A stretch of 64,000 bases of DNA from positions 21,396 through 85,395 of the IMG/VR virus record IMGVR_UViG_3300031963_000064, one strand, 5' to 3'. This document shows, one piece after another, positions 1-64,000 of this stretch. The notes below the pieces were generated by a model that made no database searches, was not told where the DNA came from, and saw only the letters and a program-made list of their open reading frames with translations. A program made the translations under genes and the position numbers. The DNA is from a virus. How positions within the stretch are numbered: the first letter of the stretch is position 1; every line of letters starts with the position of its first letter.

Positions 1-83
1 GTTGAATCAAGATCATTTGGATTGACGTAAAGAATACGACCTTCTGTATTCTTGATAAAATTGTCAAGTTTATTCAGACCCAT
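1..83 (-). CDS. Virion structural protein, N-terminal fragment (cut by window edge)
   Basis: Only the first 27 codons are in the window: ATG at 83, reading leftwards off the edge. The visible N-terminus reads MGLNKLDNFIKNTEGRILYV and continues with NPNDLDST. From memory this matches the start of a very large virion structural protein common in cyanomyoviruses, in which a similar NTEGRILYV-DLDST opening precedes a stretch about groups of positional values. That family assignment is recall, not alignment. A CTAAATA late-promoter element at 113-119 lies 29 nt upstream of the start, in keeping with late expression of a structural gene. Confidence 0.6.
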   Translation of the reverse strand, partial: MGLNKLDNFIKNTEGRILYVNPNDLDS

Positions 84-112
84 TTTTATTGATTTTAACT
101 CTTATTATCTTC

Positions 113-119
113 TATTTAG
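113..119 (-). promoter_or_regulatory. Late promoter element CTAAATA
   Basis: On the minus strand CTAAATA lies 29 nt before the ATG at 83. The same heptamer recurs 29-33 nt before several other starts (11965, 12006, 22938, 48398), so it is probably a variant of the T4-type late -10 box (TATAAATA). It overlaps the stop region of the preceding gene. Confidence 0.45.
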
Positions 120-421
120 TTAGTCAAATCTTCCTCATCATACTCATATTCTATCTCTTCTGGCATATCTTCAGGATTTTCTAACTCAACTGGAAAGAGA
201 CAGGGGTGTGCCTCCTCATCAATCAAGTAGAAAGAACTTCTATATAAATCGTCTGGTTCAAATGTGCGATTCTTATCTGCTTCTCTGCACAAATCTTGAT
301 CGTATAAGTGTCCCTCTGGCAACTCATCGAAGGTAAATGGAACAGAGTTGATAAAATACATCTTCACAATCATACTGCCGTCATTGTACCAGCAGTATGC
401 AGAATCTATACGATAAGACAT
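116..421 (-). CDS. Acidic hypothetical protein (101 aa)
   Basis: I chose the start at MSYRIDSAYCW (ATG ending at 421). The reading frame stays open for 20 more codons upstream, but those run into the tRNA-Leu 3' exon and cannot be coding. The protein has no recognised domain. Its C-terminus is strongly acidic (runs of E and D in the last 20 residues, ending EEDLTN). It resembles the small uncharacterised proteins scattered through cyanophage genomes. A late-type AATAAATA box at 442-449 lies 20 nt upstream. The tRNA cluster is immediately upstream, so read-through from the tRNA promoter is also possible. Confidence 0.65.
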   Translation of the reverse strand: MSYRIDSAYCWYNDGSMIVKMYFINSVPFTFDELPEGHLYDQDLCREADKNRTFEPDDLYRSSFYLIDEEAHPCLFPVELENPEDMPEEIEYEYDEEDLTN

Positions 422-441
422 AGGGGTTTTCCCATATCTTA

Positions 442-449
442 TATTTATT
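442..449 (-). promoter_or_regulatory. Late promoter element AATAAATA
   Basis: AATAAATA on the minus strand matches the cyanophage late consensus NATAAATA. It lies 20 nt before the start at 421 and just beyond the 3' end of tRNA-Leu. Confidence 0.45.
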
Positions 450-454
450 TTTAG

Positions 455-736
455 TAGGAGCGGCGAGACTTGAACTCGCATAGCCGAAGCCGACGGATTT
501 TCTTACCACTACGACTTTCGCCGCCTCATAGAGTTTGTGGTCTGGACTATACCTTCACCATATCTTGTGATTTAGGTGCTCCCCGTCTAGTCTCTACACC
601 TTCATCTTTCGATGCTTGGCTCGGTATTGCCATTTTACAGGTTTCACCGAATTTGAGGAGTTACACTCATGAGGTTTCCCAAATGAGGCTCAATTTTACA
701 TAAGTCCGTTGTGTCTACCAATTCCACCACGCTCCC
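455..736 (-). tRNA. tRNA-Leu(UAA), split by a group I intron
   Basis: The 5' exon runs 736 to 702 and the 3' exon 501 to 455. Joined, they fold as a class II tRNA. The acceptor is GGGAGCG with CGCTCCT (first pair G-U), the anticodon stem is ACGGA/TCCGT around the loop CTTAAAA (anticodon TAA), there is a long variable arm, and the T arm is GCGAG-TTCAAGT-CTCGC. The discriminator is A and no CCA is encoded. The exon junction falls between anticodon positions 34 and 35, exactly where cyanobacterial and plastid tRNA-Leu(UAA) genes carry their group I intron. The gene has its own near-consensus promoter at 750-778. It would supply UUA decoding, a frequent codon in an AT-rich phage. Confidence 0.9.
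502..701 (-). ncRNA. Group I intron (IC3-like) inside tRNA-Leu
   Basis: This 200-nt insert has the hallmarks of the cyanobacterial tRNA-Leu intron. The 5' splice site is preceded by U, and exon CUU can pair with intron GAG (U-G wobble at the cut) in the conserved TTGAGCC. There is a P/Q-type core (GGTGAAACCT, then ATACCGAGCCAAGC). The R region at 575-599 contains AGAGACTAGACGGGGAGC. The S region at 539-563 contains TATAGTCC, which pairs with AGACT to form P7. The last intron base is G, directly before AAAATCC of the 3' exon. It carries no open reading frame, so it should be a self-splicing, endonuclease-free intron. The well-studied Anabaena intron is about 249 nt, so this one is somewhat shorter. 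Confidence 0.9.
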
Positions 737-749
737 GTGATGTGAGACC

Positions 750-778
750 ATTATAACTCAAAGAGTTGTAGTGGTCAA
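750..778 (-). promoter_or_regulatory. Sigma70-type promoter of tRNA-Leu
   Basis: Minus strand: -35 TTGACC at 773-778, a spacer of exactly 17 nt, and -10 TATAAT at 750-755. Transcription would begin around 743, a few bases before the tRNA 5' end at 736. It sits between tRNA-Leu and the CAU tRNA, so the intron-bearing gene can be expressed independently of the other two. Confidence 0.7.
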
Positions 779-779
779 G

Positions 780-853
780 TGCAGGTTGTGGGGATCGAAC
801 CCACCTTAGCCGAATTATGAGTTCGGTGCTTTCAACCAGAGAGCTAAACCTGC
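780..853 (-). tRNA. tRNA with CAU anticodon (elongator Met type)
   Basis: The acceptor GCAGGTT pairs with AACCTGC. The anticodon stem CCGAA/TTCGG closes the loop CTCATAA (anticodon CAT). The T arm is GTGGG-TTCGATC-CCCAC and the discriminator is A; CCA is not encoded. The CTCATAAT loop and its flanks look like elongator tRNA-Met. A tRNA-Ile2 whose C34 becomes lysidine would show the same anticodon in DNA, so the amino acid is not settled by inspection. Confidence 0.85.
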
Positions 854-857
854 ACGA

Positions 858-929
858 TGGGAACAGCGGGAGTTGAACCCGCGCTAAGCACTTATAAGGT
901 GCCCGCTCTAACCATTAAGCTATGCTCCC
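858..929 (-). tRNA. tRNA-Ile(UAU)
   Basis: The acceptor GGGAGCA pairs with TGTTCCC (one G-U). The anticodon stem GGCAC/GTGCT encloses CTTATAA, giving anticodon TAT. The T arm is GCGGG-TTCAACT-CCCGC and the discriminator is A; CCA is not encoded. It would read AUA directly. Most bacteria read AUA with a CAU tRNA modified to lysidine, so an unmodified UAU isoleucine tRNA is unusual and would make AUA decoding independent of host TilS capacity. Confidence 0.85.
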
Positions 930-931
930 AT

Positions 932-954
932 AAAAAACTCAGAGTATCACTGAG
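932..954 (-). terminator. Hairpin terminator upstream of the tRNA cluster
   Basis: On the minus strand CTCAG, a 7-nt loop and CTGAG are followed by TTTTTT, just before tRNA-Ile. The stem overlaps the stop codon of the antitoxin-like gene (947). It is a weak 5-bp stem, so termination is probably partial. Confidence 0.5.
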
Positions 955-1120
955 CTTCGTTGTTTAATTCAGTGTGTATTCGTATCAGATCGTCGTCTGC
1001 GGGCATCATTACTGCTGCCTTTCCATTCTCATCCACAATACCTAAAGTTTCTCCATTTTCAACTCGTCCCATCAGTTCATCAAACCTCTCTTGAAACTCT
1101 TCCACTGTGAAAATTTCCAT
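947..1120 (-). CDS. Phd/YefM-like antitoxin-type small protein (57 aa)
   Basis: Translation from the ATG at 1120 begins MEIFTVEEFQERFDELMGRV and continues with ENGETLGIVDENGKAAVMMP, ending TELNNEAQ. The opening beta strand with EEF, a helix containing the DEL-x3-VENGE pattern, and a strand ending in a V-x-MP motif are the N-terminal DNA-binding fold of Phd/YefM antitoxins. No toxin gene follows: the next elements downstream are tRNAs. It may therefore act as a stand-alone repressor or as a neutraliser of a host toxin; this is inference. Overlapping TATAAT and TATAAATA boxes at 1127-1139 lie just upstream. Confidence 0.7.
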   Translation of the reverse strand: MEIFTVEEFQERFDELMGRVENGETLGIVDENGKAAVMMPADDDLIRIHTELNNEAQ

Positions 1121-1126
1121 TTCCGA

Positions 1127-1139
1127 TATTTATATTATA
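1127..1139 (-). promoter_or_regulatory. Overlapping early and late -10 boxes
   Basis: TATAAT (1134-1139) overlaps TATAAATA (1127-1134), the T4 late consensus. A weak -35 (TTGCAG) lies 17 nt upstream of TATAAT. The late box is only 6 nt from the ATG at 1120, so if used it would give a very short leader or serve the downstream tRNA region. Confidence 0.4.
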
Positions 1140-1142
1140 GCA

Positions 1143-1343
1143 TCACTCGCCATAAACTGCAAGGTCTGCGTATTCAATTTGATCGGGTTCAAGATTAGCA
1201 GTGACAACTTCAAGGACGTTCATAAACTCTTGAACAGTATCACATTCTACCAGACGCTCGTTGCCTTGATCACTCAGGAGCAAGAAGGTACGACTGCATA
1301 CATCAATTACAATGCCCTGTACGGTCTCTTGTGCAGTGCTCAT
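1143..1343 (-). CDS. Conserved small cyanophage protein (66 aa)
   Basis: Starts MSTAQETVQGIVIDVCSRTF at 1343. It is predicted as a compact alternating beta/helix fold with central LLLSDQGNERLVECDT and C-terminal EPDQIEYADLAVYGE. I recall very similar short proteins in many T4-like cyanophages, but no function is known to me. It is the first gene after the strong promoter at 1369-1397, which marks it as an early gene. It lies 22 nt upstream of the antitoxin-like gene, so the two are probably co-transcribed. Confidence 0.75.
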   Translation of the reverse strand: MSTAQETVQGIVIDVCSRTFLLLSDQGNERLVECDTVQEFMNVLEVVTANLEPDQIEYADLAVYGE

Positions 1344-1368
1344 GGGGTGTTCCGTTGATTACCCCCAT

Positions 1369-1397
1369 ATTATAGGGGGTCTTGGTGCTGGTGTCAA
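1369..1397 (-). promoter_or_regulatory. Consensus sigma70 early promoter
   Basis: Minus strand: -35 TTGACA at 1392-1397, a 17-nt spacer, and -10 TATAAT at 1369-1374. Both hexamers match consensus perfectly. The -10 lies in the loop of a small ACCCCC/GGGGGT inverted repeat (1361-1380). It drives the 66-aa gene, the antitoxin-like gene and possibly the tRNA cluster, and separates this early unit from the tail genes upstream. Confidence 0.8.
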
Positions 1398-1404
1398 GAG
1401 GTCT

Positions 1405-2082
1405 TTAAGAGTAATTTTTAATTACACCAATGGACCCAACGATTCTTGTGTTTTCTTCTTGAAGATCTTTAATTGTAAAATTCTGCCCATATCTCTCAAA
1501 CTCATATTCTCTTCTTTCAGTTTTAATTTGATTTGAGCTAGTAATTAAACTTGTTAGTTCACTTCTTAAAGATACAATTTGCGATTGCTTTGATGTTATA
1601 GATGATGCGTGTGAGACGCAAACTGAAGATGTACAAGGTATTCTGTAACAAGAAGACAAGTTACCATATAAACTTCCGATTCCAGACTGTGTAGAATCAT
1701 TTTGTGTGTAAACTAACCACGTACCTATACCTACATTTGATGTGACCAAAAATGTGCTAGTACTATCAAAAGGATCTTCACCGTTATAAGTTGGTGAGGA
1801 CATATTTTCACTATAAACTCTTACAACATCAGGAAAAACAGTTGAAACGCCAACAGTTGTTCCACACCCAACAGCATATGCATTTTGTGAAAGAGATACT
1901 ATTTCCGTTTGAAGAACAACTATTGATGCTGCAATAGAAACTATCTTTTTATCAATGTTTGTACAAGGGGGTGAAAATGATTCGATGCTTTCTTGCGATT
2001 CTCCTTTACTCTCATTGAGGAAAGAGATTGCATCCGTATTTGCAGATAATTTTTCACTTAATATTTCACTTAGAAATTTCAT
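1405..2082 (-). CDS. Hypothetical tail-associated protein (225 aa)
   Basis: No family is recognised. The N-terminus (residues 1-65) and C-terminus (165-210) look like coiled coils. The middle (70-160) is a Ser/Thr/Gly-rich beta region with four cysteines clustered in SSCYRIPCTSSVC. The start overlaps the end of the S74-domain gene by 17 nt, which ties it to the hub/needle operon. It is the last gene of that operon before the early promoter at 1369. The coiled-coil/beta/coiled-coil layout suggests a trimeric virion component, but this is inference. Confidence 0.65.
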   Translation of the reverse strand: MKFLSEILSEKLSANTDAISFLNESKGESQESIESFSPPCTNIDKKIVSIAASIVVLQTEIVSLSQNAYAVGCGTTVGVSTVFPDVVRVYSENMSSPTYNGEDPFDSTSTFLVTSNVGIGTWLVYTQNDSTQSGIGSLYGNLSSCYRIPCTSSVCVSHASSITSKQSQIVSLRSELTSLITSSNQIKTERREYEFERYGQNFTIKDLQEENTRIVGSIGVIKNYS

Positions 2083-2740
2083 TTATTTTCTCCTTCAGTT
2101 CTTCAATTTGTTTTTGTTGTTCTTTAATTGCTTCAATTAAAAGACCGACAATGTTTCCATATTGGACACCTTTGTATCCATCAGGATTTTCTCCAACAAC
2201 TTCTGGTATGATTTGTTCAACTTCTTGTGCAATAACTCCAATTTGTGGTTGTTTAGTTTCTTTAAAGTCAAAAGATACTCCACGAAGAGCAGAAACTTTA
2301 TCTAGTGCATTTTCAATTGTATGAACATTTTCTTTGAGTCGTATGTCGGAAGTTGGGAGTTTCTTACCTAATGCAAGTTCTGCTTCTAGATCCTTACCAT
2401 TAATTCTAACCTTTCCAAAAAAATTAGTTCTACCAATAACGGTTAATCTTCCAGATATGTAACTTAGTCCAAATAGATAAACTCCAGAAAAATTCAGAAT
2501 TTTTCCCCTAGTTCCTATAATATTTGGAGGTGCTTTTAAATTAAATGGATTTTTAAGCATCCATAAATTTCCACAAACAGCTTGCTCACCAAGAATTAAA
2601 GAATTACTTTGTCCTATTAACTGCCCAGTGACTTTTACATTTTGATTAAAAGTGCTATTATCGTGATAAAATTTTTCTTTACCTTTTTCAGGAAGAGTTG
2701 GAAATCCAATTAAACTGAATAAAGTATTTACTACTGACAT
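2066..2740 (-). CDS. Peptidase S74 (intramolecular chaperone) domain virion protein
   Basis: The C-terminal part (about residue 131 to 224) is a classic S74 endosialidase-type chaperone: SDIRLKENV, then FDFKETKQPQIGVIAQEVEQ and a final coiled coil. In this family the Ser of SDxxLK (S131) is the self-cleavage residue, acting with a lysine of the same motif. The domain drives trimerisation of the preceding beta-structure and is then released. The preceding 130 residues are a short beta region. The gene abuts (1-nt overlap) the needle-like protein at 2740-3306, so it may fold a small spike or fibre attached to the hub. Confidence 0.85.
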   Translation of the reverse strand: MSVVNTLFSLIGFPTLPEKGKEKFYHDNSTFNQNVKVTGQLIGQSNSLILGEQAVCGNLWMLKNPFNLKAPPNIIGTRGKILNFSGVYLFGLSYISGRLTVIGRTNFFGKVRINGKDLEAELALGKKLPTSDIRLKENVHTIENALDKVSALRGVSFDFKETKQPQIGVIAQEVEQIIPEVVGENPDGYKGVQYGNIVGLLIEAIKEQQKQIEELKEKINEISK

Positions 2741-3306
2741 TAACCTACTCCTACAATTGCTTTAATTGCGCCAATTACATTTAATCCACCAACAAACACA
2801 TCAGTAATATATTCATTTCCTACAGGTGAGAGTGAGAATGCTCTCTTTCCAAAAGAGTCAAGAATAGCATTACCAGTCAGTGCTACTTGATCTATTTTGT
2901 TTGCTTTCATAATAATGCGACCAGATCCTGATATTGCATTAATATTTCTACCCGCTTTTAAATCTAAATCTTCTACTGCCTCAATCATAATAGTTTTTCC
3001 TTTGATCTTCACTGTACCATTACTCATTGCAGTGATACAAATATCTCCACCCATTCCAGTGAGACAAATATCAACATTTCCCTCAGATCCTGTATTTCCA
3101 GCGACGATTTCAATTCCTTTATCATTTAAAATCTTATAAGACCCTGTTTCAGTAAAAGTCTGCAAATGAACATCATTATCATTTGTATAAGCATACATGT
3201 GATAAACAGATGTTCCATCCATTCCCATTAAGGGATCATTTGTAGTAATTCTAAATTTTGGTCCTACACTAATATAATCTCTTGCTTCGTAATTTCTATG
3301 AGTCAT
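2740..3306 (-). CDS. Beta-helix needle-like protein, gp5 C-terminal type
   Basis: This 188-aa protein is rich in short repeating strands such as VDICLTGMGGDICIT and MSNGTVKIKGKTIMIEA, with Gly/Asn turns. The pattern fits an intertwined triple-stranded beta-helix like the T4 gp5 C-terminal needle. In T4 the needle is part of gp5. Here the gp5-like hub lies immediately upstream (one base between the genes) as a separate protein, so hub and spike may be split between two genes. The short central valine/isoleucine-rich repeats support a spike; receptor or membrane-piercing function is inferred. Confidence 0.6.
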   Translation of the reverse strand: MTHRNYEARDYISVGPKFRITTNDPLMGMDGTSVYHMYAYTNDNDVHLQTFTETGSYKILNDKGIEIVAGNTGSEGNVDICLTGMGGDICITAMSNGTVKIKGKTIMIEAVEDLDLKAGRNINAISGSGRIIMKANKIDQVALTGNAILDSFGKRAFSLSPVGNEYITDVFVGGLNVIGAIKAIVGVG

Positions 3307-3307
3307 T

Positions 3308-5338
3308 TTATGTTGGACAATCTATTGATGTTTGAATACCTACTTTATCTCTAATTGTTTGTTGAGATATTGTACCAAGAATTGGTTTCAAGATAGCACC
3401 AAATCCAGTGTCTGAGTTAACTGTAATTACAGGAATATCAGAAACCTCCAAAATATTTAGAGGTGTTGCCGAAAGTATTCTACCATTATCAACTGTTAAA
3501 CTATAAGTATTTCCAAGATTATCGGTTGCAGTATCATTGTTAGAGTATTCTAATCCAGCAGTTTGTACTATAACATCAGTAACACCATAAGCATCTTGAT
3601 TTTGCACTAATGGATATCCTTCACCAGAAGATAGCATATAAATTGCAGTTACTTCTCCAGCATCATTGATTACTGCTCTACCTTTTGCACCATATCCTAA
3701 TCCACAACTATCACTAAATTCAACAAAGGGTGGAAACCGATATCCAGAACCAGGATTTGTAACTACAGATCCAATAATACTTGCAGTCTGTGTTACATTA
3801 TTGATTGCATTTATGAGTGGATTTCTAGCACCAAGAATGGCAATTGCTGTTGCTCCAGATCCTCCTCCACCAAAAATGTTAATTGTAGGAGAACCACAAG
3901 TCGCTGGGAATGTTGGAATACACTCACCCAATCCGTTGACAGCATCCTGTAAGATATCGTTTGAGAATACATCTGCAATTCCTGCAACACCTTCAACTGC
4001 AGAAGTTACATCTCCAACAACACTACCAATAGTGTTTGCAATATCAAAAATACTATTAAATGATTCTAGAGGATCTATACTACTCTTTGGACCAACTCCA
4101 ACTACCCATTCTTTAGTTCCATCACACTTATTATTGCTTTGATTACAGTCAAAGAGACCACCAGATCCACTAAATAAATCTTTTGCACTTTTAATAAAAT
4201 CAACAACACTAAAAACACCACCCAATAAAGCAGAAATACCATCTAAAGCAGAAGATAATCCATCAGCAATCGCATCGGTAATTGTATTAATAAGAGATCC
4301 GATGAATTGCTCTGCTATACAAGTTACAAATCTTTCAACATTTTCGAGAAGTGATTCAAGTAACTGAATAATCAAATCTTTAAGACCCTCAACAATTGCA
4401 TTTGCGACACAAGAAAGTGCTTCTTCTAGAACTTTAATCGGAATTACAAAAACTTCATTAGACTTATATCCTGCAGTATGTGCTGCTGCTGGACTACCAG
4501 TTGCAGCAAGAACTGACCCATAAACACTAATATACAGTGCTTGTAATGCTTTTGGAATAATTCCTGGATTTTTCTCATCACCAACTAGATACTCATAAAT
4601 TATATTAAAAATTTCACCAACTAACCAGTTGACTGCACCTTTAATTACCTCAGCAGTATTTTGAATTGCCTGTTTAAAATCAGAAATTTTTCCTTGGGCA
4701 TCTTGTATATCTTTAAGTAAATTATCAACTTCGGATTTTACTGTTTTAATTGTTGTATCTTCACAAGTATCGGCAAATACAACTTTTTTTCCAATACCAC
4801 TATAAGCAGATATTTCTTTTAATCTTGCTGCTACTTCTGGAGGAACTGCTCTTGGACTTTTTTGAGATTGCTCTGTTGCTTCATTTGATTCATCAGATTC
4901 TATTCTACCAGTTCCTTTTGGACTTTTTACTCTAGATGTGTGTCCAGTAAAAGGAGTAAAAGGATTTTTATATTCGGCAGTTGACCAATCACTTGTATGA
5001 CCAAGTGTTCCCATAATAACTGGGATTTGTGCATTATCACCATCCATGAAAAATCCAATGACCATATCGCCAGGTCTTATTTTTGGATTTACTGCATACT
5101 TTGCTGCACCACTTCCAGTAGTAGTTGGGAACATAACCTGCGCCCATGGAAGATCATCATTTGATAATTCAGAAACGTCTAAAGGATGGTATCCTATAAT
5201 TCTAACTTTGTATCTGTATCCCCATCCACCACCATTTGCTTGCTCTTCCCACGATTCTACCGGTGCAATTTGACCTAACCACCAACGAAAACCGTCTCTA
5301 CCAATAAAATGACTTTGAAGTAATGATTGATCTAACAT
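3308..5338 (-). CDS. 5: Baseplate hub protein, gp5-like OB-fold domain
   Basis: Residues ~10-120 carry the gp5-type OB fold: FRWWLGQIAPVESWEE, YRYKVRIIGYHPLDV, LPWAQVMFPTTTGSG, RPGDMVIGFFMDGD and PVIMGTLGHT are the familiar strand motifs. The lysozyme domain of T4 gp5 is absent. Instead there is a long helical, partly hydrophobic middle (~190-400) and a C-terminal part with a Gly-rich patch (IFGGGGSGATA) and the PGSGYRFPPFVEF motif seen in many cyanophage virion proteins. Length is 676 aa against 575 in T4. Peptidoglycan cleavage is probably supplied by the protein at 6685-8613. The gene is packed within 1 nt of both neighbours. Confidence 0.88.
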   Translation of the reverse strand: MLDQSLLQSHFIGRDGFRWWLGQIAPVESWEEQANGGGWGYRYKVRIIGYHPLDVSELSNDDLPWAQVMFPTTTGSGAAKYAVNPKIRPGDMVIGFFMDGDNAQIPVIMGTLGHTSDWSTAEYKNPFTPFTGHTSRVKSPKGTGRIESDESNEATEQSQKSPRAVPPEVAARLKEISAYSGIGKKVVFADTCEDTTIKTVKSEVDNLLKDIQDAQGKISDFKQAIQNTAEVIKGAVNWLVGEIFNIIYEYLVGDEKNPGIIPKALQALYISVYGSVLAATGSPAAAHTAGYKSNEVFVIPIKVLEEALSCVANAIVEGLKDLIIQLLESLLENVERFVTCIAEQFIGSLINTITDAIADGLSSALDGISALLGGVFSVVDFIKSAKDLFSGSGGLFDCNQSNNKCDGTKEWVVGVGPKSSIDPLESFNSIFDIANTIGSVVGDVTSAVEGVAGIADVFSNDILQDAVNGLGECIPTFPATCGSPTINIFGGGGSGATAIAILGARNPLINAINNVTQTASIIGSVVTNPGSGYRFPPFVEFSDSCGLGYGAKGRAVINDAGEVTAIYMLSSGEGYPLVQNQDAYGVTDVIVQTAGLEYSNNDTATDNLGNTYSLTVDNGRILSATPLNILEVSDIPVITVNSDTGFGAILKPILGTISQQTIRDKVGIQTSIDCPT

Positions 5339-6685
5339 TTACGTTTTTCTTGCCTCTACATTGACTCCAAATGTATCACGAATGAGTTTCATAGATGTAT
5401 ATGAATTCTCAACATCAAAATGATGACATAGTTCTTTAATCATATATAGACCACTTGTTTCAGGGTCAAATTCTTTTGCATTTGATTGAGTGATTTTTGG
5501 AAAGTTGCATTCAATGATATCACCAGCTTTTAGATTTGTATTTGACGGTACAACAATATTAACAACCTGAGTAAACAATGTGTTATATCTCATGAGTGAT
5601 TGTGATTGATAATCTATTGGATCTGCATTTAGATTTTTAGATACATCTTTTTCCATTGTTCCAACATCTAAAATTCCAGTGATAATTCTAGTTGGAATAT
5701 CTCCAAGAGTTTGACTTGAATTATTATCTAATCTTGGAAGATTAAATGATTTTCTTCCAAGATTACTTGTTTTTCGATCATAATTACTTTGTTTGAATAC
5801 TTCTTTACCTGGAGATGTGATTGTTCCATTTAATGGATTAAAGAAAATTCTATAATTTGCATAAGTTCCTAAACGAAGTTTTTCAAGTAAATTTTGATTT
5901 TTATCAACATAGTAATTCAAAATTTTAAAATCATTATTTACTTTTTTATCATTCTCATCATAAGATGTTTGAGATTCTGTATAAGTATAAGTTGCTTTTG
6001 GACTTTGTTTCATTAGTTCATCAAGAGATCTAAATTGAAACCCATCTTGAGTTTGATAGAAGACAAAACCAGCAGTAGCACTTCCAGAACTTTCAGGAAC
6101 TGCTTTTGATGCTAACCAAACTAAAACTGTAAATGGTTTTCTTAGATTGCCAATGAAACCATATTTGTTAGATGAAGGATTTATTGTTCCTAATTTATTT
6201 GTTTTTAATGTATCCCTTAAAATTGCCGATACAGAATCACTAATTCTTAAAGAAGTTGGAAATTTTTTAGAAACTCTTACTGTTTCATTCGTGATTGCTT
6301 CTCTTGATACTAAATGCAAAGTAAATGTTTCTCTGTTTGTTTCAGATATTACATCAGTGATGCTTGAAACATAAAAATAGTCATCTGCTTTCTTAGAAAA
6401 ATTTAATCCTGGATTTGTTGCTGAGTTGCCAGCGATATTTAAAGAAACCCTTTCTCCCCCACGAAGAGGAAGACCATTATAAATTGACTGCTTATCCCCA
6501 CTTTTACCATCTGCTGGTGTGATAACATTTCCATTATCAATGACTTTAAGTTTTGCAGTGATTGTTGGTGAAAAAATATCTTCATAATACTCAAATAAAA
6601 TAGCACCAGTTATTAGATCAATCGTTCTTGATCCGTCATTTGATTCTAAAATAAGTTCATTGTATAAGGACTTTTTAATTGACAT
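5339..6685 (-). CDS. Baseplate hub protein, probably gp27-like
   Basis: 448 aa with a regular alpha/beta tail-hub look: IDLITGAILFEYYEDIFSPT, DDYFYVSSITDVISETNRET and TFTLHLVSREAITNETVRVS in the first 140 residues, then a long domain ending GLYMIKELCHHFDVENSYTS. Position directly upstream of gp5 and downstream of the tail lysis protein fits the hub ring that gp27 forms in T4, around which gp5 trimerises. The sequence is too divergent for me to claim gp27 by motif alone; placement is the main argument. The start ATG shares one base with the stop of the preceding gene (TAATG). Confidence 0.6.
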   Translation of the reverse strand: MSIKKSLYNELILESNDGSRTIDLITGAILFEYYEDIFSPTITAKLKVIDNGNVITPADGKSGDKQSIYNGLPLRGGERVSLNIAGNSATNPGLNFSKKADDYFYVSSITDVISETNRETFTLHLVSREAITNETVRVSKKFPTSLRISDSVSAILRDTLKTNKLGTINPSSNKYGFIGNLRKPFTVLVWLASKAVPESSGSATAGFVFYQTQDGFQFRSLDELMKQSPKATYTYTESQTSYDENDKKVNNDFKILNYYVDKNQNLLEKLRLGTYANYRIFFNPLNGTITSPGKEVFKQSNYDRKTSNLGRKSFNLPRLDNNSSQTLGDIPTRIITGILDVGTMEKDVSKNLNADPIDYQSQSLMRYNTLFTQVVNIVVPSNTNLKAGDIIECNFPKITQSNAKEFDPETSGLYMIKELCHHFDVENSYTSMKLIRDTFGVNVEARKT

Positions 6686-8613
6686 TATAGATACGCCAGA
6701 TCGAGCAAGAGTTTGTTCTTAATAAAATTATTTAACAGTTTAAATTCGGTGATTGTTGGAGTAACTGTAGGTTGTTGAGATGGGTATGATACTTGTGGTG
6801 CTTGTGCCTGTGGTTGTGTATCATCAATGAATATTATTTGTGATCCTTTTCTTTCGGGAGTCATTGCCGCTGGTTGTCCCATTCGTGAAGATGGGAAAGA
6901 AATTTGTGCGGGTGGAGTACTAGGTTGTGATGTTATTGCTCCAGGTTTAGCATATTTTAAAGGGTGTCTTTTTAACCAGGATCCTGGATCTTCAAAAGAA
7001 GTAAACTGCCCATTACTTTGTGGAGGATTATTTGAGATTTCCCAGTGTAAATGTGGTCCAGTTGATTCACCTGTGCTTCCAACATAACCCATCAAAGTTC
7101 CCTGATTAATAACTTGTCCAACACTTACAGAAGGACGATTTCTCATATGACCAAAGAAATGATATGCACCATACATATCATCTTGCCAAACAACCCAGTT
7201 TCCGTAACCAGCAGAAGATGCAGTTCCATCTATACCAATATGAGTTACTTTTCCAGGAAAATATGCATATAAAGGAGTTCCACTAGCAGCAGCAATATCA
7301 TATCCTTTATGTTGTTTTCCCCATCTCATTCCTTTTCCTGAGGTTATTGTTGCTCCAGAACCAGGTTTAAATGGACTATATGGAACACTTAAAGGTTTAT
7401 TACCCATTGATGCACCACTTGTTCCAGTTACAGGTGTAAAACTTGTTGCTAAAGGAGTTTGTGGAGTAACCGATGGTTTTTGTGGTTGTCCTGATGAAGG
7501 TTTAAAGTTTTTAATAAATTGATTGTGTTTTCTTCTCCGTTCAGCATAAACTCCTTTAGATGGATTCTCCCATTGTATCATCCAGTCATCTGCCGCCTCT
7601 TCTGGAGTATTAAACTGTTTTCTTAAATATAATGGAGTATTTGGATCATTCTTTATTGCAAAATCAACTTGTCCTTTCCAATTAGTTTTATAATCAGGAA
7701 CTGCTTTTAAAAATGCGTTTTTTCTTGACGGAAAAGAATATTGAAATAATCCAACACCAGATTTTGTCCCACCTTTTTCAGTAACTCCAATTTGAAATCC
7801 ACTTTCTCCTTGTATATTTGCCAAAATACCAAGTGCATGAATATGGGGCACTCCCAACTGTCTTAAATATGAATAAACTGCCTGAGGACTTACTGTTCCA
7901 CTACTAGCAGTATCTTCTTCAGGAAACATAGTATCAGGTCTTTCTTCATCAAGAGCAGGTGCTTGTTCTCCGGTTTCTACAGATTCATTAAGTGGTGTGG
8001 TAAAAAGTCTGAATGTTTCTGTAATTTCATCACCTAAACCTTGAACTGCAAGATTAAGTTCATCAAAAGATTGTGCAACACTTCCCTCACTAAACGAATT
8101 AAAATCAAGTGTAATAATTGCATTGAATGAATTCTCTAAAACAGATCCAAATGATTTGATAATATTTTGCATATTACCGACCATATTATACATCGTTCTA
8201 CCAAATATCTGAATTCTAGTTACAAACTCTTGACCCATAAAAATCCAAGTCGGTAGATTTTCTACAATCCATCCAGCAGTTATAAATCCTAAAAATCCAA
8301 CCAATCTCCCTAAAGGTCCCTTATCACTTCTCCCTGCAAAGGCAAGTCCTCTTGAAGGAGATGTTGATACTCTAGAAGATTCTAACTGATCCTCAATTTC
8401 TTGTCTTTTTGCTGCTTCTCTTCTTCTAGATTCAATAAGTTGAGTATTTGCAAATAATTCTCTTTTAACTCTAGTATTTGTCGCAATAATTTTAGAGATA
8501 TTACTAACAGAATCATTAACAGAAGAAACACTTCTCTTTGTTTCAAACAAAGATTTAGAAATATTGGTAATATTAATTGATGATGTTCTAAGTGAATCTG
8601 ATATTGATGCCAT
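6685..8613 (-). CDS. Tail-associated dual peptidoglycan hydrolase (lysozyme-like + M23 peptidase)
   Basis: Residues 1-90 form a coiled coil and 103-125 a hydrophobic segment (GFLGFITAGWIVENL). Residues ~243-370 are a tail-lysozyme-like domain (ALGILANIQGESGFQIG with likely catalytic E270, then GVGLFQYS). Residues ~425-535 are an M23/LytM zinc endopeptidase with H435-x3-D439 (HKGYD), H489 (FGHM) and H521-x-H523 (HLHWE). The M23 metal and catalytic residues are all present. The protein probably travels in the tail and opens both glycan strands and peptide cross-links on entry, replacing the lysozyme missing from gp5. A Pro/Gln-rich linker follows the M23 domain. Confidence 0.85.
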   Translation of the reverse strand: MASISDSLRTSSINITNISKSLFETKRSVSSVNDSVSNISKIIATNTRVKRELFANTQLIESRRREAAKRQEIEDQLESSRVSTSPSRGLAFAGRSDKGPLGRLVGFLGFITAGWIVENLPTWIFMGQEFVTRIQIFGRTMYNMVGNMQNIIKSFGSVLENSFNAIITLDFNSFSEGSVAQSFDELNLAVQGLGDEITETFRLFTTPLNESVETGEQAPALDEERPDTMFPEEDTASSGTVSPQAVYSYLRQLGVPHIHALGILANIQGESGFQIGVTEKGGTKSGVGLFQYSFPSRKNAFLKAVPDYKTNWKGQVDFAIKNDPNTPLYLRKQFNTPEEAADDWMIQWENPSKGVYAERRRKHNQFIKNFKPSSGQPQKPSVTPQTPLATSFTPVTGTSGASMGNKPLSVPYSPFKPGSGATITSGKGMRWGKQHKGYDIAAASGTPLYAYFPGKVTHIGIDGTASSAGYGNWVVWQDDMYGAYHFFGHMRNRPSVSVGQVINQGTLMGYVGSTGESTGPHLHWEISNNPPQSNGQFTSFEDPGSWLKRHPLKYAKPGAITSQPSTPPAQISFPSSRMGQPAAMTPERKGSQIIFIDDTQPQAQAPQVSYPSQQPTVTPTITEFKLLNNFIKNKLLLDLAYL

Positions 8614-8614
8614 C

Positions 8615-10231
8615 TTATGTTACCACATTATAATTTAACTGAGAATATAAAACATAAAAATTATCAGGATTTGCAGAGTTAATCAAAGGAACATCAGATA
8701 ATGCTCCACTTGTCAATGGAACATTTGCTTGTTGATTAGCATTATTTGATGATTTAATCATTGTTATTGATGGTTGTGGTTCTGGCAACTGACCAACCTG
8801 TGTTGGTGGTTTTGCAGGTGGTGTAACTTCTGCTGGAGATGCTACAACAGCATCTGGCAATCTCATTTCGGACCAATTGTATCCTTTAGATGCTGCCCAA
8901 GATTTTGCTTGTTGCTTTTCTTCTGGAGTCATTTTACTCCATGCATCTTCAATTCTCCCTCTTGCAAAGGGATTATTTCTATATTGCCATGCCTGTTCAA
9001 ATTTTGAAACCATTTCTGGACTTGGAGCAGATGGCATCATGGTAGTTTGTGGTTGCACTGCAGCAGGAGCAGGTGCTGGTGCGGCCGCAGGTGCAGGTTC
9101 TGCTGCTGGTTTTGGAGATTCTTTTGGTTTTTCTTCTGCTGCTGGTTTTAGAGATTCTTTAGGTTTTTCTTCTGTTAAAATTCTAGTATTTGTTTCAGTT
9201 TTTCCAAAAAACTTATCATAAATTTCTTTTCCAAACTTTTGACCTGGACCATATGCAAGAGCACCAGAAATAAGTCCTGTTCCTGGAATAGGTATTAAAG
9301 ATCCTAAACCAAAAGCGGCAGCAGAAGTAATCATACCGCTCGTGGCACCTGCAACTGCTCTGGCAGGATTTTCTCCTCCAGCAATGTCAAGTCCTGTCAT
9401 CAATGCACCAATTGCAATATTACTTCTTACATTAAGACCACTACCAGGTTTTGGTCCAGCAGGTTTTGGTCCAGCAGGCTTTGGACCGCCAATACGAGGG
9501 AGTAATGCTGCTGCAATTGCTAAAGGTTTTGCAATTAATAATCTTGTTAATCCAAAAGCAATTCTACCAATTGTATTTTTAACAATCGAAAATCCTGCAC
9601 GAATTGCTAGTAAACCACCACCAATGATTGCAAGATTTTTAATAATATTAAATTTAATATTATTAAAGAGACTTGTATTCTTATCTTCAGATGCTTGTAT
9701 TGCTTGGACAACTTGATTTGTTAACCAACCACCAAATAAAATTCCAAGTGCAGCACCAATTCTACCAAAGACATCATCTACCTTTGGAGTTAATTTCTGA
9801 ACTGGAGTAACAAGAGCATTTTGTATCTTTTGCTCTAATTCATTCTCTTTACCAATTCTAACTTGTTGTTCTGCTAATCTTCTTTCTTTCTCTTGTTCTG
9901 CTCTTGTTCTAGATATTTCTTCAGCATTATCTTGTTGGAGAAGTGTTGCAATGCTTGCAAGACCTGTTCCTAACTTACCAATATCAGATCTTAATGCTTG
10001 AATATTAGAATTAAATCCTAAGAGTGCTTGCTCTTGAGACTGAATCACTCTAACATTCTGGTTATCAATTTCTCTTTTTCTATTTTCAGATTCTATTAAT
10101 TGATTTCTGAAAACAGATTGATCAATTATTGATTTCTTTAAAAGTGCATTTCTAACTTCTTGAGACAGAGGAGATCCCGTGCCTGGATCTATTCCAGATC
10201 TACCAACTTTTTCGGGATCTAACTCAGCCAT
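8615..10231 (-). CDS. Long coiled-coil tail protein with Ala/Pro-rich linker
   Basis: 538 aa. Residues ~20-150 are a charged coiled coil (EQEKERRLAEQQVRIGKENE). Then comes a hydrophobic block (IGAALGILFGGWLTNQVVQA, IGGGLLAIRAG, LLIAKPLAIAAALL). A low-complexity region follows (KPAGPKPAGPKPG, and KPKESLKPAAEE repeated, then an Ala/Pro run), and a small C-terminal domain. The coiled coil followed by a Gly-Trp hydrophobic segment is also seen at the N-terminus of the neighbouring hydrolase, suggesting the two share an anchoring module. It could be a tape-measure-related or hub-plug protein. The start overlaps the gp51-like stop (ATGGCTGA). Confidence 0.6.
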   Translation of the reverse strand: MAELDPEKVGRSGIDPGTGSPLSQEVRNALLKKSIIDQSVFRNQLIESENRKREIDNQNVRVIQSQEQALLGFNSNIQALRSDIGKLGTGLASIATLLQQDNAEEISRTRAEQEKERRLAEQQVRIGKENELEQKIQNALVTPVQKLTPKVDDVFGRIGAALGILFGGWLTNQVVQAIQASEDKNTSLFNNIKFNIIKNLAIIGGGLLAIRAGFSIVKNTIGRIAFGLTRLLIAKPLAIAAALLPRIGGPKPAGPKPAGPKPGSGLNVRSNIAIGALMTGLDIAGGENPARAVAGATSGMITSAAAFGLGSLIPIPGTGLISGALAYGPGQKFGKEIYDKFFGKTETNTRILTEEKPKESLKPAAEEKPKESPKPAAEPAPAAAPAPAPAAVQPQTTMMPSAPSPEMVSKFEQAWQYRNNPFARGRIEDAWSKMTPEEKQQAKSWAASKGYNWSEMRLPDAVVASPAEVTPPAKPPTQVGQLPEPQPSITMIKSSNNANQQANVPLTSGALSDVPLINSANPDNFYVLYSQLNYNVVT

Positions 10232-10397
10232 TTGTGTTGTTCTTTAAGTTTTCTTCTTCAATATATTGTTTGAGAAGAGCAATATAAACTTCCCTTTCCC
10301 AAGGTATAAGATTTTCTATTTCTGTCAATGAATATTTATGGTGTTGAACAAGAGAAAAGTTAGTTTTATAATATGACTCAAGATTTTCATGAGCCAT
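10224..10397 (-). CDS. 51: Baseplate hub assembly protein, gp51-like (57 aa)
   Basis: A short gene starting ATG at 10397. It reads MAHENLESYYKTNFSLVQHH then KYSLTEIENLIPWEREVYIA and ends KQYIEEENLKNNTNG. The (L/M)xPWERE(V/I)Y and helical C-terminus are what I remember of the cyanophage counterpart of T4 gp51, a catalyst of hub assembly. It sits between the gp26-like gene (2 bases away) and the coiled-coil protein, within the hub gene cluster, where 26 and 51 are also adjacent in T4. It overlaps the next start by 8 nt, implying translational coupling. Confidence 0.65.
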   Translation of the reverse strand: MAHENLESYYKTNFSLVQHHKYSLTEIENLIPWEREVYIALLKQYIEEENLKNNTNG

Positions 10398-10399
10398 TC

Positions 10400-11119
10400 C
10401 TAAGCGAAAAAACTTGATAACCCTTCCAGTAATACTTCACTCTCAACTCCAGTATTTGGATTCTTGACTTTAAGTGTATGAGAAAGTTTAGGCATCGTTG
10501 CAAAAAACTTTTCAACTTCTTTGAATTGCTTTGAACTTAACTGATCAATAAATTCAGAAAGTTCTTTTGCTGTGCAATCAGATGCTGACCAAGATTCTTC
10601 TTCATTATAAACTTGTTCCACACAAGACATAATCAAATCAAAAGTATCATCAACACTCATGTTAAAGTCATTTCCAAAGTTTGTTTTGATAAACTCTTTC
10701 ATTGATGGATACTTCATTCTAAGAGTTAGATTAGAATCTAATTTAATATCTCTAGAATGTTCTTCATTTACACTAATTTTAATATCATCAAGATTAATGC
10801 TGATTGGAACTTGTGTTTGACCATCATCAGGACAAGTAATTAAAACATCAACATTTTCACCAACAGACTTTCCACGAATATTAAGAAACAAATATTCAAT
10901 ATCAAAGGTTGCAAGTTGATCAACCTTAATTCCTTTTGTTAAAATACAATTGCTAATGACATTTTTAACAGCATCAGCAATTTGTTTTGAGTCTTCACTC
11001 TCCATTGCAATAATCAAGATCTTTTCTTCTTTTACAAGAAAAGGGCGATATTTGATTTCTTTTTTAAGAGATGGAATTTCTAAACTATAAGACGGAGTTA
11101 CAACAGTGGGTAATGGCAT
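10400..11119 (-). CDS. 26: Baseplate hub assembly chaperone, gp26-like
   Basis: About 239 aa starting MPLPTVVTPSYSLEIPS. The motifs KEIKYRPFLVKEEKILIIAM and FDIEYLFLNIRGKSVGE, followed by a CPDD segment, are characteristic of the T4 baseplate protein family that contains gp26 (PF12322). In T4 gp26 helps assemble the hub and is not clearly retained in the virion. I start at the ATG at 11119; an in-frame GTG two codons earlier (11125) is an alternative. AGGTG lies just upstream. A late-type box GATAAATA at 11144-11151 precedes it. Confidence 0.8.
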   Translation of the reverse strand: MPLPTVVTPSYSLEIPSLKKEIKYRPFLVKEEKILIIAMESEDSKQIADAVKNVISNCILTKGIKVDQLATFDIEYLFLNIRGKSVGENVDVLITCPDDGQTQVPISINLDDIKISVNEEHSRDIKLDSNLTLRMKYPSMKEFIKTNFGNDFNMSVDDTFDLIMSCVEQVYNEEESWSASDCTAKELSEFIDQLSSKQFKEVEKFFATMPKLSHTLKVKNPNTGVESEVLLEGLSSFFA

Positions 11120-11143
11120 ATTCACCTACAAATCAGATAAAAT

Positions 11144-11151
11144 TATTTATC
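11144..11151 (-). promoter_or_regulatory. Late promoter element GATAAATA
   Basis: GATAAATA on the minus strand fits NATAAATA and lies 24 nt before the ATG at 11119, overlapping the stop of the upstream gene. It would start a late transcript for the gp26 / gp51 / tail hub operon. Confidence 0.55.
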
Positions 11152-11965
11152 TATACTTTTGCAGATCCGTCCCGTAAAGAGACTCATATAAAGTTTGACC
11201 AGCAGGTAACAATTCTACACCATTTGAAGGAATAGATCCAGGAGATCTTGGAACTAATCTTGGTTTTGGATCTCTTTGTGGTTGTTGTGGAGGTTGCCCG
11301 ACTTCGTTATTATTATCAATATTCTCAAAAATATCTTTACTATAAGATTTACCAACTACATAACGCTCAATTTTAAATGTTGCTTGCATAGACATCACGT
11401 TTGATTGTGAGTATGAAACTGGAATTGATGCAATATTATAAGGATACAAACCGATAAAAGTATATTCCAATTCTCTCTTATAATCACGATCAAATTTAAT
11501 AATACGAGTGCGATTTGATTTGTAATATTCCGGATACTGCATTCTAGTAAAATATCCTTGATCAACATTATTATTGATTGGATTTAATTGACTATCAATT
11601 GGATTAGTAGATCCACTTGCGATGAATTCCATCCAATGTTCAAGAAACTTCAAGGTTTTATAATTTTTATCGACATAAAATTCTAGACTAATATCTTGAT
11701 AGACTCTACGATGAGCAAAATTTTCTGTGATTCCAATATAGTTTCCAGAAACTTCTGCTACTGAAAGTTGTGTTGTTGGAAGAGCAGCATTATTACATAA
11801 AAGTCCAACATCTTCTGCAATGAATCGACGATCAATTCCTTTTCTACTTAGATAAGATAATAATTGTGGAGGAAGACCACCAAACTTTACTTCATAATGA
11901 GAAGTTTGAGCAAGGTTAGTGAATAATGGTTTTATATCCGATATTCTACGGGGTCTAACTGCCAC
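11147..11965 (-). CDS. Tail tube / baseplate junction protein, possibly gp54-like
   Basis: 272 aa. It contains SHYEVKFGGLPPQLLSYLSR near the start, a GLLCNNAALPTTQLS strand typical of tail-tube-fold proteins, and a C-terminal Pro-rich tail (GQPPQQPQRDPKPRLVPRSP). Tail-tube-fold proteins (T4 gp19, gp48, gp54) build the tube and its baseplate cap. Since a gp48-like protein is encoded nearby on the plus strand (13063), this is the best candidate for the gp54 initiator role. The assignment is by fold impression and context. It is divergently transcribed from gp4, with a CTAAATA box 33 nt upstream. Confidence 0.55.
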   Translation of the reverse strand: MAVRPRRISDIKPLFTNLAQTSHYEVKFGGLPPQLLSYLSRKGIDRRFIAEDVGLLCNNAALPTTQLSVAEVSGNYIGITENFAHRRVYQDISLEFYVDKNYKTLKFLEHWMEFIASGSTNPIDSQLNPINNNVDQGYFTRMQYPEYYKSNRTRIIKFDRDYKRELEYTFIGLYPYNIASIPVSYSQSNVMSMQATFKIERYVVGKSYSKDIFENIDNNNEVGQPPQQPQRDPKPRLVPRSPGSIPSNGVELLPAGQTLYESLYGTDLQKYR

Positions 11966-11966
11966 T

Positions 11967-11973
11967 CTAAATA
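11967..11973 (+). promoter_or_regulatory. Late promoter element CTAAATA for the gp4 operon
   Basis: CTAAATA on the plus strand, 32 nt before the gp4 ATG at 12006. It is mirrored by the same heptamer on the opposite strand at 11999-12005. Confidence 0.5.
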
Positions 11974-11998
11974 CCTTATATGAGTCTTATAGTATAAG

Positions 11999-12005
11999 TA
12001 TTTAG
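11999..12005 (-). promoter_or_regulatory. Late promoter element CTAAATA for the tube-junction gene
   Basis: CTAAATA on the minus strand, 33 nt before the ATG at 11965. It forms a symmetrical divergent pair with the plus-strand copy in the 40-nt spacer. Confidence 0.5.
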
Positions 12006-12443
12006 ATGTCATACAAAGGAAAATATAAACCATCATTTCCAGATAAGTATCGTGGAGATGTTACAAATATCATATATCGTTCTTTATGGGAAAGAAAATT
12101 TTGCACTTATTGCGATCTAAATGAAAATATAATTGAATGGCAATCTGAAGAAAAAGCGATTCCCTACCGTTCTCCAGTGGACGGGAAGATACATCGTTAC
12201 TTTCCAGATTTTCTTATTAAAGTCAAAGAATCGAATGGGTCAATCAAAAAATATATGATTGAGATTAAACCATCAAAGCAAACGGTTCCTCCTATCAAAC
12301 CTCAAAGACAAACGAAGAGATATATCAGTGAGGTTTATGAGTATGCTAAAAATCAATCAAAGTGGGAAGCAGCAAAAGAATGGTGTGCTGATCGTGGATA
12401 TGAGTTCAAAATCATCACAGAACACGAACTAGGTATCAAGTAA
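12006..12443 (+). CDS. 4: Head completion nuclease, gp4-like
   Basis: 145 aa. The N-terminal YRSLWERKFCTYCDLNENI, the central HRYFPDFLIKVKE and YMIEIKPSKQT carry the acidic and lysine residues of a TnsA/PD-(D/E)XK-type nuclease fold: E29, D68, E86 and K88. T4 gp4 (also called gp50) acts on the packaged DNA end at head completion, and cyanophage versions keep this motif set. The gene opens the plus-strand island and its stop overlaps the next start by one base. No signal peptide or membrane segment is present. Confidence 0.85.
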   Translation: MSYKGKYKPSFPDKYRGDVTNIIYRSLWERKFCTYCDLNENIIEWQSEEKAIPYRSPVDGKIHRYFPDFLIKVKESNGSIKKYMIEIKPSKQTVPPIKPQRQTKRYISEVYEYAKNQSKWEAAKEWCADRGYEFKIITEHELGIK

Positions 12444-13039
12444 TGGCACTCACAGGATACGAAAAACCATTAGATCAATATAACCAAAAAGAATTAGTAG
12501 AAATTGCTAAAGAATATAATCCTTATTATCAGACAGCAAGTGGAAAGGGAAAACTTGCAGGATATGAAAGATTAACTAAGCAACAACTGATTAATATTAT
12601 TAAAGTTGATATTGATTATATTGAAGCAAATCCAAAACTTCCTAGAAGAGTTAAAGGTCCCACTTATAGTAAAAGTAAATCAAAAAGTCTTACTGAGTTA
12701 AAAGAATCTTTATTAGGAGTAGAAACCCCCGATGAGCTCATGAATGAAATATTATCCAGACTTAGTGGAAGTGAAACACCTCTTCCACCTGCTCCTGGAA
12801 GATATTATACTTATGTTTATTATGCTAAAACTCCAAGAATTCTTTATGATCGATACCCATTAATTATTGTTGATAGTTTATTACCAAAAGGATTTAGAGG
12901 TTTTAATTTTCATCTTGGAAAATATAGACAATACAATACTCAAGATGGAGATCGATTAGTTAGCGGATTATATGAATTGAGCAGAGATGAATTTTCAATT
13001 TTACTAAGAATTCCCTACGGAAAAATAATTCAAAACTAA
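12443..13039 (+). CDS. Hypothetical protein with Rho-N/SAP-like N-terminus (198 aa)
   Basis: No function is recognised. Residues ~8-60 (LDQYNQKELVEIAKEYNPYY ... LTKQQLINII) look like a small helix-extended-helix nucleic-acid-binding motif of the Rho-N/SAP type. A basic Lys/Ser linker follows (SKSKSKSLTELK). The C-terminal half is a beta-rich domain with YYTYVYYAKTPRILYDRYPL and FNFHLGKYRQYN. It lies between gp4 and gp48, so a role at the head-tail or DNA-end stage is possible, but this is context only. Confidence 0.65.
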   Translation: MALTGYEKPLDQYNQKELVEIAKEYNPYYQTASGKGKLAGYERLTKQQLINIIKVDIDYIEANPKLPRRVKGPTYSKSKSKSLTELKESLLGVETPDELMNEILSRLSGSETPLPPAPGRYYTYVYYAKTPRILYDRYPLIIVDSLLPKGFRGFNFHLGKYRQYNTQDGDRLVSGLYELSRDEFSILLRIPYGKIIQN

Positions 13040-13040
13040 C

Positions 13041-13048
13041 AATAAATA
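13041..13048 (+). promoter_or_regulatory. Late promoter element AATAAATA
   Basis: CAATAAATAG, 14 nt before the gp48 ATG at 13063, directly after the stop of the previous gene. It matches NATAAATA. Confidence 0.5.
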
Positions 13049-13062
13049 GTTAGAAAAAATAA

Positions 13063-13956
13063 ATGGCAGATTACTTCCGATATCCGATTAAAAATATTGG
13101 AAATCAAGACGACTATTTTAAGATTCAGGTGATTGAATATAAAGCACCTGGTCTTAATTTAACGGGTGGTTTTGCATTAAGAACAACAGAAGAAGCATTA
13201 AATCAATCTGGAAATATCAAAAATTCTCTGGCAACAATTATACTTCCAATGCCAGCAAATATTCAAGACAATAATGCTGCAGATTGGACATCTGGAACTA
13301 TGAATCCAGTTCAAGCAACTCTTGCTGCAGGTGGAAATAGTGCTATATTAAGTTCCAATCTTGTAGGATCGGTTGGGGAATCAATTACAAAAGCATTTGG
13401 AAATATTACTGAAGCCATAAAATCTGGAGAAGGTCAAAAAGCAACTGCAGCAGGTGCAGCAGGTGCAGCAATGGCGGCAGCATTAGGTCAAGGAGATATT
13501 AATTCAATTATTTCCAGAGCAACTGGACAAATTTTTAATCAAAACGTTGAACTACTATTTAATGGTGTAACTCTTCGCCCAGCATATCAATTTTCTTTTG
13601 ATATGGTCCCAAGATCTCAAAAAGAGTCTGAAATGATTAAAAATATTATTAGAATATTCAAAAAGAATATGACTCCTCGAAAAGGGACACCAGACCAAAA
13701 TGGTGGTGGTTTATTTGTTAAAGCACCAAATGTATTTAAGTTAGAATATATGAGTGGTGGAAAGCAGCATCCATTCTTACATCGTTTTAAACCATGTGCT
13801 TTAACACAAATAAGTATTAATTATAATGGTTCTTCACAATATGCAACATATGCTGATGCAACTCCTGTTCATATGCAAATGACGTTACAATTCCAAGAAC
13901 TGTCTCCAATTTACAATGAAGATTACAAAGAAACCGATATTGGAGTTGGTTACTAA
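13063..13956 (+). CDS. 48: Baseplate tail-tube cap, gp48-like
   Basis: 297 aa. The N-terminus MADYFRYPIKNIGNQDDYFK and the strands ATIILPMPANIQDNNAADW are typical of cyanophage gp48. A helical Ala-rich insert follows (TAAGAAGAAMAAALGQ). A C-terminal tail-tube-like half has VELLFNGVTLRPAYQFSFDM and MQMTLQFQELSPIYNEDY. In T4 gp48 sits on the baseplate hub and nucleates the tail tube with gp54. It is followed with a 1-nt overlap by gp53, another baseplate gene. Confidence 0.82.
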   Translation: MADYFRYPIKNIGNQDDYFKIQVIEYKAPGLNLTGGFALRTTEEALNQSGNIKNSLATIILPMPANIQDNNAADWTSGTMNPVQATLAAGGNSAILSSNLVGSVGESITKAFGNITEAIKSGEGQKATAAGAAGAAMAAALGQGDINSIISRATGQIFNQNVELLFNGVTLRPAYQFSFDMVPRSQKESEMIKNIIRIFKKNMTPRKGTPDQNGGGLFVKAPNVFKLEYMSGGKQHPFLHRFKPCALTQISINYNGSSQYATYADATPVHMQMTLQFQELSPIYNEDYKETDIGVGY

Positions 13957-14606
13957 TGTCTTATTTTAGAACACTACCAAACTTAGAATATCAATCATTC
14001 TTATCAGATAAGACTTCTGTTGATGAGTATTTAACTGTAAAAAACTTATTCCGTAGAGTCAAACTTCGTGATGACTTACAAAATGTTTTTACAGTTTTTG
14101 ACAAATATCAAATCATTGATGGTGCTCGACCAGATACTATTGCGGAAGAACTTTATGGTAGTTCGCAATATGATTGGGTTATTTTAATTACTGCAGGAAT
14201 TACTAGAGTTAGAGATCAATGGCCGCTGTCTGATGCACAAGTTTATGATTATGCAGAGTCAATTTATGGTGCAGATTTAAATTCAATTCATCATTATGAA
14301 ACAACGGAAGTCAAAGATTCTGAAGATCGTTTAATTCTTCCAGCAGGTAAAGTTGTTGATGTTGACTTTACAATTCCAAAACCAGGAGATCCAACTGCAT
14401 CTTTAAATCCAGTTGTTGGTATTTCAAACTATGAGTATGAAGTTCTAAAAAACAATGACAAAAGAACCATTTATGTTCTCAAACCAGTTTATTTGCAACA
14501 AGTTTTAAATGATGTAAGAAAGGAGATGACTTATGATCAATCATCTCAGTATGTTAATGATAAAGTAATTAGAACTGAGAACACAAGAGCGTCAAGTCCA
14601 CAATAA
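13956..14606 (+). CDS. 53: Baseplate wedge protein, gp53-like
   Basis: 216 aa. MSYFRTLPNLEYQSFL, LTVKNLFRRVKLRDDLQNVF and the LysM-like core PDTIAEELYGSSQYDWVILI are diagnostic of T4-like gp53, the wedge subunit that joins the six wedges around the hub. The segment TAGITRVRDQWPLSDAQVYD is also well conserved in the family. Its 3' end overlaps by 15 nt the convergent Mom-like gene on the minus strand, leaving no space for a bidirectional terminator. Confidence 0.88.
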   Translation: MSYFRTLPNLEYQSFLSDKTSVDEYLTVKNLFRRVKLRDDLQNVFTVFDKYQIIDGARPDTIAEELYGSSQYDWVILITAGITRVRDQWPLSDAQVYDYAESIYGADLNSIHHYETTEVKDSEDRLILPAGKVVDVDFTIPKPGDPTASLNPVVGISNYEYEVLKNNDKRTIYVLKPVYLQQVLNDVRKEMTYDQSSQYVNDKVIRTENTRASSPQ

Positions 14607-15182
14607 TTTTAATTTCTTATCAAAAACCATCACATATCGGTGTTTGCGGGAGCGTTCTTTCCATTCTCCTGCAGCACCTTTAACTTTGCCTCTAGAGTGT
14701 TTAGTTCCGTCTGCATAATAGAAATCTTTCTTTGGATCTGAAAGTCCGCAATATTTAAAATTACAAGCGCGATAGATTGTACCATTGTGGAAATCACTAT
14801 CAGCGTAAGAGATGATTGCTTTAACTTCAGTATCCTTCCGTAACTGTCTAATCGATCTTGAAACAAACCAAGAAGTGATATTATGCTCGGTTCCTTGTGT
14901 TTCGGGGTGTATGCAAAGACGGGAAAGTTCAAAGAGTCCTTCTTGTTCATTCCGTTCTAATCCAAATGCTCCTTTTGCAATTTCAGGTACAGGAAGTCCA
15001 GTAAAGATACAGACTCCCTGAATACCACCAATATTCAACGGGCAAAAGTCATTGCCCTTATAAAGACCGTAGTTGTAACCTGACTTAAAGGATTTGGAAA
15101 AGTCCTTAAGATAATGAAACCGCAGAAGTAACTCTGCGGCTTCGGATTTACTTACACGGTCAATGTAGTAATCTGTTTTCAA
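14592..15182 (-). CDS. Mom-like DNA-modification acyltransferase
   Basis: 196 aa in the GNAT-like family of the phage Mu Mom protein, which converts adenine in DNA to a carbamoylmethyl form. The visible family pattern is LFELSRLCIHPETQGTEHN, then TSWFVSRSIRQL, then AIISYADSDFHNGTIYRACN and FKYCG. These match the ELxRL ... N-x-SWF ... SYAD-x-x-H-x-GxIYxAxNxxxxG layout of Mom proteins as I remember it. The start codon is TTG at 15182, overlapping the gp32 stop as TTGA. No in-frame ATG lies near, so translation is probably coupled to gp32. It would protect phage DNA from restriction. Confidence 0.75.
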   Translation of the reverse strand: MKTDYYIDRVSKSEAAELLLRFHYLKDFSKSFKSGYNYGLYKGNDFCPLNIGGIQGVCIFTGLPVPEIAKGAFGLERNEQEGLFELSRLCIHPETQGTEHNITSWFVSRSIRQLRKDTEVKAIISYADSDFHNGTIYRACNFKYCGLSDPKKDFYYADGTKHSRGKVKGAAGEWKERSRKHRYVMVFDKKLKLLWT

Positions 15183-16102
15183 TCTTCGGCAAGACGGGCG
15201 AAATACGACAACGCATCATCATCGTCATCCTCCACAGGTGCCGCAGCACGGCGAGTAGGTTGAAGATTGTTGAGTTCACTGCGAAGATCTTCATCAAGGT
15301 CTTTCACAGGACCACGAGTATTATCCTCATCAAACTCTTCAGGGTCCTGATAGCGAGGAGTGCCTTTGGTGCCAAGCACATAGTCCAGACGCTTCTTCAA
15401 ATCATCATAAGACTTGAACTGATCGGCAGCAACGAGTTCAGCAAGCGAATACTGCTTTTTCCAGATTGCTTCCATTGCGTCATCGTCGTCCAGAAGAGGG
15501 GCAGATGCAGCAAACTCAGAGGAGTCATAGTTACGATAACCAGCAACGTTCTTTGCCTTCAGTTTGAAGTTGGCACCTTGCCAGAAGTCAAATGGATCAA
15601 TTGCTTCCTCATCTTCAAACTCAGGTTGCATTGCAGCGGTAAGTTTATCAAAGATCTTCTTACCATACTTGAACAGGAAGACCTTACCTTCGTTGGCGGG
15701 GTTCGCAGGGTCCTTCACCACGTAGATGTTGGAGATATAAGTCAGTTTACGCTTTTGCTTACGTGCCAGTTCTTTACCAGCATCAGTGCCGTTGTTCCAC
15801 AGTTCGGAGTTCAGTTCGGACACAGGATCCTTCTGATTCAAAGTGGTGAGACTGTTTTCAATATACCAACCACCAGAACCCTGAAATGCGTGACTGTAGA
15901 GTTTCACGAACGGCAGGTCTTCACCGTTAGGAGCAGGGAGGAAACGGATCACGGCATAACCATTATTTGCTTTGTCGCATTCTAATTTCCAGAAGCGTTC
16001 ATCACTAGAACCGCTACTAGTATTCATTTTTTCTACTTCTTTGACCAATTTGGCAGTAAGATTGCCCAGCTTGGACTGTTTTTTAAGGTCGGAAAACGAC
16101 AT
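15179..16102 (-). CDS. 32: Single-stranded DNA-binding protein gp32
   Basis: 307 aa from MSFSDLKKQSKLGNL. An upstream in-frame start exists (16168), but the promoter at 16147-16175 would start transcription downstream of it. The protein has the N-terminal LKKQS/basic element that mediates cooperativity, a core with YAVIRFLPAPNGEDLPFVKL, and an acidic C-terminus (VEDDDDDALSYFARLAED) used to recruit replication partners. The zinc-binding Cys/His set of T4 gp32 is not visible, as in other cyanophage versions. It is first in an operon with the Mom-like gene and has its own strong early promoter. Confidence 0.93.
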   Translation of the reverse strand: MSFSDLKKQSKLGNLTAKLVKEVEKMNTSSGSSDERFWKLECDKANNGYAVIRFLPAPNGEDLPFVKLYSHAFQGSGGWYIENSLTTLNQKDPVSELNSELWNNGTDAGKELARKQKRKLTYISNIYVVKDPANPANEGKVFLFKYGKKIFDKLTAAMQPEFEDEEAIDPFDFWQGANFKLKAKNVAGYRNYDSSEFAASAPLLDDDDAMEAIWKKQYSLAELVAADQFKSYDDLKKRLDYVLGTKGTPRYQDPEEFDEDNTRGPVKDLDEDLRSELNNLQPTRRAAAPVEDDDDDALSYFARLAED

Positions 16103-16146
16103 TTGGATTACCTCGGATAGTTTGGATTCGGGGGATTTACTTAGAT

Positions 16147-16175
16147 AGTATAGCGAAGATTGAATCACCTGTCAA
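16147..16175 (-). promoter_or_regulatory. Sigma70-type promoter of gp32
   Basis: Minus strand: -35 TTGACA at 16170-16175, a 17-nt spacer, and -10 TATACT at 16147-16152. It overlaps the last codons of the upstream gene and gives a leader of roughly 40 nt before the gp32 ATG at 16102. It also fixes the gp32 start, because the longer reading frame begins upstream of the transcript. Confidence 0.8.
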
Positions 16176-16497
16176 TATATTGCTTGAGTGATTCAATGGT
16201 CTTGTTCATACTACTGAATAAAACTTGCATATCAGTCTCTGGTGGGAAACCCATCAAGGCAACTGACTTGCGTAGGTTCTCTTTCATTTCAACCGCTTGA
16301 GGGTCGTCTGAAAGGGACAACCTAGTATACATCACTCTCTGCTTTTCTAGCAAGAGCTCAAGTTTCTCAATGTGCTCCAATTTGGTCTCACGGGACATTC
16401 CACCGAAAGTTAAAATACTTCCGTAGATTTCTTCTTGTAACTTGTTAATTTCTTTCAGTTCTTCCTGAATAATATCAGAATCGAAAAAGCTACTCAT
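16165..16497 (-). CDS. DUF1825-like helical protein (110 aa)
   Basis: MSSFFDSDIIQEELKEINKL, then a predicted long helical hairpin with EKLELLLEKQRVMYTRLSLS and MKENLRKSVALMGFPPETDM. The layout (SFFDSxIVQxE start, R(M/L)xLSxD middle, methionine/phenylalanine tail) recalls DUF1825, a cyanobacterial family, and its cyanophage relatives. Function is unknown to me. It lies between gp59 and gp32 and overlaps the gp59 stop by 8 nt, so it is made together with the helicase loader and may act at the replication fork. Confidence 0.7.
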   Translation of the reverse strand: MSSFFDSDIIQEELKEINKLQEEIYGSILTFGGMSRETKLEHIEKLELLLEKQRVMYTRLSLSDDPQAVEMKENLRKSVALMGFPPETDMQVLFSSMNKTIESLKQYIDR

Positions 16498-17086
16498 CTA
16501 TAATGTCCCTTAAAATTTTCTTGTAATTGAACACGTCAATATTTAGAAATGGTTTATACTTTGAAATTTTCAAACTGACGGTTTCCCACACTGGGTCCAG
16601 GAGTTGCTTATCAAAGGTCTTCCCGAACAGGAATATTCTATCCCATATAGTAAAGGTTTCTATACTAATCTTCCCGCTCAGGAACTTTTTTAGAATGACT
16701 GGATGTTGCTTTGAAGCATCAAGAACCTGCTTTAAGTTGCTTTCAGACAACATATCTTCCGATTCTTGCTTGAAGATATAAGACAAACTTTGCTGGCGTC
16801 TCATCCAGTCAGCATAAGTTCTCTCACCCGAATTGATGATCTCACCGATCCAGAGATTACCAGGCGTGTCTGATGCTACAAAGTTTGATACTAGAAAATC
16901 TACAATTTCCTTGTCCGAAAATTTGCGACTCGTGCGTTCGAAGAAATACTTATCTTTGCGTCGATTAAAGGACGTTATACTCGCACGAGTCTTCGCACCG
17001 TACTTAAAGAAGTCGTATTTTGGATTTGTAAAATGATTTTTGAGTGACAGATAATGTTGATAAGTTTCAAAGGGTGTCACGGTCAT
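16490..17086 (-). CDS. 59: Loader of DNA helicase, gp59-like
   Basis: I start at MTVTPFETYQHYLSLKNHFT (17086), where ATGA overlaps the stop of gp33. The longer frame to 17143 is only coding for gp33 in another frame. About 198 aa, near-entirely helical, with KYDFFKYGAKTRASITSFNR and RRKDKYFFERTSRKFSDKEI near the start, as in T4 gp59, which loads gp41 helicase onto gp32-covered forks. The 33-59-DUF1825-32 order matches the replication cluster of other T4-like cyanophages and is a rearranged form of T4 59-33-32. Confidence 0.88.
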   Translation of the reverse strand: MTVTPFETYQHYLSLKNHFTNPKYDFFKYGAKTRASITSFNRRKDKYFFERTSRKFSDKEIVDFLVSNFVASDTPGNLWIGEIINSGERTYADWMRRQQSLSYIFKQESEDMLSESNLKQVLDASKQHPVILKKFLSGKISIETFTIWDRIFLFGKTFDKQLLDPVWETVSLKISKYKPFLNIDVFNYKKILRDIIDE

Positions 17087-17343
17087 AGAGGCAGTTTTGC
17101 TTTCGAAGTTCGCTTCATAAAGTTCAAACGGGTTGCATCCCATTTGAGTCGCTCTTTCAGAGGTTTTGAAATGAGTTTTGTTACTGATTCTACTTCAAGA
17201 CTATTGATTTCACAATAGTGAACGATTGCGTCAATATAGTTGAAGTTTTCTTCTGCAACAATCTTTTCAATCTCAAGAGCAAACTTAGAAGGAGTTAAAA
17301 ACTTATTTTCGATTGCCTGTTCCAGTTCTTTATTTGGTTCCAT
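17083..17343 (-). CDS. 33: Late transcription coactivator, gp33-like
   Basis: 86 aa from MEPNKELEQAIENKFL. The start overlaps the upstream stop by 14 nt; the longer in-frame extension lies inside the exonuclease gene. The segment FALEIEKIVAEENFNYIDAI-VHYCEINSLEVES aligns by eye with T4 gp33 (IEKMVEEFGMSYLEA-TTAFLEENSIPET). In T4 gp33 binds RNA polymerase and connects it to the sliding clamp for late transcription. The basic C-terminus (RTSKAKLPL) differs from the clamp-binding LDFLL end of T4. This protein makes the late-promoter elements found through the window meaningful. Confidence 0.78.
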   Translation of the reverse strand: MEPNKELEQAIENKFLTPSKFALEIEKIVAEENFNYIDAIVHYCEINSLEVESVTKLISKPLKERLKWDATRLNFMKRTSKAKLPL

Positions 17344-18010
17344 AGAGTTCCAGTTTATCTCTAACAAACTTTCTAATGTATTCTGTGAGAAGTTTGATGT
17401 ACTTTGATTTGTTTCTTTCTTCATAAACGACGCATTCTCCATTTTCACAAGCCATAATGATTACAAGTTTTTTGACTGAAATACCAGTCAGTTCGTATAG
17501 CATACATCCGTAAGCCATACATTGAACAAAGTAGTGTTCGATCCACTCTCGTGGTTTTGGTTTTTTAGAAGTTTTAAAGTCAATTATTGCTAACTCGCCG
17601 TCATATTCAGCGATACAATCAACTGTCCCAGCAATACCTAATTGCTTACTATATAGGGACCCTTCTAGGGCGTAAATATTATTTATGCGATTGAGTTCTG
17701 TTTTTGAGATTTTAAAGAGAAAGTCTGAAAGAGGTTGAACTGAGGGCAGGTCACGATTATAAAGATAGTTCTCTACAAGCGTGTGCATATCAGTTCCACG
17801 ACTCGTTGCCGCTTTCGTGACACGATCCGCTTCTTCATCTCCAACTTTCTTACGCCAATTAACAAAGATCTCCTTATTAAAATGACTGGTCACCGAAGTA
17901 ATGGAGACCAGTCGGAGAAGTTCTTCTTCATCAGGAATTGAGTAGTATCTTACACCATCAATTGTCTCACGCTCCAACTTAGGGAGTTCAATATCAATAT
18001 GTTTGAACAT
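17330..18010 (-). CDS. PD-(D/E)XK exonuclease (Cas4/MGME1-like)
   Basis: 226 aa. RGTDMHTLVENYL (with H76), GIAGTVDCIAEYDGELAIID (D131) and DFKTSKKPK (D144, K146) form the RecB-family nuclease motif set, here of the type seen in cyanophage exonucleases related to MGME1 and Cas4 but without the iron-sulfur cysteines. The likely role is processing of single-stranded ends or host DNA breakdown for nucleotide salvage. It shares one base with PhoH upstream and overlaps gp33 downstream, so it belongs to the replication operon. Confidence 0.85.
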   Translation of the reverse strand: MFKHIDIELPKLERETIDGVRYYSIPDEEELLRLVSITSVTSHFNKEIFVNWRKKVGDEEADRVTKAATSRGTDMHTLVENYLYNRDLPSVQPLSDFLFKISKTELNRINNIYALEGSLYSKQLGIAGTVDCIAEYDGELAIIDFKTSKKPKPREWIEHYFVQCMAYGCMLYELTGISVKKLVIIMACENGECVVYEERNKSKYIKLLTEYIRKFVRDKLELYGTK

Positions 18011-18768
18011 TAAAAACCAGCATCCAATTTAGCAATAATGTACTCTTTAACAAGTCCAGAACGAACAATGTCTTCTACACCAAATTCAATTATATCAAAA
18101 GATGGCATTTTACGCAAGACAGTCATAAAATCAACAATACCATTTCGTTCGTTAGTCTTCTGTAAGTCTGATTGAGAAGCATCACCACAGAAACAAATCT
18201 TGGTATTCTCACCAACACGAGTGATAATAGAATCCAATTCGTGAAAGTTTAGGTTTTGGAACTCATCCACAATAATGATAGCGTTATCAAGGGTCGTTCC
18301 ACGCAAGAATGAGGTGCTCCAAAACTTAATGGTTTCTTGAGACTTTAAGTTACCATAAAGCATCTCAAAGTCAGCATCAGAAGGCATCTGGAACATATAC
18401 TTCACCATATTCTTATAAGGAATCTGGTAAATATCTGCCTTATCATCGTGAGTTCCAGGCAGAAATCCAATCTCTCTGGTTGCAACAAGTGAACGAACAA
18501 GATAAATTCTTTCGTATGGTGTTCTTTCATCGAGAACATCTGCAAGGGCATTATAGAGTGTGATAAAGGTTTTACCTGTCCCAGCACATCCATAGGCAAC
18601 AATATGTTTACCATCATTATAAGACTCAAACAAACGTTTTTGATTGTCTGTAAGGGGATCAATGTCAACTAAGTAATCAGCACTTAGAGGTTTTCTCCTC
18701 TTCATCTGCTTTGCAGTCAAACCAACTCCGATAGGTTGATCAACGTTGCCTCTTTTTCTTCTTGCCAT
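18010..18768 (-). CDS. phoH: PhoH-like P-loop ATPase
   Basis: 252 aa. Walker A is GCAGTGKT at 60-67 and Walker B is IIIVDEFQN with D168-E169, followed by ICFCGDASQSD (sensor region). This is the standard cyanophage PhoH. Family members are ATPases related to the helicase core; in phages they are often linked to phosphate stress, though that role is not proven. It heads the chain PhoH - exonuclease - gp33 - gp59 - DUF1825 with overlaps throughout, which argues more for nucleic-acid work than phosphate control here. Confidence 0.93.
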   Translation of the reverse strand: MARRKRGNVDQPIGVGLTAKQMKRRKPLSADYLVDIDPLTDNQKRLFESYNDGKHIVAYGCAGTGKTFITLYNALADVLDERTPYERIYLVRSLVATREIGFLPGTHDDKADIYQIPYKNMVKYMFQMPSDADFEMLYGNLKSQETIKFWSTSFLRGTTLDNAIIIVDEFQNLNFHELDSIITRVGENTKICFCGDASQSDLQKTNERNGIVDFMTVLRKMPSFDIIEFGVEDIVRSGLVKEYIIAKLDAGF

Positions 18769-18786
18769 TAGATTTTATTCAGATGT

Positions 18787-19035
18787 TTAAATTTTCTTTA
18801 CTCTTGAGCCCGGAGCCTTGCTGGCTTTCGCAAGCACATCGTTCCATCCGGGGTTCCTTGCAACCAGTTTGTCCCGCCATTCCCCAATTTCACAGGCACT
18901 TGGTGCGGTTGATGGATCACTCCAGTCCCTAATCCAGTCAACATTATCCTTTGACCATTGATCCCAGTCGTGAATACTCATAACAACTTCTTTTTGTTCC
19001 CCAGTTTTTTTATTAATGATTGGGTATGTTGGCAT
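18787..19035 (-). CDS. Conserved small cyanophage protein, MPTY...GSRVKKI (82 aa)
   Basis: Start chosen at MPTYPIINKKTGEQKEVVMS (19035). The MPTY opening resembles FmdB-type small proteins, but the zinc-binding cysteines are lacking. The middle is rich in Trp and Asp (HDWDQWSKDNVDWIRDWSDP), and the C-terminus ends GWNDVLAKASKAPGSRVKKI. I recall near-identical C-termini in other T4-like cyanophages, always near phoH, but no function. AATAAATA at 19069-19076 lies 33 nt upstream, suggesting late expression. Confidence 0.75.
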   Translation of the reverse strand: MPTYPIINKKTGEQKEVVMSIHDWDQWSKDNVDWIRDWSDPSTAPSACEIGEWRDKLVARNPGWNDVLAKASKAPGSRVKKI

Positions 19036-19067
19036 TTTTTTTACTCTCAAAACTTGTATATAAAAAA

Positions 19068-19715
19068 TTATTTATTGGTATTTCTTGTAAAGGTTCTTCC
19101 TCTCCTCCAACCTTGAGGTATTTCATTTTCCTTAAAAACATATCTACTTTCATTGCCATCAGTAATCCACATCATAACACTTTTCCCACTATTCCAAGAT
19201 TTTTTACCATACCTATGATTTTTTTCACCAATTTGTCTCTCACTCAATTTTCTTTTAGTTTCTTCACTCCTTTTTGATCCATAGGATGGATGATCTTTAC
19301 CAAACTTACCATACATATGATTTTTTTCACCTTTTTGGCGGTCACTAAACATTTGTAAAACATCTTTACTATGTCTATATCCGTAGGCAGGATGTTTCTC
19401 TCCTATTTTACCATACATTGGGTTATTTTTTCCATTCAAACAATAGTAGAATTTAGTTGAAGTCTGTTTTGCTCTATTCGCAAAATGAGGATTTTTATCT
19501 ACTTCATAAAAATTGTGAAGAATTATTTCTGCTTCAAGTGCTTCTTCTACACTATCAAAAGTTTCTAAAATAATCTTTTGAGATGGATTAAAGTTCTTAT
19601 CGTGAAAACTTCCAAAGTAATTTACATCTTTTTCTGGAAGACAATCACATTCTCTTTTTCCAATATAACCCCTCCCATATTCCTCATAGGAATAATACAC
19701 ATAAAAATGTTTCAT
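19068..19715 (-). CDS. GIY-YIG-like homing endonuclease with NUMOD3 repeats
   Basis: 215 aa. The N-terminus has YVYYSYEEYGRGYIGKRECD, a GIY-YIG-type arrangement (YY, spacer, YIG, then Arg), and a likely catalytic Glu in VEEALEAEIILHNFY. Residues ~95-170 hold three to four NUMOD3-type DNA-binding units (NNPMYGKIGEKHPAYGYRHS, HMYGKFGKDHPSYGSKRSEE, NHRYGKKSWNSGK). The C-terminus has the DGNESRYVFKENEIPQGW motif shared with the second endonuclease at 21229. It is free-standing between thyX and the MPTY gene; thyX itself is intact. Expression is controlled by a hairpin with an internal late promoter (see 19723-19806). Confidence 0.8.
   Translation of the reverse strand: MKHFYVYYSYEEYGRGYIGKRECDCLPEKDVNYFGSFHDKNFNPSQKIILETFDSVEEALEAEIILHNFYEVDKNPHFANRAKQTSTKFYYCLNGKNNPMYGKIGEKHPAYGYRHSKDVLQMFSDRQKGEKNHMYGKFGKDHPSYGSKRSEETKRKLSERQIGEKNHRYGKKSWNSGKSVMMWITDGNESRYVFKENEIPQGWRRGRTFTRNTNK
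19069..19076 (-). promoter_or_regulatory. Late promoter element AATAAATA
   Basis: AATAAATA on the minus strand at the very 3' end of the endonuclease gene, 33 nt before the ATG at 19035. Confidence 0.45.
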
Positions 19716-19740
19716 ACTACTCTTAACTTGGTGACATAAG

Positions 19741-19748
19741 TATTTATA
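19741..19748 (-). promoter_or_regulatory. Late promoter TATAAATA of the homing endonuclease
   Basis: A perfect T4-type late box on the minus strand, 25 nt before the ATG at 19715 and inside the inverted repeat described above. Confidence 0.65.
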
Positions 19749-19771
19749 ATAGAAAGGGGCATTTCTGCCCC
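19748..19771 (-). terminator. Terminator hairpin after thyX
   Basis: GGGGCA-GAAA-TGCCCC followed by TTTCTATT on the minus strand, downstream of thyX and upstream of the endonuclease. The stem is strong but the U-run is imperfect. Confidence 0.55.
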
Positions 19772-19814
19772 CTTATTCTGCCTTAAATGTGTCACCAAGT
19801 TAAGGCACATTTAT

Positions 19815-20567
19815 TTATGGACTCAGACGAGCACGATGCAGTCTTTTCTCTTCATAATACTTCCAAACATTTGGTGACCATTTTTGAAGAAGAGGGACAA
19901 ATTGCTCACACAATGCTTGAATCTCTAATTGTGCATCCATTTTTGCTCGCAGATCCATAATATGAAGAACAGAACGTAAGTTAAAAGAAACCACAAAGTT
20001 CTGACGAATTGCTTGTGCAAGATAGTCCCTAATGTGCTCTTCGCACATTCCTTTTTCGTATTTTGTCGCATAACGCTTGCAACCTTCTACAATCCAGTTT
20101 AGTTCGTCTTGATAATCTTCTGCTGTCCAATCATACTTCTTACCATACCGATTAGTATAAAATCCAGGAGGACGCACAAAAAATACATCTTCTGGTTTAA
20201 GTTCACCGCTTGCAACTTTGATTACTCGCTTACCAGTGTAACGTTGAGATTGAACATCGAAAGTTACACCCACTCTATGAGTTCGTGCCTGCATCGCAAC
20301 ATTATGAACATACCCAGACACTGAAAAAGTAATAGAAGGGTGTTCTAGGGGGCCCCAGTGCCCTTTCTCATTGCTTAGTAGACGCTCTACAACCCATTCA
20401 CCACATTCATTTGGACTAGGAATAGTTTGGTTGTGAATTGGAGTTTCAGAATAATCACATTTACCTGCCTGATAAATGACTTGTTCTGGAAGTGCATAGC
20501 ATTGAAGAACTACTACTTCAAGATTTTTATCAAGTTCAAGAAGATCTTTTGCTTTAATAGGTTTCAT
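19815..20567 (-). CDS. thyX: FAD-dependent thymidylate synthase ThyX
   Basis: 250 aa. The signature of the family is present as RTHRVGVTFDVQSQRYTG (residues 95-112; RHRxxS-x6-SxRY-type), with the supporting GPLEHPSITFSVSG strand and QIRQNFVVSFNLRSVLHIMD-like C-terminal helix (AIRQNFVVSFNLRSVLHIMD). The enzyme makes dTMP from dUMP using NADPH and methylene-tetrahydrofolate, supporting phage DNA synthesis. Length is normal and no frameshift is present, even though a homing endonuclease lies directly downstream. The start overlaps the preceding small gene (ATGA), so it is coupled to it. Confidence 0.95.
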   Translation of the reverse strand: MKPIKAKDLLELDKNLEVVVLQCYALPEQVIYQAGKCDYSETPIHNQTIPSPNECGEWVVERLLSNEKGHWGPLEHPSITFSVSGYVHNVAMQARTHRVGVTFDVQSQRYTGKRVIKVASGELKPEDVFFVRPPGFYTNRYGKKYDWTAEDYQDELNWIVEGCKRYATKYEKGMCEEHIRDYLAQAIRQNFVVSFNLRSVLHIMDLRAKMDAQLEIQALCEQFVPLLQKWSPNVWKYYEEKRLHRARLSP

Positions 20568-20731
20568 TTCTTTCCAAATCCTTTTGATGTTTTTGCTTCC
20601 AGTTCTGCGAGTTCTTCTTTCAATGCTCGCAGTTGTTGTTTCATTTCTATAATTTTTTCAGCAGTGTAAAGATGCTCTTGTTTTGTAAGTTTCTCAAGCA
20701 ACTTTACCAGTTCTTTTGCTCTATTAGTCAT
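20564..20731 (-). CDS. Small coiled-coil protein (55 aa)
   Basis: Starts MTNRAKELVKLLEKLTKQEH at 20731, continues with LYTAEKIIEMKQQLRALKEE and ends KTSKGFGKK. It is almost wholly helical, with heptad spacing of Leu/Ile and a charged surface. It overlaps thyX by 4 nt and the upstream small gene by 8 nt, so its real-gene status is supported by packing. Function unknown. Confidence 0.7.
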   Translation of the reverse strand: MTNRAKELVKLLEKLTKQEHLYTAEKIIEMKQQLRALKEELAELEAKTSKGFGKK

Positions 20732-20897
20732 CTAAATCAGAGTCCTCAAAAATTTCGTCGTAATCTAAAATTGGTCGTTTTCTTACTTCTGGTTCTGTGT
20801 ACTTATATGCAGATGTATCAGAATAAATTTCTGCCTTAAGAGAATCAACCAAGAGTTCAAGATTACGAACAATCAGTTTTAGTTTGTCTTTGTCCAT
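20724..20897 (-). CDS. Small acidic hypothetical protein (57 aa)
   Basis: Starts MDKDKLKLIVRNLELLVDSL at 20897 and ends with KRPILDYDEIFEDSDLDD. A short amphipathic helix is followed by a YxYTEPEVRKRP linker and an acidic tail. Conserved small proteins of this shape occur in cyanophages. A possible promoter lies at 20919-20947. It opens the thyX operon. Confidence 0.7.
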   Translation of the reverse strand: MDKDKLKLIVRNLELLVDSLKAEIYSDTSAYKYTEPEVRKRPILDYDEIFEDSDLDD

Positions 20898-20918
20898 AAG
20901 ATATCATTCTCTCTCAAG

Positions 20919-20947
20919 ATTTTAGCATAAAAAAAGGAGGGGATCAA
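20919..20947 (-). promoter_or_regulatory. Possible sigma70 promoter of the thyX operon
   Basis: Minus strand: TTGATC (20942-20947), 17-nt spacer, TAAAAT (20919-20924). The hexamers are imperfect and the spacer includes the terminator U-run, so this is tentative; the 17-nt spacing matches the strong promoters elsewhere. Confidence 0.4.
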
Positions 20948-20954
20948 CCCTCCT
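20928..20954 (-). terminator. Rho-independent terminator
   Basis: AAGGAGGG-TTGATC-CCCTCCTT followed by a run of T on the minus strand. It closes the DUF4278 / 30-aa gene unit. Confidence 0.8.
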
Positions 20955-20959
20955 TAATG

Positions 20960-21052
20960 TCATCGCATTGCCATTGCAAGTTGTGCTTTGTATTTACGAT
21001 CTTCTTTTTTCTTTTGATCTTTAATAAGTTGAAGTACATTAATTTTCTTCAT
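20960..21052 (-). CDS. Tiny basic protein (30 aa)
   Basis: Starts MKKINVLQLIKDQKKKEDRK and ends YKAQLAMAMR. A basic amphipathic helix. A purine-rich ribosome site (AAGGAGGGG) lies 9 nt upstream, inside the end of the DUF4278 gene, and the genes overlap by one base. Strong ribosome site plus tight packing support translation. It is immediately followed by a terminator. Function unknown. Confidence 0.6.
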   Translation of the reverse strand: MKKINVLQLIKDQKKKEDRKYKAQLAMAMR

Positions 21053-21189
21053 CACTTATGCCCCTCCTTTACAAACTTAACACCACGATAGGTTTCGTTG
21101 TATTGTTGGGGTTGCTGCATCATCTGTTGTTGATACTCAAGACGCTTTTGAGTATCATATTCAATGCCGCGATATACGACTTTAGACAT
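21052..21189 (-). CDS. DUF4278-like small protein downstream of a glutamine-riboswitch-like leader (45 aa)
   Basis: Starts MSKVVYRGIEYDTQKRLEYQ and ends YNETYRGVKFVKEGHK. The twin YRG(I/V) motifs at each end are the mark of DUF4278, a cyanobacterial/cyanophage family of short proteins. A good ribosome site (AAGGAG) precedes the ATG. The leader at 21222-21272 resembles the glutamine aptamer of the Downstream-peptide class, which by name controls short peptides like this. The protein is probably part of a nitrogen-status response; its target is unknown to me. Confidence 0.75.
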   Translation of the reverse strand: MSKVVYRGIEYDTQKRLEYQQQMMQQPQQYNETYRGVKFVKEGHK

Positions 21190-21221
21190 TAGGTTTCTCC
21201 TTAGTTTTTTAGGTTAAAGAG

Positions 21222-21272
21222 CGTTCCTTCAGTCGGCGTTTGCGTTCGGTATTTGCGAATACCGAATGAACG
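21222..21272 (-). promoter_or_regulatory. Glutamine-riboswitch-like element B (3' half conserved)
   Basis: Minus strand: CGTTCA, then a 9-bp hairpin (TTCGGTATT/AATACCGAA), CGCAAACGCCGAC, then TGAAGGAACG. CGTTC pairs with GAACG (P1). The 3' half (GCCGAC-TGAAGGAACGC) fits the glnA/Downstream-peptide consensus I remember, while the expected CGGAAGUAAG core is replaced by CGCAAACG. Most of the element lies inside the 3' coding end of the upstream endonuclease, whose stop codon is the TGA of TGAAGG. Confidence 0.6.
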
Positions 21273-21819
21273 ACCTACTCTTTTTCCACCTACGAATAGA
21301 AGTATGACTAGTCCCATACATTTCACCAAGTTCTCTAATAGGTATATCTAAGATAGAAGGATTTTTATCTACGTCTTCCAAGAAAACTTTATATCCACCA
21401 CCCCTTCTTCTATCATTTAGATATTTTTCAGGAGTGTTGATATAAGTAGATAAATCTCTCAGTCTACCTTTAACCCAACCATTAGGTATTTGGTTTTTAT
21501 GGACTAGTTTTTCTTCTATTCCATTATTCACACGAACCATACCATAGGAGCATAGACCAACTTTTGTTGACTTCACCTTATTAGCGAAGTGTTGATTCTC
21601 ATCAACAGAGAAGAACTCATGGAGTTTTATTTCTGCTAAGTGTGCATCTTCTCTAGTCTCGTGGATGGATAGGATAATTTTTTCAGTTGGACTGAAAGTT
21701 TCATCCGTATAACTCCCCATATAAAAATCCATAGAAGGTTCTACAGAAGAACCCCTAGAACCAATATATCCACGACCATAAGGTTCGTATGAGTAGTAGG
21801 TATAGAAAAACATAGGCAT
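21229..21819 (-). CDS. GIY-YIG-like homing endonuclease with C-terminal helix-turn-helix
   Basis: 196 aa, paralog of the one at 19068. The N-terminus FYTYYSYEPYGRGYIGSRG and EDAHLAEIKLHEFFSVDENQ-HFANKVKST share the same nuclease core, and VNNGIEEKLVHKNQIPNGWV matches the C-terminal motif of the paralog. NUMOD3 units are missing; instead the end has a helix-turn-helix (RELGEMYGTSHTSIRRWKKS). Start at 21819 or, six bases on, 21813 (both ATG). Its first bases overlap riboswitch element A and its last 44 bases overlap element B, so the gene lies inside a split riboswitch. It is the likely mobile agent here. Confidence 0.8.
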   Translation of the reverse strand: MPMFFYTYYSYEPYGRGYIGSRGSSVEPSMDFYMGSYTDETFSPTEKIILSIHETREDAHLAEIKLHEFFSVDENQHFANKVKSTKVGLCSYGMVRVNNGIEEKLVHKNQIPNGWVKGRLRDLSTYINTPEKYLNDRRRGGGYKVFLEDVDKNPSILDIPIRELGEMYGTSHTSIRRWKKSRSFIRYSQIPNANAD

Positions 21820-21821
21820 CC

Positions 21822-21862
21822 CGTTCCGCGTCGGCTTACTTCCGTCTGTTTCCAGATGAACG
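21822..21862 (-). promoter_or_regulatory. Glutamine-riboswitch-like element A (5' half conserved)
   Basis: Minus strand: CGTTCA, P2 hairpin TCTG-GAAA-CAGA, then the conserved CGGAAGTAAG, GCCGAC, and CGCGGAACG. CGTTC pairs with GAACG. The 5' half is an excellent match to the glutamine aptamer (glnA / Downstream-peptide type), while GAAGGAACG at the 3' side is degenerate. The promoter at 21870-21898 starts transcription right at its first base. The GGAACGGG 3' strand of P1 is also the only ribosome-site-like sequence before the endonuclease ATG. Confidence 0.7.
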
Positions 21863-21869
21863 TAAGGTC

Positions 21870-21898
21870 ATTATAGACCTTTTCAGATTATATAGCAA
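21870..21898 (-). promoter_or_regulatory. Sigma70-type promoter of the riboswitch-endonuclease-DUF4278 unit
   Basis: Minus strand: TTGCTA (21893-21898), 17-nt spacer, TATAAT (21870-21875). The expected start, about 7 nt on, coincides with the first base of riboswitch element A. The -10 lies in a small AAGGTC/GACCTT inverted repeat. Confidence 0.7.
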
Positions 21899-21943
21899 TA
21901 TTACTGTGTATAAAATGTTACACTTTTACAAATCTTAAGGGGG

Positions 21944-21972
21944 CAAAAAAATTGCCGGGATTTTTTCCCAGC
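21944..21972 (-). terminator. Rho-independent terminator
   Basis: GCTGGGA, short A-rich loop, TCCCGGC, followed by ATTTTTTT on the minus strand, a few bases after the stop of the 117-aa gene. It isolates the riboswitch-controlled unit from the upstream operon. Confidence 0.8.
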
Positions 21973-21982
21973 ATTTTGTAAA

Positions 21983-22336
21983 TCACTTTCGCTTTTTCTT
22001 TTCGGGGGATTTGTAACCCCAGAGTTTTGGATTGACTCGTCCGTATCCAAAGTCAATACTCTTCAGATTGCCACGAAACTTATCCCAGTACATATCAAAC
22101 AATTTAATTCTACTTCCTCTTGTAAGATCAAAACAGATCTTTTCATCTACAAAATACTTTATGATATAAGCATCATTTGGAGCTTCTTTAGTACAAACGT
22201 CAGTATATGAACCATTTTCAATCAGAATATCACAACCATAACGTGACTTACAAGTTTCTTTTTCTGCTGATGTCCAATGGTCCATATTATTTTCCGTATT
22301 TTGCTTTACTCCAATTACATCATGAACTTGACTCAC
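21983..22336 (-). CDS. Conserved hypothetical cyanophage protein (117 aa)
   Basis: MSQVHDVIGVKQNTENNMDH; a likely domain with YGCDILIENGSYTDVCTKEA and YIIKYFVDEKICFDLTRGSR; then KLFDMYWDKFRGNLKSIDFG and a final YGRVNPKLWGYKSPEKKKRK basic tail. I recall related proteins in cyanophages but no function. It overlaps the start of the upstream gene's stop by 4 nt (ATGA) and precedes a strong terminator, so it is the last gene of its operon. Confidence 0.7.
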   Translation of the reverse strand: MSQVHDVIGVKQNTENNMDHWTSAEKETCKSRYGCDILIENGSYTDVCTKEAPNDAYIIKYFVDEKICFDLTRGSRIKLFDMYWDKFRGNLKSIDFGYGRVNPKLWGYKSPEKKKRK

Positions 22337-22938
22337 GAACGACCTCCCCAGTGAATATCAGGATATGCCTCAGAGACAATTTCCTTTGTGAGTTTATATT
22401 TTTCTCCAAGTTTTTTATCCTTACATAAAATTAGGATTTCTGCTTCAAGAGGATGAAGTCCTTGAAGAATATTAATAAACATTGTTTCTCTACGAAGAGA
22501 ACTCAGACTATCATTCCCACCTTTAATAAAATTATAAAATTTATCATATTCTTTACGAATTGAAGAAAATCCTTGATCTTGTGATCCAAGAGAATTACTT
22601 CCTACCTCTTGCATTTTAGTAACAGCATCTCCAATTTTTTCACTCATGGTGCCGCTAAATGAATTTTGTTCCCCAACACTTGCATAAGGAACGTCTCCAG
22701 GTGGAAGAATTGAAATAACACTTTCATCAAAATTCCAAATAAAAATCGCTTTCAATGAAAGATGTTCATATTTTTTTAGAACTTCAACTTTTTTTACATT
22801 TGATCTTTGTTTCGAAACAAGTTGAAGAACTTCAAATGCAAAAGGATTGGTTGGCAATTCTTTAATTTGGTCGTCTGTTGTTTTAACAGAAATAACTTTT
22901 GCTTTAGTCGATGCTTTTTTTTGTGTTGTCGTAGTCAT
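22333..22938 (-). CDS. Conserved cyanophage protein, DUF6433-like (201 aa)
   Basis: Residues ~30-85 include NPFAFEVLQLVSKQRSNVKK and HLSLKAIFIWNFDESVISIL. The C-terminal half has FYNFIKGGNDSLSSLRRETM, LQGLHPLEAEILILCKDKKL and the invariant-looking ending AYPDIHWGGRS. This is the pattern of a protein conserved through T4-like cyanophages (DUF6433). Function unknown. CTAAATA at 22968-22974 lies 29 nt upstream, so it is probably late. A low-complexity Ser/Gly/Gln insert at ~95-125 interrupts the domain relative to shorter relatives I remember. Confidence 0.78.
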   Translation of the reverse strand: MTTTTQKKASTKAKVISVKTTDDQIKELPTNPFAFEVLQLVSKQRSNVKKVEVLKKYEHLSLKAIFIWNFDESVISILPPGDVPYASVGEQNSFSGTMSEKIGDAVTKMQEVGSNSLGSQDQGFSSIRKEYDKFYNFIKGGNDSLSSLRRETMFINILQGLHPLEAEILILCKDKKLGEKYKLTKEIVSEAYPDIHWGGRS

Positions 22939-22967
22939 AAAAATCCAGAATCTAAAATCATTTACAA

Positions 22968-22974
22968 TATTTAG
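22968..22974 (-). promoter_or_regulatory. Late promoter element CTAAATA
   Basis: Minus-strand CTAAATA, 29 nt before the ATG at 22938, directly after the stop of the membrane protein gene. Confidence 0.45.
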
Positions 22975-23208
22975 TTAATCTTCATCATCCTCATCTAAAT
23001 CCTCATCAAGGAAATAATCAGGATTAAAACTTACTGCTAAAACTTCATCTGCAATTACATTTCCTTTGTCATCAAAAAATTCTGGATGAAGTTTAGGTGT
23101 ATCTTGATAATTCATCATATATTCTCTTGCTACCCAACCAGTTATAAGTCCCACTATAAGAAACAGTATGGTTAGAAAGGAACCAAAGACTAAACTAACT
23201 GCTAACAT
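22975..23208 (-). CDS. Small single-pass membrane protein (77 aa)
   Basis: Residues 4-27 (VSLVFGSFLTILFLIVGLIT) are a clear membrane helix, followed by GWVAREYMMNYQDTPKLHPE, a conserved small motif, and an acidic tail (DEDLDEDDED). The orientation is likely N-out or N-periplasmic with the acidic tail in the cytoplasm, by the positive residues after the helix. Similar proteins are common in cyanophages. Function unknown; a role in lysis timing or membrane remodelling cannot be judged. Confidence 0.75.
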   Translation of the reverse strand: MLAVSLVFGSFLTILFLIVGLITGWVAREYMMNYQDTPKLHPEFFDDKGNVIADEVLAVSFNPDYFLDEDLDEDDED

Positions 23209-23410
23209 TTTTCTTTCTCCGGGAAATTACTTTTCTTTTCCTTGCCTTAAAGGAAAACTCAAAATAGATAGTAACTTCCCGATTCAGAAAGCAAACTATC
23301 TTCTCAAAAATGATATGGAATGGTTGAGTTTGCTTTCGTTTGCCTCCATTAAGAATGAGTTCAACACCACGATTTCTGTGGTCAGAGTTATTTATGTTTT
23401 TATCAGACAA
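23195..23410 (-). CDS. Basic hypothetical protein with TTG start (71 aa)
   Basis: The frame begins at TTG (23410) and reads (M)SDKNINNSDHRNRGVELILN, then a likely beta/helix domain, then KARKRKVISRRKKNVSS. There is no in-frame ATG. AAAGAGAA lies about 7 nt upstream of TTG. It fills the gap between glutaredoxin (8-nt overlap) and the membrane protein (14-nt overlap) exactly, which supports a real gene. DHRNRGVELILNG is a phrase I associate with other cyanophage small proteins, but this is weak. Confidence 0.55.
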   Translation of the reverse strand: MSDKNINNSDHRNRGVELILNGGKRKQTQPFHIIFEKIVCFLNREVTIYFEFSFKARKRKVISRRKKNVSS

Positions 23411-23639
23411 TTTGTTTCTCTTTCAAAAACTTAACTGTATCAGTACATCCTCCTAGTTTTTTATCATCACAAATGACTTGAGGAAATGTGGAACTTTCTC
23501 CAAATTCTGCGTAAAATTCGTCTTTGGTAAAATGTTCTCCTAAATTATACACTACAAAGTTACTTCCTGTCAATTCTAATACTTGTTTAACTTTATAGCA
23601 ATATGGGCAATTTTCTTTTGAGTATACAGTAAAATTCAT
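23403..23639 (-). CDS. Glutaredoxin
   Basis: 78 aa from MNFTVYSKENCPYCYKVKQV. The CPYC active site is at residues 11-14. FPQVICDDKKLGGCTD gives the cis-proline and the glycine pair that bind glutathione. Cyanophages often carry a glutaredoxin, presumably to feed ribonucleotide reductase or protect thiols. The upstream region holds a strong promoter and a terminator (23672-23806), so expression may depend on read-through or on a weaker late-like box (TATAAATC, ~23652-23659). Confidence 0.92.
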   Translation of the reverse strand: MNFTVYSKENCPYCYKVKQVLELTGSNFVVYNLGEHFTKDEFYAEFGESSTFPQVICDDKKLGGCTDTVKFLKEKQIV

Positions 23640-23671
23640 AAGTAGCAAAAGATTTATAGTAATTTATAATA

Positions 23672-23698
23672 GAAAAAAAGGAGGGTAATACCCTCCTT
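23672..23698 (-). terminator. Rho-independent terminator
   Basis: AAGGAGGG-TATTA-CCCTCCTT followed by TTTTTT on the minus strand. It is nearly the same stem as the terminator at 20928-20954. Confidence 0.85.
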
Positions 23699-23771
23699 AT
23701 GAACCACCAACTCACCTCTCCCACCACAGAGAAGTGGTCTTCATTCCCAAAGTTACAAGGATTGTGAAGAC
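23672..23771 (-). ncRNA. Candidate small RNA or attenuated leader (~100 nt)
   Basis: A perfect promoter (23778-23806) would start an RNA near 23771, and a strong terminator ends it near 23672. Inside are a small hairpin (ACCAC-TTCTCT-GTGGT) and a possible 10-codon reading frame MKTTSLWWER with a poor ribosome site. No protein gene fits. It is either a free small RNA or a leader for glutaredoxin with attenuation, the tandem Trp codons being a possible sensor. Both readings are inference. Confidence 0.55.
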
Positions 23772-23777
23772 TTGAAT

Positions 23778-23806
23778 ATTATAAAGGATTTTGAATCAGG
23801 TGTCAA
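23778..23806 (-). promoter_or_regulatory. Perfect consensus sigma70 promoter
   Basis: Minus strand: TTGACA (23801-23806), 17-nt spacer, TATAAT (23778-23783). It begins at the end of the 131-aa gene and points into the ~100-nt interval before the terminator. Confidence 0.85.
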
Positions 23807-23807
23807 G

Positions 23808-24203
23808 TTAAAGAGCATGAAGAGCAGCAGATGCTTCAGAAAGTTTTTCTGTGGCCGCGGTCTGTTTTTCCAATGCAGTTTCTTCATCACCAGAACTTCT
23901 TGCTGTTTCAGATTCTAAAAGAAGTGATATAGACTTCAAGTAAAAATTTGCAACTGAGTTATATTCTTCTTCAGTCAAAACTTGAACACTATTTTTTCCA
24001 CAAGGACTTACAATCGTCGTTACTGCAGTTGAGTCTGGAACTTCAGAAAGACAAACATCTACACCTTCGGAATCTTTTAACCAAACTTTCACGTCCAGTC
24101 CAGCATATTCTTTATAAGGATGTCTCTTATAATTTGGTTCTGAAAGTTCACAACAAAAAGAATTATTGTTATCATCAACATAATAATGTTTGATATATTG
24201 CAT
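23808..24203 (-). CDS. Hypothetical cyanophage protein (131 aa)
   Basis: MQYIKHYYVDDNNNSFCCEL, then a predicted beta domain with VKVWLKDSEGVDVCLSEVPD and a helical C-terminal half (EEYNSVANFYLKSISLLLES, EKQTAATEKLSEASAALHAL). I do not recognise a function. CATAAATA (24226-24233) is 22 nt upstream, in the 3' end of the oxygenase gene, suggesting a late transcript. It is followed by the strong promoter at 23778. Confidence 0.7.
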   Translation of the reverse strand: MQYIKHYYVDDNNNSFCCELSEPNYKRHPYKEYAGLDVKVWLKDSEGVDVCLSEVPDSTAVTTIVSPCGKNSVQVLTEEEYNSVANFYLKSISLLLESETARSSGDEETALEKQTAATEKLSEASAALHAL

Positions 24204-24220
24204 TGTAATTTGAAAAATCT

Positions 24221-24886
24221 TTAATTATTTATGGCAATCCCATACTTTTGAGAGAGTTCCTTGTTTTGATCATCCATTGTAGGAAACCCTTTGACCTTTG
24301 CCCAGCAAACAATCGAATATCTTTTTCCTTTTGTGACTGGTTCGACTCCATGCTTATAATGATGATTAGATGGGAAGCAAACCATCATTCCTGGTTCTGG
24401 TCTCACACGAATCTTGAGATCTGGAAATATAAAATCGCCACCTTCAAAGTCATCGTTCAGATAAAAGACCATTGATAGATCTCGTTCGGTTGATTTCTTC
24501 CAAATCAGTTCACCATCAGGAGTCTGCCAAAGAGATTCACCATCAATATGTGGGCAGTAGTGACCTCCAATTCCATAGGACAAAATCTGAGGAACTTCAC
24601 TTTCGCAGATTTCTACACCATAAAAAGGATTGACAACTTCTTTGACGACATTGTGCATCAACTCAATGATCTTTGGTTGAATCGGGCCCATCTCAATATG
24701 TTGTGTGTCACGAATGGTCTTATCGACTCTCCATTCCTTACCACCAGTCTCATTTGACTTATGTGGATCAAAGACTGCTAGATCAGTTGCTGTTGAAGAC
24801 TTGATATGTTGAACTATTTCTTGAACACCATGTTCATTGATCACATTTGGTTTGATCAAAACATAAGATAAAGGATTTTCAATCAT
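24221..24886 (-). CDS. 2-oxoglutarate/Fe(II) oxygenase, prolyl-4-hydroxylase-like
   Basis: 221 aa. The iron triad is visible: H113-x-D115 (CPHIDGESLW), H179 (HYKHGVEPV), and R189 in KGKRYSIVCW for 2-oxoglutarate. FYLNDDFEGGDFIFPDLKIR is the standard core strand of P4H-type enzymes. Such enzymes hydroxylate proline or other side chains in proteins. Here the gene directly follows a giant Pro/Ser/Tyr-rich fibre gene, so modification of the fibre is a plausible role (inference). It could instead act on a host protein. Confidence 0.88.
   Translation of the reverse strand: MIENPLSYVLIKPNVINEHGVQEIVQHIKSSTATDLAVFDPHKSNETGGKEWRVDKTIRDTQHIEMGPIQPKIIELMHNVVKEVVNPFYGVEICESEVPQILSYGIGGHYCPHIDGESLWQTPDGELIWKKSTERDLSMVFYLNDDFEGGDFIFPDLKIRVRPEPGMMVCFPSNHHYKHGVEPVTKGKRYSIVCWAKVKGFPTMDDQNKELSQKYGIAINN
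24226..24233 (-). promoter_or_regulatory. Late promoter element CATAAATA
   Basis: Minus-strand CATAAATA, 22 nt before the ATG at 24203, at the end of the oxygenase gene. Confidence 0.45.
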
Positions 24887-24911
24887 AAGTTTTTGAATAT
24901 TATAACACTAA

Positions 24912-27900
24912 TTATACGTTAAATGATGCAGGGTATGTCGGTTGTGGCAATGCGTTTGCTCTTGCGCTTGATGCTGCAAGAGACCTACGAGCAACACTTA
25001 ATGCTGCACCAGGAACTGCTGCTGTTGTATCTGATGAATAAGTGACCTTATCCATTGTTGAGAATGTACCAGGACCACCACCACCAAAATAACCAGCAGT
25101 TGAGTTTCCTGATGCTGCCAGACGATAACGTGTTCCACTTAATGCGGCACCAGGAACTGCTGCTGTGGTGTCTGATGAATAAGTGACCTTATCCATTGTC
25201 GATGGTGCAGGAGAACCACCACCAAAGTATCCAGAAGATTGATTACCTGTTGCAGCAAGTTGAGAACGAGCAACACTTAATGCTGCACCAGGAACTGCTG
25301 CTGTTGTGTCTGATGAATAAGTGACCTTATCCATTAATGATGATGTAGGAAGACCACCACCAAAGTATCCAGCAGTTGAGTTTCCTGTTGCGGCAAGATA
25401 ACGACGAGCAGCACTTAATGCGGCACCAGGAACTGCTGCTGTGGTGTCAGATGCATAAGTAACCTTATCCATTGTTGAGTAATTGGGTATAGGGAATGCT
25501 GATCCCACTCCACCACCGAAGTATCCTGCAGTTGAAGATCCTGTTGCAGCAAAACTAAAACGACCAACACTTAATGCTGCACCAGGAACTGCTGCTGTTG
25601 TATCAGTGGAATAAGTAACCTTATCCATTGTTGACTGGGGACCAGGAAAACCACCACCAAAGTATCCTGCGGTTAAGGATCCTGTTGCAGCAAGTCCATA
25701 ACGTGCTGCACTTAATGCAGCACCAGTAACTGTTGCTGTTGTATCTGTTGAATAAGTAACTTTATCCATTGTTGATCTTGTACCACCAGGATTAAAACCA
25801 CCACCAAAGTATCCAGTGTTCGGAGTCGGTGCGAATGATGGGGTCTCAAAGGTTGGTTGTGGCAATGCATTTGCTCTGGCACTTGATGCAGCAAGATCAC
25901 TACGAGCAACACTTAATGATGCACTAGGAACTGCTGCTGTTGTATCATTAGAATAAGTGACCTTATCTATTCTTGAAAAAAGAGGAAGACCATAAGACGC
26001 TCCACCACCAAAATATCCTGCATTTGAGTTTCCTGTTGCAGCAACTTTACAACGATTGGTGCTCAAAAATGCACCAGGAACTGCTGCTGTAGTATCAGTC
26101 GCATAAGTGACCTTATCCATTGTTGATCGATCAACACCAGTCAATCCCGGACTGGGTGGAGTGCCACCACCAAAGTAACCTGCGGTTGAGTTTCCTGTTG
26201 CTGCCAGATGATAACGTGCTGCACTTAATGAGGCACCAGGAACTTGTGCTGTAGTATCAGTAGAATAAGTTAACTTATCCATTGTCGATCTTAGTTCTGT
26301 ACTAGTACCATAACCACCACCAAAGTATCCTGCGGTTGAGTTTCCTGTTGCAGATCCGTAAGTGCGACCTACACTCAAAAATCCAGCAGTAGGAAGTGCT
26401 GCTGTGGTATCAGATGAATAAGTTACCTTATCCATTGTTGATATTTGTGAGGGAAATCCATATCCACCACCAAAGTATCCTGCTGTTGAAGATCCTGTTG
26501 CACTTGATATTTCACGAGCACTAGATAGTTTAGCCAATGGAACTGCTGCTGTGGTGTCTGATGAATAAGTGACCTTATCCATTGTTGAATAATTTCCGAC
26601 ACCAGGAACCTGACCACCACCAAAGTATCCTGCGGTTGAGTTTCCTGTTGCTGCCAGACGATAACGAGCAGCACTTAATGCTGCTCCAGGAGCTGCTACT
26701 GTTGTATCAGTTGAATAAGTGACCTTATCCATTGTTGATCTTACACCAGGAGCAGAACCACCACCAAAGTACCCAGTGTTTGGTGCTGTTACATTAACTG
26801 TTCCTGGTGTTGCAGTGAGTGCTGGTGGTTGTGGTAGTGCATTTGCTCTTGCGCTTGATGCAGCAAGACCAAATCGGGGATAACTTAAGTTTGCACCAGG
26901 AACTGCTGCTGTGGTATCTGATGAATAAGTGACCTTATCCATTTCTAAGAATCCAGGACCACCACCAAAGTATCCTGCTGTTGAATTACCTGTTGCACCA
27001 AGATAACCACGTGCTGCACTTAATGCGGCACCAGGAACTGCTGCAGTGGTGTCTGATGAATAAGTGACCTTATCCATTGTTGAGAATGTTTGACCACCAC
27101 CAAAGTATCCTGCTGTTGAGTTTCCTGTTGCGGCAAGACCATAACGAGCAGGAACACTTAATGCGGCACCAGGAACTGCTGCAGTGGTGTCTGATGAATA
27201 AGTGACCTTATCCATTGTTGATCTTGGACCAGGATTACCACCACCAAAGTATCCTGATGTTGAGTTTCCTGTTGCGGCAAGATAGTAACGAGCAACACTT
27301 AAGGATGCTCCAGGAACTGCTGCTGTTGTGTCGGTTGAATAAGTGACCTTATCCATCAATGTAAGTCCTAAACCACCACCAAAGTATCCTGCTGTTGAGT
27401 TTCCTGTTGCGGCAAGATAAGAACGACCAACACTTAATGCGGCACCAGGAACTGCTACTGTAGTATCAGATGCATAAGTAACCTTATCCATTATGTCTGT
27501 AAAATAACCACCACCAAAATATCCTGCTGTTGAGTTACCTGTTGCTGCCAAACCATAACGTGCAGCACTTAATGATGCACCAGGAACTGCTGCTGTAGTA
27601 TCAGACGCATAAGTAACCTTATCCATTGTTGTATGAAATCCACCACCAGATCCACCACCAAAGTATCCAGTGTCTGGTGCTGGTGTTGCATCAGTAAATC
27701 TTGTTGGTGGGTCTGATGGAGCAAAGAAAAATGCACTTGATGCTGCAAGATTAACCCGAGCAACACTTAATGAGGCACCAGCAACTGTTGTTCGTGTGTC
27801 AGTAGAATATGATACCTTATCCATCGTCGATCTTACTGGTATGGGAAATCCTGGAGAACTATTTCCACCACCAAAGTATCCTGCTGTTGAATTTCCTGTT

Positions 27901-28748
27901 GCGGCAAGATTATAACGATCAGCACTTAAAAATGTGCCAGGAATTACTGCTGTGGTATCAGACGCATAAGTAACCTTATCGATTATTGATCTTGCACCAC
28001 CAGAAGATGTTCCACCACCAAAATATCCTGCGGTTGAAGATCCCGTTGCAGCAAGACTAAAACGAGCATCACTTAAAAATGCACCAGGAACTGCTGCTGC
28101 TGTATCAGATGAATAAGTCAACTTATCCATTATCGAATATATTGGTTGAGGAACTACATTTTGAGTACCACCACCAAAGTATCCAGCGGATGAAGATCCT
28201 GTTGCAGCAAGATAATAACGAGCAGCACTTAATGCGGCACCAGGAACTGTTGATCTAGTATCAGTTGAATAAGTGATCTTATCCATTGTTGTCACATATG
28301 CTGGTTCAGATCCACCACCAAAGTATCCTGCGGTTGAGTTTCCTGTTGCTCCAGATCCATAACGAGGAGAACTTAATGAAGCACCAGGAATTGTTGATCT
28401 TGTATCAGTCGAATAAGTGACCTTATCAGTTGTTGAGTGAATTGGTCCGGAGGAATTTCCACCCGCAAAATATCCAGCAGTAGAAGATCCCGTTGCTCCT
28501 AAACTATTACGAGCAACACTTAAGTTTGCACCAGGAACTGCTGCTGTTGTATCAGATGCATAAGTAACCTTATCCATCGTTGATCTTGGAGCAGGAGAAA
28601 GAAAACCACCACCAAAGTATCCTGCAAGTGGCAGTGCTAATGGAGAAGGAGATATCCAAACATCAGATAATGAAATCCATCCATTAGTAAAAGGTATTTT
28701 TTCTTCTCTAATATATGTTAATGTAAATACTCCTCTGGTGTTTGGCAT
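24912..28748 (-). CDS. Giant Kelch-like repeat fibre, paralog 1 (1278 aa)
   Basis: Begins MPNTRGVFTLTYIREEKIPF. Then come 24 repeats of about 50 residues, each reading GYFGGG, a variable loop, STMDKVTYSSDTTAAVPGAA, LSxARxxLAATGNSTA. They fall into four blocks of six, separated by linkers such as ASSARANALPQPP. A double-glycine strand every ~50 residues, in sixes, is the pattern of six-bladed Kelch-type beta-propellers; four in a row are predicted. It ends YPASFNV. The probable role is host recognition at the tail periphery (inference). Only loops after GYFGGG and around ARxxLA vary strongly. Confidence 0.8.
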   Translation of the reverse strand: MPNTRGVFTLTYIREEKIPFTNGWISLSDVWISPSPLALPLAGYFGGGFLSPAPRSTMDKVTYASDTTAAVPGANLSVARNSLGATGSSTAGYFAGGNSSGPIHSTTDKVTYSTDTRSTIPGASLSSPRYGSGATGNSTAGYFGGGSEPAYVTTMDKITYSTDTRSTVPGAALSAARYYLAATGSSSAGYFGGGTQNVVPQPIYSIMDKLTYSSDTAAAVPGAFLSDARFSLAATGSSTAGYFGGGTSSGGARSIIDKVTYASDTTAVIPGTFLSADRYNLAATGNSTAGYFGGGNSSPGFPIPVRSTMDKVSYSTDTRTTVAGASLSVARVNLAASSAFFFAPSDPPTRFTDATPAPDTGYFGGGSGGGFHTTMDKVTYASDTTAAVPGASLSAARYGLAATGNSTAGYFGGGYFTDIMDKVTYASDTTVAVPGAALSVGRSYLAATGNSTAGYFGGGLGLTLMDKVTYSTDTTAAVPGASLSVARYYLAATGNSTSGYFGGGNPGPRSTMDKVTYSSDTTAAVPGAALSVPARYGLAATGNSTAGYFGGGQTFSTMDKVTYSSDTTAAVPGAALSAARGYLGATGNSTAGYFGGGPGFLEMDKVTYSSDTTAAVPGANLSYPRFGLAASSARANALPQPPALTATPGTVNVTAPNTGYFGGGSAPGVRSTMDKVTYSTDTTVAAPGAALSAARYRLAATGNSTAGYFGGGQVPGVGNYSTMDKVTYSSDTTAAVPLAKLSSAREISSATGSSTAGYFGGGYGFPSQISTMDKVTYSSDTTAALPTAGFLSVGRTYGSATGNSTAGYFGGGYGTSTELRSTMDKLTYSTDTTAQVPGASLSAARYHLAATGNSTAGYFGGGTPPSPGLTGVDRSTMDKVTYATDTTAAVPGAFLSTNRCKVAATGNSNAGYFGGGASYGLPLFSRIDKVTYSNDTTAAVPSASLSVARSDLAASSARANALPQPTFETPSFAPTPNTGYFGGGFNPGGTRSTMDKVTYSTDTTATVTGAALSAARYGLAATGSLTAGYFGGGFPGPQSTMDKVTYSTDTTAAVPGAALSVGRFSFAATGSSTAGYFGGGVGSAFPIPNYSTMDKVTYASDTTAAVPGAALSAARRYLAATGNSTAGYFGGGLPTSSLMDKVTYSSDTTAAVPGAALSVARSQLAATGNQSSGYFGGGSPAPSTMDKVTYSSDTTAAVPGAALSGTRYRLAASGNSTAGYFGGGGPGTFSTMDKVTYSSDTTAAVPGAALSVARRSLAASSARANALPQPTYPASFNV

Positions 28749-28750
28749 TA

Positions 28751-29569
28751 TTAATAATACTTATGATTAGAATACTTCCAGTATTCCAAGTTACTATACC
28801 TATTTAGAATCTCATCACTCAAAATACTTTCTGGTTTTGAGGACACTTTTTCCAATTTACCACGAACATGATGCATGTCTTTGAGATACCACTGATCATC
28901 AATCTCACGATGTGTATTCTCAATGTGATCAAAGTTATGAGTATAAGAATCTACTCCCAGAAACTCATAGATTCGATTCATGGTTTCATTGGGTTTTTCA
29001 ATCAAATCATCATACTCAACCATTAACAGATGCTTTTGATCACCACGAATGAATGCCTGTGATTGTGCCCAGAGTGCCTGTTCCACAATACCTTCTTTAC
29101 TCATCAGATAGTGACACCGATTGTCATCCGTGATTGGATATCCTTTTTCAATCAGGTGCTGATCAATAAAAGAAACCTGATCTGAATTGCGTCGGATCAT
29201 GGTAATAAAGGAAGTCAGAATCTCTGTGATGTTTCGAACAGGACAGATAATCTTTGGTTCTGGTGTGATATAAGTTTTGATGCGTTCAATATTATTACTC
29301 CATGCCCTACAGTGATCGATGATGATAGGTTTCTCCACATCAAAGTAGTAGTCTTCAATGATCGTGGAAACAATCCGATGTGCCGATTTTGGTTTTGGAT
29401 ACCCAAGATACTGCTCACTATCAGAAAAGTAATGATCGTTCCAATACATCAGTTCCATGACAGGACTCACTGGTTCTGTATGAAGTTCTGGATTCTGATT
29501 CAAAATACTTTTCAATAGAGTGCTGCCAGATCGTGGAAGACCTGCCATAAAATAATAAGTTTTATTCAT
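28751..29569 (-). CDS. Sulfotransferase, tyrosylprotein-sulfotransferase-like
   Basis: 272 aa. The 5'-phosphosulfate loop is FMAGLPRSGSTLLKSILNQN (residues 7-26), and KIICPVRNITEILTSF (about residue 105) is the 3'-phosphate motif region. This PRSGSTL type is found in PAPS-dependent enzymes that sulfate tyrosine in proteins or sugars. The gene lies between two giant fibres, 2 nt upstream of fibre 1 and 1 nt downstream of an oxygenase-like gene. The repeats contain VTYSSDTT, a Tyr near Asp, so fibre sulfation is possible (inference). Glycan sulfation is the alternative. Confidence 0.85.
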   Translation of the reverse strand: MNKTYYFMAGLPRSGSTLLKSILNQNPELHTEPVSPVMELMYWNDHYFSDSEQYLGYPKPKSAHRIVSTIIEDYYFDVEKPIIIDHCRAWSNNIERIKTYITPEPKIICPVRNITEILTSFITMIRRNSDQVSFIDQHLIEKGYPITDDNRCHYLMSKEGIVEQALWAQSQAFIRGDQKHLLMVEYDDLIEKPNETMNRIYEFLGVDSYTHNFDHIENTHREIDDQWYLKDMHHVRGKLEKVSSKPESILSDEILNRYSNLEYWKYSNHKYY

Positions 29570-29570
29570 A

Positions 29571-30185
29571 TCACCATTCAGTAGGATTAAAGAAAAATAA
29601 TTGAACTAGACGACCATTTTGTAGATTGGTTCCGAAGTTATAATTATGAGAGTGCCACAGATTTGTTTTGAATATGACTATTCTATTATACTTCATGGGT
29701 GAAAGCAAGTATCGAGTCCATTTAGAACGATCTAAACCTTCACCATAAACTGTTGTCCACCATGCTTCTTTTGCCGATGAGTATCCATGATACTTTGCTT
29801 CATCATCTGTGCGTGGACAGGTTTCTGTATGAGTTTTATTATGGACCCAGAATGATGTGCCACCCTCATTAATGACTTGTTCTGGTGGATTGAGATAACA
29901 GACGGCACCAAACTCCCAGACAGGATCGACATGAACATCCTGACGGTAGGTATCCGTCTCTAATGACAAACGAAAATATCCGTTTGGTTGTGCAGGAGTC
30001 AGTTTACGATTCAGAACTGACTCAAACTTTTGATGTAGTGATTCTGGGTAGTAACCGTCTCTTGAGTTCTTTCCAGGATAAGTGTACCCATCCGTTGGTT
30101 CTGGATATGATTCATTCAGAGCAAACTGTCGAATCTCATCAGGGTTTGAATAGAAATCATCAATGACAATAATATTACGTCTCAT
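29571..30185 (-). CDS. DUF6445-like putative 2OG/Fe(II) oxygenase
   Basis: 204 aa. RQDVHVDPVWEFGAVCYLNP carries H85-x-D87, and NRIVIFKTNLWHSHNYNFG carries the distal H178. NGRLVQLFFF gives a candidate 2-oxoglutarate arginine. The YYPESLHQKF and RYLLSPMKYNRIVIF motifs are of the DUF6445 type that I associate with phage hydroxylase-like proteins. The substrate is unknown. It follows fibre 2 (25 nt gap) and precedes the sulfotransferase, as part of the fibre-modification block. Confidence 0.72.
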   Translation of the reverse strand: MRRNIIVIDDFYSNPDEIRQFALNESYPEPTDGYTYPGKNSRDGYYPESLHQKFESVLNRKLTPAQPNGYFRLSLETDTYRQDVHVDPVWEFGAVCYLNPPEQVINEGGTSFWVHNKTHTETCPRTDDEAKYHGYSSAKEAWWTTVYGEGLDRSKWTRYLLSPMKYNRIVIFKTNLWHSHNYNFGTNLQNGRLVQLFFFNPTEW

Positions 30186-30210
30186 AGTTTTTTGAATATT
30201 ATAACACTAA

Positions 30211-33200
30211 TTATACGTTAAATGATATTTGTGAATTACCTGGTAATGCATTACTAGTTGCACTTGATGCTGCAAAATTATTACGAGCAACACTTAAAAA
30301 TGCACCAGGAACTGCTGCTGTTGTATCAATGGAATAAGTGACCTTATCCATCGTTGATCTTGAACCACCACCACCAAAGTATCCTGCCACTAAAGATGAT
30401 GTTGCAACAACACTATCACGAGCAGCACTTAATGAGGCACCAGGAATTGTTGATCTTGTATCAGTGGAGTAAGTTAATTTATCCATTGTTGAATATGCAT
30501 TGGGATTAACAAAACCACCACCAAAGTAACCTGCTGTTGAGTTTCCTGTTGCGGCAACATTACTACCAACACTTAAAAATCCTGCAGTGGGAAGTGCTGA
30601 TATAAAATCATTTGAATAAGTGATCTTATCTACTGTTGTTCTTGCACCTGGAAGTGGAGTAAAGTTATTTCCACCACCAAAGTATCCTGCAGTTGAGTTT
30701 CCTGTTGCACTAGCACCATAACGAGGAGAACTTAAGGAAGGAATTTGCGAAATAATTTCAGTAGAATATGTAAGTTTACTTGCATTTGAATATGGTCCAG
30801 GTGCAGCGGGAAAACCACCGCCACCAAAGTATCCTGCTGCTGGAGAACTTACTGCAGCAATATTTCTACGATCTCTGGTTATACTGGATCCAGATATAAT
30901 TGTTTTTGTATCTGTTATATAATAAATTTTATCCATTAAAGAATAATCCGAACTAGACCCTGGCTGGGGACCTCCAGAAAAATATGCTGTTGTTGAATTT
31001 CCGGTTGCACAATGATTATAACGAGCACCATTTAATGCTGCACCAGGAACTGCTGCTGTTGTATCTGATGCATAAGTAACCTTATCCATTGTTGAATATA
31101 CGAAAGAAGCAATACCACCACCAAAATATCCAAAATTTGAAAATATTGTTCCTGTCTGAAAAGTCGGTTGAGGTAGTGCATTTGCTCTGGCACTCGCTGC
31201 TCCAAGATAAGTGCGAGCAGCACTTAATGCGGCACCAGGAACTGCTGCTGTGGTATCTGATGCATAAGTAACCTTATCCATTGTTGCCACTATGGCACCA
31301 CTAAAACCACAACCAAAGTATCCAGCGGATGAAGATCCTGTTGCAGAAAGAGAATAACGTGTTGCACTTAATGCGGCACCAGGAACTGTTGATCTAGTAT
31401 CAGTTGAATAAGTCACCTTATCCATTGTCGATGATGCAGGAACACCACCACCAAAGTATCCTGCTGTTGAAGAACCTGTTGCGGCAAGAGAATAGCGAGC
31501 AATACTTAATGCTGCACCAGGAACTGCTGATGTAGTATCGGTCGAATAAGTGACCTTTTCCATTGTTGTTAATGGACCAGGAAAACCACCACCAAAGTAT
31601 CCTGATGTTGAGTTACCTGTTGCAGCAAGACCACTACGAGCACTTAATGAGGCACCTGGCAGCGCAGCAGTGGTATCTGATGAATAAGTCAATTTATCCA
31701 TTGTCGATGCCACAGGATTACCACCACCAAAGTATCCTGCGGATGAAGATCCAGTTGCGGCAAGGTATTTACGAGCAGCACTTAAAGCAGCGCCAGGAAC
31801 TACTGCTGTTGTATCTGATGCATAAGTCACTTTATCCATTGTTGAATATAAATTAGGAGATACAATACCACCACCAAAGTATCCTGATATTGAATTTCCA
31901 GTTGCAGCAGAACCTCGACGTGCCACACTTAATGAAGCACCAGGAACTGCTACGGTAGTATCTGATGAATAAGTAACCTTATCCATTGTTGATGATGATG
32001 TTGAAGGACTAGGACCTCCCCCACCAAAGTATCCAGTGTTTGGTACAGATGCATTGAAAATTGTAGGTGTTACTGTCGTTGCTGGTGGTTGAAACAATGC
32101 ATTGGCTCTGGCACTTGATGCGGCAAGATCATAACGAGCAACACTTAATGCGGCACCAGGAACTGCTGCTGTGGTATCTGATGAATAAGTGACCTTATCC
32201 ATTGTTGAGCTTACAGGACCAGAAGTACCACCACCACCAAAGTATCCTGCTGTTGAAGATCCTGTTGCGGCAAGACCATAACGAACAGCACTTAATGCAG
32301 CACCAGGAACTGCTGCAGTAGTATCAGTAGAATAAGTGACCTTATCCATTGTTGAATGATAATTAAATGCAGATCCCGTAAAATAATAACCACCACCAAA
32401 GTATCCTACTGTTGAGTTACCTGTTGCAGCAAGAGCGGCTCGAGCCGCACTTAATGAAGCACCAGGAACTGCTGCAGTAGTATCAGTCGAATAAGTGACC
32501 TTATCCATTCTTGATATATTATTAAATCCACCACCAAAATACCCTGCCGTTGAGTTTCCTGTTGCGGCAAGTTTACTGCGACTAATACTTAATGCTGCTC
32601 CAGGAAGATCAGACATAGTATTTGAATTATAACTTAATTTAGACATTCTAGTGCCAGGACTACCACCACCAAAGTATCCTGCTGTTGAGTTTCCTGTTGC
32701 GGAAAGACCATAGTTGATTGAACTAAAAAATGCTGTGGTTGGTGCTACTGCATTTGTATCTGCCGCATAAGTTATTATCTGTACCGATGAAACAAAATTT
32801 GATATACTATAATCAAATCCACCTCCAAAGTATCCTGCTGTTGTGTTACCTGTTGCACCTTGTTGAGCTCTTGCAACCGCAAAAAAAGCACTAGGAATTG
32901 CTGCAGTTAAATCTGTTGAATAGTTTAATTTATCAACTGTGGCGCTGGAAGCACCACCTGCAAAATATCCTGTTTGTGGAGATAAAGTTCCATCAATAAA
33001 TTTTGATGATGCAGATGATGGTAAAGTACTTACTACTCCCGGCAGTGCATTTGCTCTTGAACTCAGTGCAGCAAGAGTATTGCGAGGAATACTTAAAGCT
33101 GCTGTAGCAACTGCTGAAGTATTTTCTGTTGCAAAAGTCAACTTATCCATCGTCGAACTTACGCCAGGTGAATTTCCTCCACCAAAGTATCCTGCTGTTG

Positions 33201-34050
33201 AGTTTCCTGTTGCAGCAAGACTACTACGTACAGTGCTTAAATTTGCGCTAGTTGGTGCTAAAGCAGTTGTATCTGATGAATATGTAAGTTTATCCATCGT
33301 AGATACGTTAGAAGGAGATAATCCACCTCCAAAGTATCCTGCTGTTGAAGAACCTGTTGCGGCAAGAGAATAGCGAGCAACAGTTAAGTTTGCACCAGGA
33401 ATGAGACTACATGTGTCATAAACATATGTAACCTTATCCATTGTCGATCTTGGAGATCCCTCAAAACCACCACCAAAGTATCCTGCTGTTGTGGATCCTG
33501 TCGCACCAAAACCAAAACGAGCAACATTTAATGCGGCACCAGGAACTGCTGCTGTAGTATCAGTTGAATAAGTCAACTTATCCATTGTTGAATATGTACC
33601 AGGAACACCAGGAAATAGACCACCACCAAAGTATCCTGCCGTTGAGTTTCCTGTTGCAGCGAGAGCACGACGAGCAACACTTAAGAATGCACCAGGAACT
33701 ACCGCAGTAATATCAGTAGAATAATTAAGTTTATCTACTGTCGAATAAGCACCAGGAGCAAAACCACCACCAAAGTATCCTGCTGTTGAGTTTCCTGTTG
33801 CAGCAAGTTGATAACGAGCAGCACTTAATGCAGCACCAGGAACTACCGCAGTAATATCAGTAGAATAATTAAGTTTATCTACTGTCGAATAAGCACCAGG
33901 AGCAAAACCACCACCAAAGTATCCAGTATTTGATGCTACTGATTGTAGTGGTGATGGTGAAACCCATATATCAGTTAGCGGAACATAATCTCCTGCTAAT
34001 GAATTATCAACAACATCAAATAGTCCAAAAACCCCCCGTGTATCAGGCAT
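30211..34050 (-). CDS. Giant Kelch-like repeat fibre, paralog 2 (1279 aa)
   Basis: Begins MPDTRGVFGLFDVVDNSLAG. I count 24 GYFGGG-type repeats in four blocks of six, with linkers LSSRANALPGVVSTLP, ASSARANALFQPPATTV and ASARANALPQPTFQTG. It is the most diverged of the three: several blades depart from STMDKVTY (for example MSKLSYNSNTM, VDKLNYSTD, ASKLTYSTE). It ends NALPGNSQISFNV. The first two blades carry a duplicated segment, FAPGAYSTVDKLNYSTD, that is the same at DNA level (a recent internal duplication). It overlaps by 8 nt the DUF6445-like gene upstream. Confidence 0.8.
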   Translation of the reverse strand: MPDTRGVFGLFDVVDNSLAGDYVPLTDIWVSPSPLQSVASNTGYFGGGFAPGAYSTVDKLNYSTDITAVVPGAALSAARYQLAATGNSTAGYFGGGFAPGAYSTVDKLNYSTDITAVVPGAFLSVARRALAATGNSTAGYFGGGLFPGVPGTYSTMDKLTYSTDTTAAVPGAALNVARFGFGATGSTTAGYFGGGFEGSPRSTMDKVTYVYDTCSLIPGANLTVARYSLAATGSSTAGYFGGGLSPSNVSTMDKLTYSSDTTALAPTSANLSTVRSSLAATGNSTAGYFGGGNSPGVSSTMDKLTFATENTSAVATAALSIPRNTLAALSSRANALPGVVSTLPSSASSKFIDGTLSPQTGYFAGGASSATVDKLNYSTDLTAAIPSAFFAVARAQQGATGNTTAGYFGGGFDYSISNFVSSVQIITYAADTNAVAPTTAFFSSINYGLSATGNSTAGYFGGGSPGTRMSKLSYNSNTMSDLPGAALSISRSKLAATGNSTAGYFGGGFNNISRMDKVTYSTDTTAAVPGASLSAARAALAATGNSTVGYFGGGYYFTGSAFNYHSTMDKVTYSTDTTAAVPGAALSAVRYGLAATGSSTAGYFGGGGTSGPVSSTMDKVTYSSDTTAAVPGAALSVARYDLAASSARANALFQPPATTVTPTIFNASVPNTGYFGGGGPSPSTSSSTMDKVTYSSDTTVAVPGASLSVARRGSAATGNSISGYFGGGIVSPNLYSTMDKVTYASDTTAVVPGAALSAARKYLAATGSSSAGYFGGGNPVASTMDKLTYSSDTTAALPGASLSARSGLAATGNSTSGYFGGGFPGPLTTMEKVTYSTDTTSAVPGAALSIARYSLAATGSSTAGYFGGGVPASSTMDKVTYSTDTRSTVPGAALSATRYSLSATGSSSAGYFGCGFSGAIVATMDKVTYASDTTAAVPGAALSAARTYLGAASARANALPQPTFQTGTIFSNFGYFGGGIASFVYSTMDKVTYASDTTAAVPGAALNGARYNHCATGNSTTAYFSGGPQPGSSSDYSLMDKIYYITDTKTIISGSSITRDRRNIAAVSSPAAGYFGGGGFPAAPGPYSNASKLTYSTEIISQIPSLSSPRYGASATGNSTAGYFGGGNNFTPLPGARTTVDKITYSNDFISALPTAGFLSVGSNVAATGNSTAGYFGGGFVNPNAYSTMDKLTYSTDTRSTIPGASLSAARDSVVATSSLVAGYFGGGGSRSTMDKVTYSIDTTAAVPGAFLSVARNNFAASSATSNALPGNSQISFNV
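33720..33920. repeat. Recent internal duplication in fibre 2
   Basis: The segment coding for FGGGFAPGAYSTVDKLNYST and its flanks occurs twice in a row, in the first and second blades, with identical bases over the core (about 33720-33770 and 33855-33915). The rest of the fibre's blades are more diverged. Confidence 0.7.
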
Positions 34051-34549
34051 TTCTTATTATTATCTTCTGATAAAGCATAGAGTTATTTAGTTTACTCTCA
34101 TAAGAATGCCAACGATTTCCGCGGAACAAAACCATTCGATTATACCTTGCAGGAATGTTACCGTACTCTTTCCACAAACTCAGATCAGAAGAGAAGACTT
34201 GACTCAGTTGACTCTCATCAATCTGATATTGAATCATCTCTTCCTTTGTTGGAAATGTTTCTAATCCCGTTGCAAGGTGAGAGTAAAACTTGACTCCAAA
34301 CTCACCAAATGACTCAAGAGGTAGAGTCAAATAAATCAGAGCGATCCAATCACACTCAAGGTGTGCAACTACACCAGGAAGACTTCCAGTTTGATTGGAT
34401 GCTGATATAATTTCAATCGGATTCCCAATGATCTGTGAGATTTTTCCTACAGTCTCATCAGTAATCACACACTGGTTTTCAAAAAAACCTTTATGATACT
34501 GGTGTGCAATATCATAAAGGTCATCAACGATAATGATCTGTTCGGTCAT
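34043..34549 (-). CDS. DUF6445-like protein, partly degenerate (168 aa)
   Basis: MTEQIIIVDDLYDIAHQYHK, then GVVAHLECDWIALIYLTLPL, then ARYNRMVLFRGNRWHSYESK. It has the same layout as the oxygenase-like protein at 29571, but the proximal HxD reads HLECD (H then D four on), so the metal site may be altered. The distal His is in RWHS. Either a divergent oxygenase or an inactive relative. It overlaps fibre 2 by 8 nt and the 291-aa gene by 4 nt. Confidence 0.65.
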   Translation of the reverse strand: MTEQIIIVDDLYDIAHQYHKGFFENQCVITDETVGKISQIIGNPIEIISASNQTGSLPGVVAHLECDWIALIYLTLPLESFGEFGVKFYSHLATGLETFPTKEEMIQYQIDESQLSQVFSSDLSLWKEYGNIPARYNRMVLFRGNRWHSYESKLNNSMLYQKIIIRNA

Positions 34550-35397
34550 TCTTCGGTATAGGTTCCAGAAATCTTTTTCTGTTCTTCTGCAGGTTTGATT
34601 GCGGCACCATAACCAAGATCAGCACCAGTGATCTTCTCATAACCTCTCATCACTTTACCCTGAAGATCATTGATAAACTCCATTCTTCCCTGATGATCAA
34701 GAAGTTTATTCATTGGCAGATAACCTTCCTTGAAATTGTTTCTTGGATCAACCATTGCAGGAGCAGATGCACGACGCATTGCCTGTAGGTTTGCACCAGA
34801 GATACCAGTCTGTGCTGCCATCAGATCGTCCAGTGCCTGTTCTGCAAGACGAGTATCCCAATACTCTTGGTTCTCTTCCAGGAACTGCTCTCTGGTAGGA
34901 GGAGTACCACCGTTCTGTTCGACCAGTTTTGCAAGCATCTTATCCAGGTGCTGCATCTGGTGTAGACGATCACGAATTTCCATCTCACTACCTTTCAGAT
35001 AATGAGTTAGTTCAAGTTCTTCAAGATCATACCAGCAGAGTTTCTTACCACCACCAGGACCACCAGTTTCCCACATGATGGGTTGAGTCTTATCCTTATC
35101 GTTCCACTTGTACTCAAACTCACGAACTCTCTCTTTCATTTCGATGAGTTTGAACATGTATCCCGATGCCATGATACGACGTTCTTTTAGAATGTGCTCG
35201 AAAGATACAGAGATATTATGAGTATTCAGACCAATGAACTTTTCAATTTGGAAGTTGGTTCTTCCCTGTGCCATTTCCTTATCACTTTCTTCCCAGGCAA
35301 AAACATTCTGAGATGCCTGTGCCAGGTAATCATCATTCAGAACTGCTTCTTGTGCGTTGATTGGTGTATAAGTCAATGCAAAATTTTCTTTAGTCAT
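34546..35397 (-). CDS. Conserved fibre-region protein of unknown function
   Basis: Start chosen at MTKENFALTYTPINAQEA (35397), since I recall the family beginning this way; an ATG 24 nt earlier is in frame. Core: GRTNFQIEKFIGLNTHNISV, KERRIMASGYMFKLIEMKER, WETGGPGGGKKLCWYDLEEL and a coiled region, then QTGISGANLQAMRRASAPAM. This is a recurring cyanophage protein near tail-fibre genes. No enzymatic motif is evident; it may be a fibre assembly factor or structural. Confidence 0.68.
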   Translation of the reverse strand: MTKENFALTYTPINAQEAVLNDDYLAQASQNVFAWEESDKEMAQGRTNFQIEKFIGLNTHNISVSFEHILKERRIMASGYMFKLIEMKERVREFEYKWNDKDKTQPIMWETGGPGGGKKLCWYDLEELELTHYLKGSEMEIRDRLHQMQHLDKMLAKLVEQNGGTPPTREQFLEENQEYWDTRLAEQALDDLMAAQTGISGANLQAMRRASAPAMVDPRNNFKEGYLPMNKLLDHQGRMEFINDLQGKVMRGYEKITGADLGYGAAIKPAEEQKKISGTYTEE

Positions 35398-35445
35398 AAC
35401 TTCTGTCAAATGTATAGACATTTTATCATATTATATAGGGTAATT

Positions 35446-37149
35446 TCAAGAGACGCAACTTTGAGCAAGAACTTGATTAGCAATTTCTTTTCCCCACTTC
35501 TGTTCAAAATAATTTCGATAATTTTTTTCTCGCTCTAAGGTTACTTCTTTTGATTCAGATCCTCTCCAAGTTGATTTACCACAAAAATGAAGTAGATAAG
35601 ATTCGCAGTTAATATCAACATCAAATCCAAGTTGTTGTGCTCTTAATCGATAGTCCGTATCTTCAGCACCGTTCTTAAAGTTTTCATCTAGAAATCCAAC
35701 TTTTAATAGAACTTCACAAGGAATATAAAAACAATAAAATCCAATAATTGTTTTATTAAGATTTAATGTTTTTGAATCGATCAACTTAGAAAATGTATTT
35801 AACTCCTGTTCTTTATTATCATAATCTTCAATATCCATCACTGATTTAATTTTCAAACTCCCATATTCTCCAGGTAATTTTTGGTTACACAATGGAACTA
35901 AAATTTTGTTTCTAGCAGTGAAGTTTTGATTCCAGTCTTCAGTAAAAACTATATCATTACTTAAACCAAAAAAGTCAACTCGATCAACAGCAGCAAGTTT
36001 CATGATAAAGTTCATATTCTCCGCAAAAGTTTTTGGAGTATTATTTGAAATTACAGTGATTTTATTTTGATAATTTGAAAGTTGATATTGATTGTCATTA
36101 TCAATTAAGAAAAATTTATCATGTTCATTTAAATCAGTATTTTTGAAGAAAGAATCAATTGCCAAGTTAGTGTATTGCTCTGTATCATGAGTGCTTACCA
36201 TACAATAATACACTGGTCTTTTCTCTACACTTTTATTTTGTATCGTATCAATCAGATTTTTCCATTGCTCTGCAATCTTTTTCCAGTCATATTTTTCGGT
36301 CACATAATCCGAAATGATCTTAGAAACTTCTTGATAGAACTTCGGTTCCTTTTCATAATAATCCAATGCCAGGCAACAGGCATTAGCAAAGTTAACCAGG
36401 AAATTCTCAGTGACCTTCCAACCTTTGGATGTATTCTCACCTTCAATTGGAACCACAGTTGCATTCTTCTCTCCAGCAACCTCTGCGAGTGCTCCAATAT
36501 TTGTGATGATTGGATAAGCACCACAACGCATTGCCTCACACATTGATTGGCAAAATGTTTCTTCCCAAATATTCGGATGAATAAAAAATGCAGACTCTTG
36601 ATAATGTTTTACTAATTCTTCCTGAGTAACTGCGCGGGAGTATTCTACATTTGGTAATGTTTTAATATGTTCATAAAGTTCAATAAAAGGATCATTTGAA
36701 ATTCCATACAAAGACATCGAAGAAAAAATCTTAAACTTTGTATCTGGATGAAATTGTTGGATCAATGGGATCACTTTTGATAATACTTCAAGACCCTTAT
36801 AAGGAATTGAAGTAAAGATCATTGTTTTTGTTTTTTGAATTGAATGTGAAAAAATATCATAGATTCCAACTGGAATTACTGTAATTTTGTGTTCAGGAAC
36901 ATTTAAGTATTTTACAAACTGATCCTTATTCCATTGAGAAGGAGATACAATATGATCTACAATTGTATGATCAAAATTTAAAAATATTGGTTGATCATAA
37001 GCATGATGTGCCCAAAGAATTTTATATTGATGATTCGATTTTTTAATTTCTTCTGGTAAGTGTGATACAAAAACATTTTCAGGTAACTGATAATGTTCTG
37101 CCAATCGAATATAACATTTTTCAGTTCCACCTGTAATTTGAGTTGCCAT
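35446..37149 (-). CDS. Fused glycosyltransferase, GT-B + GT-A type (567 aa)
   Basis: Residues ~1-290 have the GT4-like features IPVGIYDIF, FTSIPYKGLEVLSKVIPLIQ and HPNIWEETFCQSMCEAMRCG (sugar-nucleotide site E). Residues ~310-567 are a GT2-like half: YYCMVSTHDTEQYTNLAIDS, FFLIDNDNQYQL, FFGLSNDIVFTEDWNQNF and AEDTDYRLRAQQLG (a likely catalytic acid). The two halves are one frame with no gap, so this is a real fusion. It could build a two-sugar unit. It lies between fibres 2 and 3, so fibre or host surface glycosylation is likely. Confidence 0.82.
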   Translation of the reverse strand: MATQITGGTEKCYIRLAEHYQLPENVFVSHLPEEIKKSNHQYKILWAHHAYDQPIFLNFDHTIVDHIVSPSQWNKDQFVKYLNVPEHKITVIPVGIYDIFSHSIQKTKTMIFTSIPYKGLEVLSKVIPLIQQFHPDTKFKIFSSMSLYGISNDPFIELYEHIKTLPNVEYSRAVTQEELVKHYQESAFFIHPNIWEETFCQSMCEAMRCGAYPIITNIGALAEVAGEKNATVVPIEGENTSKGWKVTENFLVNFANACCLALDYYEKEPKFYQEVSKIISDYVTEKYDWKKIAEQWKNLIDTIQNKSVEKRPVYYCMVSTHDTEQYTNLAIDSFFKNTDLNEHDKFFLIDNDNQYQLSNYQNKITVISNNTPKTFAENMNFIMKLAAVDRVDFFGLSNDIVFTEDWNQNFTARNKILVPLCNQKLPGEYGSLKIKSVMDIEDYDNKEQELNTFSKLIDSKTLNLNKTIIGFYCFYIPCEVLLKVGFLDENFKNGAEDTDYRLRAQQLGFDVDINCESYLLHFCGKSTWRGSESKEVTLEREKNYRNYFEQKWGKEIANQVLAQSCVS

Positions 37150-37153
37150 AATA

Positions 37154-37807
37154 CTATCCTTGATAAATGTGATAACCAGTATGATTCAGTTTGATTGTTG
37201 TGTCTAACCAGATACTATAACCGACTGATTGTGCTCTGTGGAAAAAACTCTTATCCTCTGACATAAATCCATTCTGACTCTGATGCTCCGCAAAGTAATG
37301 ATAAGAATTATTCATCTCTGCTGGAGTATGTGGAGTATCAGAATGATAGTCTGATGGAATGTATTTAAGATTTGGATATTGTTTTGCGATGTCTAGAAAC
37401 ACCTGTCGATGAATCAGAACAAATCCCATTCCATTTCCATTGATCTTGACTAGATCTCCGTGTCGTTCTTCTGGTTGAACGATATCTACACAGTATCGTT
37501 CTGGGATGATCTTCATTGGATAGGCACCAGAAACAATTGGAACTTGATGTGCCATTAATTTTAGCACATCTTCTGGATTAAATCCAATGTCACTATCCAG
37601 GAAAAAGAGATACTCGTGTTCTGTATTGTTAATGAAAAAGTTGGCAACCTTAGATCTTGCCTGAGTAATCAGAGAAGAGTTTGTCAGGGTCAGGAGTCCG
37701 TGATGAACATTGTTACGGACTAGTGCTTTCCCTAGATTGAAAAGTCCAAGAGTTGTTTTTTCACTCACAATTCCTCCCATGCAGGGAAGACCAATCATTA
37801 AAGTCAT
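37154..37807 (-). CDS. GT-A glycosyltransferase (217 aa)
   Basis: MIGLPCMGGIVSEKTTLGLF, then a Ser/Arg helix (SSLITQARSKVANFFINNTE), then EYLFFLDSDIGFNPEDVLKL with the D71-x-D73 metal motif, and FMSEDKSFFHRAQSVGYSIW as the acceptor-side acid motif. This matches small phage GT-A enzymes of the Anp1/GT2-like kind. It is 4 nt upstream of the fused glycosyltransferase and 28 nt downstream of fibre 3. A late or constitutive promoter is not evident; it is probably read from the fibre 3 transcript. Confidence 0.82.
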   Translation of the reverse strand: MTLMIGLPCMGGIVSEKTTLGLFNLGKALVRNNVHHGLLTLTNSSLITQARSKVANFFINNTEHEYLFFLDSDIGFNPEDVLKLMAHQVPIVSGAYPMKIIPERYCVDIVQPEERHGDLVKINGNGMGFVLIHRQVFLDIAKQYPNLKYIPSDYHSDTPHTPAEMNNSYHYFAEHQSQNGFMSEDKSFFHRAQSVGYSIWLDTTIKLNHTGYHIYQG

Positions 37808-37835
37808 ATAGTCTTTTTGATTATTATACCACTAA

Positions 37836-40800
37836 TTATACAACAAATGGTCCAGGTGCTGTTTCTGGAAGTGCATTTGCTCTGGCACTTGATGCTGCAA
37901 GACCATTACGAGCAACACTTAATGCTGCACCAGGAACTGCTGCTGTGGTATCTGATGCATAAGTAACCTTATCCATTGTTGATCTTATGCTACCACTAAA
38001 ACCACCACCAAAGTATCCTGCTGTTGAGTTACCTGTTGCGGCAAAAGCAAAACGTGCAACACTTAATGCGGCACCTGGAACTGCGGCGGTGGTGTCTGAT
38101 GCATAAGTGACCTTATCCATTATTGATGATGTAGGTGAACCACCACCAAAGTATCCTGCGGTTGAGTTTCCTGTTGCAGCAAGAAGATAACGAGCAACAG
38201 TTAAGTTTGCACCAGGAACTGCTGCTGTGGTGTCTGATGCATAAGTAACCTTATCCATTGTTGATACTAAACTAGGGGAAGCACCACCACCAAAGTATCC
38301 TGCTGTTGAGTTTCCTGTTGCAGCAACACCATGTCGTGCTGCACTTAATGCGGCACCAGGGACTGCTGCTGTGGTATCTGATGAATAAGTGACCTTATCC
38401 ATTGTTGAATAAAAACTAGGAGGTACAGTGCCACCACCAAAGTATCCTGCTGTTGAGGATCCTGTTGCAGCAAGACCATTACGAGCAACACTTAATCTGG
38501 CACCAGGGACTGCTGCTGTGGTATCTGATGAATAAGTGACCTTATCCATTGTTGATACTGGACCAGGTTCGCCACCACCAAAGTATCCTGCTGTTGAGTT
38601 TCCTGTTGCAGCAACATATCTACGAGCAACACTTAATGCGGCACCAGGAACTGCTGCTGTTGTATCTGATGCATAGGTCACCTTATCCATTGTCGATGCC
38701 ACAGGACTACCACCACCAAAGTAACCAGTGTTCGGAGTAGGTGCGAATGATGGAGTCTCAAAGGTTTGTGGTAATGCATTTGCTCTTGCGCTTGATGCAG
38801 AAAGAGTATTACGAGCAACACTTAATGCAGCACCAGGGACTGCAGCAGTAGTATCAGATGCATAAGTGACCTTATCCATTGTTGATCTTGGACCAGGATT
38901 ACCACCACCAAAGTATCCTGCACTTGAGTTCCCGGTTGCAGCAAGAAAATATCGAACAGCACTTAATACAGCACCAGGAACTGTTGATCTTGTATCAGTA
39001 GAATAAGTGACCTTATTCATTGTTGATAATGGACCAGGAGCACCACCACCAAAATATCCATCAGTTGCATTTCCAGTAGATCCAGTTCCACCAATAGTAG
39101 TGCTAAATGATGCACTAGGAATAGCACTATTAGTATCCGTTGAATATGTCAACTTATTCATTGTTGATAAAGTACCACCAGGAGAAGTACCACCACCAAA
39201 GTATCCTGCATCTGAATTTCCTGTTGCAGAAAATTCACCACGAGCAGGATTAAATGCGGCACCAGGAACTGCTGCTGTGGTATCAGTCGAATAAGTAACC
39301 TTATCCATTATTGAATAATTATTTGGTGAGACACGACCACCACCATAATATCCTGCTATTGAGTTACCTGTTGCTGCTAAATAAGCACGAGCAACACTTA
39401 ATGCGGCACCAGGAACTGCTGCTGTTGTGTCTGATGAATAAGTGACCTTATCCATTGTTGAATATATTGCAGGAAAAGCAAGTCCACCACCAAAGTATCC
39501 AGCGGTTGAGTTTCCTGTTGCAGCAACACCATAACGAGCAGCACTTAATGATGCACCAGGAACTTGTGCTGTTGTATCTGATGAATAAGTGACCTTATCC
39601 ATTGTTGATACTGGACCAGGAGAACCACCACCAAAGTATCCAGTGTTTGGTGATGATGCGAATACAGTTGCTGGTGTGGGTGTTGCTGCTGGTGGTTGAG
39701 GTAGTGCGTTTGCTCTGGCGCTTGATGCGGCAAGACCATAACGAGCAACACTTAATGATGCACCAGGAACTGCTGCTGTGATGTCTGATGCATAAGTGAC
39801 CTTATCCATTGTTGATAATGGACCAGGAGCACCACCACCAAAGTATCCTGCTGTTGAGGATCCTGTTGCAGCAAGAGTATCTCTAGCAACACTTAATGCA
39901 GCACCAGGAACTGCTGCTGTGGTGTCTGATGAATAAGTGACCTTATCCATTGTTGAGTATAATACTGGTCCAGGAGTATTGCCACCACCAAAGTATCCGG
40001 CAGTTGAGGATCCTGTTGCAGCAAGAGCATAACGTGCTGCACTTAATGCGGCACCAGGAACTGCTGCTGTGGTGTCTGATGCATAAGTGACCTTATCCAT
40101 TGTTGATCTGGGACCACTACCACCACCAAAGTATCCTGCTGTTGAGTTTCCTGTTGCAGAAAGTCCATATCGTGCCGCACTTAATGCGGCACCAGGAACT
40201 GCTGCTGTGGTATCAGATGAATAAGTGACCTTATCCATTGTTGATCTTGAACCACCACCACCACCACCACCAAAGTATCCTGATGTTGAGTTACCTGTTG
40301 CAGCAAGACCACTACGAGCAACACTTAATGCTGCTCCAGGAACTGCTGCTGTGGTGTCTGTTGAATAAGTGACCTTATCCATTGTTGATCTTATAGGAAA
40401 CCCACCACCACCAAAGTACCCTGCGGTTGAAGATCCTGTTGCGGCAAGAAGATAACGAGCAATACTTAATGCTGCTCCAGGAACTGCTGCAGTGGTGTCT
40501 GATGAATAAGTAACCTTATCCATTGTTGATCTTGCAGGAAACCCACCACCACCAAAGTATCCAGTGTTTGGTGATGGAGTTGCATCAGAAAATCTTAGTG
40601 AAGGTCCTGACTGGAGAGGTAATTCTGGAAGTGAATTTGCTCTGGCACTTGATGCAGCAAGTCCATAACGAGCAGCACTTAATGCGGCACCAGAAACTGC
40701 AGCGGTAGTTTCTGATGAATAAATTAATTTATCCATTGTTGATCTTGGAGAAGCGCCGCCACCACCAAAGTATCCTGCTGTTGAGTTTCCTGTTGCACTT

Positions 40801-41627
40801 AAATAATTACGAGCAGCACTTAATGATCCAGTAGAAGGAAGAGTAGTTCTAGTATCATTTGAATAAGAAATCTTATCCATTGTCGTTAAATCTACATTAG
40901 TAGGTTGCCTACCACCACCAAAATACCCTGCAGTTGAGTTTCCTGTAGATGCTGCACCACGTCTACCACCACTTAAAGCAGCGCCAGGAACTGCTGCTGT
41001 GGTATCTGATGAATAAGTGACCTTATCCATTGTTGAAATTGAAGAAAATCCACCACCAAAGTATCCTGCAGTTGAGTTTCCTGTTGCAGTAAGTCCTTGA
41101 CGAGGGATACTTAATGCAGCACCAGGAACAGCAGCAGTAGTATCAGTTGAATAAGTAACCTTATCCATTGTTGAATAAGTTGCTGGTGCAGGAGTACTAC
41201 CACCACCAAAGTATCCTGCTGTTGAGTTTCCTGTTGCAGCAAGAGCACTACGAGCAACACTTAAAAGTCCTGAACCAGGAAGTGCTATGGTTGTATCTGT
41301 TGAATAAGTTACCTTATCGAGTGTTGAGTAATTTGGGCCGACGGAACTTCCACCTCCAAAATATCCTGATGTTGAGTTTCCTGTAGCAGCAAGAGTATAA
41401 CGAGCAACACTTAATCTGGCACCAGGGACTGCTGCTGTGGTATCTGATGAATAAGTGACCTTATCCATTGCTGATTGTACTGCTGGACCAGGAACAACAC
41501 CACCACCAAAGTATCCAGTGTTTGGTATTGGTGCCAATAACCAAACATCATTTAGTGGAACCCATTCATCAAGACGTTTTATCTTATATGCAAGTTTTAA
41601 ACTAAAAACACCACGAGTATCTGCCAT
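37836..41627 (-). CDS. Giant Kelch-like repeat fibre, paralog 3 (1263 aa)
   Basis: Begins MADTRGVFSLKLAYKIKRLD. Again 24 GYFGGG repeats in four blocks of six, with linkers ASSARANSLPELPLQSG, ASSARANALPQPPAAT and ASSARANALPQTFETP. The last linker (TFETPSFAPTPNTGYFGGG) is identical to that of fibre 1 before its fourth block, pointing to recent gene conversion. It ends PETAPGPFVV. The N-terminal DTRGVF, WVPLNDVWL head is shared with fibres 1 and 2 and is probably the attachment part. Upstream neighbour is a fibre gene only 4 nt away. Confidence 0.8.
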   Translation of the reverse strand: MADTRGVFSLKLAYKIKRLDEWVPLNDVWLLAPIPNTGYFGGGVVPGPAVQSAMDKVTYSSDTTAAVPGARLSVARYTLAATGNSTSGYFGGGSSVGPNYSTLDKVTYSTDTTIALPGSGLLSVARSALAATGNSTAGYFGGGSTPAPATYSTMDKVTYSTDTTAAVPGAALSIPRQGLTATGNSTAGYFGGGFSSISTMDKVTYSSDTTAAVPGAALSGGRRGAASTGNSTAGYFGGGRQPTNVDLTTMDKISYSNDTRTTLPSTGSLSAARNYLSATGNSTAGYFGGGGASPRSTMDKLIYSSETTAAVSGAALSAARYGLAASSARANSLPELPLQSGPSLRFSDATPSPNTGYFGGGGFPARSTMDKVTYSSDTTAAVPGAALSIARYLLAATGSSTAGYFGGGGFPIRSTMDKVTYSTDTTAAVPGAALSVARSGLAATGNSTSGYFGGGGGGGSRSTMDKVTYSSDTTAAVPGAALSAARYGLSATGNSTAGYFGGGSGPRSTMDKVTYASDTTAAVPGAALSAARYALAATGSSTAGYFGGGNTPGPVLYSTMDKVTYSSDTTAAVPGAALSVARDTLAATGSSTAGYFGGGAPGPLSTMDKVTYASDITAAVPGASLSVARYGLAASSARANALPQPPAATPTPATVFASSPNTGYFGGGSPGPVSTMDKVTYSSDTTAQVPGASLSAARYGVAATGNSTAGYFGGGLAFPAIYSTMDKVTYSSDTTAAVPGAALSVARAYLAATGNSIAGYYGGGRVSPNNYSIMDKVTYSTDTTAAVPGAAFNPARGEFSATGNSDAGYFGGGTSPGGTLSTMNKLTYSTDTNSAIPSASFSTTIGGTGSTGNATDGYFGGGAPGPLSTMNKVTYSTDTRSTVPGAVLSAVRYFLAATGNSSAGYFGGGNPGPRSTMDKVTYASDTTAAVPGAALSVARNTLSASSARANALPQTFETPSFAPTPNTGYFGGGSPVASTMDKVTYASDTTAAVPGAALSVARRYVAATGNSTAGYFGGGEPGPVSTMDKVTYSSDTTAAVPGARLSVARNGLAATGSSTAGYFGGGTVPPSFYSTMDKVTYSSDTTAAVPGAALSAARHGVAATGNSTAGYFGGGASPSLVSTMDKVTYASDTTAAVPGANLTVARYLLAATGNSTAGYFGGGSPTSSIMDKVTYASDTTAAVPGAALSVARFAFAATGNSTAGYFGGGFSGSIRSTMDKVTYASDTTAAVPGAALSVARNGLAASSARANALPETAPGPFVV

Positions 41628-41631
41628 AAAA

Positions 41632-42798
41632 TTATAAAGTTATTTTTTTACCTGATACTTGAACGTCGATTGTAGAAGTTTGGTCAACTTGAACTTTAAT
41701 TATATCATTTGGATTTAATCTTTTCTGTGTATCTAAAATTTCTACACTTGCATATTTTGGAATAATTAAATTATCAACTAAATTAATTGTTGTAAGTCCA
41801 CTTGTTATTGAAACTGAAATTGGATAACCACCAGAGTCTGTTCTATTTGCTAATCGAATAGATTGTACAACACTTGGAAAAGTTGTTGATGTATATAATG
41901 TAGAAAGATCCGTTGTTCCAATTCCAACAGTTCCCAGTCCAACACCAAAATAATTTGTATCTATTCTTTCCTGATAGGTAACATAAACTTGAGCAATACT
42001 GTCAATTCCAACTCTATTGTAATCAGTGGATCTCATTACAATGCTATCAGATGGATTCAAAACTTGAGGTTGTTTTAAAAGTTCTACGGATGTTCCTGTT
42101 GGGACGGGAATATTGTAAGCAAAATAACTTCTTTCCCCACCACTAAAATCAAAGGCACCAATAACATTAATTTCTGTGTTTCCAGCAGCAACATTTGCAA
42201 CGTTAATTGAATAAATTAAATATCGCCTTTCAGTAGTTGATGGTAAACTAAGAATGTTTGCACCAAGACCAGTCAGTGTTGTTGAAAAAGCACTTGTAAC
42301 TCCAACATTAAAATTTGTCCCATCAACGGCACGAGTTGCATCACCATAATATGTTATAATTCCAGTGGTTGCACTAGCAATTCCAGAACTAATTTTCAGA
42401 GTTCCTAATGTCGATACACCTGATACAAATAATTGAGATGTTGATGTTCCACTACCAGTTACTGTAAGAGTATTCGTTGCATTTGTTGTTCCAATACCCA
42501 GATTTCCTGTTGATGGAACGAAAACAAGTGGAGTTGATGTTGAAGAAATTCCAAGTACAGATGTTGATGAACTTGCTACTAGTGTTACATAATTAAAAGA
42601 TGAAGATGTTGTGGTTGAAATATTTAAATTAGCAGTAGGACTAACAATGTTTGTTAATTTAGATCCATCTCCATAGTATGTAACAACACCAGCAGTTGCA
42701 GTAACAATACCTGATCCAATTTGTATTGTTCCTACAGTAGCACTGGTATCAATAGTCGCTGTTCCGTAAATCCTTGTACCAGATTTGAGTTTTGCCAT
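41632..42798 (-). CDS. Fibre-type structural protein (388 aa)
   Basis: MAKLKSGTRIYGTATIDTSA, then repeated short beta units typical of cyanophage tail fibres (STGNLGIGTTNATNTLTVTG, FVSGVSTLGTLKISSGIA). The C-terminal half (from ~150) is a globular beta domain with RRYLIYSINVANVAAGNTEI and two LNP-N/S-D-I motifs (VLNPSDSIVM and RLNPNDIIKV), which looks like a duplicated jelly-roll. It has 3-4 nt gaps to its neighbours. Role: probably connects a fibre shaft to the adhesin or baseplate, inferred from context. Confidence 0.7.
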   Translation of the reverse strand: MAKLKSGTRIYGTATIDTSATVGTIQIGSGIVTATAGVVTYYGDGSKLTNIVSPTANLNISTTTSSSFNYVTLVASSSTSVLGISSTSTPLVFVPSTGNLGIGTTNATNTLTVTGSGTSTSQLFVSGVSTLGTLKISSGIASATTGIITYYGDATRAVDGTNFNVGVTSAFSTTLTGLGANILSLPSTTERRYLIYSINVANVAAGNTEINVIGAFDFSGGERSYFAYNIPVPTGTSVELLKQPQVLNPSDSIVMRSTDYNRVGIDSIAQVYVTYQERIDTNYFGVGLGTVGIGTTDLSTLYTSTTFPSVVQSIRLANRTDSGGYPISVSITSGLTTINLVDNLIIPKYASVEILDTQKRLNPNDIIKVQVDQTSTIDVQVSGKKITL

Positions 42799-42801
42799 TT
42801 C

Positions 42802-45800
42802 TTATGCCTGTGCCTCCGTCCAAGAAAGTCTACCTAAAACATCTGCAGATCCAGAAGCTGCTAAGTTAGTAACAACAAACGTAAGAACATCAGGACCATC
42901 TGGATAAATTTGTTCTCTAGATGTTACTCCTCCACCACCAAGAATTGAATTACCAAGATCTCTAAGTCCTGTAAGATCGAGTCTATCAGTGCTACTTACA
43001 TAGAAACCAGCAATCGTCTCACCTCCAGAAACTGTTGTTGTTCCTCCTGCATAGTTTGCAATTTGAGCAAGAGAAGAGTTTACAGCACCAGTAACGTTAC
43101 CAACAGCATTTGTCCAGTTCGTTGTTGACGATGGAGTTCCGTTTAGAATTGCAGTAATCAGCAAGTTACCAGTACCACCACGAATTGAAATACCAATACT
43201 GTCCAGAGTCAATTGAAGTCTATTAACAAGTTCTCTTGCCCCAAATGCTGCTGCAATTCCATTATCAACCGATGGTGCAACACGAATCGAAAACAGTGCT
43301 CTCGATGCACCAGCAGCAACGGCAGTTACTGTTTGTTGTCCGAACGTAAAGATCAAAGATTTATCATCGTCAAATCTTCCATCCATAATCACCGATGTAC
43401 CCCAGTGTGAAATAGAGGGACCAAATGTTGGGAATGCAAGTTCAACAGCAACAGGATCAGCAGGTGAATAAGTAAATGAAGATCCTGCAATACCAGTTCC
43501 CATTGGTGCAGCGATTACAGTTGGATTTTGAGATGTTGCTCCTTGACTTAAAACAATAGTTCCAACTCCAACAGAACTAATAAATGTACCTTCTGGGAAT
43601 CCTCCAATAACTCTTTGACCGACTTGAAGGTTTGTTGTAGTTGCTGTTGCTACATTTTGACCTGTAATAATACCTGTTAATGATAATGATGCATTTCCAG
43701 ATCGGGCCCGAGTAACATTTGTAAATGATGTTGTTCCAATACCAGCATAATTTACATACTCATAAGTGGATGCATTTCGAATCAATATAGTTCCTGAGGG
43801 AGGGAATCCTGCAGTACTTGCAACACCAACATAGTTATCAGATTCTGCAACATTGCTAGAAATTTTTGTTGTTGGAGGTCTGCTTTCAGATTCATAACGT
43901 CCAGGTAAGTTTCCTGAACGCATATATGCTTCTGCATTGACATTATTATTAATCAGTTTATGACAATAAATGACATCGCCAGTTGATCCTCTAAGTCCCC
44001 AACGAATAAATCCAGCACCATACCAAGAGTAGTCAATGTAGAACATCTGCATCTTGGTGAGATCTATATTATATCCAGAAGGACCAGTGCCGTCACACTT
44101 ATCAATATTCCATTGAGATTGTGGAATTCTTGTTTCTGTTGTTTTGGACATAATCACATAGTCTGAGCTTGCTCCTCTGTATGAAGGAGAAATAGTCATC
44201 GATGTATCACTTGCAATATCAACAACACGATAAGATTGACCACGAATGACAACAAAGTCTCCAATATCTAATTGTTTTGAGAAATATGTTGGAAATGATG
44301 CATTTGTTTGAGAAATTGTATTAATACCACTAGTGGCAGTAACCTTTCCAGAAAGTTGGAATGTTGAACTTCTACGAACTGCATAAAGTTGTTGGCCATC
44401 AAACTCAAAGAAAAGACCATTTTGAGAGTCAAAGATTCCAAGTCTATTTACACACCCATACCAAGAAGATACTGATGCATTATAAGATCCTGATGCTGGA
44501 GTTGCAGTTGGAACAGTTGATGCAGTATATTGAAATGTGTTATATCCAGTAATGTTATTAATAGTAAATGTTCCATTATATCCAGATTCATTTGCTCCAG
44601 AAACAGTAATGACAGTTCCTGGTTGAATATTATGCTGCTCTTTTGTCTGAACCGTTACTGTTGTACCAATAGATGTTAAAGAGTCTAATTGTAGGTTTGG
44701 TTTTAAAATTGTACCAGAACTGACCTGAATACCTTTACCAGACTGATAACGGAAATATCTTCTTGTTTGACGAATCGCAGTCTCAAAGTTAGCATTCGCA
44801 TTACTTGAAAAAATAACTCCACCATCAAATGGTCTATGTAAAAATTGTCCTTGAGGTCTTACAAAAATTCTTCCACCTGTTGGGTTTGCTGCTGGTGCTG
44901 TTGTTGAATAATAAGTGAACTGGGTATTGCTATTGATTCTTGCAACAACATATGATCCATTTGCATTTACTTGAGATGATCCAACAATTGCAACCTCATT
45001 TCCAATAGCAAGACCATGAGGAACTGTTGTCGTTACTGGGATTGCTGTTCCAGAAGTCCATCCAAATGTTGGAGTTCCACCAATTGCAGCATTTGTATAA
45101 GTGCTTCCACTAAAAATACCAGTTTTATTGGAATCAAGTAATTGATTAATTGATGTTGTATTTGATGCTCTTGAAGTATATGTAAATATTGTGTTTCCCG
45201 AACCAGTTACAGTCTCCACAATAAAATTACCATTTGCAATGGAAAGATATGTGTCCTGAACTGTAATTGCTGTTCCAACTCCAGGAGCAGCTGCCTGCAA
45301 TCCTACACTCACTGTTCTAGAATTTGTAGGTAATGAAATATAATTAATTGTTGCAATACCTACAGGAGATGAAAATACAAATGGACGATTATTAATCATT
45401 GCCAAGTTTTCCCACTTGGTGATCTGAGTACCATATTCAAAGTCGGTATCAATCAGTGCCTGTGGTTCTGATACTCTGAACTTATTAACAGGATCAGTGA
45501 CAATCTCAGCTGGTAAGAACTTCTCCTCATATTCATCTACAATGATTTGAAGTTTATCAGTGCTGCTCATTGAAGCAGTACTATAATTTAAAACGAGTGT
45601 CGTAGTTGTAACTCCAGCACTTGAAGTTGCGATTGTATAAGAAGTTGCTCTTAAGTTATTATCAGAAAAATTATAAATTACTGTATTTGTCGTTACGTTT
45701 GTAATTAAAATTAATCTTTCTCTAGGTATTGCACGAGGAATGACTACAGTATTTGTAGAAGGAGTAAATGTATATCCAGTTTCCAGTATTGCTTTTCTAG

Positions 45801-45804
45801 CCAT
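42802..45804 (-). CDS. Large virion structural protein (1000 aa)
   Basis: MARKAILETGYTFTPSTNTV begins an N-terminal domain with RERLILITNVTTNTVIYNFS, followed by KLQIIVDEYEEKFLPAEIVT-DPVNKFRVSEPQALIDTDFE and YGTQITKWENLAMINNRPFV, features I recall from cyanophage virion proteins of about 1000 residues. The centre holds many Thr/Ser-rich beta repeats, and a WYGAGFIRWGLRGSTGDVIY motif near residue 590 is well conserved. It has its own late box (CATAAATA, 45826-45833), so it probably starts a late transcript for the fibre cluster. Confidence 0.78.
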   Translation of the reverse strand: MARKAILETGYTFTPSTNTVVIPRAIPRERLILITNVTTNTVIYNFSDNNLRATSYTIATSSAGVTTTTLVLNYSTASMSSTDKLQIIVDEYEEKFLPAEIVTDPVNKFRVSEPQALIDTDFEYGTQITKWENLAMINNRPFVFSSPVGIATINYISLPTNSRTVSVGLQAAAPGVGTAITVQDTYLSIANGNFIVETVTGSGNTIFTYTSRASNTTSINQLLDSNKTGIFSGSTYTNAAIGGTPTFGWTSGTAIPVTTTVPHGLAIGNEVAIVGSSQVNANGSYVVARINSNTQFTYYSTTAPAANPTGGRIFVRPQGQFLHRPFDGGVIFSSNANANFETAIRQTRRYFRYQSGKGIQVSSGTILKPNLQLDSLTSIGTTVTVQTKEQHNIQPGTVITVSGANESGYNGTFTINNITGYNTFQYTASTVPTATPASGSYNASVSSWYGCVNRLGIFDSQNGLFFEFDGQQLYAVRRSSTFQLSGKVTATSGINTISQTNASFPTYFSKQLDIGDFVVIRGQSYRVVDIASDTSMTISPSYRGASSDYVIMSKTTETRIPQSQWNIDKCDGTGPSGYNIDLTKMQMFYIDYSWYGAGFIRWGLRGSTGDVIYCHKLINNNVNAEAYMRSGNLPGRYESESRPPTTKISSNVAESDNYVGVASTAGFPPSGTILIRNASTYEYVNYAGIGTTSFTNVTRARSGNASLSLTGIITGQNVATATTTNLQVGQRVIGGFPEGTFISSVGVGTIVLSQGATSQNPTVIAAPMGTGIAGSSFTYSPADPVAVELAFPTFGPSISHWGTSVIMDGRFDDDKSLIFTFGQQTVTAVAAGASRALFSIRVAPSVDNGIAAAFGARELVNRLQLTLDSIGISIRGGTGNLLITAILNGTPSSTTNWTNAVGNVTGAVNSSLAQIANYAGGTTTVSGGETIAGFYVSSTDRLDLTGLRDLGNSILGGGGVTSREQIYPDGPDVLTFVVTNLAASGSADVLGRLSWTEAQA

Positions 45805-45825
45805 AACTATTGGTACTTTTTATTT

Positions 45826-45833
45826 TATTTATG
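45826..45833 (-). promoter_or_regulatory. Late promoter element CATAAATA
   Basis: Minus-strand CATAAATA, 21 nt before the ATG at 45804, in the 37-nt gap after the Calx-beta-like gene. Confidence 0.5.
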
Positions 45834-45841
45834 TTCATGTC

Positions 45842-47407
45842 TTAATAATCAGTTCCAGAAACATAATAACCAGTATAAATTGTCCAAGACGTTCCAGTGC
45901 TATTTCCTTCAAAAACATAACTTTGATTTGCTGCTTGTGTATAAGTTGCATATGCTGTAGATGTATTTGCAACGTTTGCTACCCCACCCGTTCGATTATG
46001 ATTTCCAACTAATAATTCAAGAACATTTTTATTGCCAAATAAAGATGGATTAAATAAAGTAATTTCAAGAGTGATTCCAGGAGATCCTACCGTTCCACTT
46101 GTCGAACCATTTCCTTCATAACGAATGCGAACATAATTTGTTCCAGAAGCAAAACTTGAAACTCTTTGAAAAGAATTATCAGAAGCACCAAACATAAATT
46201 TATTTAATGCTGGGTTGGATGCAGACAAACCATTAAAAGCTGACGATCCAGAACCAAATGTAAGATATGTATTTGATCCCATATACGTTGTTGTATATCC
46301 AGTTGAATTGAATGTAAATGTAAATGGAATGTTAATTGTTACAAAACTATCATCAGCAGAAGCATTTTGAAGTCCTGTCCAACTTCCTGTTGGGGGATAA
46401 GTACCTCCACCTGCACCATAAACAGGTGCTTTTGTTCCCAATGCAATTGAATAAAGAGATGCTGGTGGTTCAGTAATCTCAATTACATCACTTCTTCCAA
46501 TAATTGTTCCTGTGATACTATCTGTTCTCACCTCTAATAAAAATTTATCTCCAGGATCTGTAGAATCACTTGCTACACTTAATGTTACACTTCCTGATCC
46601 TGAAGTAATTGTAAATGATCCTGACAATGCTGCTGGAGAAAAGTCTGCTGCTACAATTGTACCTGCAGCAGTGTATATGGTCCAGTATAAAGTTCCAGAA
46701 GAAAAATTATTAGTATAAATGCTAAAAGTTACAGAAGATCCTTCAGCAACAGATCTAGTGCTTGCAAAAACTCCTGCTGATGGAGGAGTAGATGTATCTT
46801 GGATGGTAACAACAGAACTTGTTCCAACTACATTTCCAGTGAACGTATCTTTTCTAAGTAAAAGTTGAAAACTTTCTGTCCCTTCTAGAGTTGTATCGTT
46901 TGCCAATGTTAAAGAAACACTTCCACTACTCGAAGTAATTGTAACCGTTCCTTGTATTGCTCCACCAGAAAAATCAGATCCTGTTAATGTTCCACTCAGA
47001 GAATTGAGTGTCCAATATAAAGTTCCAGACGTAAAATTTGTTGTTGCAATTGTAAATGTAACTGAAGATCCCTCATTTAATGTAGAAACTGATGGTGTTA
47101 CGGTAGCACTAATTGGATCAAATTGTGTAATCTCATCAATCTCAGTATAGATAATTGCACTCTTATCTGTATTATGTCTCATATATCTACCCCGTCCTGG
47201 ACCATAAACTGCTCCAGCAAAGTCATCATACACAATATCATATGGTGCAAAAATATTTGCAGTGATTGTTGTAACACCAACATTCTCAGAAAATTCAGAA
47301 GAATAGAATGTACTTAAACCAGTTACACCAATATTATTAGCGGTCGTTTCATCAAATTCAGTCGCTACTAACGCTGCATATTGATCTAGTCGTCCTACAA
47401 CTGGCAT
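45842..47407 (-). CDS. Calx-beta / Ig-like repeat virion protein (521 aa)
   Basis: N-terminal 100 residues (MPVVGRLDQYAALVATEFDE, DIVYDDFAGAVYGPGRGRYM) form a head domain. Then two Calx-beta-like units follow: VSTLNEGSSVTFTIATTNFT-SGTLYWTL and RSVAEGSSVTFSIYTNNFSS-GTLYWTIY, each with the NEGSSVTF / AEGSSVTF opening and an acidic turn in the middle. A C-terminal domain (from ~340) has FTFTFNSTGYTTTYMGSNTY and is beta-rich. Calx-beta units bind calcium and are common in adhesins, so this may be a calcium-dependent fibre part. It is spaced 4 nt from the upstream fibre gene. Confidence 0.78.
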   Translation of the reverse strand: MPVVGRLDQYAALVATEFDETTANNIGVTGLSTFYSSEFSENVGVTTITANIFAPYDIVYDDFAGAVYGPGRGRYMRHNTDKSAIIYTEIDEITQFDPISATVTPSVSTLNEGSSVTFTIATTNFTSGTLYWTLNSLSGTLTGSDFSGGAIQGTVTITSSSGSVSLTLANDTTLEGTESFQLLLRKDTFTGNVVGTSSVVTIQDTSTPPSAGVFASTRSVAEGSSVTFSIYTNNFSSGTLYWTIYTAAGTIVAADFSPAALSGSFTITSGSGSVTLSVASDSTDPGDKFLLEVRTDSITGTIIGRSDVIEITEPPASLYSIALGTKAPVYGAGGGTYPPTGSWTGLQNASADDSFVTINIPFTFTFNSTGYTTTYMGSNTYLTFGSGSSAFNGLSASNPALNKFMFGASDNSFQRVSSFASGTNYVRIRYEGNGSTSGTVGSPGITLEITLFNPSLFGNKNVLELLVGNHNRTGGVANVANTSTAYATYTQAANQSYVFEGNSTGTSWTIYTGYYVSGTDY

Positions 47408-47411
47408 AATC

Positions 47412-48398
47412 TTATCCTGCTACAAAGTCTAAACTATTATTTGTTGAATTATATTGTATATAAAAATTTGTTGTACCAGTAGTTCCACCGAATCTTAAAG
47501 TATTTGTAGATCTAATTCTTAAGTCTCCCGTAACATCTGCAGTAAATGCTGGATTTGTATTTCCAATTCCAAGTCTTGTTGTTGATGGATTAAATACAAG
47601 ACTTGATGTAGTAACTCCTAATCCAGTTGTTGTTCCTGTAGAAACTGCATATGTTAAAAATTGTGCCTGGTTTGTAGTATTAGTTGAAATTGATACGCCA
47701 CTACTACCGCCACTACCAGAAATACTAATATCAACAATTTTAGTTGTGGAATTGTAACTAAAGGTATTTCCTGCTCCAATAAAGTTTAAAGCAGTAATGA
47801 CTCCGGTAACAACATTAAGTCCACCAGATTGAATACCAATATTAAATCCACCAGTTGCGGTGACGATACCACTAATATTAATATTAGTACCACGTAGATT
47901 AGTGATGGTTCCAACACCAGTATAATTAACGTTGGTTCCACCTAAGTTAGTAATTGTACTAACAGTGCTGTTGAGTGTCGCAATTGTACCGACACCAGTA
48001 TAATTAACGTTGGTTCCACCTAAGTTAGTAATTGTACCAACACCAGTGTAGTTAAGATTAGTACCCTGAGCATTTGTGATAACACCAGTAACAATATTTC
48101 CAGTTGTTACATTGAGTGTTCCAAAAGATGCTGTAGTTCCACTTAACGTTGTGATTGTACCAATGCCTGTAATTAATGCATTACCTTGAACAGTCAACAA
48201 TGATGATGGATTTGTGGTTCCTATACCGACAGAACCAGAAACATAAGCACCACCAGTTACTTGAAGAGTTTGTGATGCTGTTCCTGTTGAAGTTGCTGCT
48301 CCAATGAATACAGGTCCATTCGTAAAAGTTGATACACCAGTAATTCTCAGACCTTGATTATCATCGATTACATTTGTACCCTGTATCTTAATTGCCAT
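47412..48398 (-). CDS. Repetitive tail fibre protein (328 aa)
   Basis: MAIKIQGTNVIDDNQGLRIT, then a VGIGTTNPSSLLTVQGNALI unit of the type used in the giant fibre genes, then tandem ITNLGGTNVNYTGVG repeats (residues ~105-170; at least three, one of them changed to ITNLRGTNINISG), and a C-terminal globular part (NTLRFGGTTGTTNFYIQYNS). The repeats suggest a trimeric beta-helix shaft. CTAAATA at 48432-48438 lies 33 nt before the start. Confidence 0.75.
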   Translation of the reverse strand: MAIKIQGTNVIDDNQGLRITGVSTFTNGPVFIGAATSTGTASQTLQVTGGAYVSGSVGIGTTNPSSLLTVQGNALITGIGTITTLSGTTASFGTLNVTTGNIVTGVITNAQGTNLNYTGVGTITNLGGTNVNYTGVGTIATLNSTVSTITNLGGTNVNYTGVGTITNLRGTNINISGIVTATGGFNIGIQSGGLNVVTGVITALNFIGAGNTFSYNSTTKIVDISISGSGGSSGVSISTNTTNQAQFLTYAVSTGTTTGLGVTTSSLVFNPSTTRLGIGNTNPAFTADVTGDLRIRSTNTLRFGGTTGTTNFYIQYNSTNNSLDFVAG

Positions 48399-48431
48399 CT
48401 ACCGTCCTCGTATACACTAGGTAGTTTTTAG

Positions 48432-48438
48432 TATTTAG
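48432..48438 (-). promoter_or_regulatory. Late promoter element CTAAATA
   Basis: Minus-strand CTAAATA, 33 nt before the ATG at 48398, at the 3' end of the next upstream gene. Confidence 0.45.
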
Positions 48439-48833
48439 GCAAATACTCTATAAGGGTTCTGTGGTTCTACAGAGTAAGATTGCAGAATTTCTGGAAGAGA
48501 ACCTTCAAGAATAATATTGATATAATACCCATCCTTTTTTGTAGGAGGACTGATGACTTCCATAGTTTCCTCATCATAAACACCATCATTATTCCAGATA
48601 TCACCAACAATATCAATATCTCCTACTTGGTCTGTAACTGAATACCAGACTCTTGTAAGAAGTTCTTCACCATAAGTAATATCAAAAGTTGGGTTTCCGT
48701 ATTCATCAGATTCTCCTTCTGTTATGATTTGTTCGTGATATTGTTCTTCGTGTCTATATTCAACTTCTGTGAGTTTTGCTTCTGCTTCTTCTTGTGTTGC
48801 GAAACGAAGATAATAAGTTTTATAAGTTCTCAT
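48435..48833 (-). CDS. Hypothetical virion-region protein (132 aa)
   Basis: MRTYKTYYLRFATQEEAEAK, then LLTRVWYSVTDQVGDIDIVG and DGYYINIILEGSLPEILQSY. It is a compact alpha/beta protein rich in Tyr and Glu. I have seen proteins of this form in cyanophage fibre clusters, with no known role. CTAAATA (48847-48853) lies 13 nt before its start. Confidence 0.65.
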   Translation of the reverse strand: MRTYKTYYLRFATQEEAEAKLTEVEYRHEEQYHEQIITEGESDEYGNPTFDITYGEELLTRVWYSVTDQVGDIDIVGDIWNNDGVYDEETMEVISPPTKKDGYYINIILEGSLPEILQSYSVEPQNPYRVFA

Positions 48834-48845
48834 AGTCTTTTTTGA

Positions 48846-50135
48846 TTATTTAGTGAGGGTTACAAGTTGATTTGAAGGAAGTGCTGTTGGATAGTATAGT
48901 AACTGTTGAATAGTTCCTCCCCATTTCCCATCTCCACCAATAATAAGTTGATTTGGTGCAACGGGCATTTCAACGGAAGTATCAGTTGTAGTCATCACAC
49001 CATCAACACCAAAAGTTGAACTATCTTTTTTGAGTGCTTGTATCATCTTAAATGGTGCAGTAGTTGGAATACTTCTTGCAACATAAGTGGTATAACTTAC
49101 TCCACCAGAAGTTATACTGTTGTTTGTGAGTTGATTACTTGCATCTGCACCATAAAAAGCAATATTATTGTTATTCGTTCCATCATTTATTCTTGCAAGA
49201 TTTGGATAACCAAGAAAGTTTCCAGCATAGTTTCTTCTTGCACCAATCATTAAAGTCCATTCTGTTGGATTATAAAAACTAGAGAATGCTGTTCCGTCTA
49301 TTTTTGCGTTGTCTACGGTTCTTGTGACTGTGGAACCAGCAGTAGGAATATAAGAAGTAGAAAATAATCCAAGTTCTATTTGTTTTCCCCAAGTATAAAT
49401 CCCAGATACATCATCACCATTCCAAAACTGCTGACCCGTGCTACTGTGTATTTGCTCTCCTACAAAAGAAATAGTATTAAATCCCGCTACTTTGTTATAT
49501 CTTCCCGAAAGTGTATAACGATACCAACCATTACCATAGTTCTCAACTTTCGTAGAACCATTAGACCATCCAACTCCTGATGGAATACCAAGTGTTGTTG
49601 GATTTGCAGTATCAATAACCGTCAAAAAATATCTATAAGTCGGTGTTGCATCAAACGCAACAAACCCAATCAAAAGACGAAGATTACTATTATTGTAGTT
49701 TCTTACAAAAATAGAAGTTGTTACATCTGTTGTTCCTCCAACTGATTGACCTGTAATATCAATATCTGCGGCATTAGAACTTGCTCCGTGAAAGTTTCCT
49801 GATGATAGAGGAACTCTTCTAACCGCAGCAGTTCCGTCAGGATTAAATATGGTTGTTTCTGTTGTATTTGATGTAGCACTAAAATTAAAGTTTACAGATT
49901 GGGTGCAACGATTTACTCTCTGCTCCTCAATAAGTAATCCCAAACTCTCACCAGTCACAGGGTCAAAATCAAATCTTGGTTGGTCTGCTGGAATGACTTC
50001 AATATACCCATCAGGACCCACACGAGTTCCAGAAGTCGTTCTTGCGAATGTAATGCGTGGATCTAATCTTTGAGACCTTGCAAAGTTTATGGAGAGTGAG
50101 GGTCTTGTGTTTGGGAAGTTTTGTGATATACTCAT
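48846..50135 (-). CDS. Lectin/CBM-like fibre protein, tandem paralog 1 (429 aa)
   Basis: The N-terminus MSISQNFPNTRPSLSINFAR-SQRLDPRITFARTTSGTRVG and FDPVTGESLGLLIEEQRVNR is shared by three tandem genes. Residues ~90-265 look like a CBM4/9- or lectin-type jelly-roll (GWSNGSTKVENYGNGWYRYT, IYTWGKQIELGLFSTSYIPT). Residues ~280-429 form a second laminin-G-like sandwich (IQALKKDSSTFGVDGVMTTT, IQQLLYYPTALPSNQLVTLT). Probable carbohydrate binding at the virion surface. Its start is 1 nt after the stop of paralog 2. Confidence 0.75.
   Translation of the reverse strand: MSISQNFPNTRPSLSINFARSQRLDPRITFARTTSGTRVGPDGYIEVIPADQPRFDFDPVTGESLGLLIEEQRVNRCTQSVNFNFSATSNTTETTIFNPDGTAAVRRVPLSSGNFHGASSNAADIDITGQSVGGTTDVTTSIFVRNYNNSNLRLLIGFVAFDATPTYRYFLTVIDTANPTTLGIPSGVGWSNGSTKVENYGNGWYRYTLSGRYNKVAGFNTISFVGEQIHSSTGQQFWNGDDVSGIYTWGKQIELGLFSTSYIPTAGSTVTRTVDNAKIDGTAFSSFYNPTEWTLMIGARRNYAGNFLGYPNLARINDGTNNNNIAFYGADASNQLTNNSITSGGVSYTTYVARSIPTTAPFKMIQALKKDSSTFGVDGVMTTTDTSVEMPVAPNQLIIGGDGKWGGTIQQLLYYPTALPSNQLVTLTK
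48847..48853 (-). promoter_or_regulatory. Possible late promoter element CTAAATA
   Basis: Minus-strand CTAAATA 13 nt before the ATG at 48833, closer to the start than the other copies, at the stop of the paralog gene. Confidence 0.35.
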
Positions 50136-50136
50136 T

Positions 50137-51336
50137 TTACTTTGTTAGGTTTTGGAGTTGGGAGTTGGTTAGACGACGGGGATAATAGGTGAGTTGTGCT
50201 ATGTGACCAGAGGGTTCCAACTGAAATCTAGATCTACCAAAAATCAATAGTTGATTACAGGTAGGAACTTCACCAGAACTAGTTGTATTTGGTATTGCTC
50301 CGTGAGATGTAAATGCATAGTCATTTTTTTTGTATGCTAATGCTGCCTTACCAATATTTTGTATATTACTGGTATAAGTGTCTATATGATTCAGAACTGT
50401 GCTTCCATCTGGAGAATATGCAACTGCACCAAAGAATGCATATGGTGCTCCTCCACCAGGAGCGGTTTGAGTATATATCCGCATAACATTTCTATCTTTA
50501 TCTGTTCCTGCAATAGAAACAAAAGCATCATATGATAAAGAAGAACGAACTGTTTGGTTTCGGATTGATGCAAATAATGTCCCCTCACTTTGATTATACC
50601 AACTTGAGAAGTTCTCACCGACCATAGAGACATTATCTGGGTTGCGAGTTGCTTGTTGTCCTGCAACAGGACGAGGAATATAAGAAGTTGCAAAAGCACC
50701 AGACTCTAATTGTGCTCCCCAAATAGAAATAACTTTATTTTCTCCCTGTGTCCCAAAAAATACTTGAAGTCGTGAATTATTTCGAGTGTTGATGAGTGTA
50801 AATGTAAGTGTAAATCTTTGCCACGTAGTTGTTATGTTTGCAGTATTTGAATATATTTCATTTCCTCCAACGAATGCAAATGAGGCACTAAAACTTGTAG
50901 TCCCTTTCAACCACATAGACATTGTGTAAGTTCCTGGTGTTAAAGTCGCGCCTACATTACAATTTAAAAATGGTTCAGACGCACCAGTTAAATCGTGTTT
51001 ACATAAAACTGTATTACCATCTGGTGCAACATCATTTGCTGTTGCAATACTCTGATTGTTGATACTATAATTAAAATCTGTGGTATTATCAGTTACAAGA
51101 TTAGTTCTCTGCTCCTCCACCAATAACCCCAAAGACCTCACAGTTCCACTCACAGGGTCATAAGAATGGTCGAATCTTGGAGAGTTTGCAGGAACTACCT
51201 CTACTAGTCCAATCTCATTTGTTCTGGTTCCTGATGTGGTTCTTGTAAAAGTAATGCGAGGGTCTAGGGTTTTAGACCTTGCAAAGTTCAGGGAAAGTGA
51301 TGGTGAGATTGCTGGGAAGTTTTGTTGGATACTCAT
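50137..51336 (-). CDS. Lectin/CBM-like fibre protein, tandem paralog 2 (399 aa)
   Basis: Same plan as its neighbours: MSIQQNFPAISPSLSLNFAR, RSLGLLVEEQRTNLVTDNTT, a jelly-roll with TPGTYTMSMWLKGTTSFSAS and ISIWGAQLESGAFATSYIPR, and a sandwich ending IAQLTYYPRRLTNSQLQNLT. The central jelly-roll differs strongly from paralogs 1 and 3 while the first ~60 residues are nearly constant, so the ligand-binding part has diverged after duplication. It overlaps paralog 3's stop by 4 nt. Confidence 0.75.
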   Translation of the reverse strand: MSIQQNFPAISPSLSLNFARSKTLDPRITFTRTTSGTRTNEIGLVEVVPANSPRFDHSYDPVSGTVRSLGLLVEEQRTNLVTDNTTDFNYSINNQSIATANDVAPDGNTVLCKHDLTGASEPFLNCNVGATLTPGTYTMSMWLKGTTSFSASFAFVGGNEIYSNTANITTTWQRFTLTFTLINTRNNSRLQVFFGTQGENKVISIWGAQLESGAFATSYIPRPVAGQQATRNPDNVSMVGENFSSWYNQSEGTLFASIRNQTVRSSLSYDAFVSIAGTDKDRNVMRIYTQTAPGGGAPYAFFGAVAYSPDGSTVLNHIDTYTSNIQNIGKAALAYKKNDYAFTSHGAIPNTTSSGEVPTCNQLLIFGRSRFQLEPSGHIAQLTYYPRRLTNSQLQNLTK

Positions 51337-52601
51337 AATGCTAGATTTCTAATTTGAGTATTTGTGAATTTAGTTGGGTAATATGAAAAATTTTTTATGT
51401 GTCCACCAAAACGTTGAAGACCAGAATGTTGTGGATTAAAAGCAAAGGCATTAATATCAGTTCTTACTTGCCCCAAAGAATCTGTTCTTTCAGATATAAC
51501 TCCATTACCAATATTTACATACTGAACAAAATCATCTAGTTTATATCCAACAGAAAGTTTTCTTTCTTGATCTGTTATTCCTATTGTTGGAGAACCGGCA
51601 GTATTCAAAAATGCTATATTCACATCTGACGGATCTCTAAAAAGAGAAATTGATGAACCACCAGAAGAAACATAATGACCCCATCCAATAGTATTTCTAT
51701 TGATTGAAAAAACAAATGGGGTTGCATTTGTTCTTCCATAAGGTGTTGGAGAACTGAATGAACAGAATACAGTTCCCTCTGATAAATTATAAAATTGGTT
51801 GAACTGTGTTCCTTCTATATAAGCATTGTCGGGAGTTCTTGTTTTTGTGGAACCTTCTGTGGGGATGTAGGATGTTGGAAAGGAACCTTGCTCTACTTGA
51901 AGTCCCCAAACATACATTCCATTGGCACCGTTTCCTGTATAATTTGATTGACCGTTAGCATCAACCATAACAATGTAAACAGTTGGTGTTTCATTAGTGT
52001 AAGTATTAGTTGCATATACCCTATACCAACCATTTGGATACGCTATAATACCTATTGTTCCTGTTCCTCCGGTTATAATACCCTGATTTAAATCAAAAAA
52101 AGCAGCAGCATTTGTGGTGTTTAAAAGTTGAATATATCCTTTATACACTTCGCCTGCTTTAAAAAAACAAGAAACAGTATAATCACCATTTACACTAAAA
52201 CCACCTTGCTGAACTCTTTTAAATTGAGACAAAATACCATCTTCAACTAATTTATCGGCAGTTAAAGTTCCGTCTGGTGCGATTGCTGCATTTGGTGATA
52301 TTGACGCATTTGCTGCTTGATTTGGTGAAAGATTAAACTCTTGACTTCTTAAAGCAGAATTAACTCGTTGTTCCTCAATCAACAAACCCAAACTCTCAAT
52401 CTCTCCATTCACATAACGATGGTCAAATCTTGGTTCATTAGGTCCAGCATACTTAATCAAACCATCACGACCTGTATAAGTACTTCCATTAGAAGTCGTT
52501 TGAGACCTTGAAAAAGTAATACGAGGGTCTAGGATTCTACTACCCGCAAAGTTAAGATTGAGTGATGGTCCTTCTTCTGGATAAAGTTGTGAGATACTCA
52601 T
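51333..52601 (-). CDS. Lectin/CBM-like fibre protein, tandem paralog 3 (422 aa)
   Basis: MSISQLYPEEGPSLNLNFAG, IESLGLLIEEQRVNSALRSQ, a jelly-roll (FSVNGDYTVSCFFKAGEVYK, MYVWGLQVEQGSFPTSYIPT) and a closing sandwich (GHIKNFSYYPTKFTNTQIRN). It is the first of the three in transcription order, overlapping the giant fibre stop by 1 nt. The order and spacing suggest one polycistronic message making the shaft first and three alternative or stacked tip proteins after it (inference). Confidence 0.75.
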   Translation of the reverse strand: MSISQLYPEEGPSLNLNFAGSRILDPRITFSRSQTTSNGSTYTGRDGLIKYAGPNEPRFDHRYVNGEIESLGLLIEEQRVNSALRSQEFNLSPNQAANASISPNAAIAPDGTLTADKLVEDGILSQFKRVQQGGFSVNGDYTVSCFFKAGEVYKGYIQLLNTTNAAAFFDLNQGIITGGTGTIGIIAYPNGWYRVYATNTYTNETPTVYIVMVDANGQSNYTGNGANGMYVWGLQVEQGSFPTSYIPTEGSTKTRTPDNAYIEGTQFNQFYNLSEGTVFCSFSSPTPYGRTNATPFVFSINRNTIGWGHYVSSGGSSISLFRDPSDVNIAFLNTAGSPTIGITDQERKLSVGYKLDDFVQYVNIGNGVISERTDSLGQVRTDINAFAFNPQHSGLQRFGGHIKNFSYYPTKFTNTQIRNLAL

Positions 52602-55600
52602 TATTTTATTTTTTCTTTTAATATATCTATTTCTTCTTGCTGTGCTTTAATTGCTTCAATTAGCAATCCAATCAAACCATTGTAATTTACTGTTTTGGTT
52701 TCGCCACCATTTACAAGTTCTGGAAGAACTTTTTCAATCTCTTGTGCGATAACACCAGCAGATCTTCTCCCATTCTCTCTCCATTCAAAGTTTACACCAC
52801 GTATTTGAACGATTTTATCTAATGGATCATCAATCGTTACAATGTTTGTTTTTAGATTTTCATCAGAAGCAGAGTTAAAATCAGTTGCGGTAACAATACC
52901 AGTAAAGTATCCATCACCAACAACATGAAGTTTTGATGTTGGATTTGTTGTTCCGATACCAACATAACCAATAGAACTAATACCAACATCATCAGAACCA
53001 CCACCTTCTCTTCTTAATCCATTAGGACTAAAATCATCTAAGAATGCTAACTGACCCAGATATTGATTGAGAGGAACTTGCGAAGATCCATATCCAACGT
53101 CTGCTTGAGTTACAACATTCCAATAAGTTCCTGCATAAAGTTCTGTAATAGTTCCACCGACTGATAATGTTGATTGTGGATTAGTAGAACCAATACCAAC
53201 AGAACCACTGAAGTAACCACCACCAGTAACTTGAAGTAGTTGTGATGCGGTTCCCGTTGCTGATGTTGCTCCAAATAAAACATTTCCAGATGGGTCAATG
53301 ACTTGTCTATAAGCACTGGCGTTTCTATCATAAATGTAAAAAGAGTTTATAGGAGAAGAACCAGAACCTCTTGAACCCAACTCCCAATCATTACCATTTG
53401 TATTCAGGACAATTGAAGTTCTACCATTAGTAAGAGTAGAAGATAAAATTAAAGCGTCACCAGATGTTGTTGTAATTCCAATACTTCCAGTTACATCAAT
53501 ATCATAAGATGGATTTGTATTAGCAACACCAAGTCTACCAGAAACATAAGCACCACCAGTTACTTGAAGTCTTTGTGATGCTGTTCCTGTAGAAGTTCCA
53601 GAACCAATCAATACAGGTCCATTGGTAAATGTAGAAATACCAGTGACTTGAAGTTGTGAAAGAGATCCAATACCACCAATAACATTTGATGATGTTGTTG
53701 CCGTTCCAGTAAGAGCACCAACAAATGTGGTTGCTGTGACGACACCAGAAACTTTGGCATTACCAACAACATCTAGTTTTGATGTTGGATTTGTTGAACC
53801 AATACCAACGCCAATAGCGTTGATTCTCATTCTTTCATTGGAGAGTAATGTACCTCCAGTGAAGAACGAAATATACTTAGCAACTGATGCATTGATAGCA
53901 CCGATGCTCAGGTTACCATCAGAAGTATATAAGTATCCATCATTCGCACCATTAATTGTCCATGAACCAACAGAGAATCCACTGTTGTTGATACCTAAGT
54001 CAATAAAGTTTGTTGTATCACTACCATTATTTGCAGTGATAATAACGTCACTAGATGCATTTGTTCCTGAACTTGTGTTTCTTAAGTTAATCTGAGCATA
54101 TGAGTTTGCAGTTGTTGTAAAATCAGCAAGACAATTTGTAAGACCAGAAGTTGCAGAAGTACCAGTATCAGTAACTGTAAGGATATATGTTGGAACTGTG
54201 GTTCCAATGCCAACAGAACCAGAAACATAAGCACCACCAGATACTTGAAGTTTTTGATTTGCAGTTCCTGTTGAAGTCGCTGTTCCTACAAGGAATGTTC
54301 CAGAACTATCAATTCTTCCTCTATCGTTTGCTCCACCAGTCTGGAAAATTAGACTTCTAGTAGCATCTGCTTTTAAAAGTATGTTAGTTGATCCATCAAG
54401 ACCAATACCACCAAAAAATCCAGCACCACTCCATAATTCCAATCCACCAGATGTACTATCAACTCTTATTTTTCCACCTAATACATGTAATTTATCTGAT
54501 GGATTTGTGGTTCCGATACCAACAGAACCAGAAACATAAGCACCACCAGATACTTGAAGTAGTTGTGATGAGGTTCCTGTCTCAGTTGTTGCTCCAATTA
54601 ATAGATTTCGGTTTGATGTAATTCTTGCTGCTTCTGATGATGGACTTGTAGTGTTTCCAAGTGCAGGCATTTGTGCAAATAATAAATTTCCACTCCCATT
54701 TACTATTGCCCATGGATTAGTATTTCCACTATCTAAAATGCCAATTCCATTATTTCTTGATCCGCCAATAATAAGATTTGCACCATAATTAAATGAAGAC
54801 CATTGTGGAGCAGTACGAATATCAATAGTTCCTTGTGGATTTGTAATTCCTACTCCAATACTTCCAGTAGCAACACCAACACCAGCAAAATAACCACCAC
54901 CATTAACTTGAAGTCTTTGTGATGCGGTTCCCGTATCTAAAGTACTTCCAATCGTTACATTTCCACCAGCAGATAACAACGAAAGATTTCTATAAGCAAC
55001 ACCCTGTTCAACAGATTCAATTGCCCAGTAAGGTTTAGTTACTGAAGAACTACTTCTAGATACTAAGAACTGGAATGGATTTGTCGCATCATTAGAACTT
55101 ATTACAAAAGGACTTCCATCAGTAGAAGTCTTTGCTGAATTACCATATACTGATAATTTGTATGCCGGATTGGTTACTCCAATTCCAAGACTAGAAGAAA
55201 CATAAGCACCACCAGTAACCTGAAGTCTTTGTGCTGCAGTATTTGTAGATGTTGCTGCTCCAATCAGTACAGGACCATTGGTAAATGTAGAAATACCAGT
55301 GACTTGAAGTTGTGAAAGAGATCCAATACCACCAATAACATTTGATGATGTTGTTGCCGTTCCAGTAAGAGCACCAATAAATGTTGTTGCAGTAACAATA
55401 CCAGTAATCAATGTATCACCAACAACATGAAGTTTTGATGTTGGACTTGCAGTTCCGATACCAACATTATCACTCTCATTGATAATAAATCTTGGTGTGT
55501 AAGTTACAGAAGAACTATCAAAAACTGTTGTTCCTATTGGAGCAGTTGTAGTTGATGTTGGATTTGTAACAACAGTAACCTGGACACTATTTGTAATATT

Positions 55601-58600
55601 ATAAACAAGTTTTGTATATTGACTTGACTGATGTTGTGCCCAAATTTCAGTGGTATTATTCGTAGAAATACCAATAATTCTTGCCTCAGTTTTTACTGAA
55701 CCATAAGATTCATACTTATAATCAAAACCATCTCTGTTAGAGAAAGTCATTTTGAATGGAGTCATTGCGTCCTTGACCCATCCACCCATTACACCTTCGA
55801 TGGTTAGATGGTCAAATGTTGCAGAAGATGTTTCAGGAAGTGTTGCTATCTTATAATAAGTTGTTGATGCAGGAGCAGCAACAATCCATCCATTACCAAA
55901 TGTAGAGTTTGTATAATCACTTCCAAGATATGCTGATTTTGTTGCTACTAATGTTGATGCTGTTGCAATACCAGAAACATTTAACTGTTGAGTTTGAAGT
56001 GTTCCATAAACCGTTGCACCATATCCAGTTGTTTCGAATTCTTTAGAGTTGTCATAATAGAGTTCTACTGCACCATCTGTGAGAAATTTTGCGAGATTTT
56101 CATTTCCACTGGTTTTTTGTAAGATAATTCCAGCAGCATTACTTTGTAGATATAAATTACCAGTTCCAGAATCTTCAACAAAACTATTACTTCCATCGTG
56201 ATAAATTCTTAAATCATTTCCATCACCTAATAATATCTTATCATTATCCCCAAGATACACATCACTTTGGAATGTAGAAACACCCGTTACAAGAGTATCA
56301 CCGACAACATGAAGTTTTGATGTTGGATTTGTGGTTCCTATACCAACAGAACCATTAAAATATCCACCACTATTAACTTGAAGTAGTTGTGATGCTGTAC
56401 CTGTGAGAGTTGAAGAACCAATAACTAACTCACCACTACCTTTGAGGTCTGCGAGTTGTGTGGTTCCTGCATACCATTTGAATTGTGATCCGGAATCTTC
56501 AACAGAGGACCATAAAACATTAGCGTTAATACCAAATGCATAATCAACTTTAGAAGCACCAACACTGGGATATAAAACAATCTTGGTTCCTGCACTTCTT
56601 GTTGTAAATGTAGGAGCAGCAGCACCATTTGTATTAAAATCAATACGGTTTCCACTTGCCCCATTTAGGTAGATTTGTCCCCCACCAGTTGTTGCGGAGT
56701 TTGCACCATTTAGAGTAAGTCTTGAAGAGGTTGTGATACCTGATGCATTAATATTCCTTACAACTGCTAAATCACTTTCAGTAAATTGAACGGCACCAGA
56801 AGCAAATCTGGTTCCTGTTGGGAATTGAGTTGAACCAATGCCAACAGCATAATTACTTAACCAAGCATCAGTTCCAAGTCCAGCAAAGGTTCCAGACTTG
56901 AACCACATAATTTTCTTATATGTGGCAGGGTTAGTTTCAATACCCGCAATGAATAACTGAACTAATGGAGTTCCTTCCGTAGAAGCAACTGCAACACCGC
57001 CGTGATTTGCTGTGTTATCGTTAGAAACATCATTACCATTTGCATCAGTTCTATAACCAAGAACAATATCTGGGTCAAATACATTTAATGATTGTGAGAA
57101 AATTACAGCAGCGGTTCCACCAATCGTAATGTTACCATTAACATTTAAGTTACGATTGACTTGAAGATCTCTTGTAACTGTAACGTCTTCTGGAGCTGTA
57201 AATTGGTTTGGAACACTCAGAGTTGGTGTTGAACCTTCACCAGTTCCACTAGTGACTGTGATCTGGTTTGCAGTTCCAGAAATTGACTGAACATAATCAC
57301 CAGAAGTATAAGTACCAAGACCAATTGAATTTGGAGTAATTGTTGCGGCAAGAGCAACGTTTCCAGTACCATTAAATGAGATTGCAGTTGCAGTTACAAA
57401 ATTTCCAGTAATTGAAAAATCTCTTGCATTTTGAAGTGCAGTTGCAGTTGTAGCATTACCACTAAAACTTGTTGCAGTTACCACTCCAGTAAACTTAGCA
57501 TCACCAACAACATCAAGAACTGAAGTTGGTAGTAGACTGCCAATTCCAACATTATTAGTAGTATTGATGACTACAGTACCAACACCAGCAGTTGGCCCAA
57601 TATTGATATTGGTAAAGGAACCAGAAAGACCACCAGTTCCTAAGTTAATTGTTTTAGTATTTCCAGAAGCAGTAGCACCTGCTTGAATATCAGTTGTTTG
57701 TGATGTTGTTGCTCTACCAAATGTAATCGTTCCAGTTCCAGAAGTTCCACCAAATGTTAGTGTTCCTGATGTTTGATTGGTTCCAAAAAGATGAGTGCCT
57801 GAAGTATTACCACTTAATGATAATAAAGATGCAGCACTTAATGTTCCGTTGAATGTTTGTGTGTTAGTAAATGTCTGTGATATATTAAGAGCTGCTAGTG
57901 TATCAGTTGCAGTGATTACAGGTAAGTTGAGAGTTCTATTAGCAGTAATTGCACCACCAGTAATATTATATTGGAAAGTATCTGCTAGGTTTCTTATCTT
58001 GAGTCCTGATGATAAGAAGGTTCCTACACCAGCAACATATAAGTTATTAGCAGTAACAACACCAATTGTAGCGACACCAGAAACATTCAGTTGCGATACC
58101 GACGCAATACCACCTATAACACTTGTAGATATTCCTGATATAGTTGCAAATCCAGCAGTAGAAACAAAGTCTGCAAATGTAATAGTTGCAATACCAGAAG
58201 GTCCTGTTCCAGCAACTGAAACAATATTACCAACAAAATTTAATTGAGAGAAACTATTCGCTGTACTGACAATCGTTCCTTCATCACGAATTGTAAGACC
58301 AGTAATTGCGTTTGATGGAGCAGCATCAACCCAAGATGGAGGATTAGTTCCACCACTAGCTTGAAGAACTTGTCCTAAAGATCCATTTGCCAAAAATGCT
58401 GTTGTATCAGCAGCAGATTGATATACAATAGTTCCACCAGATCCACCCTTAAGATTCGTTGCGATTCCAGCGGTAGATGCATATCCTAATAAAGTTCCAG
58501 AAAAAGTTGTTGCAGTGACAACACCAGAAACTTTAACATCACCAACTACATCAAGTTTTGAAGTTGGATTTGTGCTTCCGATGCCAACAGAACCAGAAAC

Positions 58601-59695
58601 ATAAGCACCACCAGTAACCTGAAGTCTTTGTGATGCGGTTCCTGTTGAGGTTCCAGAACCAATCAATACAGATCCATTAGTAAATGTAGAGACACCGGTG
58701 ACTTGAAGATCTGTGAACGTATTTGGTGCATTAGCAATAGCACTCTCGATCGTTGCAGTAGTTGTTGCATCAAGAGAAGCAATGTTTTGAAGTTGCCTTG
58801 CTGAACTAATGACTTGAGTGGCACCAATGTTTAATGATCCAACAGTACCAACACCAGAAACATTCAGTTGCGATACCGACGCAATACCACCTATAACACT
58901 TGTGGATATTCCTGATACAGTTGCAAATCCAGCAGTAGAAACAAAGTCTGCAAATGAAATTGTAATTGTTGCAATTCCAGCAGTTGCAGCTGCAGATACA
59001 GTTGATCCAACAAAATTTAACTGAGTAATACTATTGGCAGTGCCAATTATTGTTCCTTCATCACGAATTGTAAGACCAGTAATTGCGTTTGATGGAGCAG
59101 CAGGAACCCAAGATGGAATACTACCAACTCCATTTGATTGAAGTATTGAACCTAAAGAACCATTTGCTAAAAATGCTGTTGTATCAGCAGCAGATTGATA
59201 TGGAATATTACCAACAAGTCCACCTTTAAGATTCGTTGCGATTCCAGCGTTAGTTGCAAAAGTGGCAGTTGTAGCGTTACCACTAAATGTCGTTGCAGTG
59301 ATAACACCAGAGACTTTAACGTCACCAACAACATCAAGTCTTGAGGTTGGTGATGTAGAGTTAATACCAAGATTTCCACTAGATGATAATAAGAATCTAT
59401 CAGCGTCAGCAATTCTAAAATTAATGCCTGTTGGAGAATTTATAAAGAGACGACGATCAGCAGGTGATGAAATAAAGTTGTAATCACTATCAACAGTGCT
59501 ATTGTTTAATGTAATTCCATTATATGTACTATAAACTTCACCAATTCTTATAAATCCATTTCCACCTTGAACATCTAATCTTTCTTGTGGATTAGTAGAT
59601 CCAACACCAATATTTCCTGCTGCAGTCGTGGTTAGAACTGTTGCACCTACACCTACTTCTAACCCACGTTTTACCCTAAAGTTCTGATCGGCCAA
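52601..59695 (-). CDS. Giant tail fibre with C-terminal S74 chaperone (2364 aa)
   Basis: MADQNFRVKRGLEVGVGATV opens the protein. Many copies of a VGIGSTNPTSKLDVVGDVKV unit follow, with SGVVTATTFSG and GTASQRLQVTGGAYVSGSVG modules, alternating with small globular inserts. The last ~95 residues are an S74 intramolecular chaperone (SASDENLKTNIVTIDDPLDK, FEWRENGRRSAGVIAQEIEK), where the Ser of SDENLK is the expected self-cleavage point. The mature fibre would lose this tail after trimerisation. A late box (59727-59734) lies 31 nt upstream. It shares long segments with the next gene. Confidence 0.88.
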   Translation of the reverse strand: MADQNFRVKRGLEVGVGATVLTTTAAGNIGVGSTNPQERLDVQGGNGFIRIGEVYSTYNGITLNNSTVDSDYNFISSPADRRLFINSPTGINFRIADADRFLLSSSGNLGINSTSPTSRLDVVGDVKVSGVITATTFSGNATTATFATNAGIATNLKGGLVGNIPYQSAADTTAFLANGSLGSILQSNGVGSIPSWVPAAPSNAITGLTIRDEGTIIGTANSITQLNFVGSTVSAAATAGIATITISFADFVSTAGFATVSGISTSVIGGIASVSQLNVSGVGTVGSLNIGATQVISSARQLQNIASLDATTTATIESAIANAPNTFTDLQVTGVSTFTNGSVLIGSGTSTGTASQRLQVTGGAYVSGSVGIGSTNPTSKLDVVGDVKVSGVVTATTFSGTLLGYASTAGIATNLKGGSGGTIVYQSAADTTAFLANGSLGQVLQASGGTNPPSWVDAAPSNAITGLTIRDEGTIVSTANSFSQLNFVGNIVSVAGTGPSGIATITFADFVSTAGFATISGISTSVIGGIASVSQLNVSGVATIGVVTANNLYVAGVGTFLSSGLKIRNLADTFQYNITGGAITANRTLNLPVITATDTLAALNISQTFTNTQTFNGTLSAASLLSLSGNTSGTHLFGTNQTSGTLTFGGTSGTGTITFGRATTSQTTDIQAGATASGNTKTINLGTGGLSGSFTNINIGPTAGVGTVVINTTNNVGIGSLLPTSVLDVVGDAKFTGVVTATSFSGNATTATALQNARDFSITGNFVTATAISFNGTGNVALAATITPNSIGLGTYTSGDYVQSISGTANQITVTSGTGEGSTPTLSVPNQFTAPEDVTVTRDLQVNRNLNVNGNITIGGTAAVIFSQSLNVFDPDIVLGYRTDANGNDVSNDNTANHGGVAVASTEGTPLVQLFIAGIETNPATYKKIMWFKSGTFAGLGTDAWLSNYAVGIGSTQFPTGTRFASGAVQFTESDLAVVRNINASGITTSSRLTLNGANSATTGGGQIYLNGASGNRIDFNTNGAAAPTFTTRSAGTKIVLYPSVGASKVDYAFGINANVLWSSVEDSGSQFKWYAGTTQLADLKGSGELVIGSSTLTGTASQLLQVNSGGYFNGSVGIGTTNPTSKLHVVGDTLVTGVSTFQSDVYLGDNDKILLGDGNDLRIYHDGSNSFVEDSGTGNLYLQSNAAGIILQKTSGNENLAKFLTDGAVELYYDNSKEFETTGYGATVYGTLQTQQLNVSGIATASTLVATKSAYLGSDYTNSTFGNGWIVAAPASTTYYKIATLPETSSATFDHLTIEGVMGGWVKDAMTPFKMTFSNRDGFDYKYESYGSVKTEARIIGISTNNTTEIWAQHQSSQYTKLVYNITNSVQVTVVTNPTSTTTAPIGTTVFDSSSVTYTPRFIINESDNVGIGTASPTSKLHVVGDTLITGIVTATTFIGALTGTATTSSNVIGGIGSLSQLQVTGISTFTNGPVLIGAATSTNTAAQRLQVTGGAYVSSSLGIGVTNPAYKLSVYGNSAKTSTDGSPFVISSNDATNPFQFLVSRSSSSVTKPYWAIESVEQGVAYRNLSLLSAGGNVTIGSTLDTGTASQRLQVNGGGYFAGVGVATGSIGVGITNPQGTIDIRTAPQWSSFNYGANLIIGGSRNNGIGILDSGNTNPWAIVNGSGNLLFAQMPALGNTTSPSSEAARITSNRNLLIGATTETGTSSQLLQVSGGAYVSGSVGIGTTNPSDKLHVLGGKIRVDSTSGGLELWSGAGFFGGIGLDGSTNILLKADATRSLIFQTGGANDRGRIDSSGTFLVGTATSTGTANQKLQVSGGAYVSGSVGIGTTVPTYILTVTDTGTSATSGLTNCLADFTTTANSYAQINLRNTSSGTNASSDVIITANNGSDTTNFIDLGINNSGFSVGSWTINGANDGYLYTSDGNLSIGAINASVAKYISFFTGGTLLSNERMRINAIGVGIGSTNPTSKLDVVGNAKVSGVVTATTFVGALTGTATTSSNVIGGIGSLSQLQVTGISTFTNGPVLIGSGTSTGTASQRLQVTGGAYVSGRLGVANTNPSYDIDVTGSIGITTTSGDALILSSTLTNGRTSIVLNTNGNDWELGSRGSGSSPINSFYIYDRNASAYRQVIDPSGNVLFGATSATGTASQLLQVTGGGYFSGSVGIGSTNPQSTLSVGGTITELYAGTYWNVVTQADVGYGSSQVPLNQYLGQLAFLDDFSPNGLRREGGGSDDVGISSIGYVGIGTTNPTSKLHVVGDGYFTGIVTATDFNSASDENLKTNIVTIDDPLDKIVQIRGVNFEWRENGRRSAGVIAQEIEKVLPELVNGGETKTVNYNGLIGLLIEAIKAQQEEIDILKEKIK

Positions 59696-59726
59696 GGTTC
59701 ACTATCCCCTATGGTTCACTTTTATC

Positions 59727-59734
59727 TATTTATC
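59727..59734 (-). promoter_or_regulatory. Late promoter element GATAAATA
   Basis: Minus-strand GATAAATA, 31 nt before the ATG at 59695, overlapping the stop of the next giant gene. Confidence 0.5.
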
Positions 59735-62700
59735 AAACTACAATCGATATGAAACTAACTTTAAATGTCGTTGAAGAAGCACTTGAAGGTGTAGCAAGTA
59801 ACCTTAAGTTTTCTCCAGAAATATCTACATCATAACTTGCAACAGTTGCATTATTGTAGACAGTTCCATATTCAGTCAGATAAGCAGTGACGCCATCGTG
59901 AATCACAAGTATCTTTGTTGAATGATAATTTGTTCCTCGTGTTCCTTGAACCATATATTCAACAGAACGATACAAGGATGTAGAAAGTCCAGTGTGAATT
60001 GCAGTCTGTGATGTTGTTGTAGTTGTTGAAGTTGCAGACCCTACTCTGGTCGATACAGTATCGTAAGTTGGTGATGTTGTAATACCAGAAACATTAAGTC
60101 CTTGTGATTGTAGTGTTCCAAAGACAGTGGCACCATATCCAGCAGTTTCAAACTTTTTAGAGTTATCATGATAGAGTTCTACAGAACCGTCACTATTATA
60201 CTTTGCGAAATAATCTCCAGAAGTTGTACTTTGGAAGAATATACCATCATTACCATATATCAGTAATTTTCCAGTTCCAACGTCAGAAATTGTGCTATTA
60301 GATCCATCATGATAGATTTGTAAATCATTACCATCACCCAATATTAACTTATCATTATCACCAAGTTTTACATCACTCTGAAATGTAGATACACCAGAAA
60401 CATTTAATTGTCCTAATGTTCCAACAGAAGTCAGAGAAGAATTAACAACGCTACTTCCAAGAGTGGTAGAAGTTAAAACAGTGCTTGTGCCAGTTTTAAA
60501 TGCTCCACCACTGGTCACACCAAGACCAATTGATGATTCTAGAGTATTTGCTGAGTTATTATAAGTAAATGTTTTACGAATATTAGCAGAACCAATACCA
60601 ATACCAGCACCATCAAGAAGTGTATTAGTTCCTACTGTTGATGCAATACCAACATTAAAGTCTGCTAATTCAATGGTTGTGGAGTTAACAACAAACTGAG
60701 TTCCGTCAACATATAGGTCACCACGTATTCTAACAATACCACTAGTTGTACCAACTCCAACTGGTAGTGGATCAATAATAATTTCTTGAGGTCCACTGAT
60801 TGTATTAGTTGTAAATCCAAGATTACCAGAACCAGTGGTAAATTGGGTTGCGGTTATAATACCAGTAGAATTAATATTAGTAATAGAAGAATTCGTTACA
60901 TTCAGTGTTGCAATGGTTCCAACACCACTGAAGTTTAAATTAGTTCCAGTTGCATTAGTAAGAGTAGAAACACCAGTATAATTAATATTAGTGCCACCTA
61001 GATTAGTAATTGTACCAACAGTGCTGTTCAGTGTTGCGATTGTACCAACACCACTGAAGTTTAGATTAGTTCCAGTTGCATTAGTAATTGTACCAACAGT
61101 GCTGTTCAGTGTTGCGATTGTACCAACACCACTGAAGTTTAAATTAGTTCCAGTTGCGTTTGTAGTGGTGCTTGTTGTAACATTTAATGTGGTAATTGTA
61201 GCGATGCCAGAATTAATTTGTCCACTAAATGTCGTTGCAGTGACAACACCAGAGACTTTAACATCACCAACTACATCTAATTTTGATGTTGGTGTTGTAG
61301 AGTTGATGCCAACATTACCAGAAGTGTTAATTCTTACTGCTTCTGCACCGCCAGCACCCAAGGCCAATTGAACAGATGCTGCTGCTCTTATAGTTGAAAC
61401 AAGACTAGAGTGTGTAATACTAACATCACCTTGTCCTGAAGATACAAATCTTCCATCACCCTGAACCATTAATGTGCTAGTTGGATTTGTGTTACCAACT
61501 CCAAGATTACCATTAAAATATCCACCACTATTGACTTGGAATAATTGTGATGCAGTTCCTGTAGAATTTGCTGTTCCAACTAAAATTACACCATTAGAAT
61601 CAATACGATGTCTAAAAGTATTTTGAGTTAGAATATCAATTACTCCTGCATCTTGAGTAACTAACCTTAATGAACCAGTTCCACGATTAATAATATTAAA
61701 ATTGCCATTATCACCACCATCACGAATTAATCTTGTTGCATAATCCGAATATGTTGAATCTGCTCCATGAAAATCTAGGAATGTTGAAATATTAGTAGCA
61801 CCAATACCAATTTCTATATTTCTTCCATTATCACCACCAAATTGGACGGATGTTAGTGCGGTTCCTGCCTTTACAGTTCCAATAACATCTAAAGTTGTTG
61901 TCGGAGATGCAGAACCAATACCAACAAGACCAGCATTTGTAATTCTTAATCTTTCTGCGCTGTTAGTAAAAAATGTATAAGTTCCTGCTGCATCATAGTT
62001 TGAAAATCTGAATACGTTTGAAGGACCTACATCAAGATAATAACCAGTGCTTCCATTAATGTATTCAAATGCAATTTCACCACCCTCGTTAGATTGATAT
62101 GCTTTCAATCTTAAGAAGCTTCCAATACCAACACCAGAATTTCCAGTTGTTGTAATAATACCAGAAGCAATATTAATATTGTTGTTGAATGTTGATAATC
62201 CAGAAACATTCAGTTGTTGTGCTGTTAAACTAGTTGCACTTGTAATTCCAAGAGTGCTAATACCAGTTACATTCAGATCAGTAAATGTATTAGGTGCATT
62301 AGCAATTGCTGCTTCAATTGTTGCGGTTGTTGTTGCATCAAGTGAAGCAATGTTTTGAAGTTGCCTTGCTGAACTAATGACTTGAGTGGCACCAATGTTT
62401 AATGATCCAACAGTTGCGATACCACTATAATTAACATTAGTTCCACCTAAATTAGTTATTGTTCCTACAGTACTATTAAATCTTGTAATCGTACCAATAC
62501 CAGTATAATTGACATTGGTGCCACCTAAATTAGTAAGAGTTGCACTAGTGCTATTAAGTGTTGCAATAGTGCCAACACCACTAAAGTTTAGATTAGTACC
62601 ATTTACATTTGTAGTAGTGCTTGTTGTAGCATTAAATGTAGTAATGGTGCCAACACCACTATAATTTAAATTGGTTCCTTGTGCATTTGTAATAACACCG

Positions 62701-64000
62701 GTAACAATATTTCCAATACTATAGTTTGCAGTAGTGCCATTAATTGTTGTAATGTTTCCAGTCGTTGCTGTAACAATACCAGAAGCATTAATGTTTCTAA
62801 CAACTGCTAAATCTCTTTCGCTAAATTGAACTGCACCAGCAGCAAGTCTAGTTCCTACTGGAAACTGTGTGCTACCAATACCAACCGCATAATTAGATAA
62901 CCAAGCATCGGTTCCAAGTCCAGCAAAAGTTCCTGCCTTAAACCACATAATTTTCTTATATGTGGCTGGATTTGTTTCAATGCCAGCAACAAACAGTTGA
63001 ACTAATGGTGATCCTTCAGTGGATGCAAGAGCAACACCACCATGATTTGCTGTAGTGTCATTTGAAACATCATTACCATTTGCATCAGTTCTAAATCCAA
63101 GAATAATATCTGGATCAAATATGTTTAATGATTGTGAAAAAATTATTGCTGAAGTTCCACCAATTGTGACATTTCCAGTAACACTTAAATTACGATTGAC
63201 TTGAAGATCTCTAGTAACCGTTGCATCTTGTGGGATAGTAAATTGATTAGGGATACTTAAAGTAGGTGTTGAACCTTCTCCTGTTCCACTGGTAACGGTG
63301 ATCTGGTTTCCAGTTCCACTAATTGACTGAACATAATCACCCGTTGTATCTGTACCAAGACCTACAGAATTTGGTTGAATTGTTGCAGCTAAAGATACGT
63401 TACCTGTACCATCAAAACTAATTGCAGATGCTATAACATCACCAGTAATTTGAAATGTTCTTGGAGTTACAAGTTGTGTTGCAGACGCTGCAATACCTGT
63501 TAAAGCACCGATAAATGTTGTTGCAGTGGCAACACCAGAAACAAAAAGTTGTGATGCAGTAACAACACCTAAAGTTGAAATACCAGAAACAACTAATTGT
63601 GAAGTGGTTGTCAGTCCATTAACACCTAGTTGTGTTAAGGTTGTAATTCCAGAAGAATTGATATTAGTAATAATACCAGTAATAACTCTTAAAGTGGTGA
63701 TTGTACCAATGGTTCCACTTAAATTCGTGATTGTTCCGTTTGTAGAACTTAAGGTGGTGATTGTACCAATGGTTCCACTTAAATTCGTAATCGTTCCGTT
63801 TGTAGAACTTAAGGTGGTGATTGTACCAATGGTTCCACTTAAATTCGTAATCGTTCCGTTTGTAGAACTTAAGGTGGTGATTGTACCAATGGTTCCACTT
63901 AAATTCGTGATTGTTCCGTTTGTAGAACTTAAGGTGGTGATTGTACCAATGGTTCCACTTAAATTCGTAATCGTTCCGTTTGTAGAACTTAAGGTGGTGA
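59733..64000 (-). CDS. Giant repetitive fibre protein, C-terminal part (5' end beyond window)
   Basis: The frame is open from its stop at 59733 to the window edge. An internal Met at 62948 is not the true start: residues before it (VQLFVAGIETNPATYKKI) align with the neighbouring giant gene. Contents from the edge inward: 60-bp tandem repeats giving SSTNGTITNLSGTIGTITTL, a segment shared with the next gene, TNATGTNLNFSGVG repeats, and a globular C-terminal part (SLYRSVEYMVQGTRGTNYHS, LLATPSSASSTTFKVSFISI). Unlike its neighbour it ends without an S74 chaperone. Confidence 0.85.
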   Translation of the reverse strand, partial: TTLSSTNGTITNLSGTIGTITTLSSTNGTITNLSGTIGTITTLSSTNGTITNLSGTIGTITTLSSTNGTITNLSGTIGTITTLSSTNGTITNLSGTIGTITTLRVITGIITNINSSGITTLTQLGVNGLTTTSQLVVSGISTLGVVTASQLFVSGVATATTFIGALTGIAASATQLVTPRTFQITGDVIASAISFDGTGNVSLAATIQPNSVGLGTDTTGDYVQSISGTGNQITVTSGTGEGSTPTLSIPNQFTIPQDATVTRDLQVNRNLSVTGNVTIGGTSAIIFSQSLNIFDPDIILGFRTDANGNDVSNDTTANHGGVALASTEGSPLVQLFVAGIETNPATYKKIMWFKAGTFAGLGTDAWLSNYAVGIGSTQFPVGTRLAAGAVQFSERDLAVVRNINASGIVTATTGNITTINGTTANYSIGNIVTGVITNAQGTNLNYSGVGTITTFNATTSTTTNVNGTNLNFSGVGTIATLNSTSATLTNLGGTNVNYTGIGTITRFNSTVGTITNLGGTNVNYSGIATVGSLNIGATQVISSARQLQNIASLDATTTATIEAAIANAPNTFTDLNVTGISTLGITSATSLTAQQLNVSGLSTFNNNINIASGIITTTGNSGVGIGSFLRLKAYQSNEGGEIAFEYINGSTGYYLDVGPSNVFRFSNYDAAGTYTFFTNSAERLRITNAGLVGIGSASPTTTLDVIGTVKAGTALTSVQFGGDNGRNIEIGIGATNISTFLDFHGADSTYSDYATRLIRDGGDNGNFNIINRGTGSLRLVTQDAGVIDILTQNTFRHRIDSNGVILVGTANSTGTASQLFQVNSGGYFNGNLGVGNTNPTSTLMVQGDGRFVSSGQGDVSITHSSLVSTIRAAASVQLALGAGGAEAVRINTSGNVGINSTTPTSKLDVVGDVKVSGVVTATTFSGQINSGIATITTLNVTTSTTTNATGTNLNFSGVGTIATLNSTVGTITNATGTNLNFSGVGTIATLNSTVGTITNLGGTNINYTGVSTLTNATGTNLNFSGVGTIATLNVTNSSITNINSTGIITATQFTTGSGNLGFTTNTISGPQEIIIDPLPVGVGTTSGIVRIRGDLYVDGTQFVVNSTTIELADFNVGIASTVGTNTLLDGAGIGIGSANIRKTFTYNNSANTLESSIGLGVTSGGAFKTGTSTVLTSTTLGSSVVNSSLTSVGTLGQLNVSGVSTFQSDVKLGDNDKLILGDGNDLQIYHDGSNSTISDVGTGKLLIYGNDGIFFQSTTSGDYFAKYNSDGSVELYHDNSKKFETAGYGATVFGTLQSQGLNVSGITTSPTYDTVSTRVGSATSTTTTTSQTAIHTGLSTSLYRSVEYMVQGTRGTNYHSTKILVIHDGVTAYLTEYGTVYNNATVASYDVDISGENLRLLATPSSASSTTFKVSFISIVV
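60985..61170. repeat. 78-bp coding repeats in the giant fibre gene
   Basis: About two and a half copies of a 78-nt unit coding for TITNATGTNLNFSGVGTIAT plus LNSTVG. Copies differ by one or two bases. Confidence 0.8.
63690..64000. repeat. 60-bp tandem repeat array, open at the window edge
   Basis: Just over five copies with an exact 60-nt period, each coding for 20 residues (LSSTNGTITNLSGTIGTITT). Copies differ only at two positions, always together (GTGATT or GTAATC on the plus strand), and both are silent. The array continues past 64000. Confidence 0.95.

Follow-up and report, generated by a model that had tools for sequence, protein, structure and literature searches.

How an intron comes to interrupt a phage tRNA gene, and what might keep it there, is the question raised by a locus near one end of a 64,000-nucleotide stretch of viral DNA (hereafter the window, which is positions 21,396-85,395 of a record of 85,395 bases). 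On the minus strand, 35 nt at 736-702 and 47 nt at 501-455 join to form a tRNA-Leu(UAA) of 82 nt whose variable arm is long, and the insert that separates them, at 701-502, is exactly 200 nt long and interrupts the anticodon between its first and second bases. The features of the locus are as follows.

455-501, minus strand: 3' exon of tRNA-Leu(UAA), 47 nt, starting AAAATCC and ending at the discriminator A, with CCA not encoded
502-701, minus strand: group I intron of 200 nt, running from its first base at 701 to the terminal G at 502, with no HNH gene inside (RF00028 and structure)
702-736, minus strand: 5' exon of tRNA-Leu(UAA), 35 nt, ending GGACTT (sequence and joined cloverleaf)
779-853, minus strand: tRNA with a CAT anticodon, immediately upstream in the same cluster (ARAGORN)
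856-930, minus strand: tRNA-Ile with a TAT anticodon, in the same cluster (ARAGORN)

The interrupted gene and its phage

The original prediction, made from the sequence, had described a perfect UAA tRNA-Leu split by a 200-nt insert with a group I core, a U before the 5' cut, a terminal G and a GAG guide for CUU, and in these respects it was borne out. The joined exons form a cloverleaf with a UAA anticodon that ARAGORN calls tRNA-Leu(taa), in agreement to the base (the program's own tRNA end being one base longer than the assigned exon end), and the length of the insert and the presence of the core are likewise as described. All of the splice-site features are present: a U precedes the 5' cut, CUU pairs with the GAG guide so that a U.G pair lies at the cut, the intron ends in G, and the conserved core is there. 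The group I model RF00028, which had been named as a check, matches at 711-525 with 58.5 bits (E 2.9e-12), above the gathering score of 50. When ARAGORN was run without its intron option, the unspliced gene was not called, and only the neighbours with CAT and TAT anticodons were found. Among the 975 leucine codons of 24 chosen ORFs of the window, UUA is the most frequent (350), and a spliced tRNA-Leu(UAA) would therefore be useful.

PHROG families were matched by eight of ten tested window proteins, identifying the DNA as that of a phage; four of the matches are to tail proteins, one each to an endolysin/peptidase, an SSB and PhoH, and one to a family of unassigned function with a weak baseplate match, a T4-like baseplate hub being among them, while the other two proteins had no PHROG match. 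When window positions 1-25000 were compared by megablast with the phage collection, Synechococcus phage S-SRM01 (Kyanoviridae) came first, with 44% of the query covered at 78% identity. Its tRNA cluster, in the order Ile(TAT), HNH gp048, Met(CAT), Leu(TAA), is orthologous to that of the window by its flanks (85.7% over 112 nt upstream and 72.8% over 453 nt downstream). The S-SRM01 tRNA-Leu(UAA), which lies in the same place as that of the window and is given at 33604-33676 in the accessible text of PMC8557907, is intron-less, 73 nt long and has a short variable arm; because the tRNA itself differs in this way, the locus is not a clean empty site, and no clean intron-less allele with homologous exons was found in any close relative. 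Two viral contigs (L038 and L122) have introns identical to that of the window, together with identical flanks of 1,500 nt upstream and 453 nt downstream, and are therefore the same kind of virus.

Intron fold and covariation

A group I structure was written by hand for the window intron, comprising P1, P2, P3, P4-P6 with P6a, P7, P8, P9 and the terminal G, and all 49 written pairs are canonical in the window. The helices, all on the minus strand, are listed below, with the share of paired cells in 37 phage introns where it is informative.

689-704, minus strand: P1, exon CUU (704-702) with guide GAG (691-689) and a U.G pair at the 5' splice site, the same in 37/37 rows
666-687, minus strand: P2 (687-683 with 670-666) and an inner 2-bp stem, the weakest helix, 62.7% of cells paired
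579-660, minus strand: P3 (660-657 with 582-579), with P4-P6 and the 5' strand of P7 lying between its two strands, 95.9% paired
621-650, minus strand: P4 (650-646 with 625-621) and P5 (641-640 with 631-630)
599-619, minus strand: P6 (619-618 with 600-599) and P6a (614-611 with 606-603), GAAA loop, short insert
545-592, minus strand: P7 (592-588 with 549-545), the guanosine-binding helix, and P8 (578-575 with 559-556)
505-541, minus strand: P9 (541-537 with 509-505) and two inner hairpins

Covariation was measured in these 37 phage introns shorter than 240 nt, greedily chosen at less than 93% identity from among the matches listed. Of 1773 cells, 93.6% are paired, as against a mean of 73.5% in shuffled controls, and both-side changes occur in 350 cells, as against 103.5 (sd 9.3) for shuffled and 54 for the best slid version. 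Such changes affect 31 pairs, including four of the four pairs of P3, and the covariation score is 0.506 compared with 0.146 for shuffled and at most 0.093 for slid alignments. P7 and P8 are paired in 100% of cells across the 37 rows, as are P9 and its second inner hairpin, with the first inner hairpin at 86.5%; the terminal G of the relatives was preset by the search pattern. The minimum free energy of the single sequence is only modestly below that of shuffles (z -1.85, with 7 of 200 shuffles equally stable), in a folding model that leaves the pseudoknot out. The window gene thus has, between intact exons and at a defined position, an intron whose P3-P9 group I core and pseudoknot are backed by covariation and by RF00028.

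Distribution among phages and bacteria

Huge phages of the phage collection have an intron at this site too, namely LR756501 (735 kb, the match to LR756503 being the same) and LR756511 (595 kb), as has the Agrobacterium jumbo phage Atu_ph07, where no tRNA is annotated at the intron copy. A scan with a 3'-end pattern found at least 119 viral contigs, so that the phage side comprises 123 sources among the matches listed (the window, the three phage records and 119 viral contigs). With exon limits in relatives chosen by stem pairing (in L141 an alternative cut was set by hand), a joined tRNA-Leu was obtained for 113 of the 123 among the matches listed, 112 with a UAA anticodon and one, L010, with CAA, and these 113 genes form 87 clusters at 97%. 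No joined tRNA was obtained for the remaining ten among the matches listed (L014, L016, L048, L057, L076, L087, L090, L120, L121 and L124), several of which end early. RF00028 reached its gathering score in nine of 15 chosen sources, a close relative of the window intron (L039) being below it; an E value of 0.001 was reached in eight of nine records, five of these above the cut-off. For the introns of three of the sources (L002-L004) one search gave no RF00028 report, and their tRNA-Leu genes went uncalled by ARAGORN without the intron option. Since the intron-less mode and annotation both miss these genes, counts of phage tRNAs may be too low. Judged by sequence, this intron is no one-off in the window phage and is widespread at tRNA-Leu(UAA) genes of phages.

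The same pattern found at least 119 bacterial contigs, and 107 of the 119 among the matches listed gave a joined tRNA-Leu, always UAA, with 12 giving none. Among the matches listed, these contigs are assigned by their titles to Pseudomonadota (58), Bacteroidota (35), Bacillota (11), Acidobacteriota (11), Bdellovibrionota (3) and Planctomycetota (1); many are contigs of metagenome-assembled genomes, and some could be phage DNA.

Several observations were made alongside this survey. A short variable arm (tRNA of at most 78 nt), unlike that of normal leucine tRNAs, occurs in 18 of the 113 phage tRNA-Leu genes among the matches listed, and examples of such a tRNA-Leu(UAA) are L005:7605-7677, L039, L024 and L055. 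In two viral contigs a tmRNA gene shares the stretch with an intron-bearing tRNA-Leu (L039:3971-4223 and L012:390-747), the former matching the cyanobacterial tmRNA model. Microcoleus phage My-WqHQDG has a tRNA-Arg gene (CCU by reading), annotated as 286 nt at L261:1313-1598, with an apparent 213-nt group I intron that scores below the RF00028 gathering score and would be a second kind of phage tRNA intron. Part of the query was also matched in 1273 plasmid records, mostly enterobacterial and 1271 of them at 60-80% identity; in two enterobacterial plasmids (L246:2501-2639 and L247:2501-2747) the match lies near an aac(3)-II resistance gene.

The question of a cyanobacterial origin

The original prediction had called the intron cyanobacterial-type and had proposed that the phage captured an intron-bearing gene from a cyanobacterium. 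Two facts favour such a capture by a cyanophage from its host, namely that the window phage belongs to a cyanophage group and that the host tRNA is the same as that of the cyanobacterial and plastid trnL intron (as given in the accessible text of PMC4476775). The intron itself points elsewhere. Against a single reference intron from Anabaena its identity is 58% when counted over length and 75% when counted over aligned bases, whereas among the matches listed its closest bacterial match, in Rhizobium genome contigs, is at 81.4% and another phage reaches 94%; the intron is also present in phages of other hosts. The P6 insert is 19 nt in the window, 17-27 nt in phages (69 of 70 introns measured) and 17-91 nt in bacteria (66 of 68), as against 56 nt in the Anabaena reference, and the fifth P7 pair is A-T in the window and A-T or T-A in 70 of 70 short phage introns, as against C-G in that reference. 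Thus, neither the closeness nor the long P6 insert and C-G pair of the cyanobacterial trnL lineage, as represented by one reference sequence, was found in the window intron.

Scans of viral contigs agree with this. A strict cyanobacterial 3' pattern gave no match, and a cyanobacterial core pattern found one viral contig (L257:3860-4208), with no tRNA visible in the stretch read. Cyanobacteria account for none of the 119 bacterial contigs among the matches listed, a count that is not independent evidence as the pattern was drawn from phage introns, and in a quick tree the Anabaena reference joins a phage row (L073) weakly, via long branches. On identity, the P6 and P7 features and the two viral pattern scans, all with one cyanobacterial reference sequence, host capture was set aside as very unlikely, and the label cyanobacterial-type is not supported.

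Separate histories of intron and exons

The intron and the exons differ in their histories. In the case of L039, the intron is 94.0% identical to that of the window and the tRNA exons only 62.7%; for L032, a locus orthologous to that of the window by its flanks, the values are 92.1% and 75.9%. The comparison with L039 thus gives near-identical introns in unlike exon backgrounds, the pattern by which a mobile intron is recognised. Other relatives look like products of vertical descent, with introns at 92.0% and exons at 98.8% for L070, and 90.5% and 96.4% for L037/L095. More generally, 153 introns shorter than 260 nt form 448 pairs that are at least 85% identical among the matches listed, 277 between phages and 171 between bacteria, and in 162 of the 448 exon identity falls more than 10 points below intron identity. 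No phage-bacterium pair of short introns reaches 85% among the matches listed, and therefore no recent crossing between phage and bacterium is seen.

A quick tree of 126 rows, in which 52 of 123 inner branches are weakly supported, was used for the clustering of labels and the clade of the window. Phage and bacterial rows group strongly by label (10 changes, as against 41-42 when shuffled), yet phages and bacteria do not form one clade each, the starred branches forcing at least three changes. The window falls in a clade of five phage rows with support of 94. Sequence comparison thus supports traffic of the intron between phages. This upholds one part of the original suggestion that the phage might be a vehicle for the intron; the other part, shuttling between cyanobacteria, is not borne out by these comparisons.

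An HNH endonuclease family inside and beside the gene

No HNH gene lies inside or beside the window tRNA gene, and the record holds one weak HNH-like match, outside the window. The relatives differ in this respect. One HNH family is found inside 30 of 38 phage introns of at least 400 nt, and inside 20 of 21 bacterial introns of that length and two of 86 shorter ones, among the matches listed. Since 43 proteins of these loci went into the profile, with L032 and L039 alone contributing flanking ones, the counts for HNH genes inside introns hold partly by construction. The other eight long phage introns include six with another ORF, and the three of these that were tested match HNH_3 above the cut-off. 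The original statement that such introns lack endonucleases is therefore right for the window copy and wrong for its family.

The short phage introns show a different arrangement, whereby in 23 of 71 loci among the matches listed an HNH gene of the same family is at most 100 nt away from the tRNA gene, 13 downstream on the opposite strand, four downstream on the same strand and six upstream. In one further locus it is 4.7 kb away, and in 47 none was found, some of the stretches being short (among the matches listed). For instance, the L032 HNH ORF (519-992) starts 44 nt after the tRNA and ends at about the start of the downstream flank shared with the window. Relative to a uniform spread over 941,571 flank bases, the presence of the HNH gene within 600 nt in 23 of the 24 loci has a P of about 2e-19, and after collapsing at 97% clusters (15 of 16) a P of about 1e-12. 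An HNH gene within 600 nt is found in five of 80 short bacterial loci among the matches listed. By comparison, contigs with the mature tRNA core of the window and no intron have the HNH family in none of 13 cases (Fisher p 0.016 against the 23 of 71 short introns, which is only indicative as the lineages differ).

The HNH assignment varies in strength between members. The L039 protein passes the Pfam HNH_3 and HNH cut-offs and the L032 protein falls just below; the intron protein of L003 passes the Pfam HNH cut-off and that of L008 does not. A PDB sequence search with the L039 protein gave a best E value of only 0.3. Two annotated endonucleases elsewhere fall outside the family: S-SRM01 gp048, annotated as HNH, has no Pfam match, and the same applies to the 'DNA endonuclease' (L006:2562-2996) beside the intron-less tRNA-Leu(UAA) of S-RIM32, a rejected candidate. 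It was also observed that the HNH ORF lies on the strand opposite the tRNA in the introns of L130, L132, L143, L176, L177, L188 and the viral contig L077, the bacterial contigs among these being gammaproteobacterial except for L176 (Acidobacteriota).

A proposed mechanism and its alternatives

From the anatomy of these loci we infer splicing, a working tRNA and homing. The window intron is probably a mobile tRNA-Leu intron copy without an endonuclease, belonging to a family spread by homing HNH endonucleases encoded inside the intron or beside the gene. Its transcript would fold into P1-P9 and self-splice in two guanosine-started steps, leaving an intact tRNA-Leu predicted to read UUA and UUG. 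The family appears to have passed from the tRNA-Leu(UAA) genes of some phages to those of others, and it also occupies the site in many bacteria. An HNH endonuclease from the intron loop or the adjoining gene would cut an intron-less tRNA-Leu gene at the conserved anticodon arm, and repair would copy the intron together with exon sequence next to it and, in many cases, the gene for the endonuclease. Even with no endonuclease gene, the window copy would still remove the target site and may thereby shield the phage from the endonucleases of its rivals. Both the presence of the intron in different exon backgrounds and the placement of the HNH genes would be explained by homing in which the HNH endonuclease is internal or neighbouring.

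That shielding is itself the main reason for keeping the intron, by destroying the target of HNH endonucleases of co-infecting phages, is a possibility we regard as doubtful. In other phages, genes of the HNH family often flank this gene or lie within it, and interference between phages by an intron endonuclease has been published (accessible text of PMC11620839), but cleavage here is putative, and shielding is compatible with homing and not exclusive of it. Rather less likely is an old neutral passenger, inherited with the tRNA gene and at present immobile, with the HNH genes as unrelated visitors to tRNA clusters. The 47 of 71 short phage introns with no family HNH gene in the stretches examined, among the matches listed, would fit such inheritance, as would the exons of L070 and L037, 96-99% identical to those of the window, and many of the 47 may indeed be inherited without mobility. 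Yet a passenger should not recur as the same intron in unlike exons, nor would 23 of the 24 phage loci with an outside HNH gene among the matches listed be expected to have an unrelated visitor no more than 100 nt from the gene, with none at the 13 intron-less genes. It is most improbable that the intron serves to guard the pre-tRNA from anticodon nucleases or to regulate tRNA supply: before splicing the sequence has no normal anticodon loop, and phage tRNAs can counter tRNA-targeting defences (accessible text of PMC13096335), but the HNH-bearing relatives fit a mobile element better. Homing by an HNH endonuclease inside or beside the gene remains the preferred reading. Going further, and only tentatively, phage tRNA-Leu(UAA) genes may be a large overlooked reservoir of mobile group I introns, moved by one HNH family acting from within introns as well as from just beside the tRNA gene, with crossings over time involving at least six bacterial phyla and a contest over the anticodon arm during co-infection.

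Comparison with known systems

The cyanobacterial trnL intron has an insertion site and a CUU:GAG guide that we take to be the same as those of the window intron, and cyanobacterial and plastid trnL introns share with it the host tRNA and, in the window copy, the absence of an HNH gene. Against the one reference sequence, the window intron differs in its overall identity of 58%, its short P6 insert and an A-U in place of a C-G fifth P7 pair. In the accessible text of PMC1995217, 242 plastid trnL entries are without an ORF, unlike the phage relatives of the window intron that carry HNH genes. The only tRNA intron with a homing endonuclease gene in the accessible table of the same source is that of Synechocystis tRNA-fMet, encoding I-Ssp6803I; this is likewise a tRNA intron with a homing endonuclease, but combines a PD-(D/E)XK enzyme with tRNA-fMet, where here an HNH family is combined with tRNA-Leu. 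Outside cyanobacteria, putative group I introns in tRNA-Leu-TAA have been described for the proteobacteria Beggiatoa and Thiomargarita (PMC4853749); the tRNA is the same, but these are bacterial genomes, and no link to phages is drawn in the accessible text. Phages may be one of the ways in which bacterial tRNA introns came to be so patchily distributed.

According to the accessible text of a 2014 review (PMC3984707), phage introns to that date were all in protein-coding genes, despite the many tRNA genes of phages, a rule now broken by the window, three phage records and at least 109 viral contigs. The original prediction knew of no described phage example, and no published phage tRNA intron was recognised in the literature searched, most subscription journals being outside its coverage; the word 'intron' is absent from the main texts on huge phages (PMC7162821), Atu_ph07 (PMC6102473) and a Sinorhizobium jumbo phage (PMC11242549). 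Close relatives of the core do occur in capsid genes (HTVC120P and KT997847, matching 40% of the query at 78% identity and 24% of it at 92%), where the apparent group I intron sits in a protein-coding gene and not in a tRNA gene. Two-ORF capsid genes apparently split by a group I intron were observed at L258:1281-2455 (Pelagibacter phage HTVC120P) and L259:1127-2203.

The arrangement of the short phage introns recalls collaborative homing, as described in the accessible text of PMC3984707, for instance by a free-standing endonuclease at the cyanophage psbA intron site (Zeng 2009, as cited there). In both cases a cyanophage group I intron without its own endonuclease is accompanied by an adjacent endonuclease gene. 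Unlike in the psbA case, the target here is a tRNA gene, cleavage is only predicted, and the HNH family is also found inside introns. The occurrence of one family inside or beside the same gene makes directly testable the transition that has been proposed, in which collaborative homing would lead to a composite mobile intron.

Follow-up and report, generated by a model that had tools for sequence, protein, structure and literature searches.

A probable composite glutamine riboswitch with gene-bearing loops in the leader of a small DUF4278-like cyanophage gene

Introduction

Type 1 glutamine riboswitches (glnA RNA, Rfam family RF01739) are characterized by the helices P1 and P2, a CGGAAGUA core, a GAAGGAACG end and a position before a DUF4278-type gene, all of which are shared by the phage leader described here. 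In cyanobacteria, glutamine riboswitches mainly precede DUF4278 genes (PMC6316151). The phage RNA differs from RF01739 in its P3, which is expanded with two additional hairpins, P4 and P5, and in the presence of protein genes within the loops of P2, P4 or P5. Glutamine-II, the Downstream-peptide motif (RF01704), likewise contains CGUUCA and a CGCAAG core and is found before DUF4278 genes in marine picocyanobacteria, whereas the phage RNA departs from it in P3 and in the extra hairpins and reaches 15-25 bits against 33 in all loci tested.

The locus lies in a stretch of 64,000 nucleotides, referred to as the window (IMG/VR virus record IMGVR_UViG_3300031963_000064, positions 21,396 to 85,395). 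We consider it quite probable that it represents one composite cyanophage glutamine riboswitch of the RF01739 lineage, with gene-bearing loops, in the leader of a small DUF4278-like gene. There is good support for its fold and for the places where genes are inserted, whereas we infer that it binds glutamine, that the endonuclease is active and which way regulation runs. At the level of sequence, comparison among relatives establishes the anatomy, the insertion sites, the selection on coding and the selection on a codon choice that keeps stems closed.

Organization of the leader

Two elements, A and B, are located on the minus strand of the window. Scanning positions 20800-22300 with cmscan in E-value mode yielded RF01739 matches at 21864-21818 (element A, 30.1 bits, E 4.1e-4) and 21274-21218 (element B, 29.5 bits, E 6.2e-4), the two best among 4227 families. 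Both are below the Rfam gathering score of 35 bits and are therefore missed by a gathering-threshold Rfam scan of the whole window, which does not list them. An earlier note on this DNA had placed both elements correctly and recognized their likeness to riboswitches, RF01739 being the best match of each. Of the two Infernal models it proposed as a check, RF01739 matches, below its gathering score, and RF01704 gave no match in the window (cmscan, 20800-22300). Membership in RF01704 was rejected, as relatives score 24.8, 24.6 and 15.3 bits against a gathering score of 33.

A had been described as a good 5′ half and B as a good 3′ half, and they are indeed the canonical halves of one aptamer: P1, P2, the CGGAAGUA core and the GAAGGAACG 3′ end of RF01739 are all found, the 5′ part in A and the 3′ part in B. 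The sequence also confirms that GCCGAC occurs in both elements and that an endonuclease-like ORF of 196 codons (21819-21229, minus strand) occupies the gap between them. The features, all on the minus strand, are as follows.

21908..21921, minus: NtcA-like box GTA-N8-TAC (GTAACATTTTATAC), a pattern in the window; its identity as an NtcA site is presumed
21870..21898, minus: candidate sigma-70-like promoter, TTGCTA-17 nt-TATAAT, from the sequence, ending just before the riboswitch
21858..21862, minus: P1 5′ strand CGUUC, from the RF01739 match; outer pairing deduced from the composite Rfam match in relatives
21845..21856, minus: P2 hairpin UCUG-GAAA-CAGA
21837..21845, minus: conserved glutamine-aptamer core ACGGAAGUA, from the RF01739 alignment
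21829..21836, minus: P3 5′ strand AGCCGACG, pairing with 21238-21231 by cross-copy covariation
21822..21826, minus: P4 5′ strand GAACG, by compensatory change in the relatives L117, L248 and L271
21229..21819, minus: homing-endonuclease-like ORF (HEG), 196 aa, its body filling the P4 loop
21268..21272, minus: P4 3′ strand CGUUC, by compensatory change; kept closed by the codon choice of the HEG
21245..21266, minus: P5 hairpin, 9 bp, identical in the gene-free relative L311; P2 and P5 arms covary in relatives
21231..21238, minus: P3 3′ strand CGCCGACU, by cross-copy covariation
21222..21230, minus: GAAG joint and P1 3′ strand GAACG, from the RF01739 alignment
21216..21221, minus: putative anti-Shine-Dalgarno CUCUUU, from fold predictions
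21197..21202, minus: Shine-Dalgarno AAGGAG of the downstream gene, from the sequence
21052..21189, minus: downstream small protein, 45 aa, PHROG 5049, DUF4278-like

In most relatives the NtcA-like box is found at about -59 from the riboswitch, and the promoter layout of the window is the same in relatives. A promoter ending at the riboswitch and an upstream NtcA-like box are also seen in host genes of this class. The -10 box is flanked by an inverted repeat, AAGGTC-TATAAT-GACCTT (window 21864-21881, minus strand), whose symmetry is kept in most relatives with differing arms (GGTCT/AGACC, TGTGTTA/TAACACA, GGTATG/CATACC), so that it resembles an operator of drifting specificity. In L026 and L141 (S-TIM66) the region upstream of CGTTCA has another sequence in place of the usual promoter, which includes an NtcA-like box, GTA-N8-TAC, some 20 nt ahead of the riboswitch. 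Elsewhere on the minus strand the window contains a group I intron match (RF00028, 58.5 bits, 525-929) beside two tRNA genes and, at 24912-28748, a protein of 1278 residues with repeats GYFGGG...STMDKVTYSSDTTAAVPGA, possibly a tail or fibre protein.

Relatives of the leader

Short-pattern scans of viral contigs and phage records provided, after removal of duplicates, at least 248 units with both copies, i.e. counterparts of A and B. Among these, 55 are fully compact, 108 carry a P5 gene, 21 a P2 gene and 56 both, and 8 have a long linker. The linker between the copies measures 3-6 nt save in a few longer units; the clear long-linker cases among the units listed are explained by an endonuclease gene, with linkers of 549 nt in the window type and of 591 nt in the Sf-CH5 type. 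As a check for a host origin, the copy-2 pattern was compared with 84,980 bacterial and archaeal genomes, which gave 20 matches. Of the eight inspected, six bear the element (two labelled Prochlorococcus, the rest apparently mis-binned) and two are due to chance, and hence the composite form looks phage-specific.

A single composite aptamer

On comparative grounds, the architecture of the leader reads P1, P2, core, P3 closing over P4 and P5, core and P1. In this arrangement P1 would be formed by the first CGUUC with the last GAACG and P2 by the hairpin of A, and P3 would pair A with B; the inner hairpin P4, GAACG-3 nt-CGUUC, would lie inside P3 together with the second hairpin, P5. Pairing was counted in 21 distinct rows of the long type and six of the short type. 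In the long type, cross-copy pairing gives 17 double-change cells and a covariation of 0.146 (at most 0.061 in slid registers), whereas local pairing gives no double-change cell and a covariation of 0.009; in the short type the corresponding cells number two and none. The base before CGG in copy 1 is T, A or G and pairs with A, T or C in copy 2, and the central segments covary as well (CAAC with GTTG, AGTCG with CGACT, AGTCA with TGACT). S-SRM01 (L005), for which the first hexamer was taken as CGTTCA, shows a C-G pair in place of the A-T pair of the others. Two non-standard pairs, C-A and A-C, are retained in the long-type P3. The P3 hairpin of RF01739 between core and GAAGG is thus present across the copies, with compensatory changes, and is expanded for P4 and P5. 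The two GCCGAC copies, at which the earlier note had placed the break, are accordingly the two strands of P3, and the break lies in the P4 loop.

P4 is supported by an exchange in L117, L248 and L271, in which GGAACG has become GCAACG together with CGTTCA becoming CGTTGA; this may be a single event. With these changes the 3′ strand of copy 1 remains complementary to the 5′ strand of copy 2, and the local P1 helix is broken in either copy; the partners remaining for P1 are the first CGUUC and, at the other end, the last GAACG. The outer P1 itself is invariant, with CGTTC/GGAACG partly fixed by the search patterns, and is therefore deduced by exclusion and from the Rfam alignment. In short-loop relatives RF01739 aligns from the P1 of copy 1 to the P1 of copy 2 with an insertion in P3, the composite scoring 43.6 bits in L025 and 42.9 bits in L087 (Infernal), above the cut-off; L001 shows the composite alignment as well. 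For S-CREM1 the same alignment of the first CGUUC to the last GAACG scored 34.4 bits in our Infernal analysis, and a glnA riboswitch match of 44.0 bits over the same span has been reported by its authors (PMC9964418).

These data bear on a tandem arrangement, in which A and B would each be a complete glutamine aptamer, locally folded and acting cooperatively, with the HEG in their linker. Each element does score alone, local P1 pairs are possible, and some glnA RNAs have been reported in tandem (PMC2864571). However, local covariation is absent, roughly half of the distinct rows have a disrupted local P3 while the cross-copy pairs are kept, the P4 exchange disrupts both local P1 helices, and the 5′ half of B is devoid of GUA as is the 3′ half of A of GAAGG. 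We regard the tandem arrangement as unlikely; it was rejected on the cross-copy covariation and the P4 exchange, and A and B, which the earlier note had treated as separately foldable, are probably not separately working aptamers. Minimum free energy folding was discarded as an arbiter, since the differences are too small (-33.8 kcal/mol composite and -33.0 kcal/mol local in the window, which hardly separates the two; mean -0.84 kcal/mol over 53 units).

An endonuclease-like gene in the P4 loop

The composite fold places the HEG in the loop of P4. Its ATG follows 2 nt after the GGAACG of element A, i.e. the P4 5′ strand, and its last 14 codons overlap the P4 3′ strand CGTTCA, the 9-bp P5 hairpin and the P3 3′ strand CGCCGAC, the stop codon being the UGA of the aptamer's CUGAAGG (conserved GACTGAAGGAACG; GACUGAAGGAACG). 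Uninterrupted leaders, which the earlier note had suggested looking for, were found between the same neighbouring genes in the viral contigs L311 and L348. The P4 loop, 549 nt long in the window, comprises 4 nt in L311 (flanks 83% identical on the left and 88% on the right) and 3 nt in L348 (flanks 78% and 83%), and the P5 hairpin of L311, TTCGGTATTCGCAAATACCGAA, equals that of the window base for base. Blast against annotated phages located element B without the gene in S-CREM1 and S-PM2, and L047 exhibits in its P4 loop a 44-nt scar made of both HEG ends.

According to the earlier note, the gene had invaded a simple riboswitch at GCCGAC and its own ends rebuilt an aptamer on each side. The ORF does run through CGTTCA and the hairpin with its last 14 codons, as had been stated; GGAACG, said to be supplied by its first bases, is located upstream of the ATG. 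Moreover, GGAACG, CGTTCA and the same hairpin are already present in the gene-free L311, L348, S-CREM1 and S-PM2, where they constitute the riboswitch's own P4 and P5 rather than halves created by the insert. The gene-free L311 and L348 thus refute the rebuilding of the aptamer by the gene, to which we attach next to no probability. The further expectation that a riboswitch fold survives the insertion holds in so far as the composite fold looks preserved. A HEG-like gene has probably entered the P4 loop, a position presumably tolerated since the stem can still close over the insert. Predicted P4 closure over the window HEG falls from 0.79 to 0.26 when its codons are shuffled synonymously, none of 30 shuffles reaching the native value, and in two HEG relatives it falls from 0.54 to 0.28 and from 0.64 to 0.26.

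Every full-length relative of the HEG that was examined, whether in a phage or in a viral contig, occupies the same P4 loop. The window protein had no match in Pfam; among PHROGs it resembles known homing endonucleases (PHROG 314, homing endonuclease, E 1.8e-5; PHROG 10820, HNH endonuclease, E 2e-8). A motif YTYYSY...GYIGSR, invariant in seven relatives, recalls in its sequence the GIY-YIG enzymes. The structure model is weak (pLDDT 54.5), and a fold search with it against the PDB gave nothing significant, the best hit being UPF0213 (1zg2, E 0.38). If active, the putative endonuclease would be expected to cleave near GGAACGGATCGTTC in the gene-free leader only. The same N-terminal family is represented once more in the window, at 19068-19715 on the minus strand, by an endonuclease-like gene that contains NUMOD3 repeats (Pfam PF07460).

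Small genes in the P2 and P5 loops

Most relatives among the units listed contain a gene of about 50-70 codons in the P2 loop, the P5 loop or both, which the earlier note did not mention. In many relatives the genes comprise 60-75 codons in P2 and 49-65 in P5, and the gene-bearing P2 or P5 regions of the units listed are 137-233 nt long. Intact ORFs with an ATG close behind CGTTCA, mostly within 3-5 nt, and open for at least 40 codons account for 209 of the 213 large loops among the units listed (120 of 120 in an earlier subset). Their start codons are found within or beside the 5′ strand of the stem around the gene. The stops occupy fixed places, namely the P2 3′ strand or the bases just before it, the UAA within GUAAG, or the UGA within CUGAAGG. 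Loop ORFs are annotated as genes in many phages, Syn9 gp196 and gp197 both being loop genes, and match PHROG 6471, 504 and 13397. The median dN/dS of 0.22 for P2 genes and 0.17 for P5 genes, with an excess of third-position changes, indicates from sequence comparison that the ORFs are coding and under purifying selection. The proteins begin with a hydrophobic stretch and share two conserved cysteines; the P5 protein was modelled as three helices (pLDDT 81.5), and a fold search with this model gave no significant match.

The arms of P2 and P5 around the genes show 90 double-change cells and a covariation of 0.409, against at most 0.165 in slid registers, and stay paired through compensatory change. 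In addition, synonymous codons were shuffled inside the loop genes with protein and codon usage kept, and the predicted closure of the enclosing stem was scored. For P2-gene stems shuffling lowered closure from 0.73 to 0.46, with a decrease in 32 of 35 cases, and for P5-gene stems from 0.72 to 0.40, with a decrease in 75 of 81; the sequences are related, so that formal probabilities would be too small, and the effect is large and in one direction. Codon choice thus appears to favour closure of the enclosing stem to a greater degree than the protein sequence alone would call for.

Such maintenance also weighs against the idea that the RNA elements are decayed, non-sensing remnants and that the genes use a convenient stretch of conserved DNA. 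The window scores below the Rfam cut-off, and the 5′ half of copy 2 and the 3′ half of copy 1 are divergent, as decay would have it. Yet compensatory changes have maintained core, P2, P3, P4 and P5 across hundreds of phages, codon choice keeps the stems closed and several relatives pass the Rfam cut-off, and we consider decay very improbable.

In short-type units CGGAG is found about 10 nt before the ATG of the P5 gene. The GAG in the P4 loop that completes it occurs in 71 of the 74 short-type units listed with a P5 gene versus one of the 10 without, which suggests that the P4 loop can act as Shine-Dalgarno sequence for the P5 gene. No clear Shine-Dalgarno sequence was seen upstream of P2 genes.

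Downstream gene and proposed mechanism

The downstream protein of the window matches Pfam DUF4278 with 19.3 bits (E 0.0015), below the gathering score of 25.3, and PHROG 5049 with E 1.6e-10. In the marine phages L025, L081 and L139 (Syn9) the regulated gene codes for another small protein, which starts with MNTL(T/N)LI(K)KQI and is not DUF4278-like.

For the composite riboswitch the following mechanism is conceivable. Bound glutamine would stabilize P1-P3 and hide the start regions of the loop genes. Ribosomes on a loop gene would, conversely, pass through the 3′ half of its stem and unfold it, those on P4 and P5 genes reaching into the core as far as the UGA and unfolding the core as well. 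Since the ligand-bound fold would hide the starts and translation would unfold the stems, glutamine binding and loop-gene translation should oppose each other. Access to the downstream Shine-Dalgarno sequence would be set by P1/J3-1. In predicted folds CUCUUU beside P1 can pair either with the downstream AAGGAG or with AAGGA of the GAAGGAACG end, and the free anti-Shine-Dalgarno of the window would predict an OFF switch, bound glutamine lowering downstream expression. The type 1 glutamine riboswitches known so far act as ON switches, opposite to this proposal (PMC6316151), and our confidence in the OFF step is therefore low. Taken further, the leader might be a gene-bearing scaffold in which three aptamer loops serve as gene cassettes with start and stop signals built in and in which ligand binding and loop translation are mutually exclusive, so that the phage would sense glutamine and accordingly make either the loop proteins or the DUF4278-type protein encoded downstream. 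We put this forward tentatively, at somewhat less than an even chance.

Comparison with known systems

No published description of genes in cyanophage riboswitch loops was found in the literature examined, which did not extend to the main glutamine riboswitch papers, and as far as this literature shows the expanded P3 domain and the genes in three loops are undescribed. Placing genes in loops of an RNA that senses a metabolite, under selection for coding as well as for folding, would constitute a new coupling of translation to ligand sensing. A gene that splits the aptamer lets it be missed by standard Rfam scans, which explains why such widespread leaders are hard to annotate, and the loop genes themselves (PHROG 504 and 6471, in hundreds of genomes) pass for small orphan genes of the ordinary kind. 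The HEG-like gene would have found, outside introns, a safe site in a conserved RNA structure. The culturable phages Syn9, S-CAM1 and S-CREM1 make the system testable.

Among cyanophage free-standing homing endonucleases, F-CphI of the psbA region of S-PM2 (PMC6083498) is comparable to the window HEG, and an ORF beginning at its locus is similar to the first 85 residues of the latter. F-CphI differs by its Endo VII domain and psbA target, whereas the window HEG has another C-terminal part and resides in a riboswitch loop. The arrangement has its nearest precedents in intron loops that carry ORFs and in a B12 aptamer that contains a uORF (PMC11260477). As in group I introns with HEG ORFs in peripheral loops, a structured RNA tolerates a homing-type gene whose ORF can overlap RNA strands, but the phage RNA, a presumed metabolite sensor, does not splice, and two more of its loops hold non-nuclease genes. 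The uORF of the metE B12 riboswitch of Mycobacterium tuberculosis (PMC11260477) is likewise a translated ORF inside an aptamer with an expected effect on folding; it is short and regulatory, whereas the phage loops encode whole conserved proteins of 50-196 residues in hundreds of phages.

Follow-up and report, generated by a model that had tools for sequence, protein, structure and literature searches.

The usual picture of host recognition by bacteriophages is one of trimeric fibres of β-helical or β-sandwich build. Kelch propellers are known from several jumbo phages (Pectobacterium phage CBB, PhiPA3, Phabio and Noxifer, and BcepSaruman), where some of the proteins that carry them are known or named virion proteins; in BcepSaruman the protein has a single propeller, in other words one block of about six repeats. 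The way in which a Kelch ring closes and binds has been described for Keap1, in which the last βA strand completes blade I and the ligand sits in the DA and BC loops (PMC4668279). The DNA considered here (hereafter the window) is a stretch of 64,000 nucleotides from a marine T4-like phage (viral record IMGVR_UViG_3300031963_000064), and contains three paralogous genes, the products of which (F1, F2 and F3) are rather likely to be tail-associated adhesins or fibres made of four chained six-bladed Kelch propellers, with diversifying loops and linked enzymes. In each protein a short adaptor at the N terminus would precede four six-bladed Kelch-type β-propellers separated by proline/alanine-rich linkers, such that host surface molecules could meet a series of many different binding faces.

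All three genes lie on the minus strand, F1 at 37836..41627 (1263 aa), F2 at 30211..34050 (1279 aa) and F3 at 24912..28748 (1278 aa). The preliminary description of this DNA had reported three paralogs of ca 1270 residues with exactly 24 GYFGGG-type repeats apiece, and a recount returns the same number in each chain, degenerate copies included (GYYGGG at repeat 15 of F1, GYFGCG and AYFSGG at repeats 18 and 20 of F2, and GYFAGG at repeat 7 of F2 and repeat 2 of F3). The partition of each chain into 6+6+6+6 by linkers, also claimed there, stands as well, because the spacing of the repeats, which is 45–54 residues within a block, rises to 64–74 after repeats 6, 12 and 18, where a linker of the form ...LAASSARANALP...PNT, or a variant of it, is found in F1, F2 and F3 alike. 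Chance is not in question as a source of this pattern. The profile of PHROG 19111 matches the chains at E 1e-164 to 1e-191 (1e-191 for F1, 2e-164 for F2 and 3e-180 for F3), in several stretches per chain that cover most of the family length.

On this partition, F1 is divided into predicted propellers at 40596..41525 (repeats 1–6, with the start of the linker), 39669..40571 (repeats 7–12), 38751..39650 (repeats 13–18) and 37851..38735 (repeats 19–24), F2 at 33013..33933, 32068..32979, 31156..32043 and 30226..31140, and F3 at 27702..28631, 26799..27677, 25839..26783 and 24927..25823, again all on the minus strand and each series being listed from propeller 1 to propeller 4. The window total is thus 12 propellers and 72 blades. 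Other contig records (IMG/VR samples 3300031758, 3300042691 and 3300008111) supply seven overlapping loci in which large parts of F1–F3 are matched at 100%, which argues against gross mis-assembly of the repeats, with the proviso that independence of the samples is not assured; these identical loci are the window's only near matches among the loci fetched. Ahead of the first propeller, each chain has a putative virion-attachment adaptor on the same strand, of 37 residues in F1 (41517..41627; M..TRGVF.L...W..L..VW) and 42 residues in both F2 (33925..34050) and F3 (28623..28748). Across nine contigs this conserved N-terminus, 26–51 residues long, is present a single time in every Kelch chain, with no convincing occurrence outside them.

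The fold of a single block was addressed with propeller 2 of F1, one of the 12 blocks, using an alignment from which rows from annotated phage records had been left out. The prediction is a closed six-bladed Kelch ring (pLDDT 93.6, pTM 0.91), for which the matches listed by Foldseek against the PDB are Kelch domains (best E 9e-21). The model superposes on SAKe6BE-L2 with Z 39.8 and 1.8 Å over 271 residues, and on Keap1 325–609 with Z about 38 and 1.9–2.0 Å over about 272 residues. The comparison with Kelch that had been proposed earlier gives a concordant answer at the level of sequence profiles, which reach the designed Kelch protein SAKe6FR at 2.5e-16 and KLHL12 at 2e-9. Each block of six is therefore supported by modelling as a closed six-bladed Kelch propeller, as the preliminary description had suggested.

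The repeats can accordingly be read as blades with strands A (LAAT), B (AGYFGGG), C (MDKVTYS) and D (TAAVPGA). The double glycine that ends strand B is all but invariant, with G at the fifth position of GYFGGG in 67 of 68 parsed repeats and at the sixth in all 68, and the Tyr of strand C (MDKVTY) is replaced, by F, in a single repeat of the 68. Every block opens with a strand B and ends with an additional strand A (LAASS), an order in which the last strand would be expected to close blade I. The block model has a strand at 277–284 and superposes end to end like Keap1; the terminal strand A would thus complete blade I in the manner of Keap1. The Trp of Kelch strand D, on the other hand, is absent, there being no W in the 24 repeats of F1, F2 or F3, where V, A, T or S is found instead. 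Pfam models give neither F1–F3 nor block 2 of F1 a Kelch match at E<=1, and on its own no propeller chain of the window reaches the cut-off of a Kelch model in Pfam or NCBIfam. Among the 104 aligned relatives, Pfam Kelch models do find matches, in as many as 62 (PF24681, best 4.5e-19). The lack of Trp and of a Pfam match of their own, set against the profile and fold matches, places the chains in the Kelch superfamily but outside its canonical motif. A search of GTDB genomes with F1 block 2 returned no cellular relatives.

Whether the native chain is a series of such rings is a separate matter. An AlphaFold model of F1 residues 1–965, which spans three blocks (29-row alignment), is not confident (pLDDT 46.7, pTM 0.48); it neither confirms nor refutes a chain of rings, and since it failed, the partition of the whole chain into rings rests on the linkers and on a census of relatives. 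In that census the repeat total is divisible by six in 92 of 105 distinct complete chains, where 1/6 would be expected were totals arbitrary, the figure being descriptive rather than an independent-sample p value, as the chains are related to one another. The multiples of six that occur are 12, 18, 24 and 30. Blocks were counted by how far the strand-C motif stands from the GYFGGG that follows it, a distance with a bimodal distribution; raw repeat spacing had been tried as a criterion and was set aside, as it mis-split chains with long BC loops. The earlier claim of six blades per block thus extends to relatives in its main part, the totals running in sixes, but not without exception, as some blocks have four or five blades (L015, 6+6+4+6; L106, 6+5+6; L073, 4+6). 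These may be assembly artefacts or real. Loci L107 and L108, which are 99.9% identical over 6.7 kb, disagree over the first part and over how many blades the second block has, such that in at least that pair a repeat chimera or mis-assembly is indicated. ‘Nine-repeat’ reading frames of Synechococcus phage S-SKS1 were considered as nine-bladed rings and rejected as broken frames: they stop inside repeats and have one linker, and in the closest contigs the repeat count is 12.

From sequence, then, the native chain appears to be one of tandem rings. The alternative, in which the 24 repeats form one continuous structure such as a β-solenoid or an open superhelix, could draw on the three-block model, which looks sheet-like and is without sign of rings, albeit at a pLDDT of 47 and with no PDB match at E<=0.001. 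It is difficult to reconcile, however, with a single block that closes at pLDDT 93.6, with a linker after each sixth repeat and totals in multiples of six, and with blocks that begin with strand B and end with strand A, the closing pattern of a Kelch ring; we give it very little credence. The earlier proposal of four rings in a row is therefore sustained by the linkers, the terminal βA of every block and the census, the long model, with no rings seen in it, being the point on which it finds no backing.

The variable loop adjoining GYFGGG is the BC loop, which in Kelch propellers belongs to the face that binds ligand. A second variable site, two residues following ...AR in the DA loop, lies on the same face. 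Hypervariable loops on one face had been anticipated in the preliminary description, correctly as to the BC loop, although the DA loop was missed. Between paralogous repeats, pN/pS is 0.02 for strand B, 0.30 for C–D, 0.47 for A, 1.64 for BC and 2.00 for DA, values which are rough, the BC loops being compared at equal length only and with their homology not assured. Between close relatives the expectation that the loops are the most variable part is borne out, with replacement rates of 0.092 in DA and 0.074 in BC as compared to 0.008–0.029 in the strands, and 10 of 17 indels falling in the BC loop. Moreover, among the 68 BC loops parsed, 65 are distinct, and the entropy at each of the two DA positions is near 3 bits. 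In short, purifying selection maintains the strands and the turns AB and CD, while the BC and DA loops diversify. The BC loop ranges from 5 to 14 residues in the parsed repeats, which is more than substitution alone, as in a diversity-generating retroelement, would give.

Repertoire may change at two levels: by substitution and length change within loops, and by whole propellers being gained, lost or shuffled at fixed loci whose flanking genes remain conserved. One related locus, L011, illustrates the second. Its flanking genes (DUF6445, sulfotransferase and 2OG) are 97–98% identical to those of the window in protein and 91–95% in DNA, whereas its chain is about 63% identical to F3 and one propeller longer, with 30 blades rather than 24 and no block-by-block correspondence.

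Six further genes lie within 24912–41627, on which the preliminary description was silent. Between F2 and F3 are a sulfotransferase (PF13469; 28751..29569), found in or beside the Kelch cluster in all nine large contigs and having its best phage matches in Kelch-carrying phages, and a DUF6445 protein (29571..30185). Between F1 and F2 are a second DUF6445 protein with a partial match (34043..34549), a conserved protein of a family without match (34546..35421), of which a relative occurs in 75 of 131 fetched loci, a glycosyltransferase of GT group 1 (35446..37149) and a glycosyltransferase-like protein (37154..37807; phrog_1574, weakly phrog_34859). Directly downstream of F3 is a 2OG-Fe(II) oxygenase (PF13640; 24221..24886), which likewise neighbours the Kelch cluster in each of the nine large contigs. 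All of these are on the minus strand. The sulfotransferase, the 2OG oxygenase and the glycosyltransferases probably have the same structure, or else the matching host surface, as their target. Such conserved linkage is also what would be expected were the propellers themselves enzymes or substrates in a surface-modification pathway of the phage, with loops that vary with the substrates, and some six-bladed Kelch proteins, for example NanM, are indeed enzymes. The binding-face loops of the 68 parsed repeats have no invariant polar residue, unlike an active site, and a role of this kind is accordingly highly improbable.

F1–F3 share their strand with a run of tail, baseplate-type and virion structural genes, which they follow directly. 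It is this position in the tail gene run, together with the N-terminal adaptor and a size and paralog number usual for fibres, that makes them candidate fibres, and virion location and receptor binding are inferred for them. Proteins of the same repeat anatomy could instead act inside the infected cell, as scaffold or decoy; poxvirus Kelch proteins do act in the cell. The same three features, the tail gene run, the dedicated adaptor, and the size and number of paralogs, speak against this, and we consider its chances slight. A further possibility is that the chains decorate the virion as head or tail whiskers, where they would bind environmental glycans or particles, or act as a shield, rather than bind host receptors. 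In this regard, jumbo-phage virion proteins of unassigned role carry Kelch domains, as with CBB_552, detected in the virion by mass spectrometry (PMC5259590); several BFVD matches are named virion structural protein, and the linked DUF6445 proteins match phrog_1644, which is annotated ‘minor coat protein’. Decoration is nonetheless unlikely, given that tail-fibre and baseplate-type genes precede F1–F3 on their own strand and that loop diversification and the replacement of arrays at syntenic loci better fit an arms race over recognition. The adhesin reading being preferred, the chains probably are a modular and quickly re-tooled device for gripping host cells.

Were this the case, a chain of Kelch rings with loops evolving on a shared scaffold would be a solution to recognition different from the customary fibres, with a logic close to that of the repeat-based binding scaffolds of protein designers, and would give meaning to PHROG 19111, a family listed without function. 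The enzyme linkage raises the question of whether a phage adhesin is sulfated or hydroxylated by the phage's own enzymes. More broadly, and only tentatively, one may envisage a widespread marine phage family in which Kelch rings are chained in whole-ring steps (2, 3, 4 or 5), change in the loops of one face, and are sulfated, hydroxylated and glycosylated by co-inherited enzymes to give a recognition array that is combinatorial and post-translationally tuned, with RCC1 propellers filling the same niche in a related phage.

In comparison with known systems, the chains share with Keap1 and the KLHL proteins the six four-stranded blades, the double glycine ending strand B, the Tyr of strand C, and the placing of the variable loops BC and DA on a single face; closure of blade I by a C-terminal strand A would be a further likeness. 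The chains differ in having four rings apiece, in repeats that lack Trp and resemble one another far more closely within a chain, in the absence of BTB/BACK domains and in their phage context. The best structural and profile match is to the SAKe proteins, which are designed, symmetric and six-bladed Kelch proteins (Z 39.8; E 2.5e-16) with near-identical repeats around the ring, but SAKe proteins are artificial single rings, whereas F1–F3 are natural, tandem and varied in their loops. None of the jumbo-phage Kelch proteins inspected showed a tandem chain in whole-propeller steps, nor was linkage to the enzyme set seen for BcepSaruman. Synechococcus phage S-SRM01 offers a parallel, in that a tail fibre gene is followed there by several propeller-repeat genes, which have a sulfotransferase and a glycosyltransferase nearby; its propellers, however, are of the RCC1 family, with one domain per chain and 6–7 repeats matched by Pfam RCC1. 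Homologous chains, listed as hypothetical proteins or left unannotated, with the same type of adaptor and a neighbouring sulfotransferase, are found in S-SKS1 and in the marine viruses AG-345-L05 and AG-345-O18. The AG-345 chains have three propellers, and the nearest relatives of the S-SKS1 proteins two per chain, the S-SKS1 record being broken up in the repeats. As S-SKS1 is an isolate on Synechococcus WH7803 that carries the family, virion location and binding are directly testable. Kelch domains in phage virions, then, are already known; what is new is their arrangement in tandem chains in whole-propeller steps.

The three Kelch multi-propeller chains, all on the minus strand, are long open reading frames of 1263 aa (F1, window 37836-41627), 1279 aa (F2, 30211-34050) and 1278 aa (F3, 24912-28748), and exactly 24 repeats of the GYFGGG type are found in each, as a preliminary description had it. 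The repeat-to-repeat distance, 45-54 residues within a block of six, grows to 64-74 residues past repeats 6, 12 and 18, at a linker ..AASSARANALP.. or variant, which confirms the 6+6+6+6 division of each chain that had been proposed.

The chains match no Pfam Kelch model at E ≤ 1 and do match PHROG 19111 (function unknown). Among individual relatives, matches to Pfam Kelch models do occur (PF24681 in 62 of 104), and a profile of 104 six-repeat blocks, drawn from the window and its relatives, gives the Kelch similarity sought in the preliminary description, matching among PDB sequences the designed six-bladed Kelch protein SAKe6FR (2.5e-16) and human KLHL12 (2e-9). The AlphaFold2 model of F1 block 2 (301 residues, 104-row alignment) has a pLDDT of 93.6 and a pTM of 0.91; the hits that Foldseek lists for it are Kelch domains, in nearly every case from six-bladed KLHL or designed SAKe6 proteins, and in VIA-align it superposes on SAKe6BE-L2 with Z 39.8 (1.8 Å, 271 residues) and on Keap1 325-609 with Z of about 38. 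Model and alignment place strands A (LAAT), B (AGYFGGG), C (MDKVTYS) and D (TAAVPGA), every block beginning with strand B and ending with an extra strand A, an arrangement like the one that closes the Keap1 ring (PMC4668279); the tryptophan of Kelch strand D is absent from the window repeats. For the block modelled, the expected Kelch-type six-bladed propeller is thus borne out by prediction and superposition, and on the modelling it is almost certainly the fold of a block.

That four such rings stand in a row is very probable, although it is the least direct step: the three-block model (965 residues) gave no confidence (pLDDT 46.7) and no significant PDB match, and the support comes from sequences, namely the linkers past each sixth repeat and a census. 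Among 105 distinct complete chains, in loci taken from viral contigs and phage records, repeat totals are 12 in 62, 18 in 23, 24 in five, 30 in one, six in one and other in 13, some of the last reflecting missed or unresolved repeats. When blocks are delimited by how far strand C lies from the following GYFGGG, a distance with a bimodal distribution, 288 of 329 closed blocks hold exactly six without manual repair; clear exceptions to the anticipated six are loci L015 (6+6+4+6), L106 (6+5+6) and L073 (4+6), plus a few short contigs. These totals and block counts make six per block the norm; departures from it are rare and may be due to misassembly. L106, L107 and L108 are near-identical contigs, unlike upstream and in one block's blade count (L107 and L108 share 99.9% identity across 6.7 kb, yet differ in that count), and are probably either chimeras formed within the repeats or genuine variants of the array. 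The S-SKS1 record (HQ633071.1; L034 and L033, at the record ends) begins within one Kelch gene and its frames break inside repeats near the other end; the hypothetical proteins annotated there are probably truncated.

Across 68 parsed window repeats there is almost no variation in GYFGGG or in the strand cores, while BC loops are distinct in 65 and vary from 5 to 14 residues, and the two DA positions carry about 3 bits of entropy apiece. Among the 40 paralogous repeats fitting the pattern, pN/pS is 0.02 in B, 0.30 in C-D, 0.47 in A, 1.64 in BC and 2.00 in DA, the DA value being the safer of the two loop values because DA length is fixed at two. As anticipated, loop residues also vary most between relatives: in 13 close-relative pairs, replacements per site are 0.092 in DA and 0.074 in BC, whereas strands show 0.008-0.029; BC takes 10 of the 17 indels. 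In Kelch domains both loops lie on the face that contacts substrate (PMC4668279). The suggestion of a single variable face therefore gains support, DA being a second site, and the loops quite probably diversify on a binding face.

Change also appears at the level of whole rings. In L011 the gene order is that around F3 (DUF6445, sulfotransferase, chain, 2OG oxygenase) and the enzymes share 97-98% protein and 91-95% DNA identity with those of the window, whereas the chain has 30 blades vs 24, about 63% identity to F3 and no block-by-block correspondence seen with it; at the F2 position, L010 has a chain of 18 blades. These sequences show replacement or shuffling of arrays by whole propellers, neighbour genes being kept.

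The window belongs to a virus record of 85.4 kb; gene content is T4-like (gp32, gp59, a T4 baseplate protein, gp53 and tail lysozyme), and no psbA was found in the fragment. Upstream of the Kelch genes lie three tandem paralogous tail proteins (48846-52601; phrog_5939; 429, 399 and 422 aa). An ORF of 2364 aa (52601-59695; start codon TTG by mechanical call) has baseplate-wedge-like stretches and a C-terminal Peptidase_S74 intramolecular chaperone. F1-F3 are probably virion proteins and, somewhat less surely, bind the host receptor; confidence in each step (fold, rings, loops, virion, receptor, enzymes) is a matter of our judgement.

Amid or beside the chains are genes for a sulfotransferase (28751-29569), a 2OG-Fe(II) oxygenase (24221-24886), two DUF6445 proteins and two proteins of glycosyltransferase type, one a glycosyltransferase and the other glycosyltransferase-like, along with one protein that has no match. 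Of 131 other loci retrieved, 122 contain a relative of one or more of these enzyme-type genes. The protein lacking a match in Pfam, PHROG and NCBIfam (34546-35421; 291 aa) is conserved, with up to 96% identity in relatives, and occurs in 75 of the 131. In all nine large contigs checked (62-223 kb; those of L122, L123, L143, L069, L089, L067, L092, L112 and L096), which are not independent because of common ancestry, one sulfotransferase and one strong 2OG match (with a second, weaker match in two) are located within the Kelch cluster or next to it, the baseplate gene being far away. The enzyme-propeller linkage is conserved among these kindred contigs. Targets of the enzymes may be the propeller proteins or the surface that these touch, action on the chains themselves being a tentative reading.

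The closest sulfotransferase relatives in the phage collection are in Kelch-bearing AG-345-L05, AG-345-O18 and S-SKS1. In S-SRM01, ranked next, that neighbourhood has instead three propeller-type RCC1-repeat proteins (L153, MW015081.1; 5552-6586, 7250-8467 and 12798-13979), which follow a tail fibre gene and are close to a sulfotransferase and a glycosyltransferase, a comparable setting with a different propeller family. Kelch proteins in phages are already known, CBB_552 having been found in the virion (PMC5259590) and a Kelch-repeat gene being present in P-HM2 (PMC3037559), and Kelch repeats are abundant in long-read marine metagenomes (PMC9238414). The openly accessible literature searched yielded no account of Kelch rings in tandem in a phage, of repeat totals in multiples of six or of the enzyme linkage.
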